A stretch of 64,000 bases of DNA from Trileptium ribeirensis (Eukaryota; Nematoda; Enoplea; Enoplida; Thoracostomopsidae), in NCBI GenBank assembly GCA_030248225.1, contig JASANE010003602.1, positions 59,795 through 123,794 of the forward strand. The letters run 5' to 3'. The position numbers and the translations under genes are program-made. The notes below the pieces were generated by a model. The model made no database searches. It saw only the letters and a list, made by a program, of their open reading frames with translations, and had not been told where the DNA came from. Position 1 is the stretch's first letter. Each line of letters opens with the position of its first letter. Of this stretch, positions 1 through 64,000 are shown in pieces.

Positions 1-29
1 CGACGGTCGGTCATGCCAGGGGTGGTAGA

Positions 30-655
30 GGCCCCCACGGGGGGGGGTCGCGGCCACCTCAGGGGGGGTAACCCCCCCTGGCCGGTTAAATTTGCCTAGG
101 GGGGGTCGGTCTCGTGAAGACCTTTTTTTTGATCGTCGGATGTATATTTTTCACCGGATGTATATTTTTTATTGTATATATTTGTATATGGAAATCTCTC
201 AAATTCAGAAACAAATGAAATGACAACTAAGTAAAAATTGAGCAATTTCATGTGGTATGGGTCTGTGGCATAAGAAAGCTCGCCCGTGGCTTTTGTCTGC
301 TGAGCTATCGGGTGCGACTCCTACGGCGATGGAGTGTTCCAGTGCTATTTTAGTGCTGAGTTCGTGGTTAATCCACCGTGGACCATAGCAGACATTCAAT
401 GTCTAAATCCAGTTAGTATATAAATAAATATTTCGGTTAACTTTTATTTCAGGGAATGACGTGTTTCAACAAAAAGCTTTCCACAAATTTACAGCTGCAT
501 ATGCACCACTAGCAACAAGCAGGTACAATTTGCGCAAGTTTTGTGCTGCGCACCCCGGGGGGGTGGTGCGCTCCCCCAGGGGGGTAACCCCCCCTGGACT
601 TTTCGGCCTCACGGGGGGTCCTGACCTCCGGGGGGGGTTACCCCCCCTGCCGGCA
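30..655. repeat. Dispersed G-run/C-run palindromes
   Basis: Three clusters carry long G runs immediately followed by C runs around TAA or TTA. The core GGGGGGTAACCCCCC occurs near 64-78 and 580-594, and a GGGGGGTTACCCCCC variant near 637-651. Each is self-complementary, and the G runs could also form quadruplexes. Spacing between clusters is irregular, so this is not a simple tandem array. Confidence 0.6.
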
Positions 656-713
656 TGTATGCCGTTAACGATATAGTGTACAGAGCACCAACACTGTATT
701 CTAAGCAGTTTTG

Positions 714-766
714 TATGGTGTTTCGAACACCATTAGCATTTATGTATGGTGCCATGGACACCGTAA
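714..766. repeat. Paired palindrome module (copy a)
   Basis: Two adjacent palindromes, ATGGTGTTTCGAACACCAT and TATGGTG..ACACCGTA, separated by about 15 bases. The same pair, diverged but aligned base for base in reverse complement, lies at 24305-24356 next to the inverted R1 copy. Confidence 0.5.
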
Positions 767-1286
767 ACTTCTGTCTAGTGGTGATGAAAATCCTTTGGCA
801 AGAAGCCTTGCTGTTTTTTCCGTTGTAGAGAGTTTATATGTAATAACGGTGACGCAGCTGCGTGGCGCAACTTCCTAACACCATGCCCATACGACCCCGG
901 CTATCATAACCTCAAGGGTGGACCCTAAGTTTGGCAACTTAGTCACTTTCCTTGGTCAGACCCAAGAAGTTACGGAGCTTAGCAGGCCGCAGGCGCGCTT
1001 CACGGGGTGTGTTCGGACCCCGCCCGATTGGTTGCGCACGTGTCTAGTATCTGGGTATGATTGCTCAGGTCCCCCAGGGAGGTTGACACCGAAACCTGCT
1101 CACATGTCATAATGTCAAACCAATATTCCCTGTCCTAATCTAAAGGAAATTGTTTTACCTAGCGTGAGCTAAAGTAAAATGCGTGATAAGTTTGGTTTTG
1201 TAGGGTAAATTTTGAGTTTCTCTTAGTTTATTCTCTGCGGAACACTTTATCCGGTGTAGCCATATGGCCCCCACAGGGTTCCGACG

Positions 1287-1316
1287 TGCCCTGAGAGTTT
1301 AACGTCGGACTATCTA
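1287..1316 (+). other. Conserved hairpin in R1
   Basis: TCCGACG and CGTCGGA arms flank a 15-16 base loop. The hairpin recurs in copy 2 (near 59795-59826) and copy 3 (near 26949-26980), and imperfectly in the degenerate copy near 39429-39460. Confidence 0.5.
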
Positions 1317-2698
1317 TTCTGTAATGTGGTAACTTGACTGAGTTAGTATCGAGTGCTGAAGTTCTCCTAATAAATTTTGTCTCCGGTGCGTGTGTAACTA
1401 TTGAACGAGCGACTTTGACACTTAATGTTGAGGACCATTCTCGCTGCAAGGCCAGTACACAACTATGTCAATCTTAGTGACGGACCGCACGTGTCAGGGC
1501 TTGGGGTATTTTCGTCCGCAAGCCGTGGCACGAAGGGTCGGCCTGTCCACTGGGACGCACTTATTACGCTTAGAGATAAACAACACTGGACCCATAATGT
1601 AATTTTCAAGATTTTATTTTTAAAGTACAGTACGGCATCAAAGCATAGACGGGCCAATAGGGCATCATCTTAAACAATAAAGGTTGACCTTGTCGCACCC
1701 GTTCAGTCCCTTGTCTATGTCCGCAAAGGAAGCGGGGCGATGCATGCGAATGAGTTCCCGGAAATACCGGACCAAAATCTGAACCCGAGACGTCCAAGGT
1801 GGAGCGTTAACTATGTCAGCTATAGCTCGGATTACGCGTTCTGGCGTGCTTCGAAATTCGCTCTTAATAGCGCGCGGCGTTTTACGCACTAAGAAGGCCG
1901 TGCGGGGAGGGGAGGGGCTTCGTTTTCATCGAGGGGCTTCAATAGAGAAGGGGCCTGAATCCGGGTACGAAAACATGGGTATACAGTACATGTTAAAACA
2001 TAGTGAGGTTAACGAAATCAATTATGACACACGTCATGAAACGGTAAAGTACGAAAATTGCTCGGAGTACAAGCGAGCAGATGCTGACGCTCATGGTACA
2101 ACAAGTAAGGCGCCGGCTTGGCAGTCAAACGTTAAAAACTCCGGCCGATGCCTTCCTAGTCCCGCAAATCCGGTCTAGTATCCTTATCGAGTCTCTCACA
2201 ACGTTTCGTCTATAGGCCCGATTTTGCTCCAATTGATAACCACTTTTGCTCGGTGTCACTAACAGACCGGCCGGGAATCGAGATTTCGCCTCGTGTCATT
2301 AAAATTCCGTAAGCGGTGAGATTGGGACAGGGCGGCTCATTTTGGTGGTGGAGCACTAGTTGAGCTACCTTATATCGGCAGGGGACGTGGTTTTAATCAC
2401 TGTGGAGGATCGCCCCCAGCTACGTTTTCGACAGCCGAAATGGAGGCGTGGGCACGGGCGAGTGTCGTCTTTGGCGATTTTCTGGGCGAAAAATGTCGCG
2501 CTTTGAAATATTCGGACGAATTTCCGTGCCCGTCCCATAGCTGGGACTAGTTTGCGCCCTACAGGGTCTGGGCATCTTCTTTTGGGCTTGTTTTGGGTGG
2601 TTCCTTTCTTTCCTTTTCTTGCTTTGTTTCTTTTGTTTCCTGTGTCGCCGTTATCTTTGCCGTCCTCTCTCTATCTAGCTCATCCTATTGCTTTAATA

Positions 2699-2758
2699 CA
2701 CTGTACGCATTATCTTTGTACAGTGCCTCGACTGCACTATCGAAATTGTGCAGTCGAG
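2699..2758 (+). other. Tandem hairpins upstream of the tRNA-like module (R1 copy 1)
   Basis: Hairpin one pairs CACTGTAC (2699-2706) with GTACAGTG (2718-2725). Hairpin two pairs CTCGACTGCAC (2727-2737) with GTGCAGTCGAG (2748-2758), an 11-base-pair perfect stem. Both are preserved in the other long R1 copies. In copy 2 one G:C pair of the second stem has become A:T on both arms. Confidence 0.65.
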
Positions 2759-2786
2759 TTATCACTAAAATTTTAACTAAACTCGA

Positions 2787-2870
2787 CAGAACTCGATAGT
2801 CGAGTGGATAAGACAGAAATATCTGTAGCGGGCTTAAATTCCCCGTGCAGGATCGAAACCTAACAAGGGA
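2787..2870 (+). ncRNA. tRNA-Ser-like Pol III module in R1 copy 1
   Basis: A box-like TAGTCGAGTGG at 2797-2807 fits the TRGYNNARNNG consensus, and B box-like GATCGAAAC at about 2851-2859 fits GWTCRANNC. The order of D-arm-like GTCGAGTGGWTA, an anticodon-arm-like stem, a long variable-arm-like CGGGC..CCCCG segment and a T-arm-like region resembles eukaryotic tRNA-Ser. The acceptor stem and a canonical 7-base anticodon loop are missing, so it is not a functional tRNA. It could be a SINE-like internal promoter or a tRNA mimic within a retroelement leader. Confidence 0.5.
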
Positions 2871-4874
2871 AACTGAAAAAAGGAGAGAGAGAAACAGTAA
2901 AACTCAAGGCAAGGGCCTACATAGTACATAGCCTAACGGGCAACCAGTGGTAAAATAGAAAACTGCTTAAACTCAGCGATCAAGTCGCTCCAAAAAGAAA
3001 CAGGGGTTTTGCACTTGCTCGGTTTGGGGTCAAAATGATTCGCGAGAGGTCGCGATTTTCTTTTGTTTAAATTAAGATATTGGAGCTTTGTTTCTAGCGT
3101 AGGGGTGCCGTAGCGTACCTTCGAAATGTCAACCCTAACCGGAAACGGCAACTGACTAGGTTGTCAGTTCATTTTAGAGGAAAGGCGATTTTCCTCAATA
3201 TTGCGGCCACACTTAACCACGTACATGTGCTAGAGTGAACCTTGGTGGTTTTAATGGTTTGCCTACGGCGTTTTCCGAGGAAAGTACTTTATCGCCGTCA
3301 ATTTACAAAGTTACTGACAAGCGGTGTAGCACGGGGCGGTCGGGATCTCGGGCAGTCTAGTCTACTCTAAACGAGGCTCTTTCAGTCCTTAATAATGGAC
3401 AACACGCTTATCCTAACAAATCGAGACTATACCGCAAATCCGTCGATGGTGAGTAAAAGATGCTCCTTCCGGAAAGCCAAGACCTTATGCTCAAGCTGAA
3501 ATCACTTAGAATTTGCTTAGTCTTTTATGTTCCCAAAATTTTCTTAGCTCGAGTGATAAATGAAATTTTGGGGCCTCCTAAAGCCCGACAGAGGCTAGTC
3601 CTCTGTCCCTAACTGCAAAGTCAGTCCGAGCTCAAGCAGCGGCATGAGCATCGAAGGGTCCACTAACTGCAAAATTTGTAAGCCATAACCATAATCAAAA
3701 ACAAGCACGTAAGCAAATCCCTAGGGTTTCATGGTGAAATTTTACCGTGGTCAGCTCAGGAAAATTCGACAGCCCTAACTCAAGAGTAATACGTCATGTA
3801 AAAACATGGACGAGAGGCGTCCATTCTTGATTTGTCTTACCTATGACCACGGGGAATCAGAACTACTTCGACTGTTGTGTTCACAATCCAACACCCTCCC
3901 GTGCAATCACTCAACACGTCCCCAAAACGGAACTCGACAGAGGAGGTTTGTCAAAGGCCATGTGAAAGTACATCAGACTAACATGGGTAAACCAGACGTC
4001 CTACGACGAGCGTGCAGTCGAATTACCGAAACTAAAATCGTGCTCTTAACCAAGTAAAATTGGATGGTCTGTTACATCTTGATCTGGGGAAAATAAACCC
4101 CCATATGCCTGGTTCACTTCCTGACTTACGATATTCGGTCCGGGACAGCAACTGCTAGTCCCCTTCCGCGAGACGGAAGACGTCTACGCGGGTCCTCCAT
4201 CGGTCGAATCCCATTCCAAACGCAAAGCGAAGAAAAAGCACGGAAAAGCAAAACGAACTGTGAAACAGATGTAGTGAAACTCTAGCGTCGCAGCCGGTCA
4301 GTAAAGTCGACCGAACTCCGCGCTGCTGAAGTCGAACTGATTCCTAGAGACGACGCGGTGGTTGTCGCTTCAAAATTTTCAGCTATGTTGAAGGATGGCG
4401 ATTTTGTCGCCATCCAATCGGTGATGATCTTCCAACGCCCACTTTTTCGAGTTCAAACCCGGGCGCCCAATCGAAAAATTCCCAAGATTTTATTTTCGAC
4501 AGCTATCGTAAACCCTGGGTCCCCTTTAGAGAGAGTCGGCTTCAATCGAAATCGCCGACATCAAATTTGAACCCTCCGATTACTCGGAGATCGACCATCT
4601 GTGATTTTTCTCCTAAGTTCTCAGATTTTACCCCATCTGTATTCCCAAATTTCTGTCAGAAACTTGTCTAAAATCCATTACTCAGATCTTTTAAACCTCT
4701 ACCTAACTTAGCTTGGTCGTTATCCCCCAAATGTCCCACGAAAACGGTTAAATCACCCGTCAAATTTAAAATTTTAAATCTTTTCTCTCTATAAGATACT
4801 TGGAGTAAGCTGGAATATATCTTTTTTATCGGGCCACGTTTGTTTTCTTGTGCTCATTCATCAAATTTTCCCCC

Positions 4875-5109
4875 AGCTAACTCGCCGATTTGAGGTCAAA
4901 TTCCAGCTATTTAGCGAGTTAGCTGCCTCATCCATCACCTAATTAAGCTTATTTAGAGGCCATCTGGGGCTAAATCTTACTGCTAAATCCATGGGTAAAC
5001 GTGCAAACATTGCACGTTTATATGTTGGCTTAAAAGATAAAGCCAAACATTCCTAACATTCCTAGCTAATGGGTTTTCAAATATCCCGACAGGACGTCTT
5101 TGGACGTCC
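4875..5109 (+). other. Cluster of four conserved hairpins (R1 copy 1)
   Basis: Perfect stems occur in series: AGCTAACTCGC/GCGAGTTAGCT (4875-4885 with 4914-4924), TAAACGTGCAA/TTGCACGTTTA (4996-5006 with 5010-5020), TTGGCTT/AAGCCAA (5025-5031 with 5040-5046) and GGACGTC/GACGTCC (5092-5098 with 5103-5109). All four recur in R1 copy 2 at 63381-63615. This looks like a folded RNA element, perhaps in a retroelement leader; the function is unknown. Confidence 0.55.
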
Positions 5110-5364
5110 CGAAAAGGGGGGGGGGCCGAAGGTGGGAATGAGCTGATTTTGCAGTCGGGGGCACAGCACATTCCCAGGTATCCTTTGACCTATCGGGGGT
5201 CCCATTCAGGAACTGTCAGAGCCCACGAGAGGGCCCTAAACCTACCCCCCGTCTTTCCTAGTCCTATGCGTCCAGTCCGTCCGTAAAACTTAGAGATTTA
5301 GCAAAATTTTACATGTCCGTCCTTGTCTGTCCTGTTTTTTGCATTGTCCTCGTGCGTAGAGTCC

Positions 5365-5450
5365 ATATATACATATATATATATATATCTATATACATAC
5401 ACACACATATATGCAATACTCATAAACACACAAACACACACTACACATGA
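5365..5450. repeat. AT/CA microsatellite
   Basis: Runs of TATA, TACATA and CACA repeats. An analogous but differently composed tract sits at the same place in R1 copy 2 (about 63855-63950). Confidence 0.75.
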
Positions 5451-5794
5451 GACACACAGGCGACCTGAACGACAGAAAGGTCGCTCAAGTTCACACCAGA
5501 AACACGCAGACCAACAACAACAACAACAACAGCAGCACAGCTACACAGCAACCACCACAACAACGACACACACAACACAACCACGACGACAACAGCAGCG
5601 ACAACCGACCAAAGAAGTCGGTTAGAGAGAGTGAAAAAGAAAAAGGAAAAGCGGAAAAGAAAGGGCACGGGAAGGGAGTCGGGACAGGGGGTTCCCGAGG
5701 GAGTTTCGAGGGGCTGGGGCGAAATTCGGTCCCAGGACGAAGAACGGGGCCGAACGACACCAAACACGAGGGAAGTAGACGCAGTGGCGGGTCG
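5447..5794 (+). pseudogene. Low-complexity open frame at the end of R1 copy 1, cut by the retroelement LTR
   Basis: An ATG at 5447 lies in sequence shared with R1 copy 2 (at the very end of the window). The frame encodes an Asn/Gln/Thr-rich stretch, a Lys/Glu-rich basic stretch and a Gly/Arg-rich stretch, then runs into the LTR at 5795, where it can no longer be native (stop at about 5929). The start codon lies downstream of a long structured leader, so it could be the first residues of a gag-like protein of the R1 element. It has no recognisable domain, and the triplet repeats make a spurious open frame possible. Confidence 0.3.
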
Positions 5795-7491
5795 GGACCC
5801 AATTTTGGGTTCCGACATGTATTAGCATACAGGGTTTCAGCGGGCTCTCCCGTTCTAACGGTTGGGCGGAGCGACGCCCGCCAGGTATCGTTGAACTCGC
5901 CTTGGAAAGACGATTCAAACGAGGGGTGATTTCCCTGCCTTAATGGCGGCGGTTAAGGGGCGCTAAAATCACGACTGATAAAGAGAGTGTCGGTAGTGGT
6001 GGGGGCGCTTTGTCGGTCGTCCCAGGTTAACGGGGCAACTGACGGAGACCCGCCGGGCATCATTGAAGATGTCTCGACGTGGCAAATGCAATGAGGGGCG
6101 ATTTGGCTACTTTTGAGTTGGGGTTAAATTTTCGGTTGGTTTGTACCCAATTTCCATCGGTATGCCAATTCGGGGGCATTTTGTCGGGTCATAGCGAGCT
6201 AGCGAGGGGTCCAGCGGAGACACGCCGTATATCGTTGTACTCGCCAGGAGCAGGCGCGTACAATGAGGGGTCGCATGAGCCTATTTATGGTCAAGGGTCA
6301 AATACAAAGTTGGTACAAACTGACGGAATTTTAGGTTGAATTTTCGTGGTGCATTATAAAACAGGGAAGTAAGCTATATAGCAGCGGGGTGACTGGTCAG
6401 ATCGAGACCCGTCTGGTCTCGTCAGATGTCTCAATGAGTAAACTAATTGGAAACACGCGTACTTTCAATCACTGATCCGATGGTTACCAGAAAAACCAGT
6501 TGATACTATGGTAGTAAGGCAATTTTGGGCGTCAAAGAATGCTATAAAAAGAAAGGTTTTGGATACGGTTGGGGCGGAAAAATAGACGTACGGCGACACG
6601 AAAATCAGGCAGTACACACACATCTACATATATATACATAGCTATATATCCATATATGCCTATATCAGGTCCACTCGGGACCATGGTCACCAGCCAAACC
6701 TAGCGTAAGTATTGGCTGTTGATTGAATGTTCACCTATTTGTCCCCAGGATATCTCGTGAAATCCTCCAGCGATTTAATTCTCTACCGAAAAGTACTCGG
6801 GGCATTTTCGCTATATACCAACCATTAGGCGGTTACAGGCCGACAAACAGGCCCGATCTCCGTTATTTCCGAATAATCGGAAACTGCCGTAACCCATTTG
6901 TTTCAACTCACTCTTGCGACCATTAAGCTATGGTTCGCTTAAACAAGGTAAACTTGATGGCCTTGATTCTGATCACTTCCCTTCCCCTTACATTGTCAAA
7001 GGCCTCCTATTCCCGGACAGTCGTAATTTTGAACTTTCAGCGGGGAACGTAGGACTATTGGTCGAGTTCCGTTCGGGTTTGCCTGTTTGATCCGGTCAAA
7101 GATTGTATTACATTCCTCGTCTTCCTAGAGTTAAACCTCCGACCTACGTCAATTCTCTCTGGGCTCACTTGAGCCGGTCCAGACATGTATGATCATACAA
7201 TAAATGGTACAGTGACAAAGGTTCATCATACATAAGACGGGCACAAAAAAATAAAAAAAAAAAAAAAGAAAAACAAGAACCAAACCCCACCAAACCTTAT
7301 ATAAATGGCAAGATGTAACAATGACAGAACATGAAAATATGCGACACAATCATCGGTCACCATGGCACCATGTGGCTTACAATGATTTATTCCCTTAAAC
7401 CATACCCTTGCTCGATTTGAGGTAGTTTGAAATGGTTTTTACGCCAGAATCTTGCGAGACTAACGTAATGGGCCGGAACTTGCCTGTTACA
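5795..7491 (-). repeat. Downstream (3') LTR
   Basis: About 1.7 kb, matching 22544-24164 with some tens of substitutions. It differs from the other LTR by an extra ~75-base A-rich segment at about 7222-7296. In element orientation it begins TGTAACAGG and ends around GGGTCC. A CA end is not obvious at the shared boundary, so that edge is uncertain by a few bases. Confidence 0.9.
7222..7296. other. A-rich segment present in only one LTR
   Basis: The left LTR carries about 75 bases absent from the right LTR at the same point (between GACAAAGG and TTATATAAATGG). It contains a long A run with a few G and T. Either this copy gained it or the other lost it after insertion. Confidence 0.7.
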
Positions 7492-8152
7492 TCTCTTATA
7501 TTTTTAAATGGAAATTTTCGGACTCAATTATTCGGGTTGGAAACAATGTTCTCTAGTTAATTTCTAATGATCAAAACTCATGCCTACACTGGGGTCTCCA
7601 ACGACTAAGGCCCTTTCAAAAAAAGGTTGTGCTAACGATTGGTAGACTATGCTCTACGATCCCAGAGTAAATTTTCCTGCTGGATTTAGAATTTGTTTTC
7701 TTTTGAAGAACTTCTAAAAAATGTGTTATTGGGCTCGAACTTAGCCAAATTCCGGCGAGTCCTATGATCCTAGCGATTTCTACATTCTGAAATGAAAAGT
7801 CCTCCTCTTATATTTTTGAGGGGGCGAAAAGGACACTACGTTTTGAAAGAATTTGCCGAATGGTCAAGAATCGCTTTGTTCAATTATTCTTGTCGTGGTG
7901 CCATGGTATATATACACAAATACGCATATGAAACGATCAGAATAGATTTAAGATAGATTATGAAATACGACATATATATATGACTGGTACATGATAATGT
8001 GACCGTAACTACCCCGTATCGTATGACCTGTTCAGGGTTACCGCAGGTGTGATGGACGGTTCGTTGTGGCAAAATACAAAAACACAAAACAAAAAAAATT
8101 TTCCCAATAGTCGGCGGTTACGCGGTCATATCAGAATTTCATCCTTATTGTT
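7492..8152 (-). other. Retroelement 3' untranslated region
   Basis: Between the last coding frame and the downstream LTR. No gene is seen. Immediately before the LTR, in element orientation, the sequence is fairly purine-rich (AAAAATATAAGAGA), consistent with a polypurine tract. Confidence 0.5.
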
Positions 8153-8725
8153 TCACTCCCAGTGGTTGGATGTTAGGTTCTGTTGCACCCACTTGTGGAA
8201 ATATCCGATATAGGGCTCGGAAATGCTAGGCTCCCCAGTTTCGCTGCTATCGGTGGTGGTCTCCCATGCGCCCGATTCTTCTAGTTCGCGTGGGTAGTCT
8301 GGCATCGATGATTTCCTCATTCTGTCGGGGAACTGCCATTTAATGTCCTGGAAAAGTTTAGTGAATTCGTCGCGCCATTCAGCATTGTCCTGTCCAATGT
8401 CCCAATGTGGAGATGGTGGGGCAATAATTGCTCGGGCCTCATTACTAAGTAGGTAGTCGAATGAGCATATGTAACGGCGCACTCGACGCATAAACATGCT
8501 GAGAGTATCCAGCAAACGACCTTCGTGCGGCTTCGATCGTAGGGCCGCCTCATATCCGCCAAGTATCATGACGGTCAGTTTGTGGCGTGGCGATGCACGT
8601 CGCCAGCCTGACTAAGAATTGCATTGTGGCTCCTGGCCATGCTATGGCGAACAACCCTTTTGATGCGGCCATGTTGACCAAGGGCGCCGCTAATGAATCG
8701 CCCAGAATCAACACCTTTGGCCATG
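8153..8725 (-). pseudogene. SGNH/GDSL-hydrolase-like domain, frameshifted
   Basis: The frame open to 8550 reads KVLILGDSLAAPL (GDS, the SGNH block I serine motif, near 8702-8694), then AWPGATMQ. A frame change near 8610 leads to HKLTVMILGGYE, which fits the next hydrophobic strand and Gly-rich block of this fold, and then about 130 further residues to a stop at 8153. SGNH hydrolases are Ser-Asp-His esterases/lipases, and related esterase domains occur in ORF1 of some CR1 LINEs. Here the domain directly follows the NADAR-like domain. I do not see a certain C-terminal DxxH motif, so catalytic competence of the ancestor is uncertain. The break is consistent with decay. Confidence 0.6.
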
Positions 8726-8734
8726 AGGCGGTGT

Positions 8735-9250
8735 CGTAGCGGAGGAAGGTTCGAACTTCCTCTAACAGGCGACCCATCACGTTATGGCATAGTCGCGGTC
8801 GTTTACCGAAAGTGATGTCTTCCGGCCCTAGGCCAATTCCCCACAAGGAATCGGACCGATTTGCCTCGAGCAATTGGGCATGCCTTGTGGTGAGTAGGGC
8901 ATTCCGGAACCGAGGAATTTTGAATTTTTCCAGGAGCACAGTCCGCATGAGATGAGGGGGTATCGGGCGGAGGCGCTCGGTTGTCTCTGGATCGAGGAAC
9001 TTTTGCTTGTTCCGGCGAGAGATGGCTTTGACGTCTCGAGCTCTTTCAAGTCCGAAATGTCTTGTTTCGCCTGTTCCTCGTCGAATAAATACGTGACGAA
9101 GAGTTGGTATCCTTGCTCCGTCGAGGTGTATTCGATGGGGTACTGGTTTATGGTTTGGCCTAGCGGTGCCAAGTTTGAGAGTTCCGGTCAGTGCGTGCAT
9201 TTGGACTGGAACGCTTCAATCGGCGCACCATAGTTGATAGTGTAATACGG
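8735..9250 (-). pseudogene. NADAR-like (YbiA/DUF1768) domain, broken by a stop and a frameshift
   Basis: After an in-frame TGA (9190-9188) the frame reads LSNLAPLGQTINQ and then YTSTEQGYQ (about 9130-9104), matching the N-terminal Tyr-x-Ser-x-Glu-x-x-x-Gln motif of NADAR proteins. A frame change near 9040 continues into LLEANRSDSLWGIGL and NVMGRLLEEVR (about 8873-8751), the two C-terminal family signatures. NADAR proteins cleave N-glycosidic bonds; known members act on ADP-ribosylated guanine in DNA or on riboflavin-pathway intermediates. The domain follows the integrase tail in the same frame series, so it probably was the C-terminal part of the polyprotein or a distal ORF. The match rests on motif recognition only. 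Confidence 0.7.
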
Positions 9251-9415
9251 CACCCGAGGTTGCGGAAGTTGTTCCATGTCGTTGCGTCCTTCGAATTGGT
9301 GATTCCTGCAATAGTATTCATCGCCATTAATGGCGGTTCTTGAGGGAATTTGGCGGTGGGAGCTCGAGTCTTCTGGGGTGTTTCTTGAGTGATTTAAACG
9401 TTCCAACCGTCGCTA
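9191..9415 (-). pseudogene. Linker between Pol tail and NADAR-like domain
   Basis: An open stretch between in-frame stops at 9415-9413 (TAG) and 9190-9188 (TGA). It has no ATG of its own at the start and reads as a continuation of the same frame: a charged linker, then YYTINYGAPIEAF, which may be the first strand of the NADAR fold. It supports an originally continuous coding region from integrase to NADAR. Confidence 0.45.
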
Positions 9416-9820
9416 GCAAGGCGGTTGTCTAGGAGGTCGGACCACCTCCAACCCAATGTCTTCGGGATGTAATTGTCTTTGTCCACTGCCCTCGTCAGGT
9501 TCCAAGTCCGGATGTGTAGATAACATGTCCTCGATGTCCTGTTCGTCAGAGATGTCCCTAAAAGGTTCGAACATGTCGTGTCGTGCACGAGCACTACCAG
9601 ATGGATAATCCATCGGCATGACAGGATCACGATGTCGAGTCGGTGGAGCGAGGGGTATAGTCCGTCGAGTTGGTGCCGTAGTCTGGGGCTTTGGCTTTAC
9701 ACTCCGGGGGTCGAGGCGTGGTATTACGACACGAGCTTCTTCGCCGTGTGGTATATACTCTTCATACCAACGACAACGGTCCCTGGCTTGCCCATGTGGC
9801 TGTCGGCGAATAGGTTGGGG
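9413..9820 (-). pseudogene. Distal proline/arginine-rich Pol tail in shifted frame
   Basis: Near a run of six C residues (about 9815-9822 on the + strand) the coding sense moves from the integrase frame to the next one. The new frame stays open for about 135 codons to a TAG at 9415-9413, with composition like the preceding tail (Pro, Arg, acidic). An indel in the homopolymer is the simplest explanation, though programmed frameshifting cannot be excluded. Confidence 0.4.
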
Positions 9821-12173
9821 GGCTCCTCCCTCTCCTTAGCTTGGCGTACAGAGGGTCCCATCTCAGGAGATCCCTCACTTTCCTCCGTTGGGGGTCAAGT
9901 TCTAAGTGGAGCCTTCGACGTGGTCCCGGTAAGAGTTGGATAAGGGGTATCTCATCTTCCTCGTCCTCCCAACTAACTTGTGATTGAGCTTTGGCTGAGG
10001 TTTGTCTACGTGGTTTGGCGCGTGATGGATGAGTTGGAACTCCCTTGAGGGTGGAGGGAACGCTGCGCGGCGGCGCTCTTCCCTTCCTCCCGGTAGAGGA
10101 GCCCTTGGTTGATTCGCCAATGGTTGATATTGTCTCCTCGTCCTTTTCTACAGTCCGTGGTCGTAATCGTTTCGGTCGACCGCCTTCCGAAGACTCGGAA
10201 GGTCGGCTCTGTTTACTTGTGCTTTGTTTACCCGCTTCTCGTTGTCGAGCTAAGCTTTCAATAAATTCTTCGACAATCCCGTCGGCTGCTATTTGGTCTT
10301 CCGAGGGGATGTATTGTATGGGGGATCCTCTTATGTATTCCATTAGTTCAGTTGCATCCTGTATTTCTCCTCGGGCACGAGCGGCTTCCTCTCGTTTCCT
10401 CCTTATTTCCTGCATTTCCCATTCCCACTGTGCTAGCTCATGTTGTCTCTGGATGGTCCATCGACCAAAGGATGGTACTTGTGGGCCCTTAGTTCCACGC
10501 TCCGCTAGGGGTGACAATAGGGGAGGGATTTTCCACCGGTGGGGTGGCGTAGGGGAATCGATTGTTTCAGGTGACGTGGTCTCCGAACCTACGGATGATA
10601 CTGGTTCATTAGTCGGTGTAGGGGGTTGGACTTGCTTTCGTCGCGGTTTAGGCTTAGGTTTTAGTGTTGGTGCGGGTTCCAGTGGAGGTTGGCTGGTTAC
10701 TGGGACGGATTGCGCGGGTTGTGGTCTAGGAGGGGTGTAATATGGTGTGAGCCATTCGTCTGGAACATAGTCCTCTATTGTGGCTTCGAATCCCAGTGGC
10801 ATTAGGGGAGTATGTGGAAGTGGTGTGGGTGGAGCGGAGTAGGCCTGACGGGGTTTGGGGTATGGTTGTTCATAAGGTGTTATGGGTTCACGATAAGTGT
10901 GGTATGGTGTCACTGGCTTGTCTAATTCGGTCACTAAGCGTTGTGTCTGAGGGCTGCGGGATGTTTGAGTGGCGATAGCGGCTCGACGTTGGGCAGGCGT
11001 AAGAGGCGAGGTTTGGACAGCGTGTTCAACGGCTGACGTTGGAGATGTAGCTCCTTCTGGAGTGTGGGGCGAGTGTTCGTCCGGGTCCTGTGAAGCGAGT
11101 AATTCCACGAGACCTAGGTCGTTAACGTTGAATGGTCGTAGTGCACGACCGTCCTCTGAGCGTTTCACCGTTAGAGGTCTGGTAGGCTCATCAGTTCGAA
11201 CTGATCGTTCCTGTTCTCGTAGGGTTACTGGGGCAGTATGTTGTCCATACTCAGGCGAGAAAGTACCAGGAGGTTTGTCAAGTGCGTAAGGTAACTTAGC
11301 GGGGTCTAGGGTAGCGAGTTCCTGTGATATAGCGGGCCATTCGGTGTCTGGAGTTCTGTCAGGGTCACAAAGGGGAAGTCTGTTTTGTTGCGGAGCTCCG
11401 GAGGAGCCTTGAGCCTGAGTGGTCAGCTGTTCTACAGCGGCGCGGTGTATGTCCGCCTGAGCTTGCGTGTATTCCAAGTTAGGTTCTCCAATTTCTACGC
11501 TAGCGACGTCGGATACACCATCAATCTCCTGGCGCAACCGGTCGACTGCTTCTGGGTCTGCAGCCTGTAATTCCCTGGCGAAATACTTGTCAGCGAGGAT
11601 AGTTTCTCCAGGTTCCTGCAGTGCAGCCTCAATATATGAGGGAGGGACTGCTTTAAGTAAATCAGCCATGTTGGGGAAGCTGCTTAGCGGGCGATAGCAC
11701 GGTTTGGTGCGGTTTATGTGAACTACATGATCGGAAGCATTAGGTTGACCGGGGAGTTTAACACAAATGCAAGGCAGCATTAATTTAGTAATCTGGTATG
11801 GTCCACACCAGCTACGTTCTAATTTACGTGATAAACCTGGGGTGGTATAGTATCGATAGACCCATACATGGTCATTAACTCGGTAGTCCAGGACCTTGAT
11901 CTTACGATTGTAGTAGCGTTTTCTGTATTCCCGAGCAGACTGCATGCACTGGTAGGCTCGGTCCCTGATGGTGGCTAACCACCGTTGTACATTAGCACGA
12001 TACGCTTCTGCTCCGGGGTAGCGTTCCCAATCAGTTTGTGTTTCGATTCCACCCGGTACTCCGTGCATGAGCATGAATGGTGGATAGTGCGTGGAAGCGT
12101 GTACTGCTGAATTGTAGGACATGATGCAATATGGCAAGACTTCGTGCCATGTAGTATGGTCTTTTTCAGGTAA
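9762..12173 (-). CDS. pol: Integrase C-terminal domain plus long proline-rich tail
   Basis: Continues in the same frame after the TAG at 12176-12174. The first ~60 codons complete the integrase catalytic core region (Tyr/Ser-rich helix, HASTHYPPFMLMHG). A basic region and an SH3-like GPY/F module (SWCGPYQITKL, about residue 128-141 of this segment) follow. The remaining ~600 residues are unusual: a helical charged segment, then long Pro/Thr/Ser-rich and Arg/Glu-rich disordered sequence with repeated PTP and PHTP phrases. Such tails exist in some Gypsy elements but are rarely this long. The segment has no initiation codon at its upstream edge, so it is a piece of the Pol polyprotein, not a separate gene. 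Confidence 0.85.
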   Translation of the reverse strand, partial: LPEKDHTTWHEVLPYCIMSYNSAVHASTHYPPFMLMHGVPGGIETQTDWERYPGAEAYRANVQRWLATIRDRAYQCMQSAREYRKRYYNRKIKVLDYRVNDHVWVYRYYTTPGLSRKLERSWCGPYQITKLMLPCICVKLPGQPNASDHVVHINRTKPCYRPLSSFPNMADLLKAVPPSYIEAALQEPGETILADKYFARELQAADPEAVDRLRQEIDGVSDVASVEIGEPNLEYTQAQADIHRAAVEQLTTQAQGSSGAPQQNRLPLCDPDRTPDTEWPAISQELATLDPAKLPYALDKPPGTFSPEYGQHTAPVTLREQERSVRTDEPTRPLTVKRSEDGRALRPFNVNDLGLVELLASQDPDEHSPHTPEGATSPTSAVEHAVQTSPLTPAQRRAAIATQTSRSPQTQRLVTELDKPVTPYHTYREPITPYEQPYPKPRQAYSAPPTPLPHTPLMPLGFEATIEDYVPDEWLTPYYTPPRPQPAQSVPVTSQPPLEPAPTLKPKPKPRRKQVQPPTPTNEPVSSVGSETTSPETIDSPTPPHRWKIPPLLSPLAERGTKGPQVPSFGRWTIQRQHELAQWEWEMQEIRRKREEAARARGEIQDATELMEYIRGSPIQYIPSEDQIAADGIVEEFIESLARQREAGKQSTSKQSRPSESSEGGRPKRLRPRTVEKDEETISTIGESTKGSSTGRKGRAPPRSVPSTLKGVPTHPSRAKPRRQTSAKAQSQVSWEDEEDEIPLIQLLPGPRRRLHLELDPQRRKVRDLLRWDPLYAKLRRGRSPPTYSPTATWASQGPLSLV

Positions 12174-13856
12174 CTATTTCTGTTCTACCCGTAACAGAAA
12201 TAATAGGGTACGGTTAAAGCGTTCGGTTTCTCCATTTGCCTTCGGGTTGTAACTGAGCGTTTCGCGTTTAAATTTATGTAGTCTAGCGCACAAGGCCTCC
12301 ATTACCTCGGAGACGAAACATCCTCCTCGGTCTGAGACTAGCTCCTCGGGTGCACCGTAGCGGCACACCACGTCTTCGACGAAGACCTTGGCTACACTCC
12401 TAGCGGTTTGGTCCGGTAGAGCAGCGGCAATTACTAGTTTTGTGAACTGGTCGATAAAGGCAATTACATACCTGTTTCCGTTTCGGGATAGCACCCGAGT
12501 GTCCAGTATGTCGACAAACATGCGATGCATGGGTGCGCTAGCCAGCGGGTTCTCTCCGAGCGAGGCCGGAACATTTTGTGGTAGATTGCGTGATCGCTGG
12601 CAGAGTACGCACCTCTTTACATATTCGTCTACATCCTTACCCATGGTTTCCCAATAGTAAAATTGTTTAAGTTTGCTCAGAAATCGATCTCTACCTGGAT
12701 GTCCACCGAATAACGTGTCGTGTTCATGTTTAAGTATCTGTCGGATAAGCAGTCTGGGTACGCATAGTTTGGGTTTATGGTCGTTTGGCATGATGGGATG
12801 CAAGTATAGAATGGCCGTGTCGGGGCAGAGTCTGTAATGGTGAGCTTCTAGTTTGAGGGCGGTCGCTGCCTTTTCGTCGGTTGGCGACTGTCGTGTATGT
12901 AAATACCACCAAATAGGGCCAAATTGTTTATCCCTACGTTGAATGTATGGTAAGTAATTGAGAAGGTTCCTCCCCTCGTATTGTTGAAAGTGTGATAAGT
13001 ATATGTGTTCTCCAGTGTCATAAACCTGTTCAGGGCGTTGTAGTTGTATTCGTGGTCCACATGCGTAGGCAACCCTAATTAGTGTATCAAATTCCTCTAC
13101 TTCGGGTAAACCTACATATCTCTGTCTAACATTTGTCGATAGCATCCGTGGTCTAGCGGGTTCAGGTGTACCGGCCGTGGCACGGGTCGAGCTTTCACTC
13201 GCCGCACCAGGAGCAGGCGGTGTCGGAGCGGTCGAGGGTTCCTGAAGTTGTGGGGGTCTGGCGGGTGGTTCGGGTGCTGAAGAGGGTCCGTGGATCGGTT
13301 CACCAGTGGATTCTGGCGGTCCGGGGGCAGTCGTCCGTCTCCAGGGTACCTCAACTCCTTCGGGCCATGGGTCATCTACGTCTCCACAGAAGATAAAACG
13401 GGTGGGATCTGGTAAAGGGTCGTGATCGGATCCTCCAAACATACGATAGAAACGTTCCCGAACACACTCAGGTGGTAGAGAGACGGGAGCGTCCGGGGGA
13501 AGTCCCAAGAGTTGTCGAGTAAGTCGTTTCCAAACTTCTTCAGTGGGAAATCGGCGGGGCGGTTTAGCCGGAGCTTTGCCTTTACGGCGATCCTGTCCTT
13601 TGACAGCTACAGCAACCTTTCGAGGATGGTCCTGTTCGTCCTGCTCCGCTTCGTCCGAAGAGCAAGAAAATTCCACGTCATGTCGGGGATCGCGTGAAAG
13701 TCCGTCAGCATTGGCATTAGCCTTACCTGGTCGGTATTCGATGTTAAAGCCACCGAATTCCATCAGTAATTCGTTACGCCATTGAGCTAGTCGCAAATTT
13801 CGCGGTGGTCTCTCGAACAGTGCTTTAAGGGGCTTATGGTCAGTTTCGACATGAAA
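12174..13856 (-). CDS. pol: RNase H end, proline-rich linker and integrase core
   Basis: Follows the TAA at 13859-13857 in the same frame. It completes RNase H (TDHKPL, then IEYRPGKANANADGLSR), then has about 300 residues of linker, partly Pro/Ala-rich, between RNase H and integrase, much longer than usual. Counting from the codon at 13796, integrase has the HHCC zinc site (H359, H366, C396, C399) and the D,D-35-E catalytic triad (D429, D489, E525). It ends at a TAG (12176-12174) beyond the catalytic Glu, after which the frame continues. Integrase would insert the cDNA into host DNA. With two stops the polyprotein could not be made intact from this copy. Confidence 0.93.
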   Translation of the reverse strand, partial: FHVETDHKPLKALFERPPRNLRLAQWRNELLMEFGGFNIEYRPGKANANADGLSRDPRHDVEFSCSSDEAEQDEQDHPRKVAVAVKGQDRRKGKAPAKPPRRFPTEEVWKRLTRQLLGLPPDAPVSLPPECVRERFYRMFGGSDHDPLPDPTRFIFCGDVDDPWPEGVEVPWRRTTAPGPPESTGEPIHGPSSAPEPPARPPQLQEPSTAPTPPAPGAASESSTRATAGTPEPARPRMLSTNVRQRYVGLPEVEEFDTLIRVAYACGPRIQLQRPEQVYDTGEHIYLSHFQQYEGRNLLNYLPYIQRRDKQFGPIWWYLHTRQSPTDEKAATALKLEAHHYRLCPDTAILYLHPIMPNDHKPKLCVPRLLIRQILKHEHDTLFGGHPGRDRFLSKLKQFYYWETMGKDVDEYVKRCVLCQRSRNLPQNVPASLGENPLASAPMHRMFVDILDTRVLSRNGNRYVIAFIDQFTKLVIAAALPDQTARSVAKVFVEDVVCRYGAPEELVSDRGGCFVSEVMEALCARLHKFKRETLSYNPKANGETERFNRTLLFLLRVEQK

Positions 13857-16800
13857 TTAATGTCCAAGTAGGTAGTGTCTGAAGTGTAAGGCGGCCCATC
13901 GTATGGCCAGAGCCTCAGTCTCTATGGCAGGATATCGGCGCTGATAGTCCACCAGCGACTTGCTCGCGTACGCAATAGGCAATGTCCCTTTGTCGGTCTT
14001 TTGCGAAAGCACAGCCCCTAAGGCATATCCGGAAGCGTCCGTTTGGAGTATGAAAGGTTTAGAAAAGTCCGGATATGTGAGTAACGGTTCTTGTACCAAG
14101 GCCTTACGTAGTTTTCCGAATGCTACCTCGCATTGCGGTGTCCACTTAAATTCACTGTACTTTCGTCGAAGTGCGTTGAGCGGTTCGCAAGTTTCAGAGT
14201 AATGTGGTATAAATTTATGATAGTATCCTACAAGTCCTAGGAAACTTTGTAACTGTTTGAGAGTCTCCGGTCGTTTGTAATTGTCTATTGCGGCGGTTTT
14301 CTCGGGGTCTGGTTTGACTCCTTCAGAACTGATAATATGTCCCAGGTATTTTAATTGTTTCTGTCCGAATTGGCGCTTTGAAGGTTTTAATTTAAGATTT
14401 GCCTTACGGAACCTATCAAACACCGTTATCAAGTCCGCTAGATGTTGTTCAAATGTGGGTGAAAAGACTAGTATGTCATCTATGTAGATGAGGCATCGTT
14501 CCCATTCTAGGCCCTTTAATATAATTGACATGCACCTTTGAAAGGCGCCTGGTGAAGAGTTCAGTCCGAAGGGTAGGACGTTATATTCATACTGTCCGTA
14601 GACAGTGACGAAGGAGGTTTTCTCCTTGGTCTCTGGGTCCAGTTCTAATTGCCAGAAACATTTGTTAAGATCTAAACTGGACATAAATTTGGTGTTTCGG
14701 AGACATCCCAATATGTCATCTATGCGGGATAATGGGTATAAATCACGCTCTGCCACTACGTTGAGCTTACGGAAGTCGACGCACAATCGTAAGGTACCGT
14801 CACTTTTGGTGACGTAAACTATGGGAGAACCCCAAGGTGAATCTGGTGGCGTTATTAGACCTGCTTCTACCATATTGTTTAATTCCTCACGCAAGGGCTC
14901 TCGCAATGAATGTGCTAGGCGGTATGGCACCTGTTTAATAGGTCTTGCGTCTCCAGTGACTATCCTGTGCTGGTGTACGCCACACCTTCCTAAATCAAAC
15001 GGGTGTACACTGAATATGTTTGCGTTTTCAGAGATGGTTGTTTTCAACTGTTTAAGCTCGAAAGGGTTAAGGGTTGTTTGTCCGAAATCTATTTTACTCA
15101 AAACTTGTATGGATCGTTCTGTGTCAATTGTCTTCTTTTGTTCACTTATAATTTGGACGACATTATCTCGGGTAACCCCGATATTGTTGCATTGCTTATT
15201 GCGTCTCGGCGGGTCTAGTTGGAGTAGACGCTTGTTACTGTCGTATAAAAATTCGACCTCGTTGTCGTCGAGCATCTCGATATGTCCTATTGTCTGTCCG
15301 GCGTGTATGGCAACGGGAAAGTTCCCAAAGTTCACCAGTGCTATTGGGATCATGCGTTGGCCAGTGAGTACCAGAGAGTGGGCGATGGCAACGTCCCTAA
15401 TAAAGGGATCGGGCACGAATAAGGCTTGACCTGTCGGTGGTTGTGTGATTTCTGGGATGGCGTTGATGAACAACTCGGTGTTCGGTGGTACCTGAGAGTA
15501 TTTCCTGGTTACGACGTTGATGACTGGCGGTCGGTAGTCCCCTTGGTCGGCCAAAGGTGACGAGCAGTTTTCAGTTCCGTTAGATAGATCCAGGCAGCGG
15601 TCTTTGAAGTTTATGGCGACATATGGTAGTAATGCCATAAAGTCGGTACCTAAGATGCATTCGTACGGAGTGCCTGTTGTTACCTGAAAGTCGCACGGTG
15701 TACCTAACGATCCTATTGTGATCGGTGCTTTTACTACTCCGTTGATTGTCAACTCTTGTTGCGTAGCCGATACTACACGGGTAGTGCTCGTGTCGCGAGG
15801 GACCAGTCCTAAACGGGCAGCCAGTGCTTGGGACATGATTGAATCGTCGGCTCCAGTGTCTACAAGAGTCATGACTGGGGTGCCAAGGATGGTTGCATTA
15901 ATAAGCAATGGAGTGTTGCCTGCATTCATAGTGTTTAATTGTCTGGTAAACACACCTTGGCGAGGTCCACGAGGTAAATCGCGACTGGGTGCGACAAATA
16001 GTTCGTCGTCCTCGATGAAAACAAGTTCTTCCTCAGATGTGTTACGCGATGTTAATAGCCTGTTCGAGCGACATGGGGCACGGCTGGACGCAACGGACAC
16101 GCGCGGCGTTCCCGAAGGCCCAACCGTGACCTCAGTCGGCGAGGCTCTATCTGTATGAGTGAAGTTGTCTTCCGCAGGTGGGGCACTCGGTAGTCGGTGC
16201 TTCGCTCTAATCCACCGGATCGCTTTCTTAGGCTTACTATCGGTCCTAATTAGTCGTCCACGACATGGAAACCACCGGGGGATATAGTAGCCGTACTTAG
16301 GTGGGACCTTGCATTTGGTCATGAAGTAGATCAGGCTGATCAGTCCTACAACGACGGTGATGAGGAAGTAGGGCAAGAATCCCGGGTATTCCACAGCGGG
16401 GAGATTAACCACGCGACGTACTTGATCCTTAGCTATCTGCGCAACCCGCAAATTGATAACCTTGGCGTTGTCGAGTGAGTCCCACGTCAAAGGTCTTAGT
16501 TTGATACCGGATAACCGGTCAATAGTAATATTGGGTCCAAATTTTATCGTAATTTTCTCGGGTTTCAGCATGCTAGTGAGTACGATTGACCCTATGACTA
16601 ACTGAGTGTAGTTCCCGTGTGGGAACCACAGGACTCCATTAGGTGGAACCTTTATTATTTTACCCATCGTCACGTGAGCTAGTTGTCTCCGATTTGTCAG
16701 TATAACCTCAGGTTCATTAGTCCGAATTAATACTCCTTGTATAGTCGTGTGTACGGACGTGTCATTGGCAAGTGGACCTATCAGGGAACGGTTTCTGCAT

Positions 16801-18080
16801 GTATGTTTAATGGTCTCAGGCACATGTTCGCCTGCAATAATCCATTCTAAACAATTTGTACTATGATCAGTGATCAGCGCGTGTGGTTCACAGAAAGCGA
16901 TTCCCGGTCTTTGCTTGCATGCTCCCAGATTCAGTGATTCGAAACGAATGTGCCCTAAGCGGGCAGCGTATTGGGGTAGCGGCAGCCTCTGCTGCGTCAG
17001 CGTGGCAGGTGCGTTCCAGCCGGTATTGTAGATTCGAAAATACGGCCGAACATCTTTGCGCATCAGCAATGGTAATTGCAAAATGAATCCGAAGCGAAAT
17101 GCGGTTAAATCTACGCTCACAGGCATGACGCGGCCAAACTGATAGGCGAGGCTAGGCTCGCGCATGAGGATAGTCTTGGAAATGCGTGGGTCCATGAAAA
17201 TTAACCGTCGTAACATAACGACATCGATGACGGCGGGAAACAATTCGCCGTTCAGCATGGACTCCATTATAGCTTGTACCGACGAGCGCATATTGGCTCG
17301 AAGGATGTGATCTATTAGCTGGTGGTGTACGTGTGCGATCTCTTTCTGATCGGCACACCTAACCTGTTCGATCATGGAGACTACCTCTTGCATGCTATGG
17401 TGTAGGAATGCGTAAATGTCCTCATTGGCGCGGGTCAGTTGCCTAATGGCTTTAGTATTCCGAAAAGAGACATCGTTTGTCTCGCGCATGAATTTCTCGA
17501 GGATAGTTACCTGTTGACGAACATTGTTGATATGTACTCCATTGGCAAAAGCCATTCCCAGGCCTAGGAAACCTGAGACAGCACCTGCAGCGGCGGCAAT
17601 CAAGCTGGCAAAGCGCTTTTCTCTATTATTCGTAAGGTCGCATAGTTGCTCGTTTGCGACGCAAAAAGAGTGCACAAGCAGCGAGTAATAATTGGTGTTC
17701 AGCACGCCATGATAGGCGTCATCCAATTCGCGTTCCAAAGCGCTTAAGGTTTCGTGAAGCTGCGGATATTCGGTGCAGTTGACCTTCCGACAGCAGTCCG
17801 CGCGGCATGATCCGTTCGCTTCATAAGGTGGGCAGAATTTACTCACATAAGGATCGGACTTACGTTCCCAATCGCGAAGTGATAACTGCAATACCACTGG
17901 CAAATGCGTTGTCTGGTCGGAGGTGACCTCCAAGCCCTGGAGCTCGATGACCACACCCACCTGACGATTGACAAAAGCACCTAAGCGTGAGATTGAATCA
18001 CTAAATGGCGAGAGCGTCGCGCGCGTAGAACTGAGCGGTGAGAGCCAAAGTAATAATAGGATTGTACATACCCTCCACAT
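13857..18080 (-). CDS. env-pol: Envelope glycoprotein fused in frame to protease, RT and RNase H
   Basis: A single 1407-codon frame with a genuine ATG at 18080. Residues 1-22 form a signal peptide. Residues 23-156 are a Cys-rich surface-like part ending in REKR (153-156), a furin-type site. Residues 157-176 (FASLIAAAAGAVSGFLGLGM) resemble a class I fusion peptide, followed by a helical region (to ~270), a further ectodomain with N-glycosylation sites, and a transmembrane segment at 567-588. After a cytoplasmic linker comes an aspartic protease (LVDTGADDS, 739-747), RT (about 1040-1260, YIDDILVF at 1199-1206) and RNase H (TDAS near 1347), cut by a TAA. Env placed before and in frame with PR-RT is opposite to errantiviruses and retroviruses. 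The start overlaps the preceding frame by about 100 bases, suggesting separate initiation or splicing. Confidence 0.92.
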   Translation of the reverse strand: MWRVCTILLLLWLSPLSSTRATLSPFSDSISRLGAFVNRQVGVVIELQGLEVTSDQTTHLPVVLQLSLRDWERKSDPYVSKFCPPYEANGSCRADCCRKVNCTEYPQLHETLSALERELDDAYHGVLNTNYYSLLVHSFCVANEQLCDLTNNREKRFASLIAAAAGAVSGFLGLGMAFANGVHINNVRQQVTILEKFMRETNDVSFRNTKAIRQLTRANEDIYAFLHHSMQEVVSMIEQVRCADQKEIAHVHHQLIDHILRANMRSSVQAIMESMLNGELFPAVIDVVMLRRLIFMDPRISKTILMREPSLAYQFGRVMPVSVDLTAFRFGFILQLPLLMRKDVRPYFRIYNTGWNAPATLTQQRLPLPQYAARLGHIRFESLNLGACKQRPGIAFCEPHALITDHSTNCLEWIIAGEHVPETIKHTCRNRSLIGPLANDTSVHTTIQGVLIRTNEPEVILTNRRQLAHVTMGKIIKVPPNGVLWFPHGNYTQLVIGSIVLTSMLKPEKITIKFGPNITIDRLSGIKLRPLTWDSLDNAKVINLRVAQIAKDQVRRVVNLPAVEYPGFLPYFLITVVVGLISLIYFMTKCKVPPKYGYYIPRWFPCRGRLIRTDSKPKKAIRWIRAKHRLPSAPPAEDNFTHTDRASPTEVTVGPSGTPRVSVASSRAPCRSNRLLTSRNTSEEELVFIEDDELFVAPSRDLPRGPRQGVFTRQLNTMNAGNTPLLINATILGTPVMTLVDTGADDSIMSQALAARLGLVPRDTSTTRVVSATQQELTINGVVKAPITIGSLGTPCDFQVTTGTPYECILGTDFMALLPYVAINFKDRCLDLSNGTENCSSPLADQGDYRPPVINVVTRKYSQVPPNTELFINAIPEITQPPTGQALFVPDPFIRDVAIAHSLVLTGQRMIPIALVNFGNFPVAIHAGQTIGHIEMLDDNEVEFLYDSNKRLLQLDPPRRNKQCNNIGVTRDNVVQIISEQKKTIDTERSIQVLSKIDFGQTTLNPFELKQLKTTISENANIFSVHPFDLGRCGVHQHRIVTGDARPIKQVPYRLAHSLREPLREELNNMVEAGLITPPDSPWGSPIVYVTKSDGTLRLCVDFRKLNVVAERDLYPLSRIDDILGCLRNTKFMSSLDLNKCFWQLELDPETKEKTSFVTVYGQYEYNVLPFGLNSSPGAFQRCMSIILKGLEWERCLIYIDDILVFSPTFEQHLADLITVFDRFRKANLKLKPSKRQFGQKQLKYLGHIISSEGVKPDPEKTAAIDNYKRPETLKQLQSFLGLVGYYHKFIPHYSETCEPLNALRRKYSEFKWTPQCEVAFGKLRKALVQEPLLTYPDFSKPFILQTDASGYALGAVLSQKTDKGTLPIAYASKSLVDYQRRYPAIETEALAIRWAALHFRHYLLGH

Positions 18081-20044
18081 ACCTGAAGGCTCGGTGAGGA
18101 GGATCGTACCCCGTTTCGATTGGGTTGCCTCGTGATCTCGTTACGTGCAGCTTGTTCCGTAGAGTCGGTTTTAGTCTCTTCGTCGCTCGTTTCCGTGTCA
18201 CTCGACTTAGTTATGCTTTCTTGCTGGGCGGAGTCGCCATCGGTGTTATCCTCCGACTCTTCGTCAGATGAGTCGAGGTAAGCGGCTAATGCTGCGGTTA
18301 ATTGTTCGTCCAGATTCGGGACAGAACAGTCGGTGTCATCGTACGGAAAGAAGCATAGTTCCGAAATTAAACGGTCCCTGCCCAACTTTAGTCCAGCAGA
18401 CGTGTCTCCTTCTGTCTCAAGCAGTCCAGCAATGTCGGAGCACCGCAAAAGTCTTAAGCGTGCGCTTAGCAGTACTAGTCGAGCAAGTCGGTGGGTTTCG
18501 TCGTCAAATTCCATATTACCCATTGCTTGGTCAACAAAGAAGTTAATCGGAACACCACGTGTATCTTGGTTCCGATAGATGAATTCGATTAGATAGGGCG
18601 CCTCGCACAAGAGGTCGTGTAACTCGAGGTTCGCCTCGCGAAAAGTTTTCTGCATTCTGGCCGACTGAATTCCGACATAGAAAGGCCAATGCGGTGCGAC
18701 ATATCCATCCGGGAGGATGGACGCGCACGCGGTGCTCAGCGTGCCGTCGTAAGTCCACCTTCCTCGTTGACCGAAAAAGTAGCAGCGTGAGCCTATGTCC
18801 CGCGAATCTCTTGTGTGGCGTTCCTGGCACTGTCGACATACCGGATCCCTACTCAACTCCACCTCGAATTCTCTCTCAATAACCTGTAGGAGCGTGTGGC
18901 CATTCACGCATTGGCCCACCAGTTCTATGAAAGATTCCAACGAAGCAAGAGTTACGGGACCAAGATACATCCCGGTCATACAGTGTCCAATTGGGGAAGC
19001 CATGCCTAATATACTGCTTAACATGGCAGCGTCTCGCTGCAAGGCGGGGTGAGTGCTAACCTCAAAACGGAGCTCGAAAATTCGGCTCAAATTGTTCAGT
19101 TGTTCCATTACAATTGTTACTCTCCGATAAAAGAGAGCCTGCGGTTGCAATGCCAACGGTTGTCCGAAGTCAGCATTGATTTCACTAGCCCTAAAGTTAA
19201 TTGGTATAAGTCCCTCAGCTGACTCGTTATGCGCATCCTCGGTCAATTCAATTCGAGGATATTGATAAGCTGCAGTCTCGGTATGATTTGCTGTCATAGT
19301 GAACAGTGTATCAGTCCCAAGGATTCGGTTGCGTTCCTCATCCGTCATGGCTCTAACTCGTCCAAGTTCTATTGGCGTATTATTAGGGAGACAAAGTCCA
19401 GACATGTCCAATAATTGTTCGTCCAGTTGGTGTATACGTTCGTCATTAGCTTCTCGTATAAAGTTAAGCAAATTCTCTTGTCCCATACACACGTCCGAGT
19501 CTTCACTAGTCACGCTCACTGATTCCTCCGAATTACCCGGGGACATACTTGGTCTCCCTTCGACGGATTCCTCAGTGGAAGTACCTACCTCGTTTGGTTT
19601 ACCCGAATTACCCGAGGGCATACTAGGCGCCTCTTCGACGGGTCCCAAGATATCGCTAGAGATGTCAGCCAACGTATCGGTGGAGCTACCTAAATTACCC
19701 AGGCGCGTACAAGGCGTCCCTTCGATAGGGTCTCCACGAACGTTCTCGACCTGTGGATCCGAACTCATCTCATTCACACTTCCCGTAGCGATACTGCCAC
19801 TATCGCTGCCTTCACTCAGATCGCTTTCTCCGGCAGCACCATCTCTTTTCTCGGAGCGTATAGACAATTGACTGGCTAGCAGGCTTAAATCAATGCCATC
19901 ATCCGATGGTGCACGCGGGAGTTCGTTGTTGTTTCCACGACGCACTTCCCATACCCCTTCACTATGCCACTCTCGTGCGTCAGGTCTGGGTTCGCGTCGG
20001 TACCAGTCGGCATTCGGATCCACCCAATTGGCCCAAAATTCTTC
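17981..20044 (-). CDS. Gag-position protein, long C-terminal segment (unknown fold)
   Basis: About 680 codons open after the TAA at 20047-20045, in the same frame as the segment before it and with no ATG at its edge. The first ~170 residues are Ser/Glu/Asp/Gly-rich and disordered, with imperfect repeats (SMPSGNSG, SMSPGNSE). The middle (about 230-560) looks globular, mostly helical, and contains C-x2-C (CRQCQERH). The C-terminal part is again acidic and Ser-rich. I see no CCHC zinc knuckle, no major homology region and no other family I recognise. Position between leader and env/pol suggests a gag-equivalent. Its end overlaps the env start by about 100 bases in another frame. Confidence 0.6.
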   Translation of the reverse strand, partial: EEFWANWVDPNADWYRREPRPDAREWHSEGVWEVRRGNNNELPRAPSDDGIDLSLLASQLSIRSEKRDGAAGESDLSEGSDSGSIATGSVNEMSSDPQVENVRGDPIEGTPCTRLGNLGSSTDTLADISSDILGPVEEAPSMPSGNSGKPNEVGTSTEESVEGRPSMSPGNSEESVSVTSEDSDVCMGQENLLNFIREANDERIHQLDEQLLDMSGLCLPNNTPIELGRVRAMTDEERNRILGTDTLFTMTANHTETAAYQYPRIELTEDAHNESAEGLIPINFRASEINADFGQPLALQPQALFYRRVTIVMEQLNNLSRIFELRFEVSTHPALQRDAAMLSSILGMASPIGHCMTGMYLGPVTLASLESFIELVGQCVNGHTLLQVIEREFEVELSRDPVCRQCQERHTRDSRDIGSRCYFFGQRGRWTYDGTLSTACASILPDGYVAPHWPFYVGIQSARMQKTFREANLELHDLLCEAPYLIEFIYRNQDTRGVPINFFVDQAMGNMEFDDETHRLARLVLLSARLRLLRCSDIAGLLETEGDTSAGLKLGRDRLISELCFFPYDDTDCSVPNLDEQLTAALAAYLDSSDEESEDNTDGDSAQQESITKSSDTETSDEETKTDSTEQAARNEITRQPNRNGVRSSSPSLQVCGGYVQSYYYFGSHRSVLRARRSRHLVIQSHA
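18070..18085 (-). promoter_or_regulatory. Splice-donor-like sequence at the env start
   Basis: In element orientation CAGGTATGT spans the env ATG, fitting the CAG|GTATGT donor consensus; a second GGTATGT follows about 10 bases on. It could mark spliced transcripts, or be chance, since an ATG after GT gives this match easily. Confidence 0.2.
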
Positions 20045-20941
20045 TTAATCCATCATACGTTCCTCATCCATCTCGTCATCACTGCGCTCGTCGCAACTAT
20101 CCCCAGGCTCCTCTGGCGCAATGGTCACGCCGTATTCAAGCTCATCCTCTAGTTCATTTCCGTCATTAGCACATTCCTGTGGGGTACCCCGATTTAGATT
20201 ACATATTTTCGCTTCGCTAACATAGTTCGCATCGCTCGCTGCGGATCCGCTTCGTTCATATAGGAGTTCATCCAACTCCTTCAATTTATCCGGTTCAACA
20301 ATTTCAACACACTCAGCGTTATCCTTCACGCTGACTTCACTACAAGATTCATTGAAAAAACTTAGCTCATTGCAAGTAACGTCGCTGCGCGCTTCAACGA
20401 CGGTGGGCGCGACGGAAGCCTCACAATGCGATGGACAGTCTTTATTTGCCACCCTGCCATCTACATCCCCGTACCTGGGCAGACCCCGGGCAATACTTTC
20501 AGCCCCAACGACCATACCCGCTTCATTGGCGCGAACGGCCGCGAACCCGTCGCTACCTCTGCTTGGGTACGGGTGACAAGGGCGGCCCCGGTCAGCATCA
20601 AGGAAGGACCCAATGACCGTGGAACCCCTTGCCAATGAGGTCGGGAAAGTCACCTCAAGTCCATCAGTAGCATACTTCGCCGGCTCGAAGTAGCATTCAA
20701 TTACATCAACATCACTTCCATTATTATCTTCCAATAATTCACTAAGACTACAAGCGCGTCCTAACTTAGGCAAGTCAATACACTCATACGACACACAATT
20801 CTCATCATCACACAAGGGACGACCCGCGCGGCAGTCCGGCCCACATACTACATCATACGACCTATAATTTAGAACGGAACTAGGGCTAGGCGGCCTTGAT
20901 GAGACGTCTTCATCGTCCAACCTAGCCTCCCTCGTCCCTGG
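20045..20941 (-). CDS. Gag-position protein, middle segment (acidic)
   Basis: About 290 codons between in-frame stops at 20944-20942 (TGA) and 20047-20045 (TAA), starting without an ATG. Asp/Glu-rich with scattered Cys; it contains PPSPSSVLN near the start and ends in a run of Asp, Glu and Met. No domain is recognised. The frame is shared with the segments on both sides, so this is part of one precursor broken by stops. Confidence 0.5.
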   Translation of the reverse strand, partial: PGTREARLDDEDVSSRPPSPSSVLNYRSYDVVCGPDCRAGRPLCDDENCVSYECIDLPKLGRACSLSELLEDNNGSDVDVIECYFEPAKYATDGLEVTFPTSLARGSTVIGSFLDADRGRPCHPYPSRGSDGFAAVRANEAGMVVGAESIARGLPRYGDVDGRVANKDCPSHCEASVAPTVVEARSDVTCNELSFFNESCSEVSVKDNAECVEIVEPDKLKELDELLYERSGSAASDANYVSEAKICNLNRGTPQECANDGNELEDELEYGVTIAPEEPGDSCDERSDDEMDEERMMD

Positions 20942-21170
20942 TCATTCGCCGACCTCTAAAAACTCCATGGGTGCCTCACACGGCGACCCGAATAAGTCCA
21001 ATTCTTCCTGAGCCATATCAACATCATCGGCTTCCTTGCCGGAATCATCAACATCAACACTCTCAACACACGGATGGCCAGCCACATAGGAGGAAAATAA
21101 TAATAATGGCTCATCAAATACAACAACATCATTTTCACTCACAATCTCTGCAGTCATCTCCAAAGAGCTG
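20942..21170 (-). pseudogene. Gag-position protein, short upstream segment
   Basis: About 73 codons ending at the TGA at 20944-20942, in the same frame as the following segments. Acidic (VDVDDSGKEADDVDMAQEE). Too short to classify, but its composition matches its neighbours. Confidence 0.4.
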
Positions 21171-21372
21171 GGGGTCCCGGAATTCCCCCTTGAGGTGATT
21201 CCCTGGGAGTACCGGTGATAAATTCAACACTTCCTTTGTAATCTCTCAACCTATAATTTTGAACACAACCGTCTTCCATTTCTTCACAAATCTCCACACT
21301 ACCATTACTATCTTTCACTGCGGTTAAAGTTCGTTCGTTCGTTCCGAGCCCTCACATGGCCGGATAGTTCGA

Positions 21373-21900
21373 TTAGTCGACCCATCGCTCGCCTCGCTGT
21401 TCGCCATTTACTTCGCTCGCGGATATATATACACGTGGGTCAACACCCGCGCTGGGTGCGTCCACACATAACATAGACAATCCCTCTCCCAAGTATCCCT
21501 CTTTTTGGTGTTTTGTATTTTCTTTGCTATATACAGTGTTAGCAAATTCAATTCCGTATTGTTCGTCGTCCAAGTCCCTAGGGCACAATTCCATAAGTCC
21601 GGGGCTGTCCATACCCTGAAATAGATCTCGACTCCGTGGAAGACGCGCGGCATCAGCCCACGAAGTGGTCGTGATCACGTTCAGGTGTCTCTCAACAAGT
21701 CCTTCCATAGTCTCAAAGTCGTCCATGTCGTCGTGTCTATTTATCAAGTATCCGTCATCGTCGTATAATGGTTCGTCAGTCGTCGCGATAGCGTTCACCC
21801 GTCCAGTCGGTTCACCATGCCCTAATTTACCTTGAATCATACCCAGCTCACGACTAAGCACTTCTAATCGGTGGGTGGTAGCTGGGCTAGGAAATGCGAA
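21373..21900 (-). CDS. First open frame of the retroelement (unknown)
   Basis: About 175 codons, open from just after a TAA near 21916; the first ATG in frame is at 21840. The protein is acidic, with DEPLYDDDGYLINRHDDMDD, a WADAARLPRSRDLF stretch and a hydrophobic patch near its end. It is in a different frame from the segments at 21170-17981 and is separated from them by about 200 bases, so a frameshift may lie between. Its position, first after the leader, is where a gag N-terminus would start. No family is recognised. Confidence 0.4.
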   Translation of the reverse strand, partial: FAFPSPATTHRLEVLSRELGMIQGKLGHGEPTGRVNAIATTDEPLYDDDGYLINRHDDMDDFETMEGLVERHLNVITTTSWADAARLPRSRDLFQGMDSPGLMELCPRDLDDEQYGIEFANTVYSKENTKHQKEGYLGEGLSMLCVDAPSAGVDPRVYISASEVNGEQRGERWVD

Positions 21901-22543
21901 TCCGAAAATGCGCGTTTAGTATAAATGAAACCCAACAATCCAAGTCAGAGAGGTAACGAAATTACTTCCCTCGGCACAAGCAACAATTCTCCTTTAAATG
22001 CACAACAGCGCCAATCAACAGTACCTAAATAGAGTACGACAAATCGAACCAGAACGTTACGTGAAAATGGTTATAATACACTAAGCAAAACAATGTAGAT
22101 GCGTTAGCTTTACCTAGCAGTAATGATAAGTACAATAACGTTAGGCAAAAGCAAGTACAAATAAAGTAAAAACGAATAGAGTTAAATTTACAGTGTTCAA
22201 ATGTCCTCCAATGAATGTCCAACGGGCGGCGGTCGTTCCAAAAGCACGGCAACCAATTGTCTATTTAGTGTTCCGATAAAGCGACTCGTAAATACCCACA
22301 GCGCAACGGAAACGAATGACATCGATGGCTTTGACAACCGAACTCGACGACAGTACGATAGGCGAAATAGCACCGCGCGTCGGAGCAGGTGAATGTTACC
22401 GTCGATAAGATTAGCAGGTGACTAGGCCGACTCGATACGGCGAAATCCCCAACAGTTAATGAGCACTGCTAGTTGAGTCACGTTAGTCCCAGCTGGCGAT
22501 TATCAAGTCAAGCGTCCGTACGATGCGGCTTTCCGAAATAAAT
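21901..22543 (-). other. Retroelement leader
   Basis: Between the upstream LTR and the first open frame. I looked for a primer-binding site starting TGG directly after the LTR edge and did not find a clear one: the sequence after GGGTCC is ATTTATTTCGGAAAG. No coding region is convincing. Confidence 0.5.
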
Positions 22544-24164
22544 GGACCCAATTTTGGGTTCCGACATGTATTAGCATACAGGGTTTTAGCGGGCTCTCCC
22601 GCGCTAACGGTTGGGCAGAGCGACGCCCGCCGGGTATCGTTGAACTCGCCTTGGAAAGGCGATTCAAACGAGGGGTGATTTCCCTGCCTTAATGGCGGCG
22701 GTTAAGGGGCGCTAAAATCACGACTGATAAAGAGAGTGTCGGTAGTGGTGGGGGCGCTTTGTCGGCCGTCCCGGGTTAACGAGGAAACTGACGGAGACCC
22801 GCCGGGCATCATTGAAGATGTCTCGACGTGGCGAATGCAATGAGGGGCGATTTGGCTACTTTTGAGTTGGGGTTAAATTTTCGGTTGGTTTGTACCCAAT
22901 TTCCATCGGTATGCCAATTCGGTGGCATTTTGTCGGGTCATAGCGAGCTAGCGAGGGGTCCAGCGGAGACACGCCGTATATCGTTGTACTCGCCAGGAGC
23001 AGGCGCGTACAATGAGGGGTCGCATGAGCCTATTTATGGTCAAGGGTCAAATACAAAGTTGGTACAAACTGACGGAATTTTAGGTTGAATTTTCGTGGTG
23101 CATTATAAAACAGGGAAGTAAGCTATATAGCAGCGGGGTGACTGGTCAGATCGAGACCCGTCTGGTCTCGTCAGATGTCTCAATGAGTAAACTAATTGGA
23201 AACACGCGTACTTTCAATCACTGATCCGATGGTTACCAGAAAAACCAGTTGATACTATGGTAGTAAGGCAATTTTGGGCGTCAAAGAATGCTATAAAAAG
23301 AAAGGTTTTGGATACGGTTGGGGCGGAAAAATAGACGTACGGCGACACGAAAATCAGGCAGTACACACACATCTACATATATATACATAGCTATATATCC
23401 ATATATGCCTATATCAGGTCCACTCGGGACCATGGTCACCAGCCAAACCTAGCGTAAGTATTGGCTGTTGATTGAATGTTCACCTATTTGTCCCCAGGAT
23501 ATCTCGTGAAATCCTCCAGCGATTTAATTCTCTACCGAAAAGTACTCGGGGCATTTTCGCGAAATACCAACCATTAGGCGGTTACGGGCCGACAAACAGG
23601 CCCGATGTCCTTTATTTCCGAATAATCGGAAACTGTCGTAACCCATTTGTTTCAGCTCACTCTTGCGACCATTAAGCTATGGTTCCCTTAAACCAGGTAA
23701 ACTTGATGGTCTTGATTCTGATCACTTCCCTTCCCCTTAGATTGTCAAAGACCTCCTATTCCCGGACAGTCGTAATTTTGAACTTTCAGCGGGGAACGTA
23801 GGGCTATTGGTCGAGTTCCGTTCGGGTTTGTCTGTTTGATCCGGTCAAAGATTGTATTACATTCCTCGTCTTCCTAGAGTTAGACTTCCGACCTACGTCA
23901 ATTCTCTCTGGGCTCACTTGAGCCGGTCCAGACATGTATGATCATACAATAAATGGTACAGTGACAAAGGTTATATAAATGGCAAGATGTAACAATGACA
24001 GAACATGAAAATATGCGACACAATCATCGGTCACCATGGCACCATGCGGCTTACAATGATTTATTCCCTTAAACCATAGCCTTGCTCGATTTGAGGTAGT
24101 TTGAAATGGTTCTGACGCCAGAATCTTGCGAGACTAACGTAACGGCCGGAACGGGCCTGTTACA
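22544..24164 (-). repeat. Upstream (5') LTR
   Basis: About 1.62 kb, paired with 5795-7491. In element orientation it begins TGTAACAGG at 24164. An AATAAA-type signal lies close to the start (about 24057-24062). A short AT microsatellite (about 23371-23412) is shared with the other LTR. Confidence 0.9.
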
Positions 24165-24464
24165 TATACAATGCCAGTTTCGTCCATGCGCTCCCTACGC
24201 AAAGGTTTAAGCGACATGGTTTATGGGATACAATGAAATAGCATAGATATTTTCAAATTTGACTTAGCTAATTTTCCCGCCTTTTTTAAACCATTGTTCC
24301 ACTACAGGGTGTTGTAGACACCATAGTTTAATGTACACGGTGTTCGCGACACCATTATTTGTGCTGAATAGTATAGCCTTCCGACTACCATGCACTATGG
24401 TATGGTCGTGATCATACAGTGACAAATCTTCCACATGGCTAGCGTTTTATAACGTAAACGCCGC
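24165..24464. other. Spacer between retroelement and inverted R1 copy
   Basis: No gene. It contains the second copy of the paired palindrome module (24305-24356). Confidence 0.5.
24305..24356. repeat. Paired palindrome module (copy b)
   Basis: Reverse complement of the module at 714-766, with substitutions but the same order and spacing of the two GGTGT..ACACC palindromes. Confidence 0.5.
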
Positions 24465-27432
24465 ATTAGATAGGGCAAAGCAAAATGGACGTCTCTGGTC
24501 CACGTTTTACATGATTTGCAGTTCTTTAGTTAGGGTCGCAGAATTTTCCTGAACCGACCACGGTAAAATTTTTCAATGAATGATAGTCGCAACATTAGGG
24601 ACTTTTCTCATTGTTTCCAGCTTTTGTTTACAAATTTACAGTTAGTTGATCGTTCGATGCTCATGCCGCAGCTTGAGCTCGGACTGACTTCGCAGTTAGG
24701 GACGGAGGAATAGCCTCGGTTGGCCTTTAGGAAGCCTCAAAATTTTCTTTGTTCGAATGAGCTAAGAAAATTTGGGAATACAAAAGACTAAACAAATTCT
24801 AAGAACCTCCTCAGCTTGAGCGTAAGGTCTTGGCACTCCGCGAGGAGCGATTTTTACGTACAGCTTTAGCTTGATTGCTTTGTTCTCATTTTGTGACGGT
24901 ATTGGGTTTGAGTACTAGTAGAAGCCATACGCGCATTGCATAGAGACCCGCCCCGACTGCCCGAGAACCCTTCAGCCCCTTATGACACCGCTTGCTAGTA
25001 ACTTGGTAAATACACGGCGTTAGATTACTTTCCGCTGAAAATGCTCCAGACAAACTATTAAAATCGCCAAGATTCACCATACTACACGTACGTGGCTAAG
25101 CTTGGCAGTAATATCGAGGAAAATCGCTTTCCACTAAAAACGGGCTGACGACCTAGTCAGTTGCCGCCCCAATTATGGTTAACGGTTCGGAGGTACGCTG
25201 CGGTACCCCCAGGCTCTAAATAAAATCACAATACCCCAACTTCAATAAAGAAAAACCGCGCCCCTCGCGGATTATTTTGACCTCAAAACGAATAAGTGCA
25301 AAACCCAGTTTTCTTTTTAGAGCGACTTGATCGCTGATTTTAGCCGCTCTTTTAATTTTTCTCTGATTGCCCGTTAGGCTATGTACTATATAAGACCCCG
25401 ATTCAGTTTCCACAGTTTTGCGTTTGCCTTTTTATCATTGCCAGTTCTGAGATTGCATCCTGCACGGGGAATTTAGGCCCGCTGCAGAATTCTCCGTATT
25501 ATCCACTCGACTATCGAGTTCTGTCGAGTTTAGTAAAAATTTTAGTAATAACTCGACTGCACAATTTCGATAGTGCAGTCGAGACACTGTACAACTACAA
25601 CGTGTACAGTGCAGTAAGGCCGTAAGATGAGTTATAGAGAGAGGACGGAAAAGAGAGGAAGCAAAGAAAACGAAAGGAGCCAACCAAAGCAAACCGCAAA
25701 AGAAAAATACCAAACCCACCTTAGAGCGCAAACTAGTTCCAGCTGTGGGACAGGCGCGATCACCTGCCAAAACTGTTGGAATAGCGACATTAGTCGCCTG
25801 AGAGCTCGCCAAAGATAGCCCTTGTTCGTGCCCCCACCGAATTAGGTCGTCGAAATAGTAGCAACGGGCGACCCTTCAAAGTGATCAAAAAAATGCGTCC
25901 CCGGCGAGTAAAACGTAGTTCAACTGGTACTCCACCACCAAAATCAACCGCATCGTCACAAGCCAACCATTTACGGATTTTTAGGACAAGGGGCAAAATC
26001 TCAATTCCCGTTTGGACTACTGGATGCATTGAAGCAAAGGTAATTGGCACATGGCACAAAACCCTTCGTACCGCCGAATCAACGTGAAAGATTAGATAGG
26101 AATGTTAGGCAAACTTTACAAGACTAGGAATTCACACCGGACGGAGTTTTACATATGACTGCCATGTAGGCATTTCATTTGTGGTACAATAATCATTAGC
26201 ATCAGTATCCGCTCACCTGTATTCTAAGTAATCACTTGCCTTAACCGTGTAATTTCGTTAATACGACTATGTTTTAACTTGTACTGTAGAACCGTGTTTT
26301 TGTACCCGGATTCATAGCCCTTCTCTACTGAAGCCACGCGGTAAAACTGGACCATCTCTTTTCCCCGCCCGCCCCCCTGAACGCACATAGTGCCGCGCGT
26401 TATCGAGAGCGAACTTCGAAGCACGCTAGAACGCATAACCCGAGCTATAGCTGACTTAGCCAACGCTCCACACCTGACGCCTCAGGTATGGATTCTAGCC
26501 CGGTATTTCCGGGAATGCCTTCGCTCGCACCGCCCCGCTCCTTGCGTGGACCTAGACAATGGAATGAATAGGTACTACCATTTTCGGCATGATTGTATGA
26601 CGCTGCGACTGACTGTACCTGAACTGTACTGTTTGTAACTTTGAATAAAACATTGAAAATCATGCCCTGTGTGCAGCGTTATTTCAAGCGCTATAAGAAC
26701 GTCCGCATGGACGGGCCAACCCCGCGTGTCACGGATTGACGAGGAGGATATTCCAAGCCCTGGCATGTGCGGTTCGCCACGAGCATTTGTGCACTTAAAT
26801 AACTGAATTATAGCGAGAGTAATTATACCGAATTATCTATCGAACCCATTCACGAAAATATCACACTCAAACCAAGAATAAAATTTACTAGAAAAGCATT
26901 ACCACTAGATATTAACACAATCAGGTTATTAGGATGTGAACCAGGTAGTCCGACGTTAAACTCTCAGGGAATGTCGGAACCCTGTGGGGGCCGCATAGGC
27001 TACAAACTGTTAAAGTGTTGGACAGGGAATAAACCAAAGTGAACTCAAGGCTCACCTAGTAAACCTTCATTCTAACATTAAAACCTTCACGCATTTTTCC
27101 TTTGAATTAAGTCAGACAAAACAACTTCCGTTAGATTAGCATAGGGAATATCGGTTTGACATTATGACCTGTGAGCAGGTTTCGGTGTCAACCTCTCTGG
27201 GTTACCCCAGCGATCATACCGAGATACAAGACACGTGTGCAACCAATCGGGCGGGGACCGAACACACCTCGTGAAGCGTGCCTGCGGCCTGCTAAGCTCC
27301 ATAGCTTCTTGGGTCTGACCAAGAAAAGTACAAAATTATAAAACTTAAGGTCCACCTTGAGGTTATGATAGCCGGGGTCGTATGGGCATGGTGCTAGGAA
27401 GTTGCGCCATGCAGCTGCGTCCCGTTATTACA
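24465..27432 (-). repeat. R1 repeat, copy 3 (inverted, truncated)
   Basis: Reverse complement of R1 starting TGTAATAACGG at 27432. It follows copies 1 and 2 through the hairpins, tRNA-like module and the block with GACCACGGTAAAATTT, and loses similarity near 24465, corresponding to about 3850 in copy 1. It lacks the distal ~1.6 kb. Confidence 0.75.
25447..25522 (-). ncRNA. tRNA-Ser-like module in R1 copy 3
   Basis: Same A box (TAGTCGAGTGG) as the other copies, but the B box-like site is mutated (GATGCAATC), so this copy is less likely to recruit Pol III. The upstream hairpin CTCGACTGCAC/GTGCAGTCGAG (25552-25562 with 25573-25583) is intact. Confidence 0.4.
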
Positions 27433-28465
27433 AAAAGCTTTTGCACTAGGCATATACCGCCTTCGATTTCTTAATGCGACAGCACTATTAAGCATGTACC
27501 GCTTTCTATTTCTTAATGCGAAGAAATGATCCCGCAGCTTAAAATATCGCTTAATAGTTATGTATATCAGACCATGCACTGCAATGTCAATACATTGTCA
27601 ACTCCCTGTAGCCATATGAAATCTGTTTATAGAGACCAAAACTTATGTGGGTCAAATTATGGATTTCATTGATATTTAATAAGCAATTTGAATATTAAAT
27701 ATAATACGAAATCTGTGCGTAATAAAATTTCTTTCATCAGATAATGTACATCTTCCTTCGGTGATGAACTAGAGGTTTCGGCAGCCACTTTCTTCATTGC
27801 GCAGGGGTGCGCAGGGGGTCCCACAATAAGTTTATTTCATCTGTTGTCGAATATATCCTAGGCTGTCTATATAGGACAGACAATAGTGTCCTGGCGCACT
27901 GATGTATGCGGTTAATGTTACGATTTATAATATAGCGGGTAAAAATTTAAATGTTAACAGTTGTCGAGATGGGAAATTCAAAGTTTGGCAGCGCTACACG
28001 GCGTAAAGATTCAAATTTTTACAAGTACAATTTTTGACAGACGCCAAGATAAGAAATTCAAATTTTGCCGCGCGTTTTAGATATAGTCGGGGGAGACTCT
28101 ATCGGACAGAATTCATAGTCAGTACAGACTGTTCATGCAAAAGCTTGCAGTCATAAAGATTCCTCTACGTGACCGGGGTATCTAGAAAAGCTATATGCGG
28201 AAGCGATGTGCGCCTTATGAGACTGTTGGACAAAATAGAGTCATTTTGCAAACAATTTAAACTTAAACGCCCCATCATAGGACAGTTGTAGGAGGGCTTA
28301 CTGAAACGACGAAGATGTTCTTCATCCTTAGTAAACATATATAGCATCTTTAATTAAATTAGAAAGTTCCTAAACGGCTTTAACCAAAGGTTCCTAAGGT
28401 TCCTGTTGGCTTGAGGAAGACTGATCGCTTCGCTGCGGAGTTGGTACGTCTCACAAAGTGGAAGG

Positions 28466-28483
28466 TACCCGCCATGGCGGGTA
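28466..28483. other. 18-base perfect palindrome
   Basis: TACCCGCCATGGCGGGTA within a locally GC-rich patch (28420-28500). Function unknown; it may be part of a decayed repeat. Confidence 0.5.
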
Positions 28484-31449
28484 TAAGCCCGAGGATAACC
28501 AAATCTTTTGTCTATTCTATTTTGCATCATTATTTTCGCGATGTTCCTCTAATTTATCTTAATTTCTGTAATTTGGCAAGGTCATTAAATGTTCCACGTC
28601 GCGTATTAAACGCGCGGGGGTATTAAGGAGGCTCAGTGGACTAAATATGATTTGGAGTGTGATTTTTTAAACGTAACACTGGCTACCCTCCCCTTCCCAC
28701 CATGCGTCACTAGAGCATTCATTCATTGGCACCTGAGGAGTCGTTAACGCAATTGTCTGTACTAAAACATGTAACATTTCATAGTTTAAAACAAATTTTA
28801 CATTTCCACACTTGTTTCAAACCAATTTTTATCTTTTAATAGTTAAACTACGTAGCTAGTGCAAAGTTTCTAAATTGTGGCATCCATTTACCTTTTTTTC
28901 GGGGTCCATCGCGCTACTTGTCGGATCTCGGGTCTGGTAGGCTACCAGGGGTCCCAGGGCTTAATTTCCGCAAATTTTGGGTTCACAAATCTTGTTTCAC
29001 AAAATCGCTTATTATATGGGTCCCTAGTTTTTTGTTTCCTAAAATTTAAAATTTTTTTAAAATATAAAATTTTAAAATGTATTTCTTTTCTAAAACTAAT
29101 TTGCAGAAACATCATTTGTTTTTCAGTTTAGCTAACTTATGCTTAAAGTTTTAGTTTTAATTTTAGTTAGTTTTGTTTTGGATTCTGATCAGACTGATTG
29201 TATGCACCGAACTGATAGTTTTGTATGTTACTTTTAATGTTTTTCTGATTTTGCGGAACGGCTACCTAGCTAGTGCCTTCTGGCACTGGGTCAATTTGGC
29301 TGCGGTAGACCTACACGTTTTCTTCTTGGAGTATTGCCAAATGTGTTATTAGTGTTAGAACGATTCCTGGTTTGAGTTCAATCGAATTTCGGCTACGTTT
29401 TATGGTTGAATTTATAATTGCGCAGACTTGCGTTTGGGAAGCCACATATAATGGTGTTGTGACTATTTGGAATCGAGACTTGTACTCAGAAAAGCTTATA
29501 CTTGGTTTTTCAAAATCTTTGGTATATTTGAGGAGAAGCTTGTACTCGGCTTTCCGGAATTGTTTTTCAGAGACTTATATGAAACTGAATGCTTGATTTT
29601 ACGTGATTCTGAGTGGTATATTCAAAGATCTTTTTAAACGTGGCACTTAATTAGGGACTTGCTTCACACCTAGGTAATTTTAAAGCAACACTATTTATAG
29701 TAGTAATAGTGTTTTTCCCAATTAAAAATTTAGCGCCTATAATGGCTCCTATCAAAAATTTCGTCGAAATACAAAATGTTATCTATTTTCGTGTAACGTG
29801 TTAGTGCATAGTAAGGTGCATGTCGGACCTAAACAGTGACTTTCAAATTTTTTTCACAAATCCTACTTTTATATAATTTGTAAATGGTACATGCATCTCT
29901 ACGTGCAGTGGCTATTTAATGTTATTACCATTTGTCAACTTTTGGGCAGGTCCAACCTTGTATTTTCTCTCACCAAGACATTATATTACACTGATTTCAA
30001 TTTCAACCTTAAAACTAACATGAATTAATTTTCCTTCCCTGGGGAGATATTCACTCTTCCAGAGGGATGATTTTTATAATCTCTCTTGCCAGGATATTTT
30101 CCACTATTTTGGGCATAGGAATCCATAACTTCCTTTTTTTGGGCTATAGAATGCCTATATTTCAAAATATTATTAATCTGAAACTAAAAACTGATAATAT
30201 TCAATATTTTCAACCAAATACCAAAATTGCTTCTATTTTCAAAACTTTCCCAAAACAGGGTGGTGGTTATGTTTCCCGAGTGGAATGGCACGCGGCCGCA
30301 CCTTGGGTAACCACCGCAACTACCCCATTTTATTCCTACTGCGGGGACAATTATTTCCTGAATATGGGTTGAAATTTATAAATTCCTTTACTTTTGGGTC
30401 AAATAACACATTTCTCTCTGATTTATTATTAACTTATCCCGGTGGGGTGTATCATATTTCGTCCACGGTAAGGTAACACCCGCCCTCACTCGGGTGAACT
30501 CCTTACTTATCCCTATTTGGTGATACATTACTTCTATACCCTGACACAATACTCCATTTTGTCCAAAAATCAACTTTTTCACCTTATTGGTAGAATTATA
30601 AATCTATCAGGACTTTATCACTTAGGAACAGATTTTATCCTAGGGTGGGACCACATTTTAGCTTTTCCTTGGGCTAAGAACCCTCTAATCGTCCCACAAT
30701 CCTATTTTTCTTAACCTTTGGTGTCCCTTAACTTTCATCATTTTTCTTTCAAAATTAAATACGTTAATATTTGATTTTCTAATTTTATACGATAATAAGG
30801 GTTTCACAAACTAACCCAGGGGGTTCCCACCATTTATTCCTACCCTGAAACCTATCTAACTCCTACGGGATGCCCAATAATACACATTTTCTAGTTTTAA
30901 AAGTTTTCACAATTTTTCTAAAATTTTATAAATATTATTATTAAGTAATTATTATTTACTAAATAAATTGTTTTAGCTACTAATTCACTGTCGTGTAAAC
31001 TTTTGGCTTGACGAGTTGTGTTACAAGATGGCGCATAGAGTAGTGCGTATTACTATTGTCAGCCGTATTTTTGATTTGCTTTCTGTTATATTCCATGTCG
31101 TTCTTCATATTATTATTGTTGTTTATTAGTATTGTTATGAATTTCGCGATATTTGATAGTTTTTTCCTTTTCTTCTGGACGAATTCTGTTTGTTGTTAGT
31201 GCTGACTAGTAATTGCTAGGGGCTAGCTTTGATAGTTTGGTGCGAGCTTTACAAGTTCAATAATGGATTTCTGTGATTCTTTGACGAGTTGTCCATCCTT
31301 CAGAGCAACCGTAAGCAGGCTAACATATACGCATCCGTACACCGGTAATACCTCCCCCTAGGTAAATTTAGGTAACTAAAATTAGCTTCCCATGTGCATA
31401 AATGCGTATTCCTCATATCAATGGCTATGCATAGATATTTATAAATCGA

Positions 31450-31860
31450 CAGCGTGACGGAACAGGAGGTTGTTCCGGCCTTTTTGGACCCTGCCAAGGT
31501 GGCGGGTGCGCTAGGCATAGTAAGTCCTAGCCGGGGTTATGGCAGACCAGAAAGAGGGCAGCCATCCCTGAACGGGAACCTCTGGGTGGGATTGGTCTTT
31601 CTCCTTTTCCGGCACCGTTCTACCACCCGTTGGTCTCCAGGCTGCCACAACATGGGCTGCTCTATCGTCGAAGGTTATGACATTGGTAGCATGCTCTAGG
31701 GTGGGGCCTAGTCACCGGAACTAGGTCTTCGCACAAGCCTCGCCTAGGGGTTGCCCAATGCATAAGCCGGGGAAATTTTACGCTTAGGGGGCTTGGCGGT
31801 TATGGGCCAACACCCACGTTCTATTCAGGGGCATCCTATGTCACTCGTCCCACTAACACT
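31450..31860. other. GC-rich island in AT-rich DNA
   Basis: About 400 bases of clearly higher GC than the flanks. There is no convincing open frame or RNA fold. It may be a SINE-like or foreign fragment. Confidence 0.3.
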
Positions 31861-32189
31861 AATCCATAAAATTCTTAGTTATTTTCAGATTCCCCAGCAC
31901 CTACAGCTTGCTCAGGTAAAGTTACGACTTGGGTATGTGTATCCCATAATACACGGTGAGCACGAACCCATACCCGTATTAAAATATCCAAAAAATCGAT
32001 ATAAAAATTGTTATCAGGATGTGTATGTTCTATTTTGCTGGACAAAGGAAACTACCTTTATGCCTTATTAGTGTTACACTTTGTTATCTACTTACCCTAG
32101 GTGTATAATGCCAGGGCTGTTACGTTTTTCTCTTTCATATAACACTTCGGGTACTAATACTGTTATATTGTTTATTTCTAGTTCACAAA

Positions 32190-33290
32190 TTTCAAGCTAA
32201 CGACGGTATTAAAATTTTTCTACGAACTGGTGTTGTTGTTAACAGAAATCTGAGCCGATTTTCAACCCCACATAATAGCACAGCTAGCTTAAAACCTTCA
32301 CGATTATAGTAATGGTTAAGACCTTTGCAGTTTCTAGGCTCTGAAATAGTTTCACCAGCCATAGCATATTGGCGTCGAGGATTATCCCGTACTACATGGA
32401 GACAGGCAAATTTTTTGACGTTAAAATCAATGAGCCAGGTAGTTGCATACTGAGACAAGCTCAAAAGATCCTCTTTCAAATCGTCTGAATCAAGTTCGCC
32501 AAATCGATCATGGATACATCTAATTAGCTTTGTATCATCTGTGAACTTTAAGATTTTGCTCGAAACGTGAAAATCTATATCGTTGATATCATAAAGGAAC
32601 AATATGGGTCCGATCACGGAATCCTGGAGGACACCAGAGCGAACTTCACAAGAAGGCGAGTGGAAACCATTTACGCTGACAACTTGGCTCCTGTTGGACA
32701 GGAAAGCAACGATCCAATTAAGAACAGCACCATCTCTACCATAGCTGCGCAGTTTAATAATAAAACTCTGGTGGACTACATGGTCAAACGCTTTGCGAAG
32801 GTCCAGATATATGATATCGGCTGTGTCACACCCTCATCTAATATTCTAGAGAGCAGTGAAGTTATTCAACAAGTTGTAATTCGCATGACCGACCGCTTAT
32901 AAAGCCAAATTGAAACTCATTCCAAAGTTTGTTATGGTTGGCATGAAAAATGAGGTGCTTGGCAGCGAGCCGCTTCATTACTTTGCAAACATTTGACATT
33001 AAACTGATAGGGCGTAAATTGGAACGTTTAGAGCGATTTCCGCCTTTATGAATTCGGCAGACAATAGCTGATTTCCAAATGGACGGTACTGCAGCAAAGT
33101 CCAAACATTGTTGAAAAAAGTTAGCGTGCGGATTGGCTAATGAAGCACTGCACTCGACTAAGAAACGTGCAGGAATATCGTCAGGACCTGTTGCAGCCGC
33201 AGGGTTGAGATTAGCAAGAGTGCTACGAACATCCTCGGCGGAAAATACTATTGTTGTTAAGGGAGTTTCAACATGATAAATGTTAATGCG
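32190..33290 (-). pseudogene. CR1/Jockey-like LINE reverse transcriptase fragment
   Basis: On the - strand the sequence gives successive RT blocks in changing frames: PAAATGPDDIPARFLVE and IWKSAIVCRIHKGGNRSK, then RPISLMSNVCKVMKRL, the motif A-like IYLDLRKAFDHVVHQ, the motif B-like SVIGPILFL, and motif C as FTDD in place of FADD. The C-terminal stretch NPRRQYAMAGETI is also typical. Frame changes and the altered active-site motif show it is dead. The endonuclease part is missing. Confidence 0.85.
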
Positions 33291-33341
33291 TGATACATGA
33301 TAACTTTTTAATGGTGCTGAATATATACGACCGTTTTATAG

Positions 33342-33465
33342 CTATCAAAGAATACAAACCAACTGATGCTACGACAAACCCTAGCTTGATATTACAAGCA
33401 AGTTCACTTCCGCAGTACGCCCACTTTTTGGATGATGCCGTTCGATTTGCTGTTTCGAAATGTGG
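33342..33465 (+). CDS. TALDO1: Transaldolase exon (DATTNPSL region)
   Basis: Acceptor TTTTATAG before 33342, donor GTAAGC after 33465. Encodes [18 protein letters not shown] and onwards to AVSKCG. It starts with two bases of a split codon and ends with two. Confidence 0.93.
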
Positions 33466-36400
33466 GTAAGCTATACAAGGATCACGCCAACTTGAGTAAA
33501 TAATTTATATATAAAAATAATAAGTTTTTGTGCTATAGCTTTTGGTTGGTCTCTTAAGACTGCGCTGCTTCCCAGTTTTCTGCTCGAAATACGAAGTTTG
33601 GATACAATCCACTTACGTTGCTCATTATTGAATGCTCATTAAAATTATTTTGTATGTCAGTGTCACTCACGACTATACTTGCTCGTGGTCCTATGTCCCC
33701 AGGGGTTAGCCAATACTCGAGGCTGGGGGTGGGCCTTGATCCTCCAGGGGGTTGGGGAGGTTGCTAGCTCCTGGAGGCTGAAATTTTATAATATTTCCTG
33801 TTTGGCAATTGTCACCACATTTTTGCTAAAATTTTCCGAGCACTTTCAGCACGCGAGGGCCAGTGCAATCCTCAGGTGGGATTGTTAGGCTACCTGCCAG
33901 CGAGGGATCGGCGATTCGTTCGAGGTGTGTCCGCCGCATCAGTGGGGGGTAATTCCTTCAGAAAATTTCAAGAAAACAAGAACAAGCTTTTATGAGTTCC
34001 TCGCAAATCGAACCATAACGTGTAAGTGTTTTGTGGGACCACTCCTTGGGCCGTTGTGGGCTTTAATGTGCTTAGGCAACCCTTTGCTAGCAATATAGAT
34101 TTTTCAAATTCGGCGAATTACTGCGTAAGTATACTTTTACGATGAGTGCTTATTAGTTTATCAAACACGTTGAATACGAGCGGTTTTGTTATCTAGAGTC
34201 CAACATGACTATATTATACCTTTAGTGAGGTTTCAATGGTTTCGCGGTCGGCGAGCCCGATTTCTAAAATAGCTGCTTTTATTTGTTTGGATTTATATTG
34301 CGCACAGGACATCGACAATGATGTATATATACATTTTTGGTACAGTGATTACGACGGTTTGAATATCTATAGTCCAGCACCAACGTTTCGTACCTTATCA
34401 CTAGTAACTAGCAAGAAGGATGAAAAGAAGCGACCGTAGGTCCATCAAGTGGTAATTCTGTGTAATCACTTGTAACAGGTTTTGTGTTTTTATTCTAACC
34501 TGGACCGCGGATTCGTCGAGCAACTTTGTGTACAGATATGATGTCAGATTGCACCATCTGTGTCTCGTTCTTAGCCTGCAAGAAACCAATGACATTGGCC
34601 TAAAAGAAATCTGACGAGGCAGACGATGTACGTGTCAAAATTTCGGTATTGCAAAGGTGTAGAAACGCACGTTGACCCGAGCACGGTGAGAATGAGGTCG
34701 GCGTGGGCTCGCCGGATCTCAAAGGTTTGCAGCTACAAGAATCGGAGGCAGTCGTGGCATTCCAAGTGTGAGATTTTCGGACAAATCTTGTAGCGCGACG
34801 CTATACCCTTTCCAAGAGTGTGATATCCTTTTGGACATACGGTGACCATGCTTGGCTGCCGTATTCGAACCTAGGCCACGTGCCTTATGGGATTTTGCGT
34901 CCAAATCCGCCTTTGTCCAAACATATTTATACAGTTTATATCTTTTTCAATTTTAATATGCTGCGGAATTTTATAATTTTACAACAGCCTCTATTTTAAA
35001 CGACTGCTACATATAAAGTTCGCACACGTGAAACACATTATACATATATAGTAAGCCTTGAAACCCTACAGTGTATTGTTATAAGTAATAATACACTATT
35101 CACTGATCGTACATTCCCATTAACAATATTTTTACAGCCTATATATGCTTGGAGACAATTAGCAGTTATATACAGAACTCATACAGAAACACATAACTCA
35201 CACAGAAACACATAATAAAATGTACACATAGTAAACAAATTATATGACATAAACTGCTCCTCCTTTCCACCTATATTTTTTCCACCTTTGAAATAAATAT
35301 AAGGTGACACGGTCAGCTGTGTAAAGATAACTAATGAACGTGGGTTCACTACGTCACACATTTACTGCACTGAACCTGTAACCCTGAATCCATTGAAAAC
35401 CCTAAAGCCATCAAAAACTGAATTCGCACGAAGTATTCGTGGCAGTCTCTAGATGACCGAACCTTCGTATTCAAAGTGTCCAAAATCAACATATATAGAC
35501 CATTTTTGATGCCCTGCAACTGCAAGCAATACGTAAATAACCAAACAAATGAAAACTCACTACATTTTGGAAATCCGGTTCGGCGGTTATGAAACCCCAT
35601 GAAAAGGAATATTTTAGAGAAGCTGCACTCTAAGTAGTGAAACCATCATATTTAGCGTTCTTGATAACCTAAAACACACTCATTGTAAGATAAAAACACA
35701 CAGCAACATGCAGAAATTTGAAAAATGCTATATCTCACAAACAATTGCGGGTCAATTTCGGACCCACATCGACTCAGTGAGTGGTCGCAACGTTATAGAT
35801 CTCGATGAGCTGATATTGTAAGGTGATGATGGTCTCAGTTTTTCCAGCAGAAGCTTGTGTCGCGAGATATCGGCTGACAAAGACCGGTGCCCGTATAACC
35901 CTTAAAACTTGTTCTTTCCGCCATTTTGACTCCGGAAATGGAGCCGGAAAGTTTTTTCGTTCAATTCATCACTTTTGCTATCAAATAAAAAAATTATCGA
36001 AATCCATCCATCCGAAGATGAGTTATGAGTGACAGAAACAGACTACAAAAAATTATTACGATTTCCCCTAGCGCCACCAGTGGAAACTCCTGTCGCTTCG
36101 TTCGTTTCAATAACCGGGAATTTATGTTTTTCAATACGCCAGGGTAAGCCATCTATTAAAAACCGAGAATTTGATATTAAAATAGCGGGAAACTGTTTTC
36201 AAAAATGCGCGAGGAGCCTCATAGAGGATTTTCAGCGAAAATTAGAGAAATGAGCTCATCACCAGCTATAACTTTGCTGTATATAACTTTTATCAGACGA
36301 TTCCCTGTGCCGCTGTGGGTCCAAATAGGTATGTTGATAGATTTTTACATATTTTTTGCTTTGTCACATGTTATTGCGAGATACGAACATCACGTCCTGG

Positions 36401-39400
36401 GCTCTCCATTCGCTGAAAATTTTACCAGGGGGCATGAATCAGGTGGGCCCCTGGTTCCGAACCAGGGGGCTCTCGATTTTGCCAAAAGCAAAACGGTTAA
36501 AACTCGTGTCAGAAACACTGTCAAAACGCTTTTGATGGGGAGAAAAAGCAATTTTGAAGCAAATTTTGACAAAATCTCCGAAATTCTTGGTTTCAGGACG
36601 GAATTTTAGTACCAATTTTATGTACTTTGGGTCGATTTAAAACAAAAAAATTTCGAAGAGGCGGTGAACCGAGGGAGCCCAAAATTTTGCTAGGGCGCAT
36701 GAACCAGGGGCAACCGAAAAATGGCAAGACCCCCAATTTGGAGAGCTGCGACGACATTTTTATATAGGTTTTCGAGCACGCTTAATACAATTGTTTTGAA
36801 GTAGCAGATTTATGGTTGCTGCATGATGCTGTTCTAGCAGGATATGATAGATGTTTTAGGGCTGACCGACCTGTTCAAACAGAAGATTTTTTGCTTATGT
36901 GGCATGTTATTGCGGGATGAGAGCGTCAAAATATTTATACATAGAATTCAAGCACCCTGAATTCCATGGTATTGCCGAAGGAGCGCTGTTGTTGGTGTAT
37001 CGTATCCTTCCAGGGAGATATGTGGTGTTTTAGGGTCTGCCGAACCATTCTCACAGAACACCTTTTTTGCTTTGTTGCATATTATTTGCGATGGTTGTGG
37101 TGGGACCGTCAAACCATCCTATATATGTTTTTAGCACGCGAAATACGATGGTGTCTTAGTTGTAGACCTGTTGTTGCTGCATGTCATTACAGGATTGTGG
37201 GTGGTCTTTAGGGTCGGATCATTTTCAACCAATACATTTTAAATAGCACATAACATCAGTAAAACTAATATGTTTAGCGATCATGCTGGCTTCGTTTCCA
37301 ATCGCTTGCGACTTACCAGTTGCTAAGATGGTGTATAACATTTGCTGCATATTTTGTTAATAATTTGTTTAACTATGCGTACTCTTGAGAAGGAAACAGA
37401 ATAAATTATTTGTAAATGTCGATAAGACGTAATATTGTTTGTATCTAATTTATTAAAAAAATTTTCAAATTGATGTGATGCAAAACTTTATTGAGTTCTT
37501 AAACTCGAAATGATGATGTTTGTGTGTTACCTTTTGGTGGACGAGATAGGCTTCTAAGTCTTATACCCAAAACGGTAAAAATAAATCAGGATCATTTTGC
37601 ATGGAGTTTGATTTCATTCACACAATTTGGTAACTATATACCCATGGTGTCTATGGTCTCCATATTGTTTTATTTGTCTTAAAATTGCACATTTATCCTT
37701 GACATAGCATTACGCCTACCTGGGAGGGTGTGTTTGGGTGTTATATTATACCAGATTGAATAAGATGATATATCACTAATTGAGGATATTTAAGCGATCG
37801 ACCCTGTTACACTATTTGTATTGCCACACCAGATATTTTTGACGACTTGATAGAATGAGAAATAGCGTAACATGATCGCCAATTTTCGCTTCAGTAGCAT
37901 TTAAAATTTTTCAATCTTGAATGCGGAACTTTTTCTTGCTGAAAAGAGCATACTTAGCTCCACAGTATACGTATAATACTATATATACTAACAATGACAC
38001 CATTTTCACGAATTCGTGGAACACTGTACTAGGCTGGAAACCATACATAGTATATTTTTGTCGGCCACGTCGTGACATTAGTACATCAAGCAAAGCACAA
38101 TTTGCCAATTCAACGCCATTGCCAAGATAGAAGTTTCTGGTATAGCAATTTATATTTTAATTATGAACCGCAGAGAATATTTCAACAGCAAACCTGTTTA
38201 ATATGCTTCCCTACACATTATTCTTCTTCCCAAAAACAGTTTCACAAGATTGTTTTCATGCTCACAAAGGGTATCTTTTCCTATTCTTTGTTGTAAAATA
38301 GTATAGATATTTCTATAGTTTTCGTAATAATAGACTGATCGCTTTAGCTTGTGAAAATAACATATCTCACGTGCTTGTAGTTCTAATTATATATCAAAAT
38401 GTCACTTTTTAACTATTTGTTTAATGTATGTAGCTGGCAAATTTTTGAAAAAGGGGCATATGTTTAATGCTTATAATTGGCTCTTCGGCAAACCAAAATG
38501 GTGATTAAAGTTTTTATTGCAGCATATTGAATTTCTCAGCATATTAGTTTACGTATGTTGTTGCCGAAACGGCGTTGTGCTGTGTCTAAAAATTATGTAC
38601 ATTTTTGCTTTGGTACTTCGTAGATCTTGTGAAGAGCAAACGACAATCGCAATGGATCACTTATTCGTTCTTTTTGGTTGCGAAATCCTGAAAGTTGTTC
38701 CTGGACGTGTGTCTACAGAAGTTGATGCGAGGTTATTCCGGATCATTTACTAATTTTCAATCATATTCTGATAGAACAGAGTTATTCATCAGATTTATAA
38801 CCATTTCTATAAAGAAATTTTAATTTTATAAGCGCGAAATATTTAATCTAGTGCCGATCAGAAAAAGATTTCGACACTTTAAGCTTAATCTTGGGATGTA
38901 ACGGTAAAATAGTGAATTTGTTGTGTAGTGATTACGTTTTAGCTTGAACTATCCCAATGGAGAAACACTTGGTCAACGAGATGTATCATTGTAAAATATT
39001 TATGCATCGAATCGAATTTTGGGGCATTAAGATACTGAGAAAATTAATGTATATGTAACATCGACGTGACGCTGCTGCATTATGCACTTCCAAAACGTAA
39101 TGCCTATACGACCCCAGCTTTCGTAACCTCGAGGGCGGACCTAGTGGGTTTAAATTTTTCCTTTTTCGGGTCGGTCTCAAGAGACTACGGAACTTAGCAA
39201 GCCGCAGGAGCGCTTCATAGAATGTGTTCTGATTCTGCCGGACGGGTTGCGCACGTAGCCAAAGCGGTACTACCTTTGAGGTCCCTAGGGAGGTTGGCTC
39301 TAGGGCCAAAGAGTCCATACCACTATTCCCTATCATCGTTCCACCTCGAAGTGTGTTAAACATTTGGACTGATTGATTTTTTACATTCCTGAACGATTAA

Positions 39401-42400
39401 TTTATTTAGCCAGTGGCCGCCACTAGGGTCCGACATATCCCTAGACGTTTAACGTCGGATCGCGTGCTTTCTTGTTTGGACGATCAGCGAAAGTTATATT
39501 TTCGGGTACAAATCTCTTTTCTTAGGTCACACAAGTCATACTCACTTAATAACACAAATAGGTATCGGCGAGTCCCATTAAGGATTGCTTCTTCTGTATG
39601 TCAAATCTCAACGTGGGTCGTCGATAGGGGTGACGGATTTCAAACCCCTTCAATACGTATCGCTACTATGGTCAGTAAAACACATGGACACAGTTGGGCT
39701 TTCATTGAGTATTTATTGATTAGCCAAAATCATATACAGACATGAGTGTATCGTACTGGATGATACAATCGATGCAACAATACGGTACGCAATCAGAGAA
39801 TCAGAGGGATAACATTTGGCTTGTCGTAGTCATCGCCGACAACGGATTTCCGTCACGGCCAATCTTTTCTACTAAAATTGAGGCTAATTTCGCGATCCTA
39901 CCACGCGGGGTAGGGCTTTTCTTATGTATATCATGGTGTTCGGGTACTCGTACTGTCCTACTTATTCGCTGGTCGGGTGTGGCAAGAGCTCGCCATACCC
40001 GAACGTTTCTACCTATAAAACACTAATTTTCTATGCGCAAGGTCGCTAATTCCGTTCTAAAAGTAAACCTAATCAGGAATGAGTTACTCACATACACCTC
40101 AACAATTATAAATATCAAAGGTACAACAAAATACAACGATGATCATGGAAATAGTATGGAAAATACAATGGAATTACATACAGATATGTGCCTTCATATC
40201 CACAGTCAACGAAACGAAATCGGTATAAATATGGTATGATAGTTATATATACGGTTACAGCAATACACATACGATTTAGGATACAAATCGGCTATACATA
40301 ATCAGCATAATACAATGGAATTACATACAGATATGTGCCTTCATCTCCACAGTCAACGAAACGAAATCGGTATAAATATGGTATGATAGTTATATATACG
40401 GTTACAGCAATACACATACGATTTAGGGTACAAATCGGTTATACATAATCAGCATAATCAAATTACCAATTCATGCATATATGTGTAAGCATAACGGTAC
40501 AATTGGGTACATAACAATCATTACATTCATGTTACGGCGATACATAACGATTACGTATATCAATGGGTGCCTTTATGGCAAAAGGAACGATATGGTACGA
40601 CAAAAGTAACAATAATAATAATGTACTAGTCACATGTGCCATCGGATGCCTTTATGGCAATGCAAACGGTATATAATATGACAAATAACAGCAATGATAA
40701 TACAACAATAATTGTCCATTCCTGAAATAGTAATGATACCCGATCTGATCACTAAATTGTCGGCGGTGCAGGCCAAAATACTGGAAATACATATAGTTGC
40801 ATAGCATCGATCGGGCGTATCGATTCTTGATTTACGACGTACATAGTGATAATCAAAGCTGTTCCAATTACATATATATATATATATGGGAGCGAATAAA
40901 TGGCGTTCCTGCGGCCATAGTCGTTGGGGATCCAATTTCGGGAAGCTCACCAGTAACTCAGATTCGTAAATGTTGTCCATTAGCCTATGGCCAAGATTAA
41001 TCTATCTCGTAACGATCCAGCATGGATCTGTTACATATAGCTTAGATATGGGCGACCGCTGGAGGTTAGTTTTGTCACAGGGCATGCATGGTTTTCTTGT
41101 AATTCTTTGCAGCTAATAAGCTCAATAACTAAGTCTGACGGAATTTGCTTATAAAAATTCAATATATAGCGCACGCTGTGTATTTGTCATAGCACCACCC
41201 ATACAATGTATAGCATCGCTCGACTTCTATGTCAGTGAAAGTTTTAAAAAATCAACGTGGCCTTTCCCACATTAAACTTTGAATGGCGGATTTAATTTGA
41301 ACTATGTTGTACGATTAAAATAGACATAAATTTTAGGATACAACTTAATAGACGATACCATTTATCTGGGCTGTCTACAGCCCTCCGAAAAGTGGGGGTG
41401 GGAACTTCGGGGGCCCCCCATGTTCATTCTTGGGGGACATTTCAAAGTGGGGGGGGGATAAATTTTGCTTAAAAATACAAAATATTTCCGTATTTTCATG
41501 CATTTTTACTACTGTGGACGTATTTTCAAGCTAAAAACAATATTTTAGCATTATAGATAGTGGTAATTAATGCTTAAAAAACAATTTGCAAACAAAGAAC
41601 ATAAATTTTCAGACAAAAATTTAAAAAATTTTTGGAATTAATTGAACATAGGGGGTTTCGGCCGAGTGGGGGGGACGGACATGGGGGAAAATCTCACGAA
41701 CATGGGGGATTTGGAAAGTGGGGGTCCCCCCACTGTGGACAGGCCAGTTTATTTCAACGCAATGCACTACGAATAATTTTTAGTTTAAAATGGCCAAAAA
41801 TGGTTTAACTATACTTTGGCAATACTGGTGTCTGTGGTTCGCAGCCCATATCTTCCGACGTAGGCTTCGGATCAAGAACTACAACTGCGGCGAACAATGC
41901 CTTTTGTGAGAACCACTCTTTGGACGTTGTGGGCCCGCAAATGGTTCATCCATCCTTTGCCGGATTGATTTTTAATTTAGAAATGTTACTGCGCGTTTTA
42001 TTTTTCAACGAGTGTTTTCGGTTATCGAACACACTGAATATGATAATGTTATCTAGGGTTCAAGATTAATTGCCCATCGGGGTTTTTTACTTCTACCGGG
42101 TAAAAACAGCATAGTTGAAACAAAACAGTAACAATGTTTTTATCTAAGATACCATTCTGAAGCTAAAAATTTTATTAAATTAAGCAAGAATAGTTCAAAA
42201 TATGCTTTTAGCGACAATTTGTTATAGAGACATGTTTGCTGCGTCACTGAGGAGATTTATAAACTATGAAATCGTTTTCGATATAAGCGCTAAATGTTGG
42301 TAATTTGCAGAATTCGAAGTCATCCATTTCATGCCAGCTGGCAAAATACAACGCCTCAGCGCCCTGGTACACGTACCCCTTAAAATTTTTAGCAACATAA

Positions 42401-45400
42401 GATGTTAATTGAGTACGGTTTTAGGTTCTCAGGGTTGCTTACTTCTTTGACAGTAAATGAATTTGCGTAGTATGGATCCATTAGCCAAGCTCTAGGGGCC
42501 TGCAAAGTCAAAAATTGTTTATACAGTGATAAAGTTGCTTAAATATGGGATTGCTAAATTTAAAGAATTTTGTTATTTTGCATCGTAGATTTAAGAAATG
42601 CCGGATATATAATATAGCTTTGAAATGAACCGGATAAGGCCATCCGTTCCAGTATAATTTTTTGGTACCTCGAACTAGGCAGAGGAAGCTCAATAATTTT
42701 GGACTTTAGATTAGTTACGATTAAGCTGTTTTAGTTTCATTCGGTAGTGTTTTCGGTAATTTTGAATGATCTATATGTTTGGGTACTCAAAATGAATGTA
42801 ACTTCGAGAACGTAAGCTTTCTCGCTCCGTTTTCATTGCTATGCTATTAACTAGTGTTCTCATATATAAAAATTCTGTGTGCAATCGTTTATGTAGTATG
42901 TATATATTATATAGTACATACACTTTTATCTGTTCAATACACGATAAAAGAGCAGTAAACATAGTGTGATCATAACATACGGCGTATTTTGGCAGTAAAT
43001 TAATGCTATCTTATATAAACGCTATTCTGCGGAAACCAGATGTTGAAGCTGTGTAGCGCTAGTTTTGAGCCAATGCTGCCTGATATATTATGCACAAATT
43101 AAGATCATACATACGTATAAATACTTTCTAAATGCCCATTTTAGACTGTCTTTCGACATAAACGCACAGGTTGCAAAAGCGCGTCGTCTGATTGGCATGT
43201 ATAAAGAAAATGGAATTGACAAATCGCGCGTCTTGATCAAATTATCATCCACTTGGGAAGGCATTCAAGCTGCCAAGTATGTTGTAAATAGTTGTTATAA
43301 TAGACGGAAATTTGAATAAACATAATTCTTTATCGACAACAACTCTATTGCTACATTCTAGTGGTCGATGTTCTGCAAAGTTGACCCTATTGAAGTTATC
43401 TACTGCATCCGCCAAAAATCGCTGTTGCTCGCTTGTTGATATTGCTCTTCAACTTTCGGACGCACAAAACCTATCGTCATTTTTGGCATACTTTATTTAC
43501 TTAAAATAGTGTGTTTCAGCAATCCACGCTTCATTTTTCTCGAGATCTGATTATGAAGAGCCTAAAGTAATTGCCAGGAACCCCTGACGAGAACACACTA
43601 TTGAGCGATTTTTTCTCGTTTTTTTGCCGGACACTATTATATGCTTTGAATCAGCTTGCAACTCAAAAGTCTCACAATCGGACATAGTCTCACAACAGTG
43701 TGTTTTTTGTATTTTTGGGTAAATCTTTTGTCTGCATCGAGTTGTCATCCAAAAACCGCCTAAATTTGTTCCTTTTGCGAAAAACGGGACTTTGAATTTT
43801 TTCGAGCTGCACGGTTTTTTTCTAAATTTTAGTTTGATTTTTCATATTATTTACATTAATGAATACGATGTGTGGTACTTCAAGCAGTAGCATTATTGCA
43901 TTGGTTTAAGTATGAAAAACTCTAGAAATCACTGTTATAAATGTGCTCGTGGGCTCAATCTGAATTATCATGCATGTGGCCACTGTGTGCTATGCTATTC
44001 TGGCTATACTAAACGTAAGCCTGAACCCCGCACTAAACTGTTATTTTTGTAACAATTTAACGTCCGGCCATTAGATTTGACATGGGCCGTGTATATTATA
44101 AGGCTTTGTGAGGTATCGTCACCTTCTAGGCAACTGTGATTCTATTATTTTTACACTATAGTTAGCAGGTTTCTCTTATAAAATCACCCGGTGTCGCTGC
44201 AAAGATGAGCAAAGCAACTTTTGTAATGTCTTGCTATAGATTATGATTTTTACTGGTAACCTGTAGCTATTATTATTTAGTTGAAGATGTAACTATTTTT
44301 CAGGATTTTGGAAGCCGAAGGCATTCACTGCAATATGACGTTAATGTTTAGCTTCGCACAAGTACGTTGGTTTAATAATACATCTCTTTTTAGTAAGTTT
44401 TCAGTGCTTAGCTACGTATTTTCTGTTTTACATACTATCCTAGTTTCTCAAAACTACCAAATTATATTAGGTTGCTAGATTGAGGGTCCCTTCAGCTCTA
44501 AACTGTTTAACAAAAAATGGCCGGTGCGGATTCTCAGCTCAACTGGGGTTCCTCTATTTCTACTGTTGGTGTAAGGTAATGAATTGTCAGAAAATGTAAA
44601 AAAATGTGTAATTTAGCAACTGTTTGCAATTGTGCATACATAAAGGACTAAATTTTAGCAATTTTTAGGCCCGTGGGAAATTTTTTAGCTGAACTATGAA
44701 AAAATTCGCATATTTATATGTCATCAGGAGGAAATTACCTGTGGAAGGTGAACACTTACTTGGGGGAAATCGCAATATCTGGGGGCAATCCCTCGTATTT
44801 GAAGGTGCTAGCTACATACAAGTTTGGTTGTTGTTTGAAGTGTTGAAGACTCTCTATTTTGTTTATTCTGACTGTGTCCACGTTACAAAACATTCTAAAA
44901 CTGAGCACCATAATTTTTATTTCATCGTAACGCTTAAAAACCACCCGTTCACCTAAAAAGCGGTGTTAGCCACGTCTAATATGATACATCCAGAGTATCT
45001 AAAATGACAACGAAGCTTGCGCTATTTTCATATAGTCCACTAAGCGGTTATTTAAAATTTCGTAGAGCGAGTGAAGCTCTGTGTAGCTGCATATGGTTCG
45101 TTATTACGATTCGATGCTTACCTATTTTATAAGATTACGTCAAAATGTAGTTGTAAGGTGCAATAAAATTCACGAGACCTAATACACGTGAAAGCGGTCA
45201 TGTATTAATGACCAATGAAAATTTATTAGTCTTTTGTGCTTCATTTTGTAGAACGAGATAAGTTCTGTGGCGAGTTGTTGCTCTGGTTACATATCTCGTA
45301 CGATTAGGTAAAATGCGTTTAAAACGTGTCCACGAAACCCGAAATACAAAATTCATCAAGCTGAACAATAGATGCTCCATGTGTCTAAATATACGAACCG

Positions 45401-48400
45401 TTATTACAATAGTTACTAACAAATTTCTAGTAGTTAACAAATTAGATCTCGTACTGTCGTTCACCGGTAGTAATCTCGTGTCTAATGTTAACATTAGTGA
45501 CTGTGCTGTCTCGGATCATAACCTAGTGACAGTTCTCCTGAACTGTCGTGTCAGCGTAAAAGTACGAACTGTTGAAATTCGCTATAGAAACTGGGCTTAA
45601 TTAATGCAGGCCATTTTTGACAAGCTGTGTCGCTGATTTCTCTACCGGCGAACGGCACAGATGATGACCGTACAAACTACTTTTATAATATACTATTGTC
45701 TATAGTTGATGCTCTTGTCCCCATAAAAACAAAAACTGTCCGCGACCGTCCTGAACGTCACTGGTTTGACACTCATTGTCGCGTATCAAAATCGAGACTA
45801 AGAAAGCATGAACGCCTGTGGTGTCGACACCCCAGCCAACAGCCTGTGGCGTCGACACCCCAGCCAACAGAACAGGAGTCAGTGCATCAGCTGTAAGTGG
45901 AGGTACCCTGAAATCTGTCAGCGCAAACTAAACGAGCTCTGGAAAAAGCGACTAATTGGAGTTGCCAACTCTAGGAAATGGACTGTTATAAACGCCATAC
46001 TGAATCGTAAGAGCCAGACAACTTTATCGGCTGGTCGAGTTGAAGACTTTGCACCACATTTCGCTGACAAAATCGCTACGATTCGATCTACATTTCCACC
46101 CAAAGAATCGGTTTTGCAACATCCTATTTCTTATAGGCGTCCGCAGCTCGACCTTGCTCCTGTTACAGTAGATCAAGTGGTTCGTCTTATAACCGAACTA
46201 AAACCAAGTGCTATACCCTGGATGCACTATCTTCTTCAATAATAAAACAGTTTGTTTTATACTCGTGTATCCCATCACGGCTCTAATTAATGAATCAATT
46301 ACATCGCTGTCAATGCCTCTTCGCGAGAAGATGGCCATTGTCTATCCTCGTCTCAAAAAACCTAGTGCAGACACTAACGACATGAGCAATTTTCGTCTAG
46401 TTTCAAATTTGTCCTACATGTCAAAGCTCATCGAGCGCGTAGTCCTACATCAGCTCAATTGTCATCTGGAGAAGAACAACCGGATTCCTACATATCAGTC
46501 TGCCTACCGTAGTGGTCATTCGACTGAGGTAGCACGGATCAAGATCTGTAGCGATGTGTAAAGCGCATTTCATTTCGGGCAAATGACTGTGCTTGTGAGT
46601 GTAGACTTGTCAGCAGCATTTGACATTATCGACCATACCATTATAATGGAACGTTTGTCCGTTATTGGAGTTTCCCGAAGTCACTCGAATGGTCAAGTCC
46701 TACTTGACAGATCGGTGTCAACGTGTGCAAATAGGCAAATCACTATCGAAATCGACATACTTTGTCAGTGGCATACCACAGGGTAGTGTTATTGGTCCCA
46801 CACTCTTCAACATAGCAATCGCTCCTGTTGCTGAAATAATCGTCGAAGCGGGGTTTTCTGGTCATTGCTATGTTGACGATATTCAAATATACAGACATTT
46901 TGACGCCGATGACCTTAACCATGTTGTTGAGTCTCTGCAGAAACTGTTGTTGTCGTTCTGGTTCTACAACAATAAGCTCAAACTAAACGAGTCTAAAACT
47001 GGACTAATCTACTTCTCTCGTCGCCATTTCTCTGGCATACCACTACAAGTCAACGATATCACCATTCACCCTTCAGCGAGCCTCAAATGGTGTTACGCTG
47101 GACAGCAGACTAAGTTTTGTCAAACACATGACTGAGTTCTCAAGTTCACGCACTTGCAAAATCCGCGAGATTGGTCGGATTCGACAACGCTTAGATGTCG
47201 AAACGGCGAAAAGCATCATACGGGCTTTTGTAATGTCCCAGATCGACTACTGCAACGCATTGTACTGCGGTTTGCCCGGTTAATCTACAACCCCTTCATC
47301 GTTTACTACACAATGCAGCCAGAATTGTTTCTGGTACGCGACGCTGCGAACACATAATTCCTGTGCTGCATGAGCTACACTGGTTGCCGCTTGACCAGCG
47401 AATTCGATACAAAGTACTCCTGCTGGTTCACAAAGTTCTGACGTCAAACAACCCTGCATACATTGCTGAAATGTTGCACCTATCAACTGCAACTCGCTTA
47501 GCCAATGAAAGAGTATTTTGCGTTAACGTCACACGGAATAACATTTTCTGGTTCATCGACCCGTCCTCATGGAACAGATTGCCATCTAGGCTTCGTGACA
47601 GTGCTTTAAACGTTACTGAATTTAAGTCTAAGTTAAATACATTTCTGTTTCCGCAGATTCTTACTTTCATAATCTCAAGAATTACCGTATTTTTGTTAAT
47701 TGCTATATCGTATCCAGCCACGGTTTTTTTCGTATTTTTGGCGTAATTTACGCGTTTTTGTGGACTCGTTTCGCATTTTTTAATCAAGCTTTGCGTAATT
47801 TACGCCTTTTATTTCTAGGACCGGACAAACTCATCACCTTACATATAGACCAGATATTTTGTGCAAAATATTAGACATGATTCACAATGCACAACAGCAT
47901 CTGCTATAATGACAATATGCATTAATAGCAGCATAAACAGTTTGTCTTTCAAGAATCCGTATAACTTATACGTTCTGAAAAGATAGAAACAGTTACATGC
48001 TAATATTAATGCATATCTTTATATGTATTTTGTATTTAGGGATATAAGTATTTTTGATTTTCTTTTTGTGATATAAATTACGCTTTTTTGGTACACCTTT
48101 ACACATTTTTGAAACACAGGTTTGCGTAATTTTCGCTATTCGGAAATTGAAAAACCCTGTATCCAGCGCTTTTTCAACGCTATCAGCGAAAAGGGCGTTT
48201 TATAAATGCCTTATATTATTATAGTTACTTCAGTTATAAGATAATGTTAAAGCTGGCTCCAATCCGACCCTTAAATACGCGAAAATTGTCACATCTCCAT
48301 AACCGACGGAGATATATGGGAGAAGACTGGCTTAAGCGCTAACTATCCCGTATGATAAAATACAGTATTACTGTGCTATGTTCTACGTTTGGGCCTTCAT

Positions 48401-51400
48401 AGCGTTCAAAATGAGTGTGTGGGGCGTAAATGCACCAAGAAGGCCGTATCACCGATGTCATTCAAACAATATGCATCAGGCGGGGTGTGTTGTGCAGCGG
48501 ATTCGGCACCGTCTATTTGTGTGGGGTGGGTTACTACAATGGTTGCTTACAGAGCTACATAAAACATTTTTTACCGAAAATGGGTTTGCTAACGGTTTCG
48601 TATTCCATGAAATCTGTTACTCAAAACAAACAAGTTAACTCGTGTGCTTTGATACGCTTAAAATTCAAGATCTTAAACTCGACTAGTCCCTAGCTTCAAT
48701 TCTAAGCTCATTGCATTATTTGATACGTATATAGTAAGTACAGTCAGTGCATAAAAAGACGGACGCGAACGATTGTAAACGTTATGCACTTATTTTTGTC
48801 CGTAACTGTGTTTGAGATAACTTCAATTTTAGCTTTATTGACCACTCTAGCCCACGCTTATTTCCATAGAAGACTAAGTATGTGCATTGCTCTTTTGAGG
48901 TCTTGGCCGCTCCACAGGACTAATATAGTACCTGGTAGGCTTTGATTTTCCACTCTTAGCTCCAACCTGTGTGAGTCAGAAATACTCGGAGGAATTTTCC
49001 TTAAATTTAGCTGTGGAAAATCCGTAGCCCCTAGGTTAACTGTAAGTTTCTTAATTGCATTTTGTCATATTTTCCGTGCTTTTAGAACACGTGCCGTTTT
49101 TCATGCATTTTTTTATGATATGTGTATTTCCCAATATGTTTTATTAGCTTCATTTTACAACTGAATTTATCCAGAATAATCAAAATACAAACAGTAGTGT
49201 TAGGATTTGTTGTATTTTTTTGTTAGGGTGACTGAGGGAGGCATGAGCTGAGGAAACCTCCGAAAATCTGGAGGAGCAGGAAACTCGTAGGAGCCTCTCC
49301 CCATCTATGCAGAGGTTAGAAATCCACACTGAATTTGTTCCAATAATACTTTACACGACACATCTATGCTATGTGTACACAAAAATTAGTAGTATTAAGT
49401 TCTATTTTAACGGTTTTGTTATGGTAACTATTTGTGATGTCACTTCAAAATGAATAGGGGTGCTGGGAGCTCAGAAATTGGGGGAACAGCGGAAGTGAAT
49501 GAAGCCTCTCCTATCTCTCTGTGGAAAGGCCAGAAATGCATAACATTGTTCCAACGCTATTTCACTTAACTCATCAACAATTTGTGTACAGAAAAATAAA
49601 CTTAATGTATTTCAAAGAAGCTGTTTGCGGCGCAATAATTTCTAGGCTGTTGCATGTGCCGAAGCAGGCGTTACTTTGATTTCGCCGTTTGTTGGTCGTA
49701 TTTATGATTACTACGTTGGAAAAACTGGGCAAAAAGACTACGAACTGTTGAAGGATCCAGGTATTTCGGATGAACTAAATTTTAACATTAACATTATTAT
49801 GCTTTTAACGTGATCTACACCAATATATTCTGTGTGATAATTCTACGTATATTCTACATGCTCTGTGATAATACAGTAATTGGAAGTTTCGAGCAGGACT
49901 ATTTATACATACAACTTCTACATTTTAAACGGGTGATGAAAAAATATTTAACAATAGTATTTACATTTTCGAAACTATTTATTTTATGCATGCAAAATGC
50001 TTCAGTGTCATGTTTGAGAAGTGGTTTAATATAAAGGGATTTGCGTCTTTTCGATGCTTGTATAGCGTTGCTGTTTTGTTCTCCCATGTGCTGTGTTACA
50101 GTTAGATTTGGGGCAAAATTACTACATACGTAAGAGTCAGGATTTATTTTGCATCTGAGTAATCTTTCACCACCAGTGAACAGCACTTTTATTTCTAACT
50201 ATTGCTGGATTTTCTAAAATTTAATCCTGATTCGTTAATGTTTTCTTTAGGTGTCAAAAATTATGTTAATTTTAACGTAATGTTACAGAAAATTTGGAAA
50301 TTAACGTTTCTGTTTTAAATAGAGATGATTATTTGTCATTATTTGTACAGCAGAATGGTGCGACCGGCCTGCCTTACAGGGGCATACGAAGTTGAAGTAA
50401 CATAATGATTGCTGGCAAAAGGCTATTGATAAAACACGTACACTATGGCCAACAAACAGATAAATATCAAATTTCTGTTTGTTTCGATTAACTGACTGCA
50501 AAACTTGCGTTTTGTAGCATCTCAGTGGATTATTTTTCTGTTGAAACTACCGTATATGTGTGTCTTGTCAACGCGAATAGTTGTTCAACGATTTATTGGA
50601 CACATATAGTTCTTCTGTTTGTTTCGATTAAATCACTGCAAAACTTGCGTTTTGTAGCATCTCAGTTCATTATTTTTCTGTTGAAACTACCGTACGTGTG
50701 TGTCTTGTCAACGCGAATAGTTGTTCAACGATTTATGGAACACAGATAGTTCTGAAGAAATTCTATCACCGAAGAGCATAGCATGACGTTTTATGTTTCG
50801 AATGTCTCTGTCGCGACATTCGGGTTTGTTCGGGGTGATGCAGAATTTAATACACATTTATTGTGCTGCAAATACTGTTATTGGATAAACTACAACGCCG
50901 TCAAATCATGTTCAAAGTATGGTTCTAACACTATTATTATATGTAACATTGATAATTGGCTTTACGGTTCGATAATTAGTGACCAAGAAATATTTAATAA
51001 ACTTCTGCCGTTTAACAATAATTTTTACCGATAGTGCCGGTAACCGTTTAAAACACGCCCTGAGCAGTAATCACAACACCGTGCTGTTAAACGTAGGTAC
51101 GGCTAAAATCCAATGATAGCATTGAAATTCTGGCACCTGGATTAAAACGCCACGATATATTTCATCTGACCATAGTGCGCGTTGTTCAACAAACATAACT
51201 CTGAAGCTAATTAAATAACCTTCATTAAATATATATCACTGTACCAACACACATTTTATATTTAAGGTGTTGTAAGTGTGACAAAAATATACAATTATTA
51301 CCGGCAGCACAAGTATAAAACGGTTGTTATGGGTGCCTCATTTCGGAATACCAAACAAGTAAAGGCGTTGTGCGGCTGCGATCTCCTCACAATCAGGTAA

Positions 51401-54400
51401 GCGTAGGGAGTGTGAATTATTATCAATACGTGATAATTATAACCAATATGTCACTACATGTCATCGCGAAAAGCATGTACATACAATTACTGTTGCCCGT
51501 TGACTTGTTACTTGCGTGCCGGTTGTTTCCTATTGATTTACCAAATATGAATGGCGATAAAGATAATATTATTATCGCTACAGATTCGAACGAAACTCAA
51601 TGCTAAGACCGCTAGTTGAGAACCTAGCTGTGCGAAGGGGAACGACACAACTGCCAGTGCACCTTTCACGGCTGGGGGAAATAAGGCATTTGTAGGAGAG
51701 ATGATCCAAAGCCCTTTGTACTGTCTTCGACGGTGTGGGGAAGGGGGCTGCGAGGCCACGAAGCTTCAAATGCAAGTTATTCGGAGGATTGTCGAAAGAA
51801 AGCTCGGCGTTTTGCCGGCGAGGATCTAGGTTCTCAAATAGTAACGCGTAGGAAAAACAATAATACAGTCCAAAAAGCACATGGTCTTTCAGATGTACAA
51901 AGGAACAAAGTTAAGATTTCGCAGAAGTCTAAATTCCCGCCTCTTCCGCCTCGTGCGTACGAAGAGTCCACATCCTATGGGGGTGGGAAGAAGAGGCCTA
52001 TATCACCGATGGGGAAACCCCTGAGGGCAAAAGGAAGTCGAGAGCTTCAATGAGTTACAAGCAAGTTGTGTAAGGAGGTGTCAAAGTGTTCATTGTGGAC
52101 AGTGAAGACTCGAAGAAAACTTCCTCAGAACATGATCTGGAAAGGCAAACAATATTGAAAGTGGCAAAATTAAGTTTGAAGAGAACGGTTTGACTGTAAA
52201 AGATATAATTATTTTCACGGCTACAGATGGTTTTTCAGCCGAACGGCTGAAAAAACTTTCAGAGCGATCACTGTAGATGGGCTCATAAATCTGGAGGCAC
52301 TGACGGAGAGGGGGATATATGTTATCCCCATTCTTGTTTTTGTGCTCCTGAGATAGTAGATCGCGACGAGGTTCTGGAGGAACTTGGAGAAAATAATGAA
52401 TGACTGGATATTGCTGCTTGGTGCCAGATATATTTCCAGCTTTCTCCAGGTCGAATTTCTCCGCCAGCTCCTGTTTGAAACTCTTAAATTAATTTTGGCT
52501 TGAAAATTTGTTGTTTGGGTGACAGGTATTAGGTCGGGAAAAGTCAAGTTTATTTTTGGATAGTTTAACTAAGATTTTGGGTCTTCTAGCCTTCCAATGT
52601 ACCCTAATTTACCCCTATTGGCCCAAATTTCGCTGTCAGCTCTTGTTTGAAGCCCTTAAATTTATTTTGACTATGCTAATTGATATTTGGGTGACATATA
52701 GGCCAAGATCAGGTCTATTTTAGACAGCTTAATACATGAATTTAACTCTTCTAGCCAACCAAAATACCCTAATTTACCCCTAAAATGGCCAAATCTCGCT
52801 GTCAGATCTTGTTTGCAACCCTTAAATTAATTTTGGCTGGGAGAATTGATGTTTGGGTGACAGATACTAGGTCGGGGAATGTCAAATTTATTGTTGGACA
52901 GCGTATCTATGATTTTGGCTCTTCTAGGCCCCCTCCCAAATACCCTAATTCATGTATGGCGTCATTGTTTTTAAGAATTCAGATAAGATTAAGTCGTATT
53001 TGGTGAAGGGATGAGATTAAGCTTACAGCAGCTTTCAATCATTAGAAACTACCCAAAGTTATTGTGGGTGCCAGGGCATTCAAGAGTAGAAGGAAACGAG
53101 ACGGCTAATGAACTGGCAGTAAATGACTCATTGTCTTGGTTTAGAGGACCAGAGCGAAAAGTTAGGCTGAAGGTTAAGGCATGGATGCATAGAAAATTTG
53201 TTCGCAGATGGAAAGAAGCTGAGATTTGGTAGCTTTATGAAGTAGATTATAGGTGAAACTACTCAAGAAAGCAACGTTTTTAGTAAACCTGAACAGGTAT
53301 CAACTAAGACAATCACAAGTCATTGCTGATTATGAGACCATAAGATTAGGATCAGTCGGGCAGATCAAAGGCTCTGTGTAGACTGTAACGAAAATGAAAC
53401 AAGCGGTTTTTGACAACGTGCCAAAGATTTATTGAGTTGTGAAAGGCTGACTTAAGCAAAGGTAAACTCACTACAGATGAGGTTAGAAGGAAAGGTATCC
53501 AGTGTATCTATGGATTCATTTGCAGTACTGGAAGGCTAGCAAGTATATAGGTTTCAAAGTTACTTGGGTGATCGCGTTGGTGCAATGTTATATATAGTCT
53601 AAACACATTTTTCTAACCCGTCTTAAGATATATCAATCTGCATGTCAGCAAAAATCGAGTGGCTGTGTGATTTTCCTATTGCATTTGCAAACTGAATGTT
53701 CGAAGCGATGGTATGCCAGCCTTTTTATACACATTATTGTGTTTATTTCAACACATGGGATGATCAATATGTAATCCTTCAAAGGAATCTGGGTATGTTT
53801 CGTTAAAAAATTTGCACATTAAGAGTAAAAATATAGCCTAAGAACGAATTAAAGTGGATTCTCTTTTTTTGAAACCCTCATAGCTCATTCTTTTAATTTT
53901 GATTCGTGTAGGCGCGTTTCCCTTAAAATTTGGGAAATGCATGTGTTCGTCACAATAAAACAGCTGAACCTCCACTATTGACGGTAACTGGTTTGCACTT
54001 ATTGCGTTCAACAGAAATATTCAGAAATGTGACATCTTCGATTTTAATGCTGCGCTACACTTTTATACTCTCGTGTGTCGATACCTGCTGCATCACGAAT
54101 TTTTCACTGTATTGACTAAAAATCCCTAAGTTTTCGAAAATTCCCTTTTTATGCAATAGTTGCTAAATTACGTTTTCGACGTTTTCTAATCGTTACAATT
54201 CTTTTGACCTCGGGTGAATTGCTTCTCCAACTGGTTTCGGCGGCCCCCAGTTTCGAACTGGGGATTTACCAGATCATGCTGCATGATGTAATTTTGGAAG
54301 TTTGCAGAAGCCAGATGATCATACATGTTTATGGTAGGAGAGGGGAATTATCCTCCTGAGATGTCGGTGTCCCTCCCCGGCTGCGCCGCTCCCCCTGGCA

Positions 54401-57052
54401 TGTATTCCGCTCCATCCTCCGACGCCGAAGTTGCACAGAAAAAGTTAACAAAACGGGAGAAAATGCTAAAAATTAGGAAAAACTAATCCCAAAAAATTGT
54501 AAAATTCCATCCACCGACGACCGGCTGATCCCGCGTGGGACCTTGGATCTTTGAACGTATGCCCAACGGAAGTGTTTCTGCAACACGTATTAGCTTATAA
54601 TTGCAATGTGATTTGTTTGAAATTTTATTGTGTTGTTCTTACAAATTTATTTTTAGCCCGAATCTGCTGAAGCAGCTGTCAGAGGATTATGATGTAGTTG
54701 ATGTCCAGCTCAGCGAAAAAGCTGGTAAGTTTTAAGAGCGGTTTAAAAGTCATACTAACTAATTGTAAAATTCAATGCATGTTATACGCAATATGTTACA
54801 CTGGTGTCCTTCGTATATCCTCCGGTAGGGGGCACAGACCGAAATTTATTGGGGGTTCGGGTTGGCTGTAGTTTACAAAAGAGGCGTGTGTGGATTTAGT
54901 GCTTTTTAAGACACAATTCCCTACCAGGACAGGTTTGCTAGCGTAAGATTTATAAGTTTTGTGATTTTCGTGTTATGGTGTTACACCTACTGGCAGCAAT
55001 CACTAGTGTTGCTGGTATTAACATTTGTAAATTCTACAATGCATGCTACTAAGAAAGCTGTGGTTATTTTAACTGAATTCGCATCAAAATAAAGAACTGT
55101 ACCTATGTATAATATAATAGTGTACCAGCGCCCACAGCGGTGCGTTTTCTCCATTTGTAGCATCTTTCTCCAAAGGTCCCGGTTCTTAGCAGCTACAGCA
55201 ACGATCCCGCTTGGGTTATTTTCCCTTCGCCCATGCGACATGGTGTGAAGTGTGATTAGCATCCCTTAATAGCTTGCCGTTTTCATCGTATGACCCTTGG
55301 GCGTATTCAATCTGCTTGTTTGGTCGCTGTGATGAGACGGCATGGCAGTTATTGCGTGACCAAGGCAGATTCGTTGTTGTTTGCAGCAGTCCATGCATGT
55401 CGGTTGTGTACCTAAACTGTGGTTTGAGTTCAATATTGGCAATTCGATCGATCTTCGACACTCTCAGGATAGTCAACAGAAGTTTTGGATGATTCTTTAG
55501 GTCGGTAGTTTTTGCGGCCGATTTGCCGCGATGGCGGACCCATTTTCAGGCTGTTCCCTTTACGATTTATTATGCACATATACACAGCTGTGGTTTCGAT
55601 CCCCATAAAACAAAATCATACCGGACTGCAAAAGAAATTTCGGTAATATTTTTTGTTTGATTTTTTATTTTTTGTCCATCTGCGGAACAAACATACATTT
55701 TTATATGTGCAGTAATTTAGAAGCTATAGACAAAACCATAATTAAAACTGAAAAATCGCCGTGTAATGTAAGCGTAGCAAACACTTCCCGAATGATTTTG
55801 TAAATCTTAACCTCTGTAGGCACTATTCAGCTTATCGTCCTATGGTTTAAACAACGCCAGATGGATGCTTATGGAAGCTGTTTGGCTCATCTCGGTAGCT
55901 ACGGCAGTCCGAAACTGAGTTTTCATTCTATTCGTTGAAAATTTTGTCAGTGTGCAGGTAGTTTAACCTCCGAAATTAAAATTTTAAACAACTCAAATTT
56001 AAGAATTTTCAAAATTCACTATTTCGGACCGAATGGTTCAAAATCGTGATTGGTGAATCCTTGGCTTCAAAGCGACATTTTAATGAGTTTTGGTCAATTT
56101 TTATGTCAACTGTAAAATATTTTTGCCGACGGGATGCTAAAAAATTCTGCCAAGGGATATAATCCAGCGGAAGCCCAAAATCAATCCAGTCGGTTTGAAA
56201 CGGAAGGGCACCCATTTTTGCCCGGTGGTACTTGAAATTACCACCCCTCCCCCCCAAATTTATAGGGCGCATCTGAGGTTAGAAGTATATTTAGGAATGC
56301 CGGAAATCACATGGCGATATGATAAGATTATGCGTAAGGAAACAGCATGAATTTGGCAGCAGCGCGCTTAATGTGTGGTTTGCTCATTGATTATGATGCA
56401 GTTTACTCAGGGATGCATGTCAGTAGAACGAAATTTTGTCGTCCGTGCAAACCCCATGTATGATACCGTTGTATGGATAAATAATACAATCGCCCGAAAT
56501 ATTTTATCGTCTTGCGAAAGTTCAATGTCCCATATATATAGAAATAACGGCAAAAATCATCATGAGCAACGCATGAAGGTCAGTTCTGCTTATTTTTCAT
56601 GGGCTGACTTTTTGGATTTAACTGGTACATGATTATTTAAACTGTGGAGCGACTGGTTGCTCTCCTTATTCCCTTGTAATAAGTCCGCTTCAAAATTTAA
56701 AATTTTCCGATTTACATTACGACAATCCTTTTGCTTTCAAATATGTATGCCATAAATATTTTTGTAGATTTTAAAGTACTATTATAATCGTCGAATTTTT
56801 AATCACTGTGGCACCAAAGCAGAAAAATCGCATCATTTGGGACAATTCGTATAGGGTTGCGTTTTAGCTGCGAAGGACGTGGTAAAGAAGATATCACTGG
56901 ACGAAGCAAGATTCCGATGGGAACACAATGAAGATGCAATGGCGACCGATAAACTTGCTGAAGGGATAAGAAAATTTGCAGCTGACGCTATAAAATTAGA
57001 GAACATTATTAATGATCGTCTTCATAAGGTTGCAGCTAATGGTGCTGTCTAA
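33342..57052 (+). CDS. TALDO1: Transaldolase (eight visible exons; first exon not found)
   Basis: Cytosolic enzyme of the non-oxidative pentose phosphate pathway that transfers a dihydroxyacetone unit from sedoheptulose 7-phosphate to glyceraldehyde 3-phosphate. Exons: 33342-33465, 38624-38731, 43145-43276, 44304-44361, 49646-49760, 51267-51396, 54657-54724, 56868-57052. All junctions are AG/GT and join in phase, giving 306 residues to the TAA. Visible motifs include [25 protein letters not shown] (catalytic Glu), [12 protein letters not shown] (Schiff-base Lys), GASFRN and the C-terminal [10 protein letters not shown]. Family length is about 330-340, so only ~25-30 N-terminal residues (with the VADTGD Asp) are missing, probably in an upstream exon. 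The frame is intact, so the gene looks functional. Introns are large and filled with transposon debris. Confidence 0.95.
34410..34910 (-). pseudogene. LINE 3' coding fragment
   Basis: On the - strand [20 protein letters not shown], an in-frame TAG, then [13 protein letters not shown] match the tail of CR1/RTE-type LINE ORF2. Further along, [20 protein letters not shown] matches the following Arg-rich block. Stops and frame changes show it is decayed. Confidence 0.75.
36446..36471. other. T-arm-like palindrome
   Basis: CCCCTGGTTCCGAACCAGGGG is self-complementary and resembles a tRNA T arm (TTCCGAA loop). No other tRNA parts are found around it; a related site lies near 54244. Confidence 0.3.
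36759..37240. repeat. Three decayed tandem units of about 170-190 bases
   Basis: Units beginning near 36759, 36928 and 37115 share the order of ATAT..AGCACGC, a GTTGTTGCTGCAT-like phrase, TTTTAGGG and TTTTTGCTT..GCATRTTATTGCG. Similarity is moderate. Confidence 0.5.
38624..38731 (+). CDS. TALDO1: Transaldolase exon ([15 protein letters not shown])
   Basis: Acceptor CTTCGTAG, donor GTTATT. Encodes [18 protein letters not shown] through GRVSTEVDA, including the conserved Glu of STEVDAR. Confidence 0.93.
39060..39475 (+). repeat. R1 repeat, copy 4 (degenerate fragment)
   Basis: Follows the first ~480 bases of R1: TATACGACCCCAGCTTTCGTAACCTCGAGG, then the AGCAAGCCGCAGGAGCGCTTCA block and the GTCCGAC..AACGTCGGA hairpin. 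It has many substitutions and deletions, and the copy ends after the hairpin. Confidence 0.7.
40162..40458. repeat. Tandem duplication, period 147 bases
   Basis: Two nearly identical units (start 40162 and 40309), differing at only a few positions, which implies a recent duplication. Confidence 0.9.
41365..41755. mobile_element. Possible MITE with G-rich ends
   Basis: About 390 bases beginning GGCTGTCTACAG and ending in CTGTGGACAGGCC, imperfect inverted repeats of about 13 bases. G-run phrases (AAGTGGGGGT and similar) lie near both ends. The interior is AT-rich and non-coding. Confidence 0.45.
43145..43276 (+). CDS. TALDO1: Transaldolase exon with Schiff-base lysine
   Basis: Acceptor CATTTTAG, donor GTATGT. 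Encodes [17 protein letters not shown] through [16 protein letters not shown]; the Lys in LIKLSS is the catalytic Schiff-base residue of the family. Confidence 0.95.
44304..44361 (+). CDS. TALDO1: Transaldolase exon ([15 protein letters not shown])
   Basis: Short 58-base exon between TTTTTCAG and GTACGT. Encodes [19 protein letters not shown], a core barrel strand. Confidence 0.95.
44362..49645 (+). other. Transaldolase intron (5.3 kb)
   Basis: Contains the LINE pseudogene at 45400-47690. The rest is AT-rich with no gene; two related G/A-rich stretches near 49235-49330 and 49450-49550 may be decayed repeats. Confidence 0.8.
45400..47690 (+). pseudogene. CR1/L2-like LINE, endonuclease end to C-terminus
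   Basis: In order along the + strand: the end of the endonuclease ([25 protein letters not shown] with the SDH motif), the linker [17 protein letters not shown], the RT region with [26 protein letters not shown] and CYVDDIQIY, then the tail [14 protein letters not shown] and [13 protein letters not shown]. Frame changes and stops interrupt it. The YVDD active site is intact. A short direct duplication of GTCGACACCCCAGCCAACAG lies at about 45823-45869. The 5' part (ORF1, start of endonuclease) is missing, as in a 5'-truncated insertion. Confidence 0.9.
49646..49760 (+). CDS. TALDO1: Transaldolase exon ([18 protein letters not shown])
   Basis: Acceptor TTTCTAG, donor GTATTT. Encodes [18 protein letters not shown] and onwards to LLKDP. 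Confidence 0.95.
49761..51266 (+). other. Transaldolase intron (1.5 kb)
   Basis: Contains the 140-base tandem duplication at 50473-50752; otherwise AT-rich without visible genes. Confidence 0.8.
50473..50752. repeat. Tandem duplication, period 140 bases
   Basis: Two units starting at 50473 and 50613 with few differences (for example CCGTATATGTG against CCGTACGTGTG). Confidence 0.9.
51267..51396 (+). CDS. TALDO1: Transaldolase exon ([15 protein letters not shown])
   Basis: Acceptor ATATTTAAG, donor GTAAGC. Encodes [32 protein letters not shown] and CGCDLLTI. Confidence 0.95.
51730..52200 (+). pseudogene. Possible LINE ORF1-like fragment
   Basis: A basic, Lys/Arg/Ser-rich open frame ([29 protein letters not shown]) is followed by SYKQVV and [11 protein letters not shown] in nearby frames, reminiscent of Jockey/I ORF1 proteins. 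It sits upstream of a LINE RNase H fragment in the same orientation. Weak evidence. Confidence 0.3.
52465..52955. repeat. Three diverged tandem units of about 166-172 bases
   Basis: Starts at 52465, 52637 and 52803. Each has CAGMTCYTGTTTG, CTTAAATT.ATTTTG, TTTGGGTGACA, and a closing CTTCTAG..TACCCTAATT. Confidence 0.75.
53030..53460 (+). pseudogene. LINE RNase H and C-terminal fragment (I/Jockey type)
   Basis: [21 protein letters not shown] is the terminal RNase H motif found in I-type LINEs. Downstream, broken frames give a Cys/His-type ending (CRLC-like..ENETS..). No intact frame. Confidence 0.75.
54244..54262. other. T-arm-like palindrome
   Basis: CCCCAGTTTCGAACTGGGG, self-complementary, T-loop-like TTTCGAA. 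The neighbouring CTGGTAAAT on the - strand is tRNA-like, but no 5' half is found. Confidence 0.3.
54657..54724 (+). CDS. TALDO1: Transaldolase exon ([13 protein letters not shown])
   Basis: Acceptor ATTTTTAG, donor GTAAG. Encodes [20 protein letters not shown] and a final KA. Confidence 0.93.
54725..56867 (+). other. Transaldolase intron (2.1 kb)
   Basis: Contains a LINE tail fragment on the - strand (54990-55480). The stretch at 56009-56272 has an open - strand frame without recognisable content. Confidence 0.75.
54990..55480 (-). pseudogene. Possible LINE C-terminal fragment (RTE/CR1-like)
   Basis: The - strand reads [16 protein letters not shown], like the helix after RT in these elements, then in a second frame [10 protein letters not shown], like the usual DRxxWR ending. 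The frame changes midway. Family assignment is tentative. Confidence 0.4.
56868..57052 (+). CDS. TALDO1: Transaldolase last exon
   Basis: Acceptor CGTTTTAG. Encodes [39 protein letters not shown] and the tail to TAA at 57050-57052. The FRW..NEDxMA..KL..GI.KFA pattern is the diagnostic C-terminal helix region. Confidence 0.95.
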
Positions 57053-59353
57053 AACTGTGGCAGACGAAATTCTGTTATTTCAAGTTCCTTATATAAAATG
57101 CAAAGTGTAACAGTACTTAAGTGTTAGTATTGTACGAACAGTGCATTTATATACTACAATACAGTTTCGAATCTTGCAGTGCAGCATCAGTGAGGATCGT
57201 ATACAATGGATCTCACTGATTATCAAAACACGCCTTCCCGAATTTTCAGTGATGTGTAAAACTATGCAAGATAGTGTCTAACAGCTATGTATAGGGTATC
57301 TCTGGCAGTTATGAACTAAATTTTTCACCGTGAGCTTATCTATTGAAAACTATATGTTGGACTTCAAAAGTACTGCCGGTTCGTGTTTAGAGCTCTACCG
57401 GACTAGGTGTTCTGTAATAATCGTTTTGCATTACGGCGAAGAAAATCTTTTCACTCAAAATCGTATATGCATAGGCGCATTGACCGGTTCGTTTTTAGCC
57501 TCAACATGAACATTTACCCTCTCAAATTAGACAAATTTTTACACCAAAAATGGTTTATAAGCATTTCAACATCGGTATGTTTTTGAAATGCAGGTAGTTA
57601 AGTCACAGTGTTCCAAATACTAGATGTATTATTGAGTAGTTGAAAAAAATTAAATTGGGTGTAGCCGCCCATGGCAGTATTATAATTGCCAGCAAGTTAA
57701 ATCATTCGTGTCAGTCAATATCAGTTATCTTAATTCGCTTAAGAAGATTGCATAATAATACATTCCAAAAAAGCTTAGTCAATATGTTCAGAAAAAGATT
57801 TTTTAAAGTTAAGCAACATTTATTATACTAGCAATTATTGTATTTTCTTATTGTAAAAGCCATATATAATAATTATTACGTCAAATATTGAATGCATAAA
57901 TAGCTAAGTGATTGTGACAGTACGCAGAGTGGGTGTGCAGTACTATCTTTGGCTAAGGATATATCGTGTTGTGGTTGTCAAACAAGCCGTTGCAACTGCA
58001 ACAAACTGTTTCCTCGATTCAATCAGCAACAAAAACAATTTACCAGATTTCCTGTATTTGTTTTATGATAAAATCTATCTGTATTTAAATTTCAGTGAAT
58101 TTTTATTACACTTTCATTAACAAAACTCATAATCGGCACATTCCATAGAAAAAACGTAAAGCTTGTTCGGTTTCTTATTTATGTACCTTGTATTTGTACT
58201 TCTCGGCATAGATGAATTTTTATGTAATAATCGAGGCAAACCAAATGTAAAATATGCGTTAGTAATCTATTAAAATTTCTATTGGTCAAAATTAGCGGGT
58301 CCCTAACGAAAAAATGCACATGTTATGAGTCCCATAATTTTTTAAAACTACTGCTTTATAGCTATTATTCATACTCAGCAGAAAATTGGCATTACGTTTA
58401 GCGATTTTTCACTGGAACATTTTCATGAAAATGCTGGTCGTAAATCACACAAGATTACTAGATTAAGATACTATAAGATAACAAAAACGCCTGCAAATCG
58501 CGAAGTAGATAAATGAGAAATTAAGTTTATCTGTAGATGAATACTACTTTAAACATACGGGTTTTGCTGTGATTTTAATAACAATGTCGTGAGTATAATT
58601 TAAAAACATTTCACGGAATATTTCTTTTTGCTTTTGTGATTATACTTATTTTTCATATACTTGATTGTGGTTTTATCATTCCTAGATTTTCTATCTTTTT
58701 TACTTTTTGTGTCGATTATTAATAATAAATATTTACGTTAGTGTACATCGTACTGTGCAATGTGCCATGTATTCTTGCGCTTACCACTTAGGATGTTTGT
58801 GAATGTAATGCTTGATAATTTGGAACAAAAAGACCACGTTATTGCGCTTGAAAATATGTATCTACTTGGCGAATCAGACTTATGCTACAGTACGAGCCAT
58901 AATTGACTTTTTCAAGTGAACAGTTGCCATTTTTAGCGTGTATATACTTCAAAGTTTTTTTACAAATAAACCCTTGGTCCTGGAGCTAGTCCCATACAAA
59001 ATACGGATATCTGGATTGGGTATTTTAAAGCGTACGCAAAAATAGCTTAATACATGGTGCACCGTTTTTTTATTTTGGTGATTTCAAAGAACCATGTTTT
59101 TCAATGATTTAAAGCTATTTTTTATTAATAAATTACTTTTGTAGAAAGGTTGAGTTGTTTTGCTCAGAGCAGCTAGAAGTAACATTCGGGCCTGCACATC
59201 ACGTTATTTCGCTGCTTATGTCAATTATCGTACTATTGGATGCTCTCATGTAAAAGTTATGACTTATATAACCGTGCTTGTCCGTATGAAAATTGACTAT
59301 ATGATAACGTCTGTACTGCCCCCCCCCACACCCCCCACCCCCCCCCCCCCATA
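57053..59353. other. AT-rich 3' flank without recognisable genes
   Basis: Transaldolase 3' untranslated region followed by intergenic DNA. No exon, tRNA or transposon is recognised. A C-rich run (about 59321-59350) abuts the R1 start. Confidence 0.5.
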
Positions 59354-61278
59354 TGTAATAACGGTGACGCAGCTGCATGGCGCAACTTCCTAACACCATG
59401 CCCGTACGACCCCGGCTATCATAACCTCAAGGGCGGACCCTAAGTTTTGAATATTAACCACGTTCCTTGGTCAGACCCAAGAAGTTACGGAGCTTAGCAG
59501 GCCGCAGGCGCGCTTCACGGGGTGTGTTCGGACCCCGCCCGATTGGTTGCGCACGTGTCTAGTATTTTGGTATGATCACTGAGGTCCCCCAGGGAGGTTG
59601 ACACCGAAACCTGCTCACAGGTCATGATGTCAAACCAATATTCCCTGTCCTAGTCGAATGGAAGTTGTTTTATCTAGCGTGATTTGAAGTGAAATGCGTG
59701 ATAATTTAGCTTTACTATTTGAAGTTTGAGTCTCACCTAGTTTTATCCTCAGCGGAACACTTAATCCGTTGTAGCCATATGGCCCCCACAGGGTTCCGAC
59801 GAGCCCTGAGATGTTTAACGTCGGATTACCTAGTTTATCACTTAATATCCTGACTGTGTAAATATCCACAGATACTGTTTTCTAGTAAATTTTATCTTTC
59901 GTGCGAGTGTGACTATTAAGTCAGTAAAATTCATAAGTGCTCCGTAGGACCATTCTCGCTGCAATACCATCACTCTAGCAGGCCAATAATGGTGGCGGAC
60001 CGCTCGTGTCAGGGCTTGGGGTATTTCCCTCCGCAAGCCGTGGCACGAAGGGTCGGCCCGTCCAATTGAACGTCCCTACTACGCTGGATATAAGCAACAC
60101 GGGACACCGTAAATAATTTTCAACATTTTAATTCAAAAGTATAGTACAGCATTAAAACGAAGACATGCAAATAGAGCATAATATTAAACGGTAACGATTG
60201 ACCTCGTCGTACCCGTTCATTCCCTTGTCCGCGTCCAGTCGGGGAGCGAGGCGGCGCGAGCGAACGCGTTCCCGGAAATACCGGACCAAAATCTGTACCC
60301 GAGTTGTTCAACGTTGAACGTCAACTAAGTCAGCTATCGCTCGGGTTACGTGTTCTGGCGTGCTTCTGAATTCGCTTCGAACGATGGGCGGCGTTATGCG
60401 GGGAAGGGAAAAATTCTTCTTAGAGCAGCCTCAGTACGGCCAATGCAGACGATGCACTAATACGGCCACCAAAGTTACCGACTGACTTCGTTAGAGAAGG
60501 AACATGAATCGGGGTACGAACCTAAACATAGGGTAACAGTGCTGGCACGGGCGAGTGTATGCACAACAAAATCATTTCGAGAACATGTCATTACATAGTT
60601 ACCGATAACGAATCACCTATAGCGCCAACCGGCGGATATTAAAAATCAGGTTGCTACAGGTGAGGTACTAACATGATAGGCAGCGGCATGAGAACTCTGT
60701 CCGGCGAGCGTCCTTAATCCTACGAATCTTGCCTACCGTCCCTATCAGATCCTTCACAACGTTTCGTCCTTAGGCTCGACTCGGCCTCAATTGCCAGTTT
60801 CTCCTGTCCCTGTGTCTCCAGTAGTCCAGCAGGGAGTTCGACTGTTTTGGGTTCTTACTATTAACGTATGGTTAGCCTATACCGATGGGACTCGATTCCG
60901 GGTGGTAGAGTAACAGCTAAGCACTGTAGTACATGTCCGGGGTGCCGTTTGGCTTACGTGGAAGGGTTGCCTCTGGTAATTTCTCGACGGTCTCAGTTCC
61001 TATTTTCAACAGTTTCCGTAGACCACTGAGAGGGACTGGCTAGGCCAGTCAATTTGCCTCTGGGGCTCTACCGAACAAACAAAACAACAAAAAAAAAAGG
61101 GGGGGCGTGGGTATTTCGCTCGCGGACGCGTTTGCGTCCTCTTTTTTGGCTGTGGTTTCTTTGCTTGGTTCTTTGCCCCTCTTCTTTTCCTTTGTTTCCT
61201 TTTTGTTTCTTTGTTTCCTTTTGTTTCTTTTCTTTGCTGTGCCGTCCTCTCTCTATCGCTCATCCGAAGTTCTTATTA

Positions 61279-61338
61279 CACTGTACACATCGAAATTGTA
61301 CAGTGTCTCAACTGCACTGTCGAAAGTGTACAGTTGAG
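61279..61338 (+). other. Tandem hairpins (R1 copy 2)
   Basis: CACTGTAC/GTACAGTG (61279-61286 with 61298-61305) and CTCAACTG/CAGTTGAG (61307-61314 with 61331-61338). The second stem has A:T where copy 1 has G:C. Confidence 0.6.
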
Positions 61339-61376
61339 ATTGAGTTATCATTGAAATTTTATTAAATTTTGTCAGA

Positions 61377-61455
61377 ACTCGATAGTCGAGTGGTTAGAAC
61401 TGAAAGATCTGCAGCGGGCTTAATTTCCCCGTGCAGGATCGAAACTCAACAAGGG
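61377..61455 (+). ncRNA. tRNA-Ser-like Pol III module (R1 copy 2)
   Basis: A box TAGTCGAGTGG (61383-61393) and B box-like GATCGAAAC (61437-61445), with GTCGAGTGGTTAGAAC closer to a real tRNA-Ser D arm than in copy 1. There is no complete acceptor stem. Confidence 0.5.
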
Positions 61456-63380
61456 AAAATGAAAAAAGGAGAGAGACAAAACGACAAAAATCAAGGCAAG
61501 GGCATACATAGTACATAGCCTAACGGGCAAACCGAGCTAAAACCAAAAAAAACTTAAACTCAGCGATCAAGTCGCTCTGAAAAGAAAACGGGGTTTTGCA
61601 CCTACTCGGTTTGGGGTCAAAACGATTCGCGAAAGGTCGCGATTTTCCTTTAGTGAAAGGAGAGTATGGTAATTTCGTTTTGAACTCTGAGCACCCTAAC
61701 GTGTTTTTGAAAGAGCTTCTAGTGGCCGATTCTGGGCATTTTTCAGGCCGTTGGTTCCTTTTGGGAGCAGGTAGTATCCGACGTCCTACCATTAGGCTTA
61801 ACCACGTAAGCGTTTTATGTTCAACGCTAGTAAATTTAGCAATCGGGCCGAGCCGATTTCGAAGCAAATCTCGCGGAGCGAGCGCCTAGTAAATTCGGTC
61901 GTGAGGGGCTCTCAAAGACTCACGGAGTCGGGAGTTGATCCTCATGTAAAGCTAGTATTAACCGTCCTAACGGTGAACGAATCAAATACTAGCAAAGTCG
62001 TGTAAACGCCGTATCAAACTCGCTCCTTGCGGAGTGCAAATACCTTACGCTCAAACTGGAATTCCTAAAATTTGTTCAGTCTTTTGAATTCCCCAATTTT
62101 CTTAACTCGTCCTGATAAACGAAATTTTGGGGCTTCCTAAAGCCCGACGGAGGCTAATCCTCCGTCCCTAACTGCTACGTCAGTCCGAGCTCAAGCAGCG
62201 GCATGAGCCTCGAACGGTCTACTAAACTGTAATTTTGTAAACCATAACAATGAACAAGCAAGCCTGTCCCTATAACTAGACCGGGAAATTTTACCGTGGT
62301 CAACTCAGGAAAATTCGGCGTCCCTAACTCGAGAGAAATAAATCATGTAAAAGCATGGACGAGAGGCGTCCATCATTGTTTGTCCTACCTATGACCACGG
62401 GGAATCAGAACTACTTCGACTTTGTGGTCCCCAACTTAACACCTTCCGTGCGTTCGCTCAGGATGCCCAAAACGAAACTCGACTGAAGGAGGTTTGTCAA
62501 GAAACTTGAAAGGTAGAATAAGCTAACATGTAAAACAGAACGTCCACTAACGGACGGGAATGTCGACTGTTGCTATGAAAATTTTATTTTGATGAACGGT
62601 CTGTTACAACCACAAATGGGGAAAATAAACCCCCATGCGCTTAACTCTCATCCCGACTTACTAGGTTCGATCCGGGACAGCAATTGCTAGTCCCCTTCCG
62701 TGAGGCGAAGGGCGCCTACACGGGTCCTCCAACGTCGAATCCCGTTCCAATCCAAGAAAGCAAAAACACAAGAAAGCTAAAAGCCGAGGCGAAACCATAC
62801 AATAAAACTAGAGCGTCGGAGCCGGTCAGTAGAGTCGACCGAACTCCGCGCTGTCGAAGTCGAACTGATTCGAAGAGACGACGCGATGGTCGTCGCTTCA
62901 AAATTTTCTGCTGTGTTGAAGCATGGCGATTTTGTCGCCATCCAATCGGCGACGATCTTTTGACGCCCACTTTTTCGAGGTCAAACCCGGGCGCCCAATC
63001 GAAAAATTCCCAAGATTTTGATTTTGACAGCTATCGTAAACCCTGGGACCCCGTTAGAGAGAGTCGGCTTCAATCGAAATCGCCGACATCAAACTTGAAC
63101 CCTCCGATTACTCGGAGGTCGACCATCTGTGCTTTTCAGCTTAAATTCTGATGTAACCTCCAAAAGTTATGTCAAGAATAACTCTGAAGATCATTACTCA
63201 GATCTCTTAAGCTCATTACTTAATCCTAAATCGACTGTTAAAACCCCAACTGTTCTACAAAAATGGTTGGGTCACCCGTCAACTTTCAAATTTTGAATTT
63301 TCTTTCCAAATCAATTGCTTGGATTAAGCTGGAGATCTGTCTTCTTCGCCTCCTAGCTCTCATTCATCAAATTTTTCCCC

Positions 63381-63615
63381 AGCTAACTCGCCGATTTGAA
63401 GCCAAATTTCTGCTATTTAGCGAGTTAGCTGCCTCATCCATCACTTAATTAAGCTTAATTGGAGGGCATCTGGGGCTAAATTTTGTCGCCTTATCTATGG
63501 ATAAACGTGCAAACATTGCACGTTTATGTGTTGGCTTACAAGATAAAGCCAAACATTCCTAACATTCCACGCTAATGGCTTTTCAAATATCCCGACAGGA
63601 CGTCCTTAGACGTCC
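63381..63615 (+). other. Cluster of four conserved hairpins (R1 copy 2)
   Basis: Same series as 4875-5109: arms at 63381-63391/63420-63430, 63502-63512/63516-63526, 63531-63537/63546-63552 and 63598-63604/63609-63615. Stems are intact while the loops and spacers differ. Confidence 0.55.
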
Positions 63616-63854
63616 CGAAGGGGGGAAACCTAAGACGGGAATGAGCTGATTTCGCGACCTGGGACGCAGCACATTCCTACGTATTCTCTGACCTATCCGG
63701 AGTCCTATTCAGGAACTCCCGGAGCTCGTGGGAGGGCCCTAAACCTACCCCCCGTCAGTCCGATTCCTATGTGTCCAGTCCGTCCGTAAAACTCACAAAT
63801 TTAAGGAAATTTTACATGTCCGTCCTCGTCTGTCCCGTTTTTTGTGTCCTTTTA

Positions 63855-63950
63855 CATACTATATATATATATATATAGATATATACATACATATACATAC
63901 ATATATCTCTACATACTTACATGTATCTATATCCACAAACATATATACAT
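63855..63950. repeat. AT/TACATA microsatellite
   Basis: TA runs followed by TACATA-type repeats, at the same position as the tract in R1 copy 1. Confidence 0.75.
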
Positions 63951-64000
63951 ACAATACTCATGAGCACACATTACACATGAGACACTCAGGCGACCTGAGC

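What the first reader, a model, noticed from the sequence alone, without database searches (positions are those of the whole stretch)
8153..9250. NADAR-like and SGNH-hydrolase-like domains at the 3' end of an LTR retroelement
Seen: the NADAR signatures YTSTEQGYQ, LLEANRSDSLWGIGL and NVMGRLLEEVR, followed at once by the SGNH motifs LILGDSLA and WPGATMQ. Known: some NADAR enzymes remove ADP-ribose from guanine in nucleic acid. Inference: the element may have carried a counter-defence against ADP-ribosylation, or a nucleic-acid repair activity, plus an esterase. I cannot tell whether this pairing has been described before.
Basis: partly seen in the sequence, partly recalled or inferred. Interest (0 to 1): 0.9.

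Follow-up and report, generated by a model that had tools for sequence, protein, structure and literature searches.

The report
Retroelement gene joining NADAR and SGNH-like
A virus-like jumping element in an unidentified genome carries, in many copies, a gene kept by natural selection that joins a NADAR domain (a family with members that strip ADP-ribose from guanine) to an esterase-like domain, and because two other families of mobile element in that genome also keep a NADAR, the gene likely shields such elements from a host defence.

Summary
Observation confirmed, with one domain weaker than stated. Window 9277-8157 (-) is a broken gene (three frames) at the 3' end of an 18.4-kb LTR element. 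NADAR passes Pfam's cut-off in the window (2.6e-11) and is full-length in open copies (2.9e-16). The SGNH-like half has no profile hit; it rests on GDS and PGAT motifs and weak fold matches, and the catalytic Asn and His are not kept, so 'esterase' is not supported. In the window's own genome 150 scored matches, the window's included, carry the module; it is contiguous with the pol tail in 27 of 36 other places. Among 16 open copies dN/dS is 0.06 (NADAR) and 0.07 (SGNH-like) against 0.81 in the stretch before the start codon: a working element gene. NADAR keeps both ribose-binding glutamates but has Val for the pyrophosphate Lys in 16 of 16. NADAR also sits, under purifying selection, in Polinton-like elements and in a related LTR element with a helicase. 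NADAR in Gypsy elements and SGNH in LTR elements are each in print; I found neither the fusion nor the multi-element pattern. Likely role, untested: countering host ADP-ribosylation.

The parts
8157..9277 (-). NADAR-SGNH-like gene (377 aa in open copies), broken here: a stop near residue 30 and two frame changes
   Evidence: open copies
8828..9187 (-). frame piece with the first half of NADAR (first 48 residues match the open copy)
8550..9215 (-). frame piece with the second half of NADAR and SGNH-like blocks I and II (residues 59-213 match the open copy)
   Evidence: PF08719 2.6e-11
8153..8611 (-). frame piece with the rest of the SGNH-like domain and the C-terminal tail
9413..9835 (-). end of the pol tail, just before the gene
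   Evidence: 86% identical to the pol tail of L029
9762..12173 (-). frame piece: end of integrase and proline-rich tail (integrase end assigned by eye; no Pfam hit)
12174..13856 (-). frame piece: end of RNase H, integrase zinc-binding and core domains
   Evidence: PF17921 8.6e-20, PF00665 1.3e-11
13857..18140 (-). 1427-aa frame: env-like part, aspartic protease, RT, RNase H
   Evidence: Pfam for protease, RT and RNase H; env-like part by features
16200..18080 (-). env-like glycoprotein part (signal-like start, REKR site, membrane segment), upstream of the protease
   Evidence: 70 scored matches in the genome
17981..20044 (-). upstream frame piece in the Gag position (inferred; no Pfam family above cut-off)
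20045..20941 (-). upstream frame piece, no known domain
21373..21915 (-). upstream frame piece, no known domain
5795..7492 (-). 3' LTR
   Evidence: 98.0% over 1429 bases and 95.1% over 202 bases to the 5' LTR
22544..24165 (-). 5' LTR
   Evidence: ends inspected

Best explanation
The 3' end of this 18.4-kb LTR element holds a separate gene for a two-domain protein, NADAR joined to an SGNH-like domain, which purifying selection keeps in the element's copies and which is predicted to protect the element from ADP-ribosylation by its host. Shown: the gene follows the pol tail at a near-constant distance from env in dozens of copies; constraint is absent before the Met at about codon 42 of the open frame and strong over both domains. 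Shown: NADAR is full-length and keeps the two glutamates that hold the distal ribose of ADP-ribose, but not the lysine that grips its pyrophosphate. Shown: NADAR is also kept in two other families of mobile element of the same genome. Inferred: the protein would bind or remove ADP-ribose, or a related ribosyl adduct, on the element's RNA or cDNA or on a host signal; the SGNH-like half, without the Asn and His of the active site, would be a binding or targeting module and not an esterase.
For: PF08719 full-length in open copies; dN/dS 0.057 and 0.066 against 0.81 in the leader and ratios above 1.5 in shifted frames; 27 of 36 other places carry pol tail and module without a break; 31 of 69 other env copies have a listed module copy on the same contig and strand about 9 kb downstream, none on the opposite strand; E43, R79, E125, D130 and W133 counterparts invariant in 16 of 16; other NADARs in the genome lie in Polinton-like and LTR-helicase elements with dN/dS 0.05-0.13; tested NADARs remove ADP-ribose from guanine (PMC11543638 passages; PMC11125620 passages).
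Against: K50 is Val in 16 of 16, and its counterpart K95 is essential for efficient hydrolysis in E. coli C7 NADAR; W89 is not kept; ten of the Polinton-like NADARs lack the E125 counterpart, so not every selected NADAR here looks like a standard hydrolase. No activity, expression or host transferase was shown; the searches for DarT and Macro families in the genome did not complete. None of the 120 listed pol relatives shows PF08719, though the gene is a separate ORF and would not be expected in them.
Confidence: 0.45

Rival explanations
1. The protein is a nucleoprotein or membrane-targeting accessory, like the SGNH-bearing ORF1 of CR1, L2 and RTEX LINEs: both domains have lost catalysis and only bind nucleic acid, nucleotides or lipid during particle assembly or transport.
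For: K50 lost in NADAR and Asn and His lost in the SGNH-like half while both stay under selection; Tx1 LINE ORF1 proteins carry NADAR in a structural position (PMC12477816); Athena-L GDSL derivatives lack catalytic residues (PMC5408684).
Against: E43, E125, D130 and W133 of NADAR are invariant, more than binding alone needs; the block I Ser is invariant through three synonymous codons.
Confidence: 0.3
2. NADAR acts on another N-ribosyl substrate, a soluble nucleotide signal or a damaged cofactor, in the manner of YbiA on riboflavin intermediates; the changed phosphate grip reflects a smaller substrate.
For: The ribose-holding glutamates are kept and the pyrophosphate lysine lost; the TIGR02464 YbiA-type model matches at 3e-13, below its cut-off; viral NADARs have been proposed to act on soluble derivatives (PMC9503650 passages).
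Against: No direct support; YbiA itself keeps the lysine by my reading of its sequence in the PDB alignment family (recalled motif, not tested).
Confidence: 0.15
3. The gene is a captured passenger without a role.
For: In this window the gene is broken.
Against: dN/dS near 0.06 over both domains at synonymous divergence 0.6-0.8, with a near-neutral stretch just upstream; both motifs in one open frame in 16 of 22 fetched copies.
Confidence: 0.04

Closest known systems
Ectocarpus Gypsy lineage with NADAR, e.g. Gypsy-12_Ec32, and Crassostrea gigas Tx1 LINE ORF1 (PMC12477816; section 5 part 1 and passages seen)
   Same: Retroelements with a NADAR domain; the paper already proposes a role in RNA processing
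   Different: [quoted passage not shown] here it is in a separate 3' gene, fused to an SGNH-like domain, in an element with an env-like part
Bdelloid rotifer LTR elements with GDSL/SGNH ORF3, Vesta (PMC5408684; passages and section 11 seen)
   Same: LTR element with an SGNH-type gene 3' of pol
   Different: No NADAR is mentioned there (0 occurrences); Vesta blocks are intact, here Asn and His are not
DarT1-NADAR toxin-antitoxin pair and P. nicotianae NADAR, PDB 8BAU (PMC11543638; passages seen)
   Same: NADAR domain; shared ribose-binding glutamates, D130 and W133; 8BAU is the best solved relative (6.3e-5)
   Different: Here the lysine K50 is Val, there is an SGNH-like partner domain, and no toxin gene was seen beside it
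NADAR of RNA viruses and phages (PMC9503650; passages seen)
   Same: Virus-like element of a eukaryote with NADAR as a proposed answer to host NAD and ADP-ribose systems
   Different: In RNA viruses it is embedded in the replicase polyprotein; that paper has no occurrence of 'retrotranspos' or 'retroelement'

Membership tests
NADAR (PF08719) | profile match above the curated cut-off over the whole domain | tested here: met
   60.6, 61.1 and 62 bits against 35.1, profile 10/11-163 of 163, in three open copies
NADAR (PF08719) | ribose-binding glutamates (E43, and E125 of the YbiA type) | tested here: met
   16 of 16 copies
NADAR (PF08719) | pyrophosphate-binding lysine K50 | tested here: not met
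   Val in 16 of 16; Lys in the 27 other NADARs of the genome that were aligned. Domain membership stands on the profile; the claim of a standard hydrolase is lowered
NADAR (PF08719) | removal of ADP-ribose from guanine | not testable with these tools
   needs an assay
SGNH hydrolase | profile match to an SGNH/GDSL family | tested here: not met
   no SGNH hit in Pfam, NCBIfam or PHROGs
SGNH hydrolase | block I Ser and block II Gly | tested here: met
   invariant in 16 of 16
SGNH hydrolase | block III Asn and block V Asp-x-x-His | tested here: not met
   Tyr at the block III place in 16 of 16; His candidates vary (13 and 15 of 16) and none sits in DxxH; placed by eye
SGNH hydrolase | fold | tested here: inconclusive
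   [not shown]
Ty3/Gypsy-type LTR retroelement | LTRs and the order protease, RT, RNase H, integrase | tested here: met
Retrovirus or errantivirus with env as third gene | env downstream of pol (recalled rule) | tested here: not met
   env-like part lies upstream of the protease in the same frame, and in frames of up to 4749 codons in other copies
Polinton/Maverick (for the other NADAR loci) | packaging ATPase and retroviral-type integrase | tested here: met
   A32-type ATPase in L003, L004, L011, L024; rve and chromodomain in L010, L011, L025, rve below cut-off in L025; DNA polymerase B and capsid genes not tested

The most novel reading that the evidence does not exclude
NADAR is a common tool of the mobile elements of this genome: an env-bearing LTR element (fused to an SGNH-like domain), a related LTR element with an SF1 helicase, and Polinton-like DNA elements each keep their own NADAR under purifying selection, because the host restricts mobile elements by ADP-ribosylating their nucleic acid, a eukaryotic defence not yet described.
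Probability: 0.27. Interest if true: 0.92.

Novelty: new variant of a known kind. Interest (0 to 1): 0.7.

Why it matters
The roles of eukaryotic NADARs are described as unclear (PMC11125620, passages). A genome in which several unlike mobile elements each keep one turns that into a testable question: does the host mark invading nucleic acid with ADP-ribose, and do mobile elements erase or mask the mark? The SGNH-like half would be a further case of a hydrolase fold kept by selection in a retroelement after losing catalytic residues.

Full report
What is there. On the minus strand of window 24165-5795 lies an LTR element of about 18.4 kb. Its LTRs match at 98.0% over 1429 bases and 95.1% over 202 bases. 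Read in its own direction it has, after the 5' LTR, frame pieces in the Gag position without a known domain, an env-like part, aspartic protease, RT, RNase H, integrase, a proline-rich tail, the gene of this finding, and the 3' LTR. The copy is defective: the long frame is interrupted and the last gene is in three frames.

The finding. The quoted strings are all present. The three pieces fit in order onto a natural open copy from the same genome, from window 9277 to about 8157. NADAR passes Pfam's cut-off already in the broken window copy (2.6e-11; second half of the profile) and is complete in three open copies (E 2.9e-16, 2.1e-16 and 1.1e-16). NCBIfam models for riboflavin-intermediate N-glycosidase (3e-13) and for a NADAR anti-phage protein (2e-7) match below their cut-offs, and an unnamed PHROG covers the same part. 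PDB 8BAU, the P. nicotianae NADAR, is the best solved relative (6.3e-5; named).

It belongs to the element. In the window's own assembly (687 Mb, 20,229 contigs) all 150 scored matches (of 2736 first-look candidates; the window's own included) carry the sequence; by my count 137 of the 149 others are 83-92% identical to the window piece, and 136 of 150 have no stop inside the match. A DNA query of pol tail plus module runs through without a break in 27 of the 36 other places (37 of 825 candidates scored). Of 69 other env copies scored (70 of 2637 candidates), 31 have a listed module copy on the same contig and strand, about 9.0 kb downstream in 30 and 9.6 kb in one, and none has one on the opposite strand. 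Both lists are capped, so the linkage is a lower bound.

It is under selection. I fetched 22 copies; in 16 my script found both motifs in one open frame. Among these 16 (Nei-Gojobori, means over usable pairs) dN/dS is 0.057 for NADAR and 0.066 for the SGNH-like domain at dS 0.58 and 0.82, 0.16 for the tail, and 0.81 for the 41 codons before the Met. The same DNA read in shifted frames gives ratios of 1.6 to 4.2 over the two domains. So the protein most likely starts at that Met, and both domains matter to the element. Pairs are not independent, and copies were picked mainly for open frames.

The active site. With the numbering of the P. nicotianae enzyme (PMC11543638, passages), the counterparts of E43, R79, E125, D130 and W133 are kept in 16 of 16; that of K50 is Val in 16 of 16; that of W89 is not Trp; that of R93 is unsure, because an invariant Arg stands one place away. 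K50 grips the pyrophosphate and the adenine, and its counterpart K95 is essential for efficient hydrolysis in E. coli C7 NADAR. The ribose side is thus kept and the phosphate grip changed. That leaves three readings: the same reaction with another grip, another N-ribosyl substrate, or binding only.

NADAR elsewhere in the genome. The family search listed 150 scored matches of 2317 candidates, all over the cut-off. I read 28 of these loci. Five of their NADARs form one clade. In four of the five a 1128-1180-aa SF1-helicase ORF lies directly upstream (zinc-finger start seen by eye); the one traced further (L051 beside L027) has an env-like part, protease, RT, RNase H and integrase ahead of helicase and NADAR; its LTRs were not found in the stretches compared. 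The other 23 look Polinton/Maverick-like: where tested by Pfam, an A32-type packaging ATPase (L003, L004, L011, L024), an integrase with chromodomain (L010, L011, L025) and a TATA-binding protein (L004, L011, L024) lie beside NADAR; the rest are assigned by similarity only. NADAR dN/dS in these groups is 0.05-0.13 (for the helicase group 2 of 10 pairs usable). The tree separates the window's NADAR clade by a long branch (3.5 changes per column), so its origin is not resolved.

Prior art. [quoted passage not shown] gigas Tx1 LINEs appear to have it in ORF1 (PMC12477816, section 5 part 1 and passages). Bdelloid LTR elements carry GDSL/SGNH ORF3 genes (PMC5408684, passages and section 11). A survey of viral NAD-ADP-ribose systems reports NADAR in phages, giant viruses and RNA viruses (PMC9503650, passages). 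Animal NADARs are noted with unclear roles (PMC11125620, passages). I found no paper in this library on a NADAR-SGNH gene or on NADAR in Polintons.

Judgement. Ordinary parts: NADAR and SGNH domains in retroelements are each known. New parts, as far as searched: their fusion as a selected 3' gene of an env-bearing LTR element, the changed active sites, and NADAR kept in several unlike mobile elements of one genome. The counter-ADP-ribosylation mechanism is an inference from family and pattern, and the missing lysine is the strongest point against its simplest form.

Noticed in passing
window 18080-16200 (-), and the copies: The env-like part lies upstream of the protease in one frame with pol; in other copies the open frame around it reaches 4749 codons (10 of 70 at least 4400). 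Env inside a giant gag-env-pol frame is unusual to my knowledge; five phrases for it found no paper.
   Followed up: partly
L004:1-3223, L011:447-5699, L024:4686-9999: Polinton-like elements with NADAR next to a TATA-binding-protein gene (PF00352, 1.1e-32, 2.1e-25 and 5.5e-22).
   Followed up: partly
L014:1093-5384, L020:948-5261, L021:920-5432, L027:1137-5293 beside L051: A related env-pol LTR element carries an SF1-helicase ORF of about 1150 aa and a NADAR ORF 3' of integrase.
   Followed up: partly
L001-L003, L009, L013, L019, L022, L024-L026: NADARs of one Polinton-like subgroup have Asn or Tyr in place of the E125 counterpart but keep the lysine.
   Followed up: partly
window 835-5412, 24467-27432, 59351-63906: A dispersed repeat of about 4.6 kb; two copies flank the LTR element in opposite orientation (72% alike), a third lies near the window's end.
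   Followed up: no
window 32195-32833 (-): A fragment of another reverse transcriptase (RVT_1, 1.4e-07).
   Followed up: no
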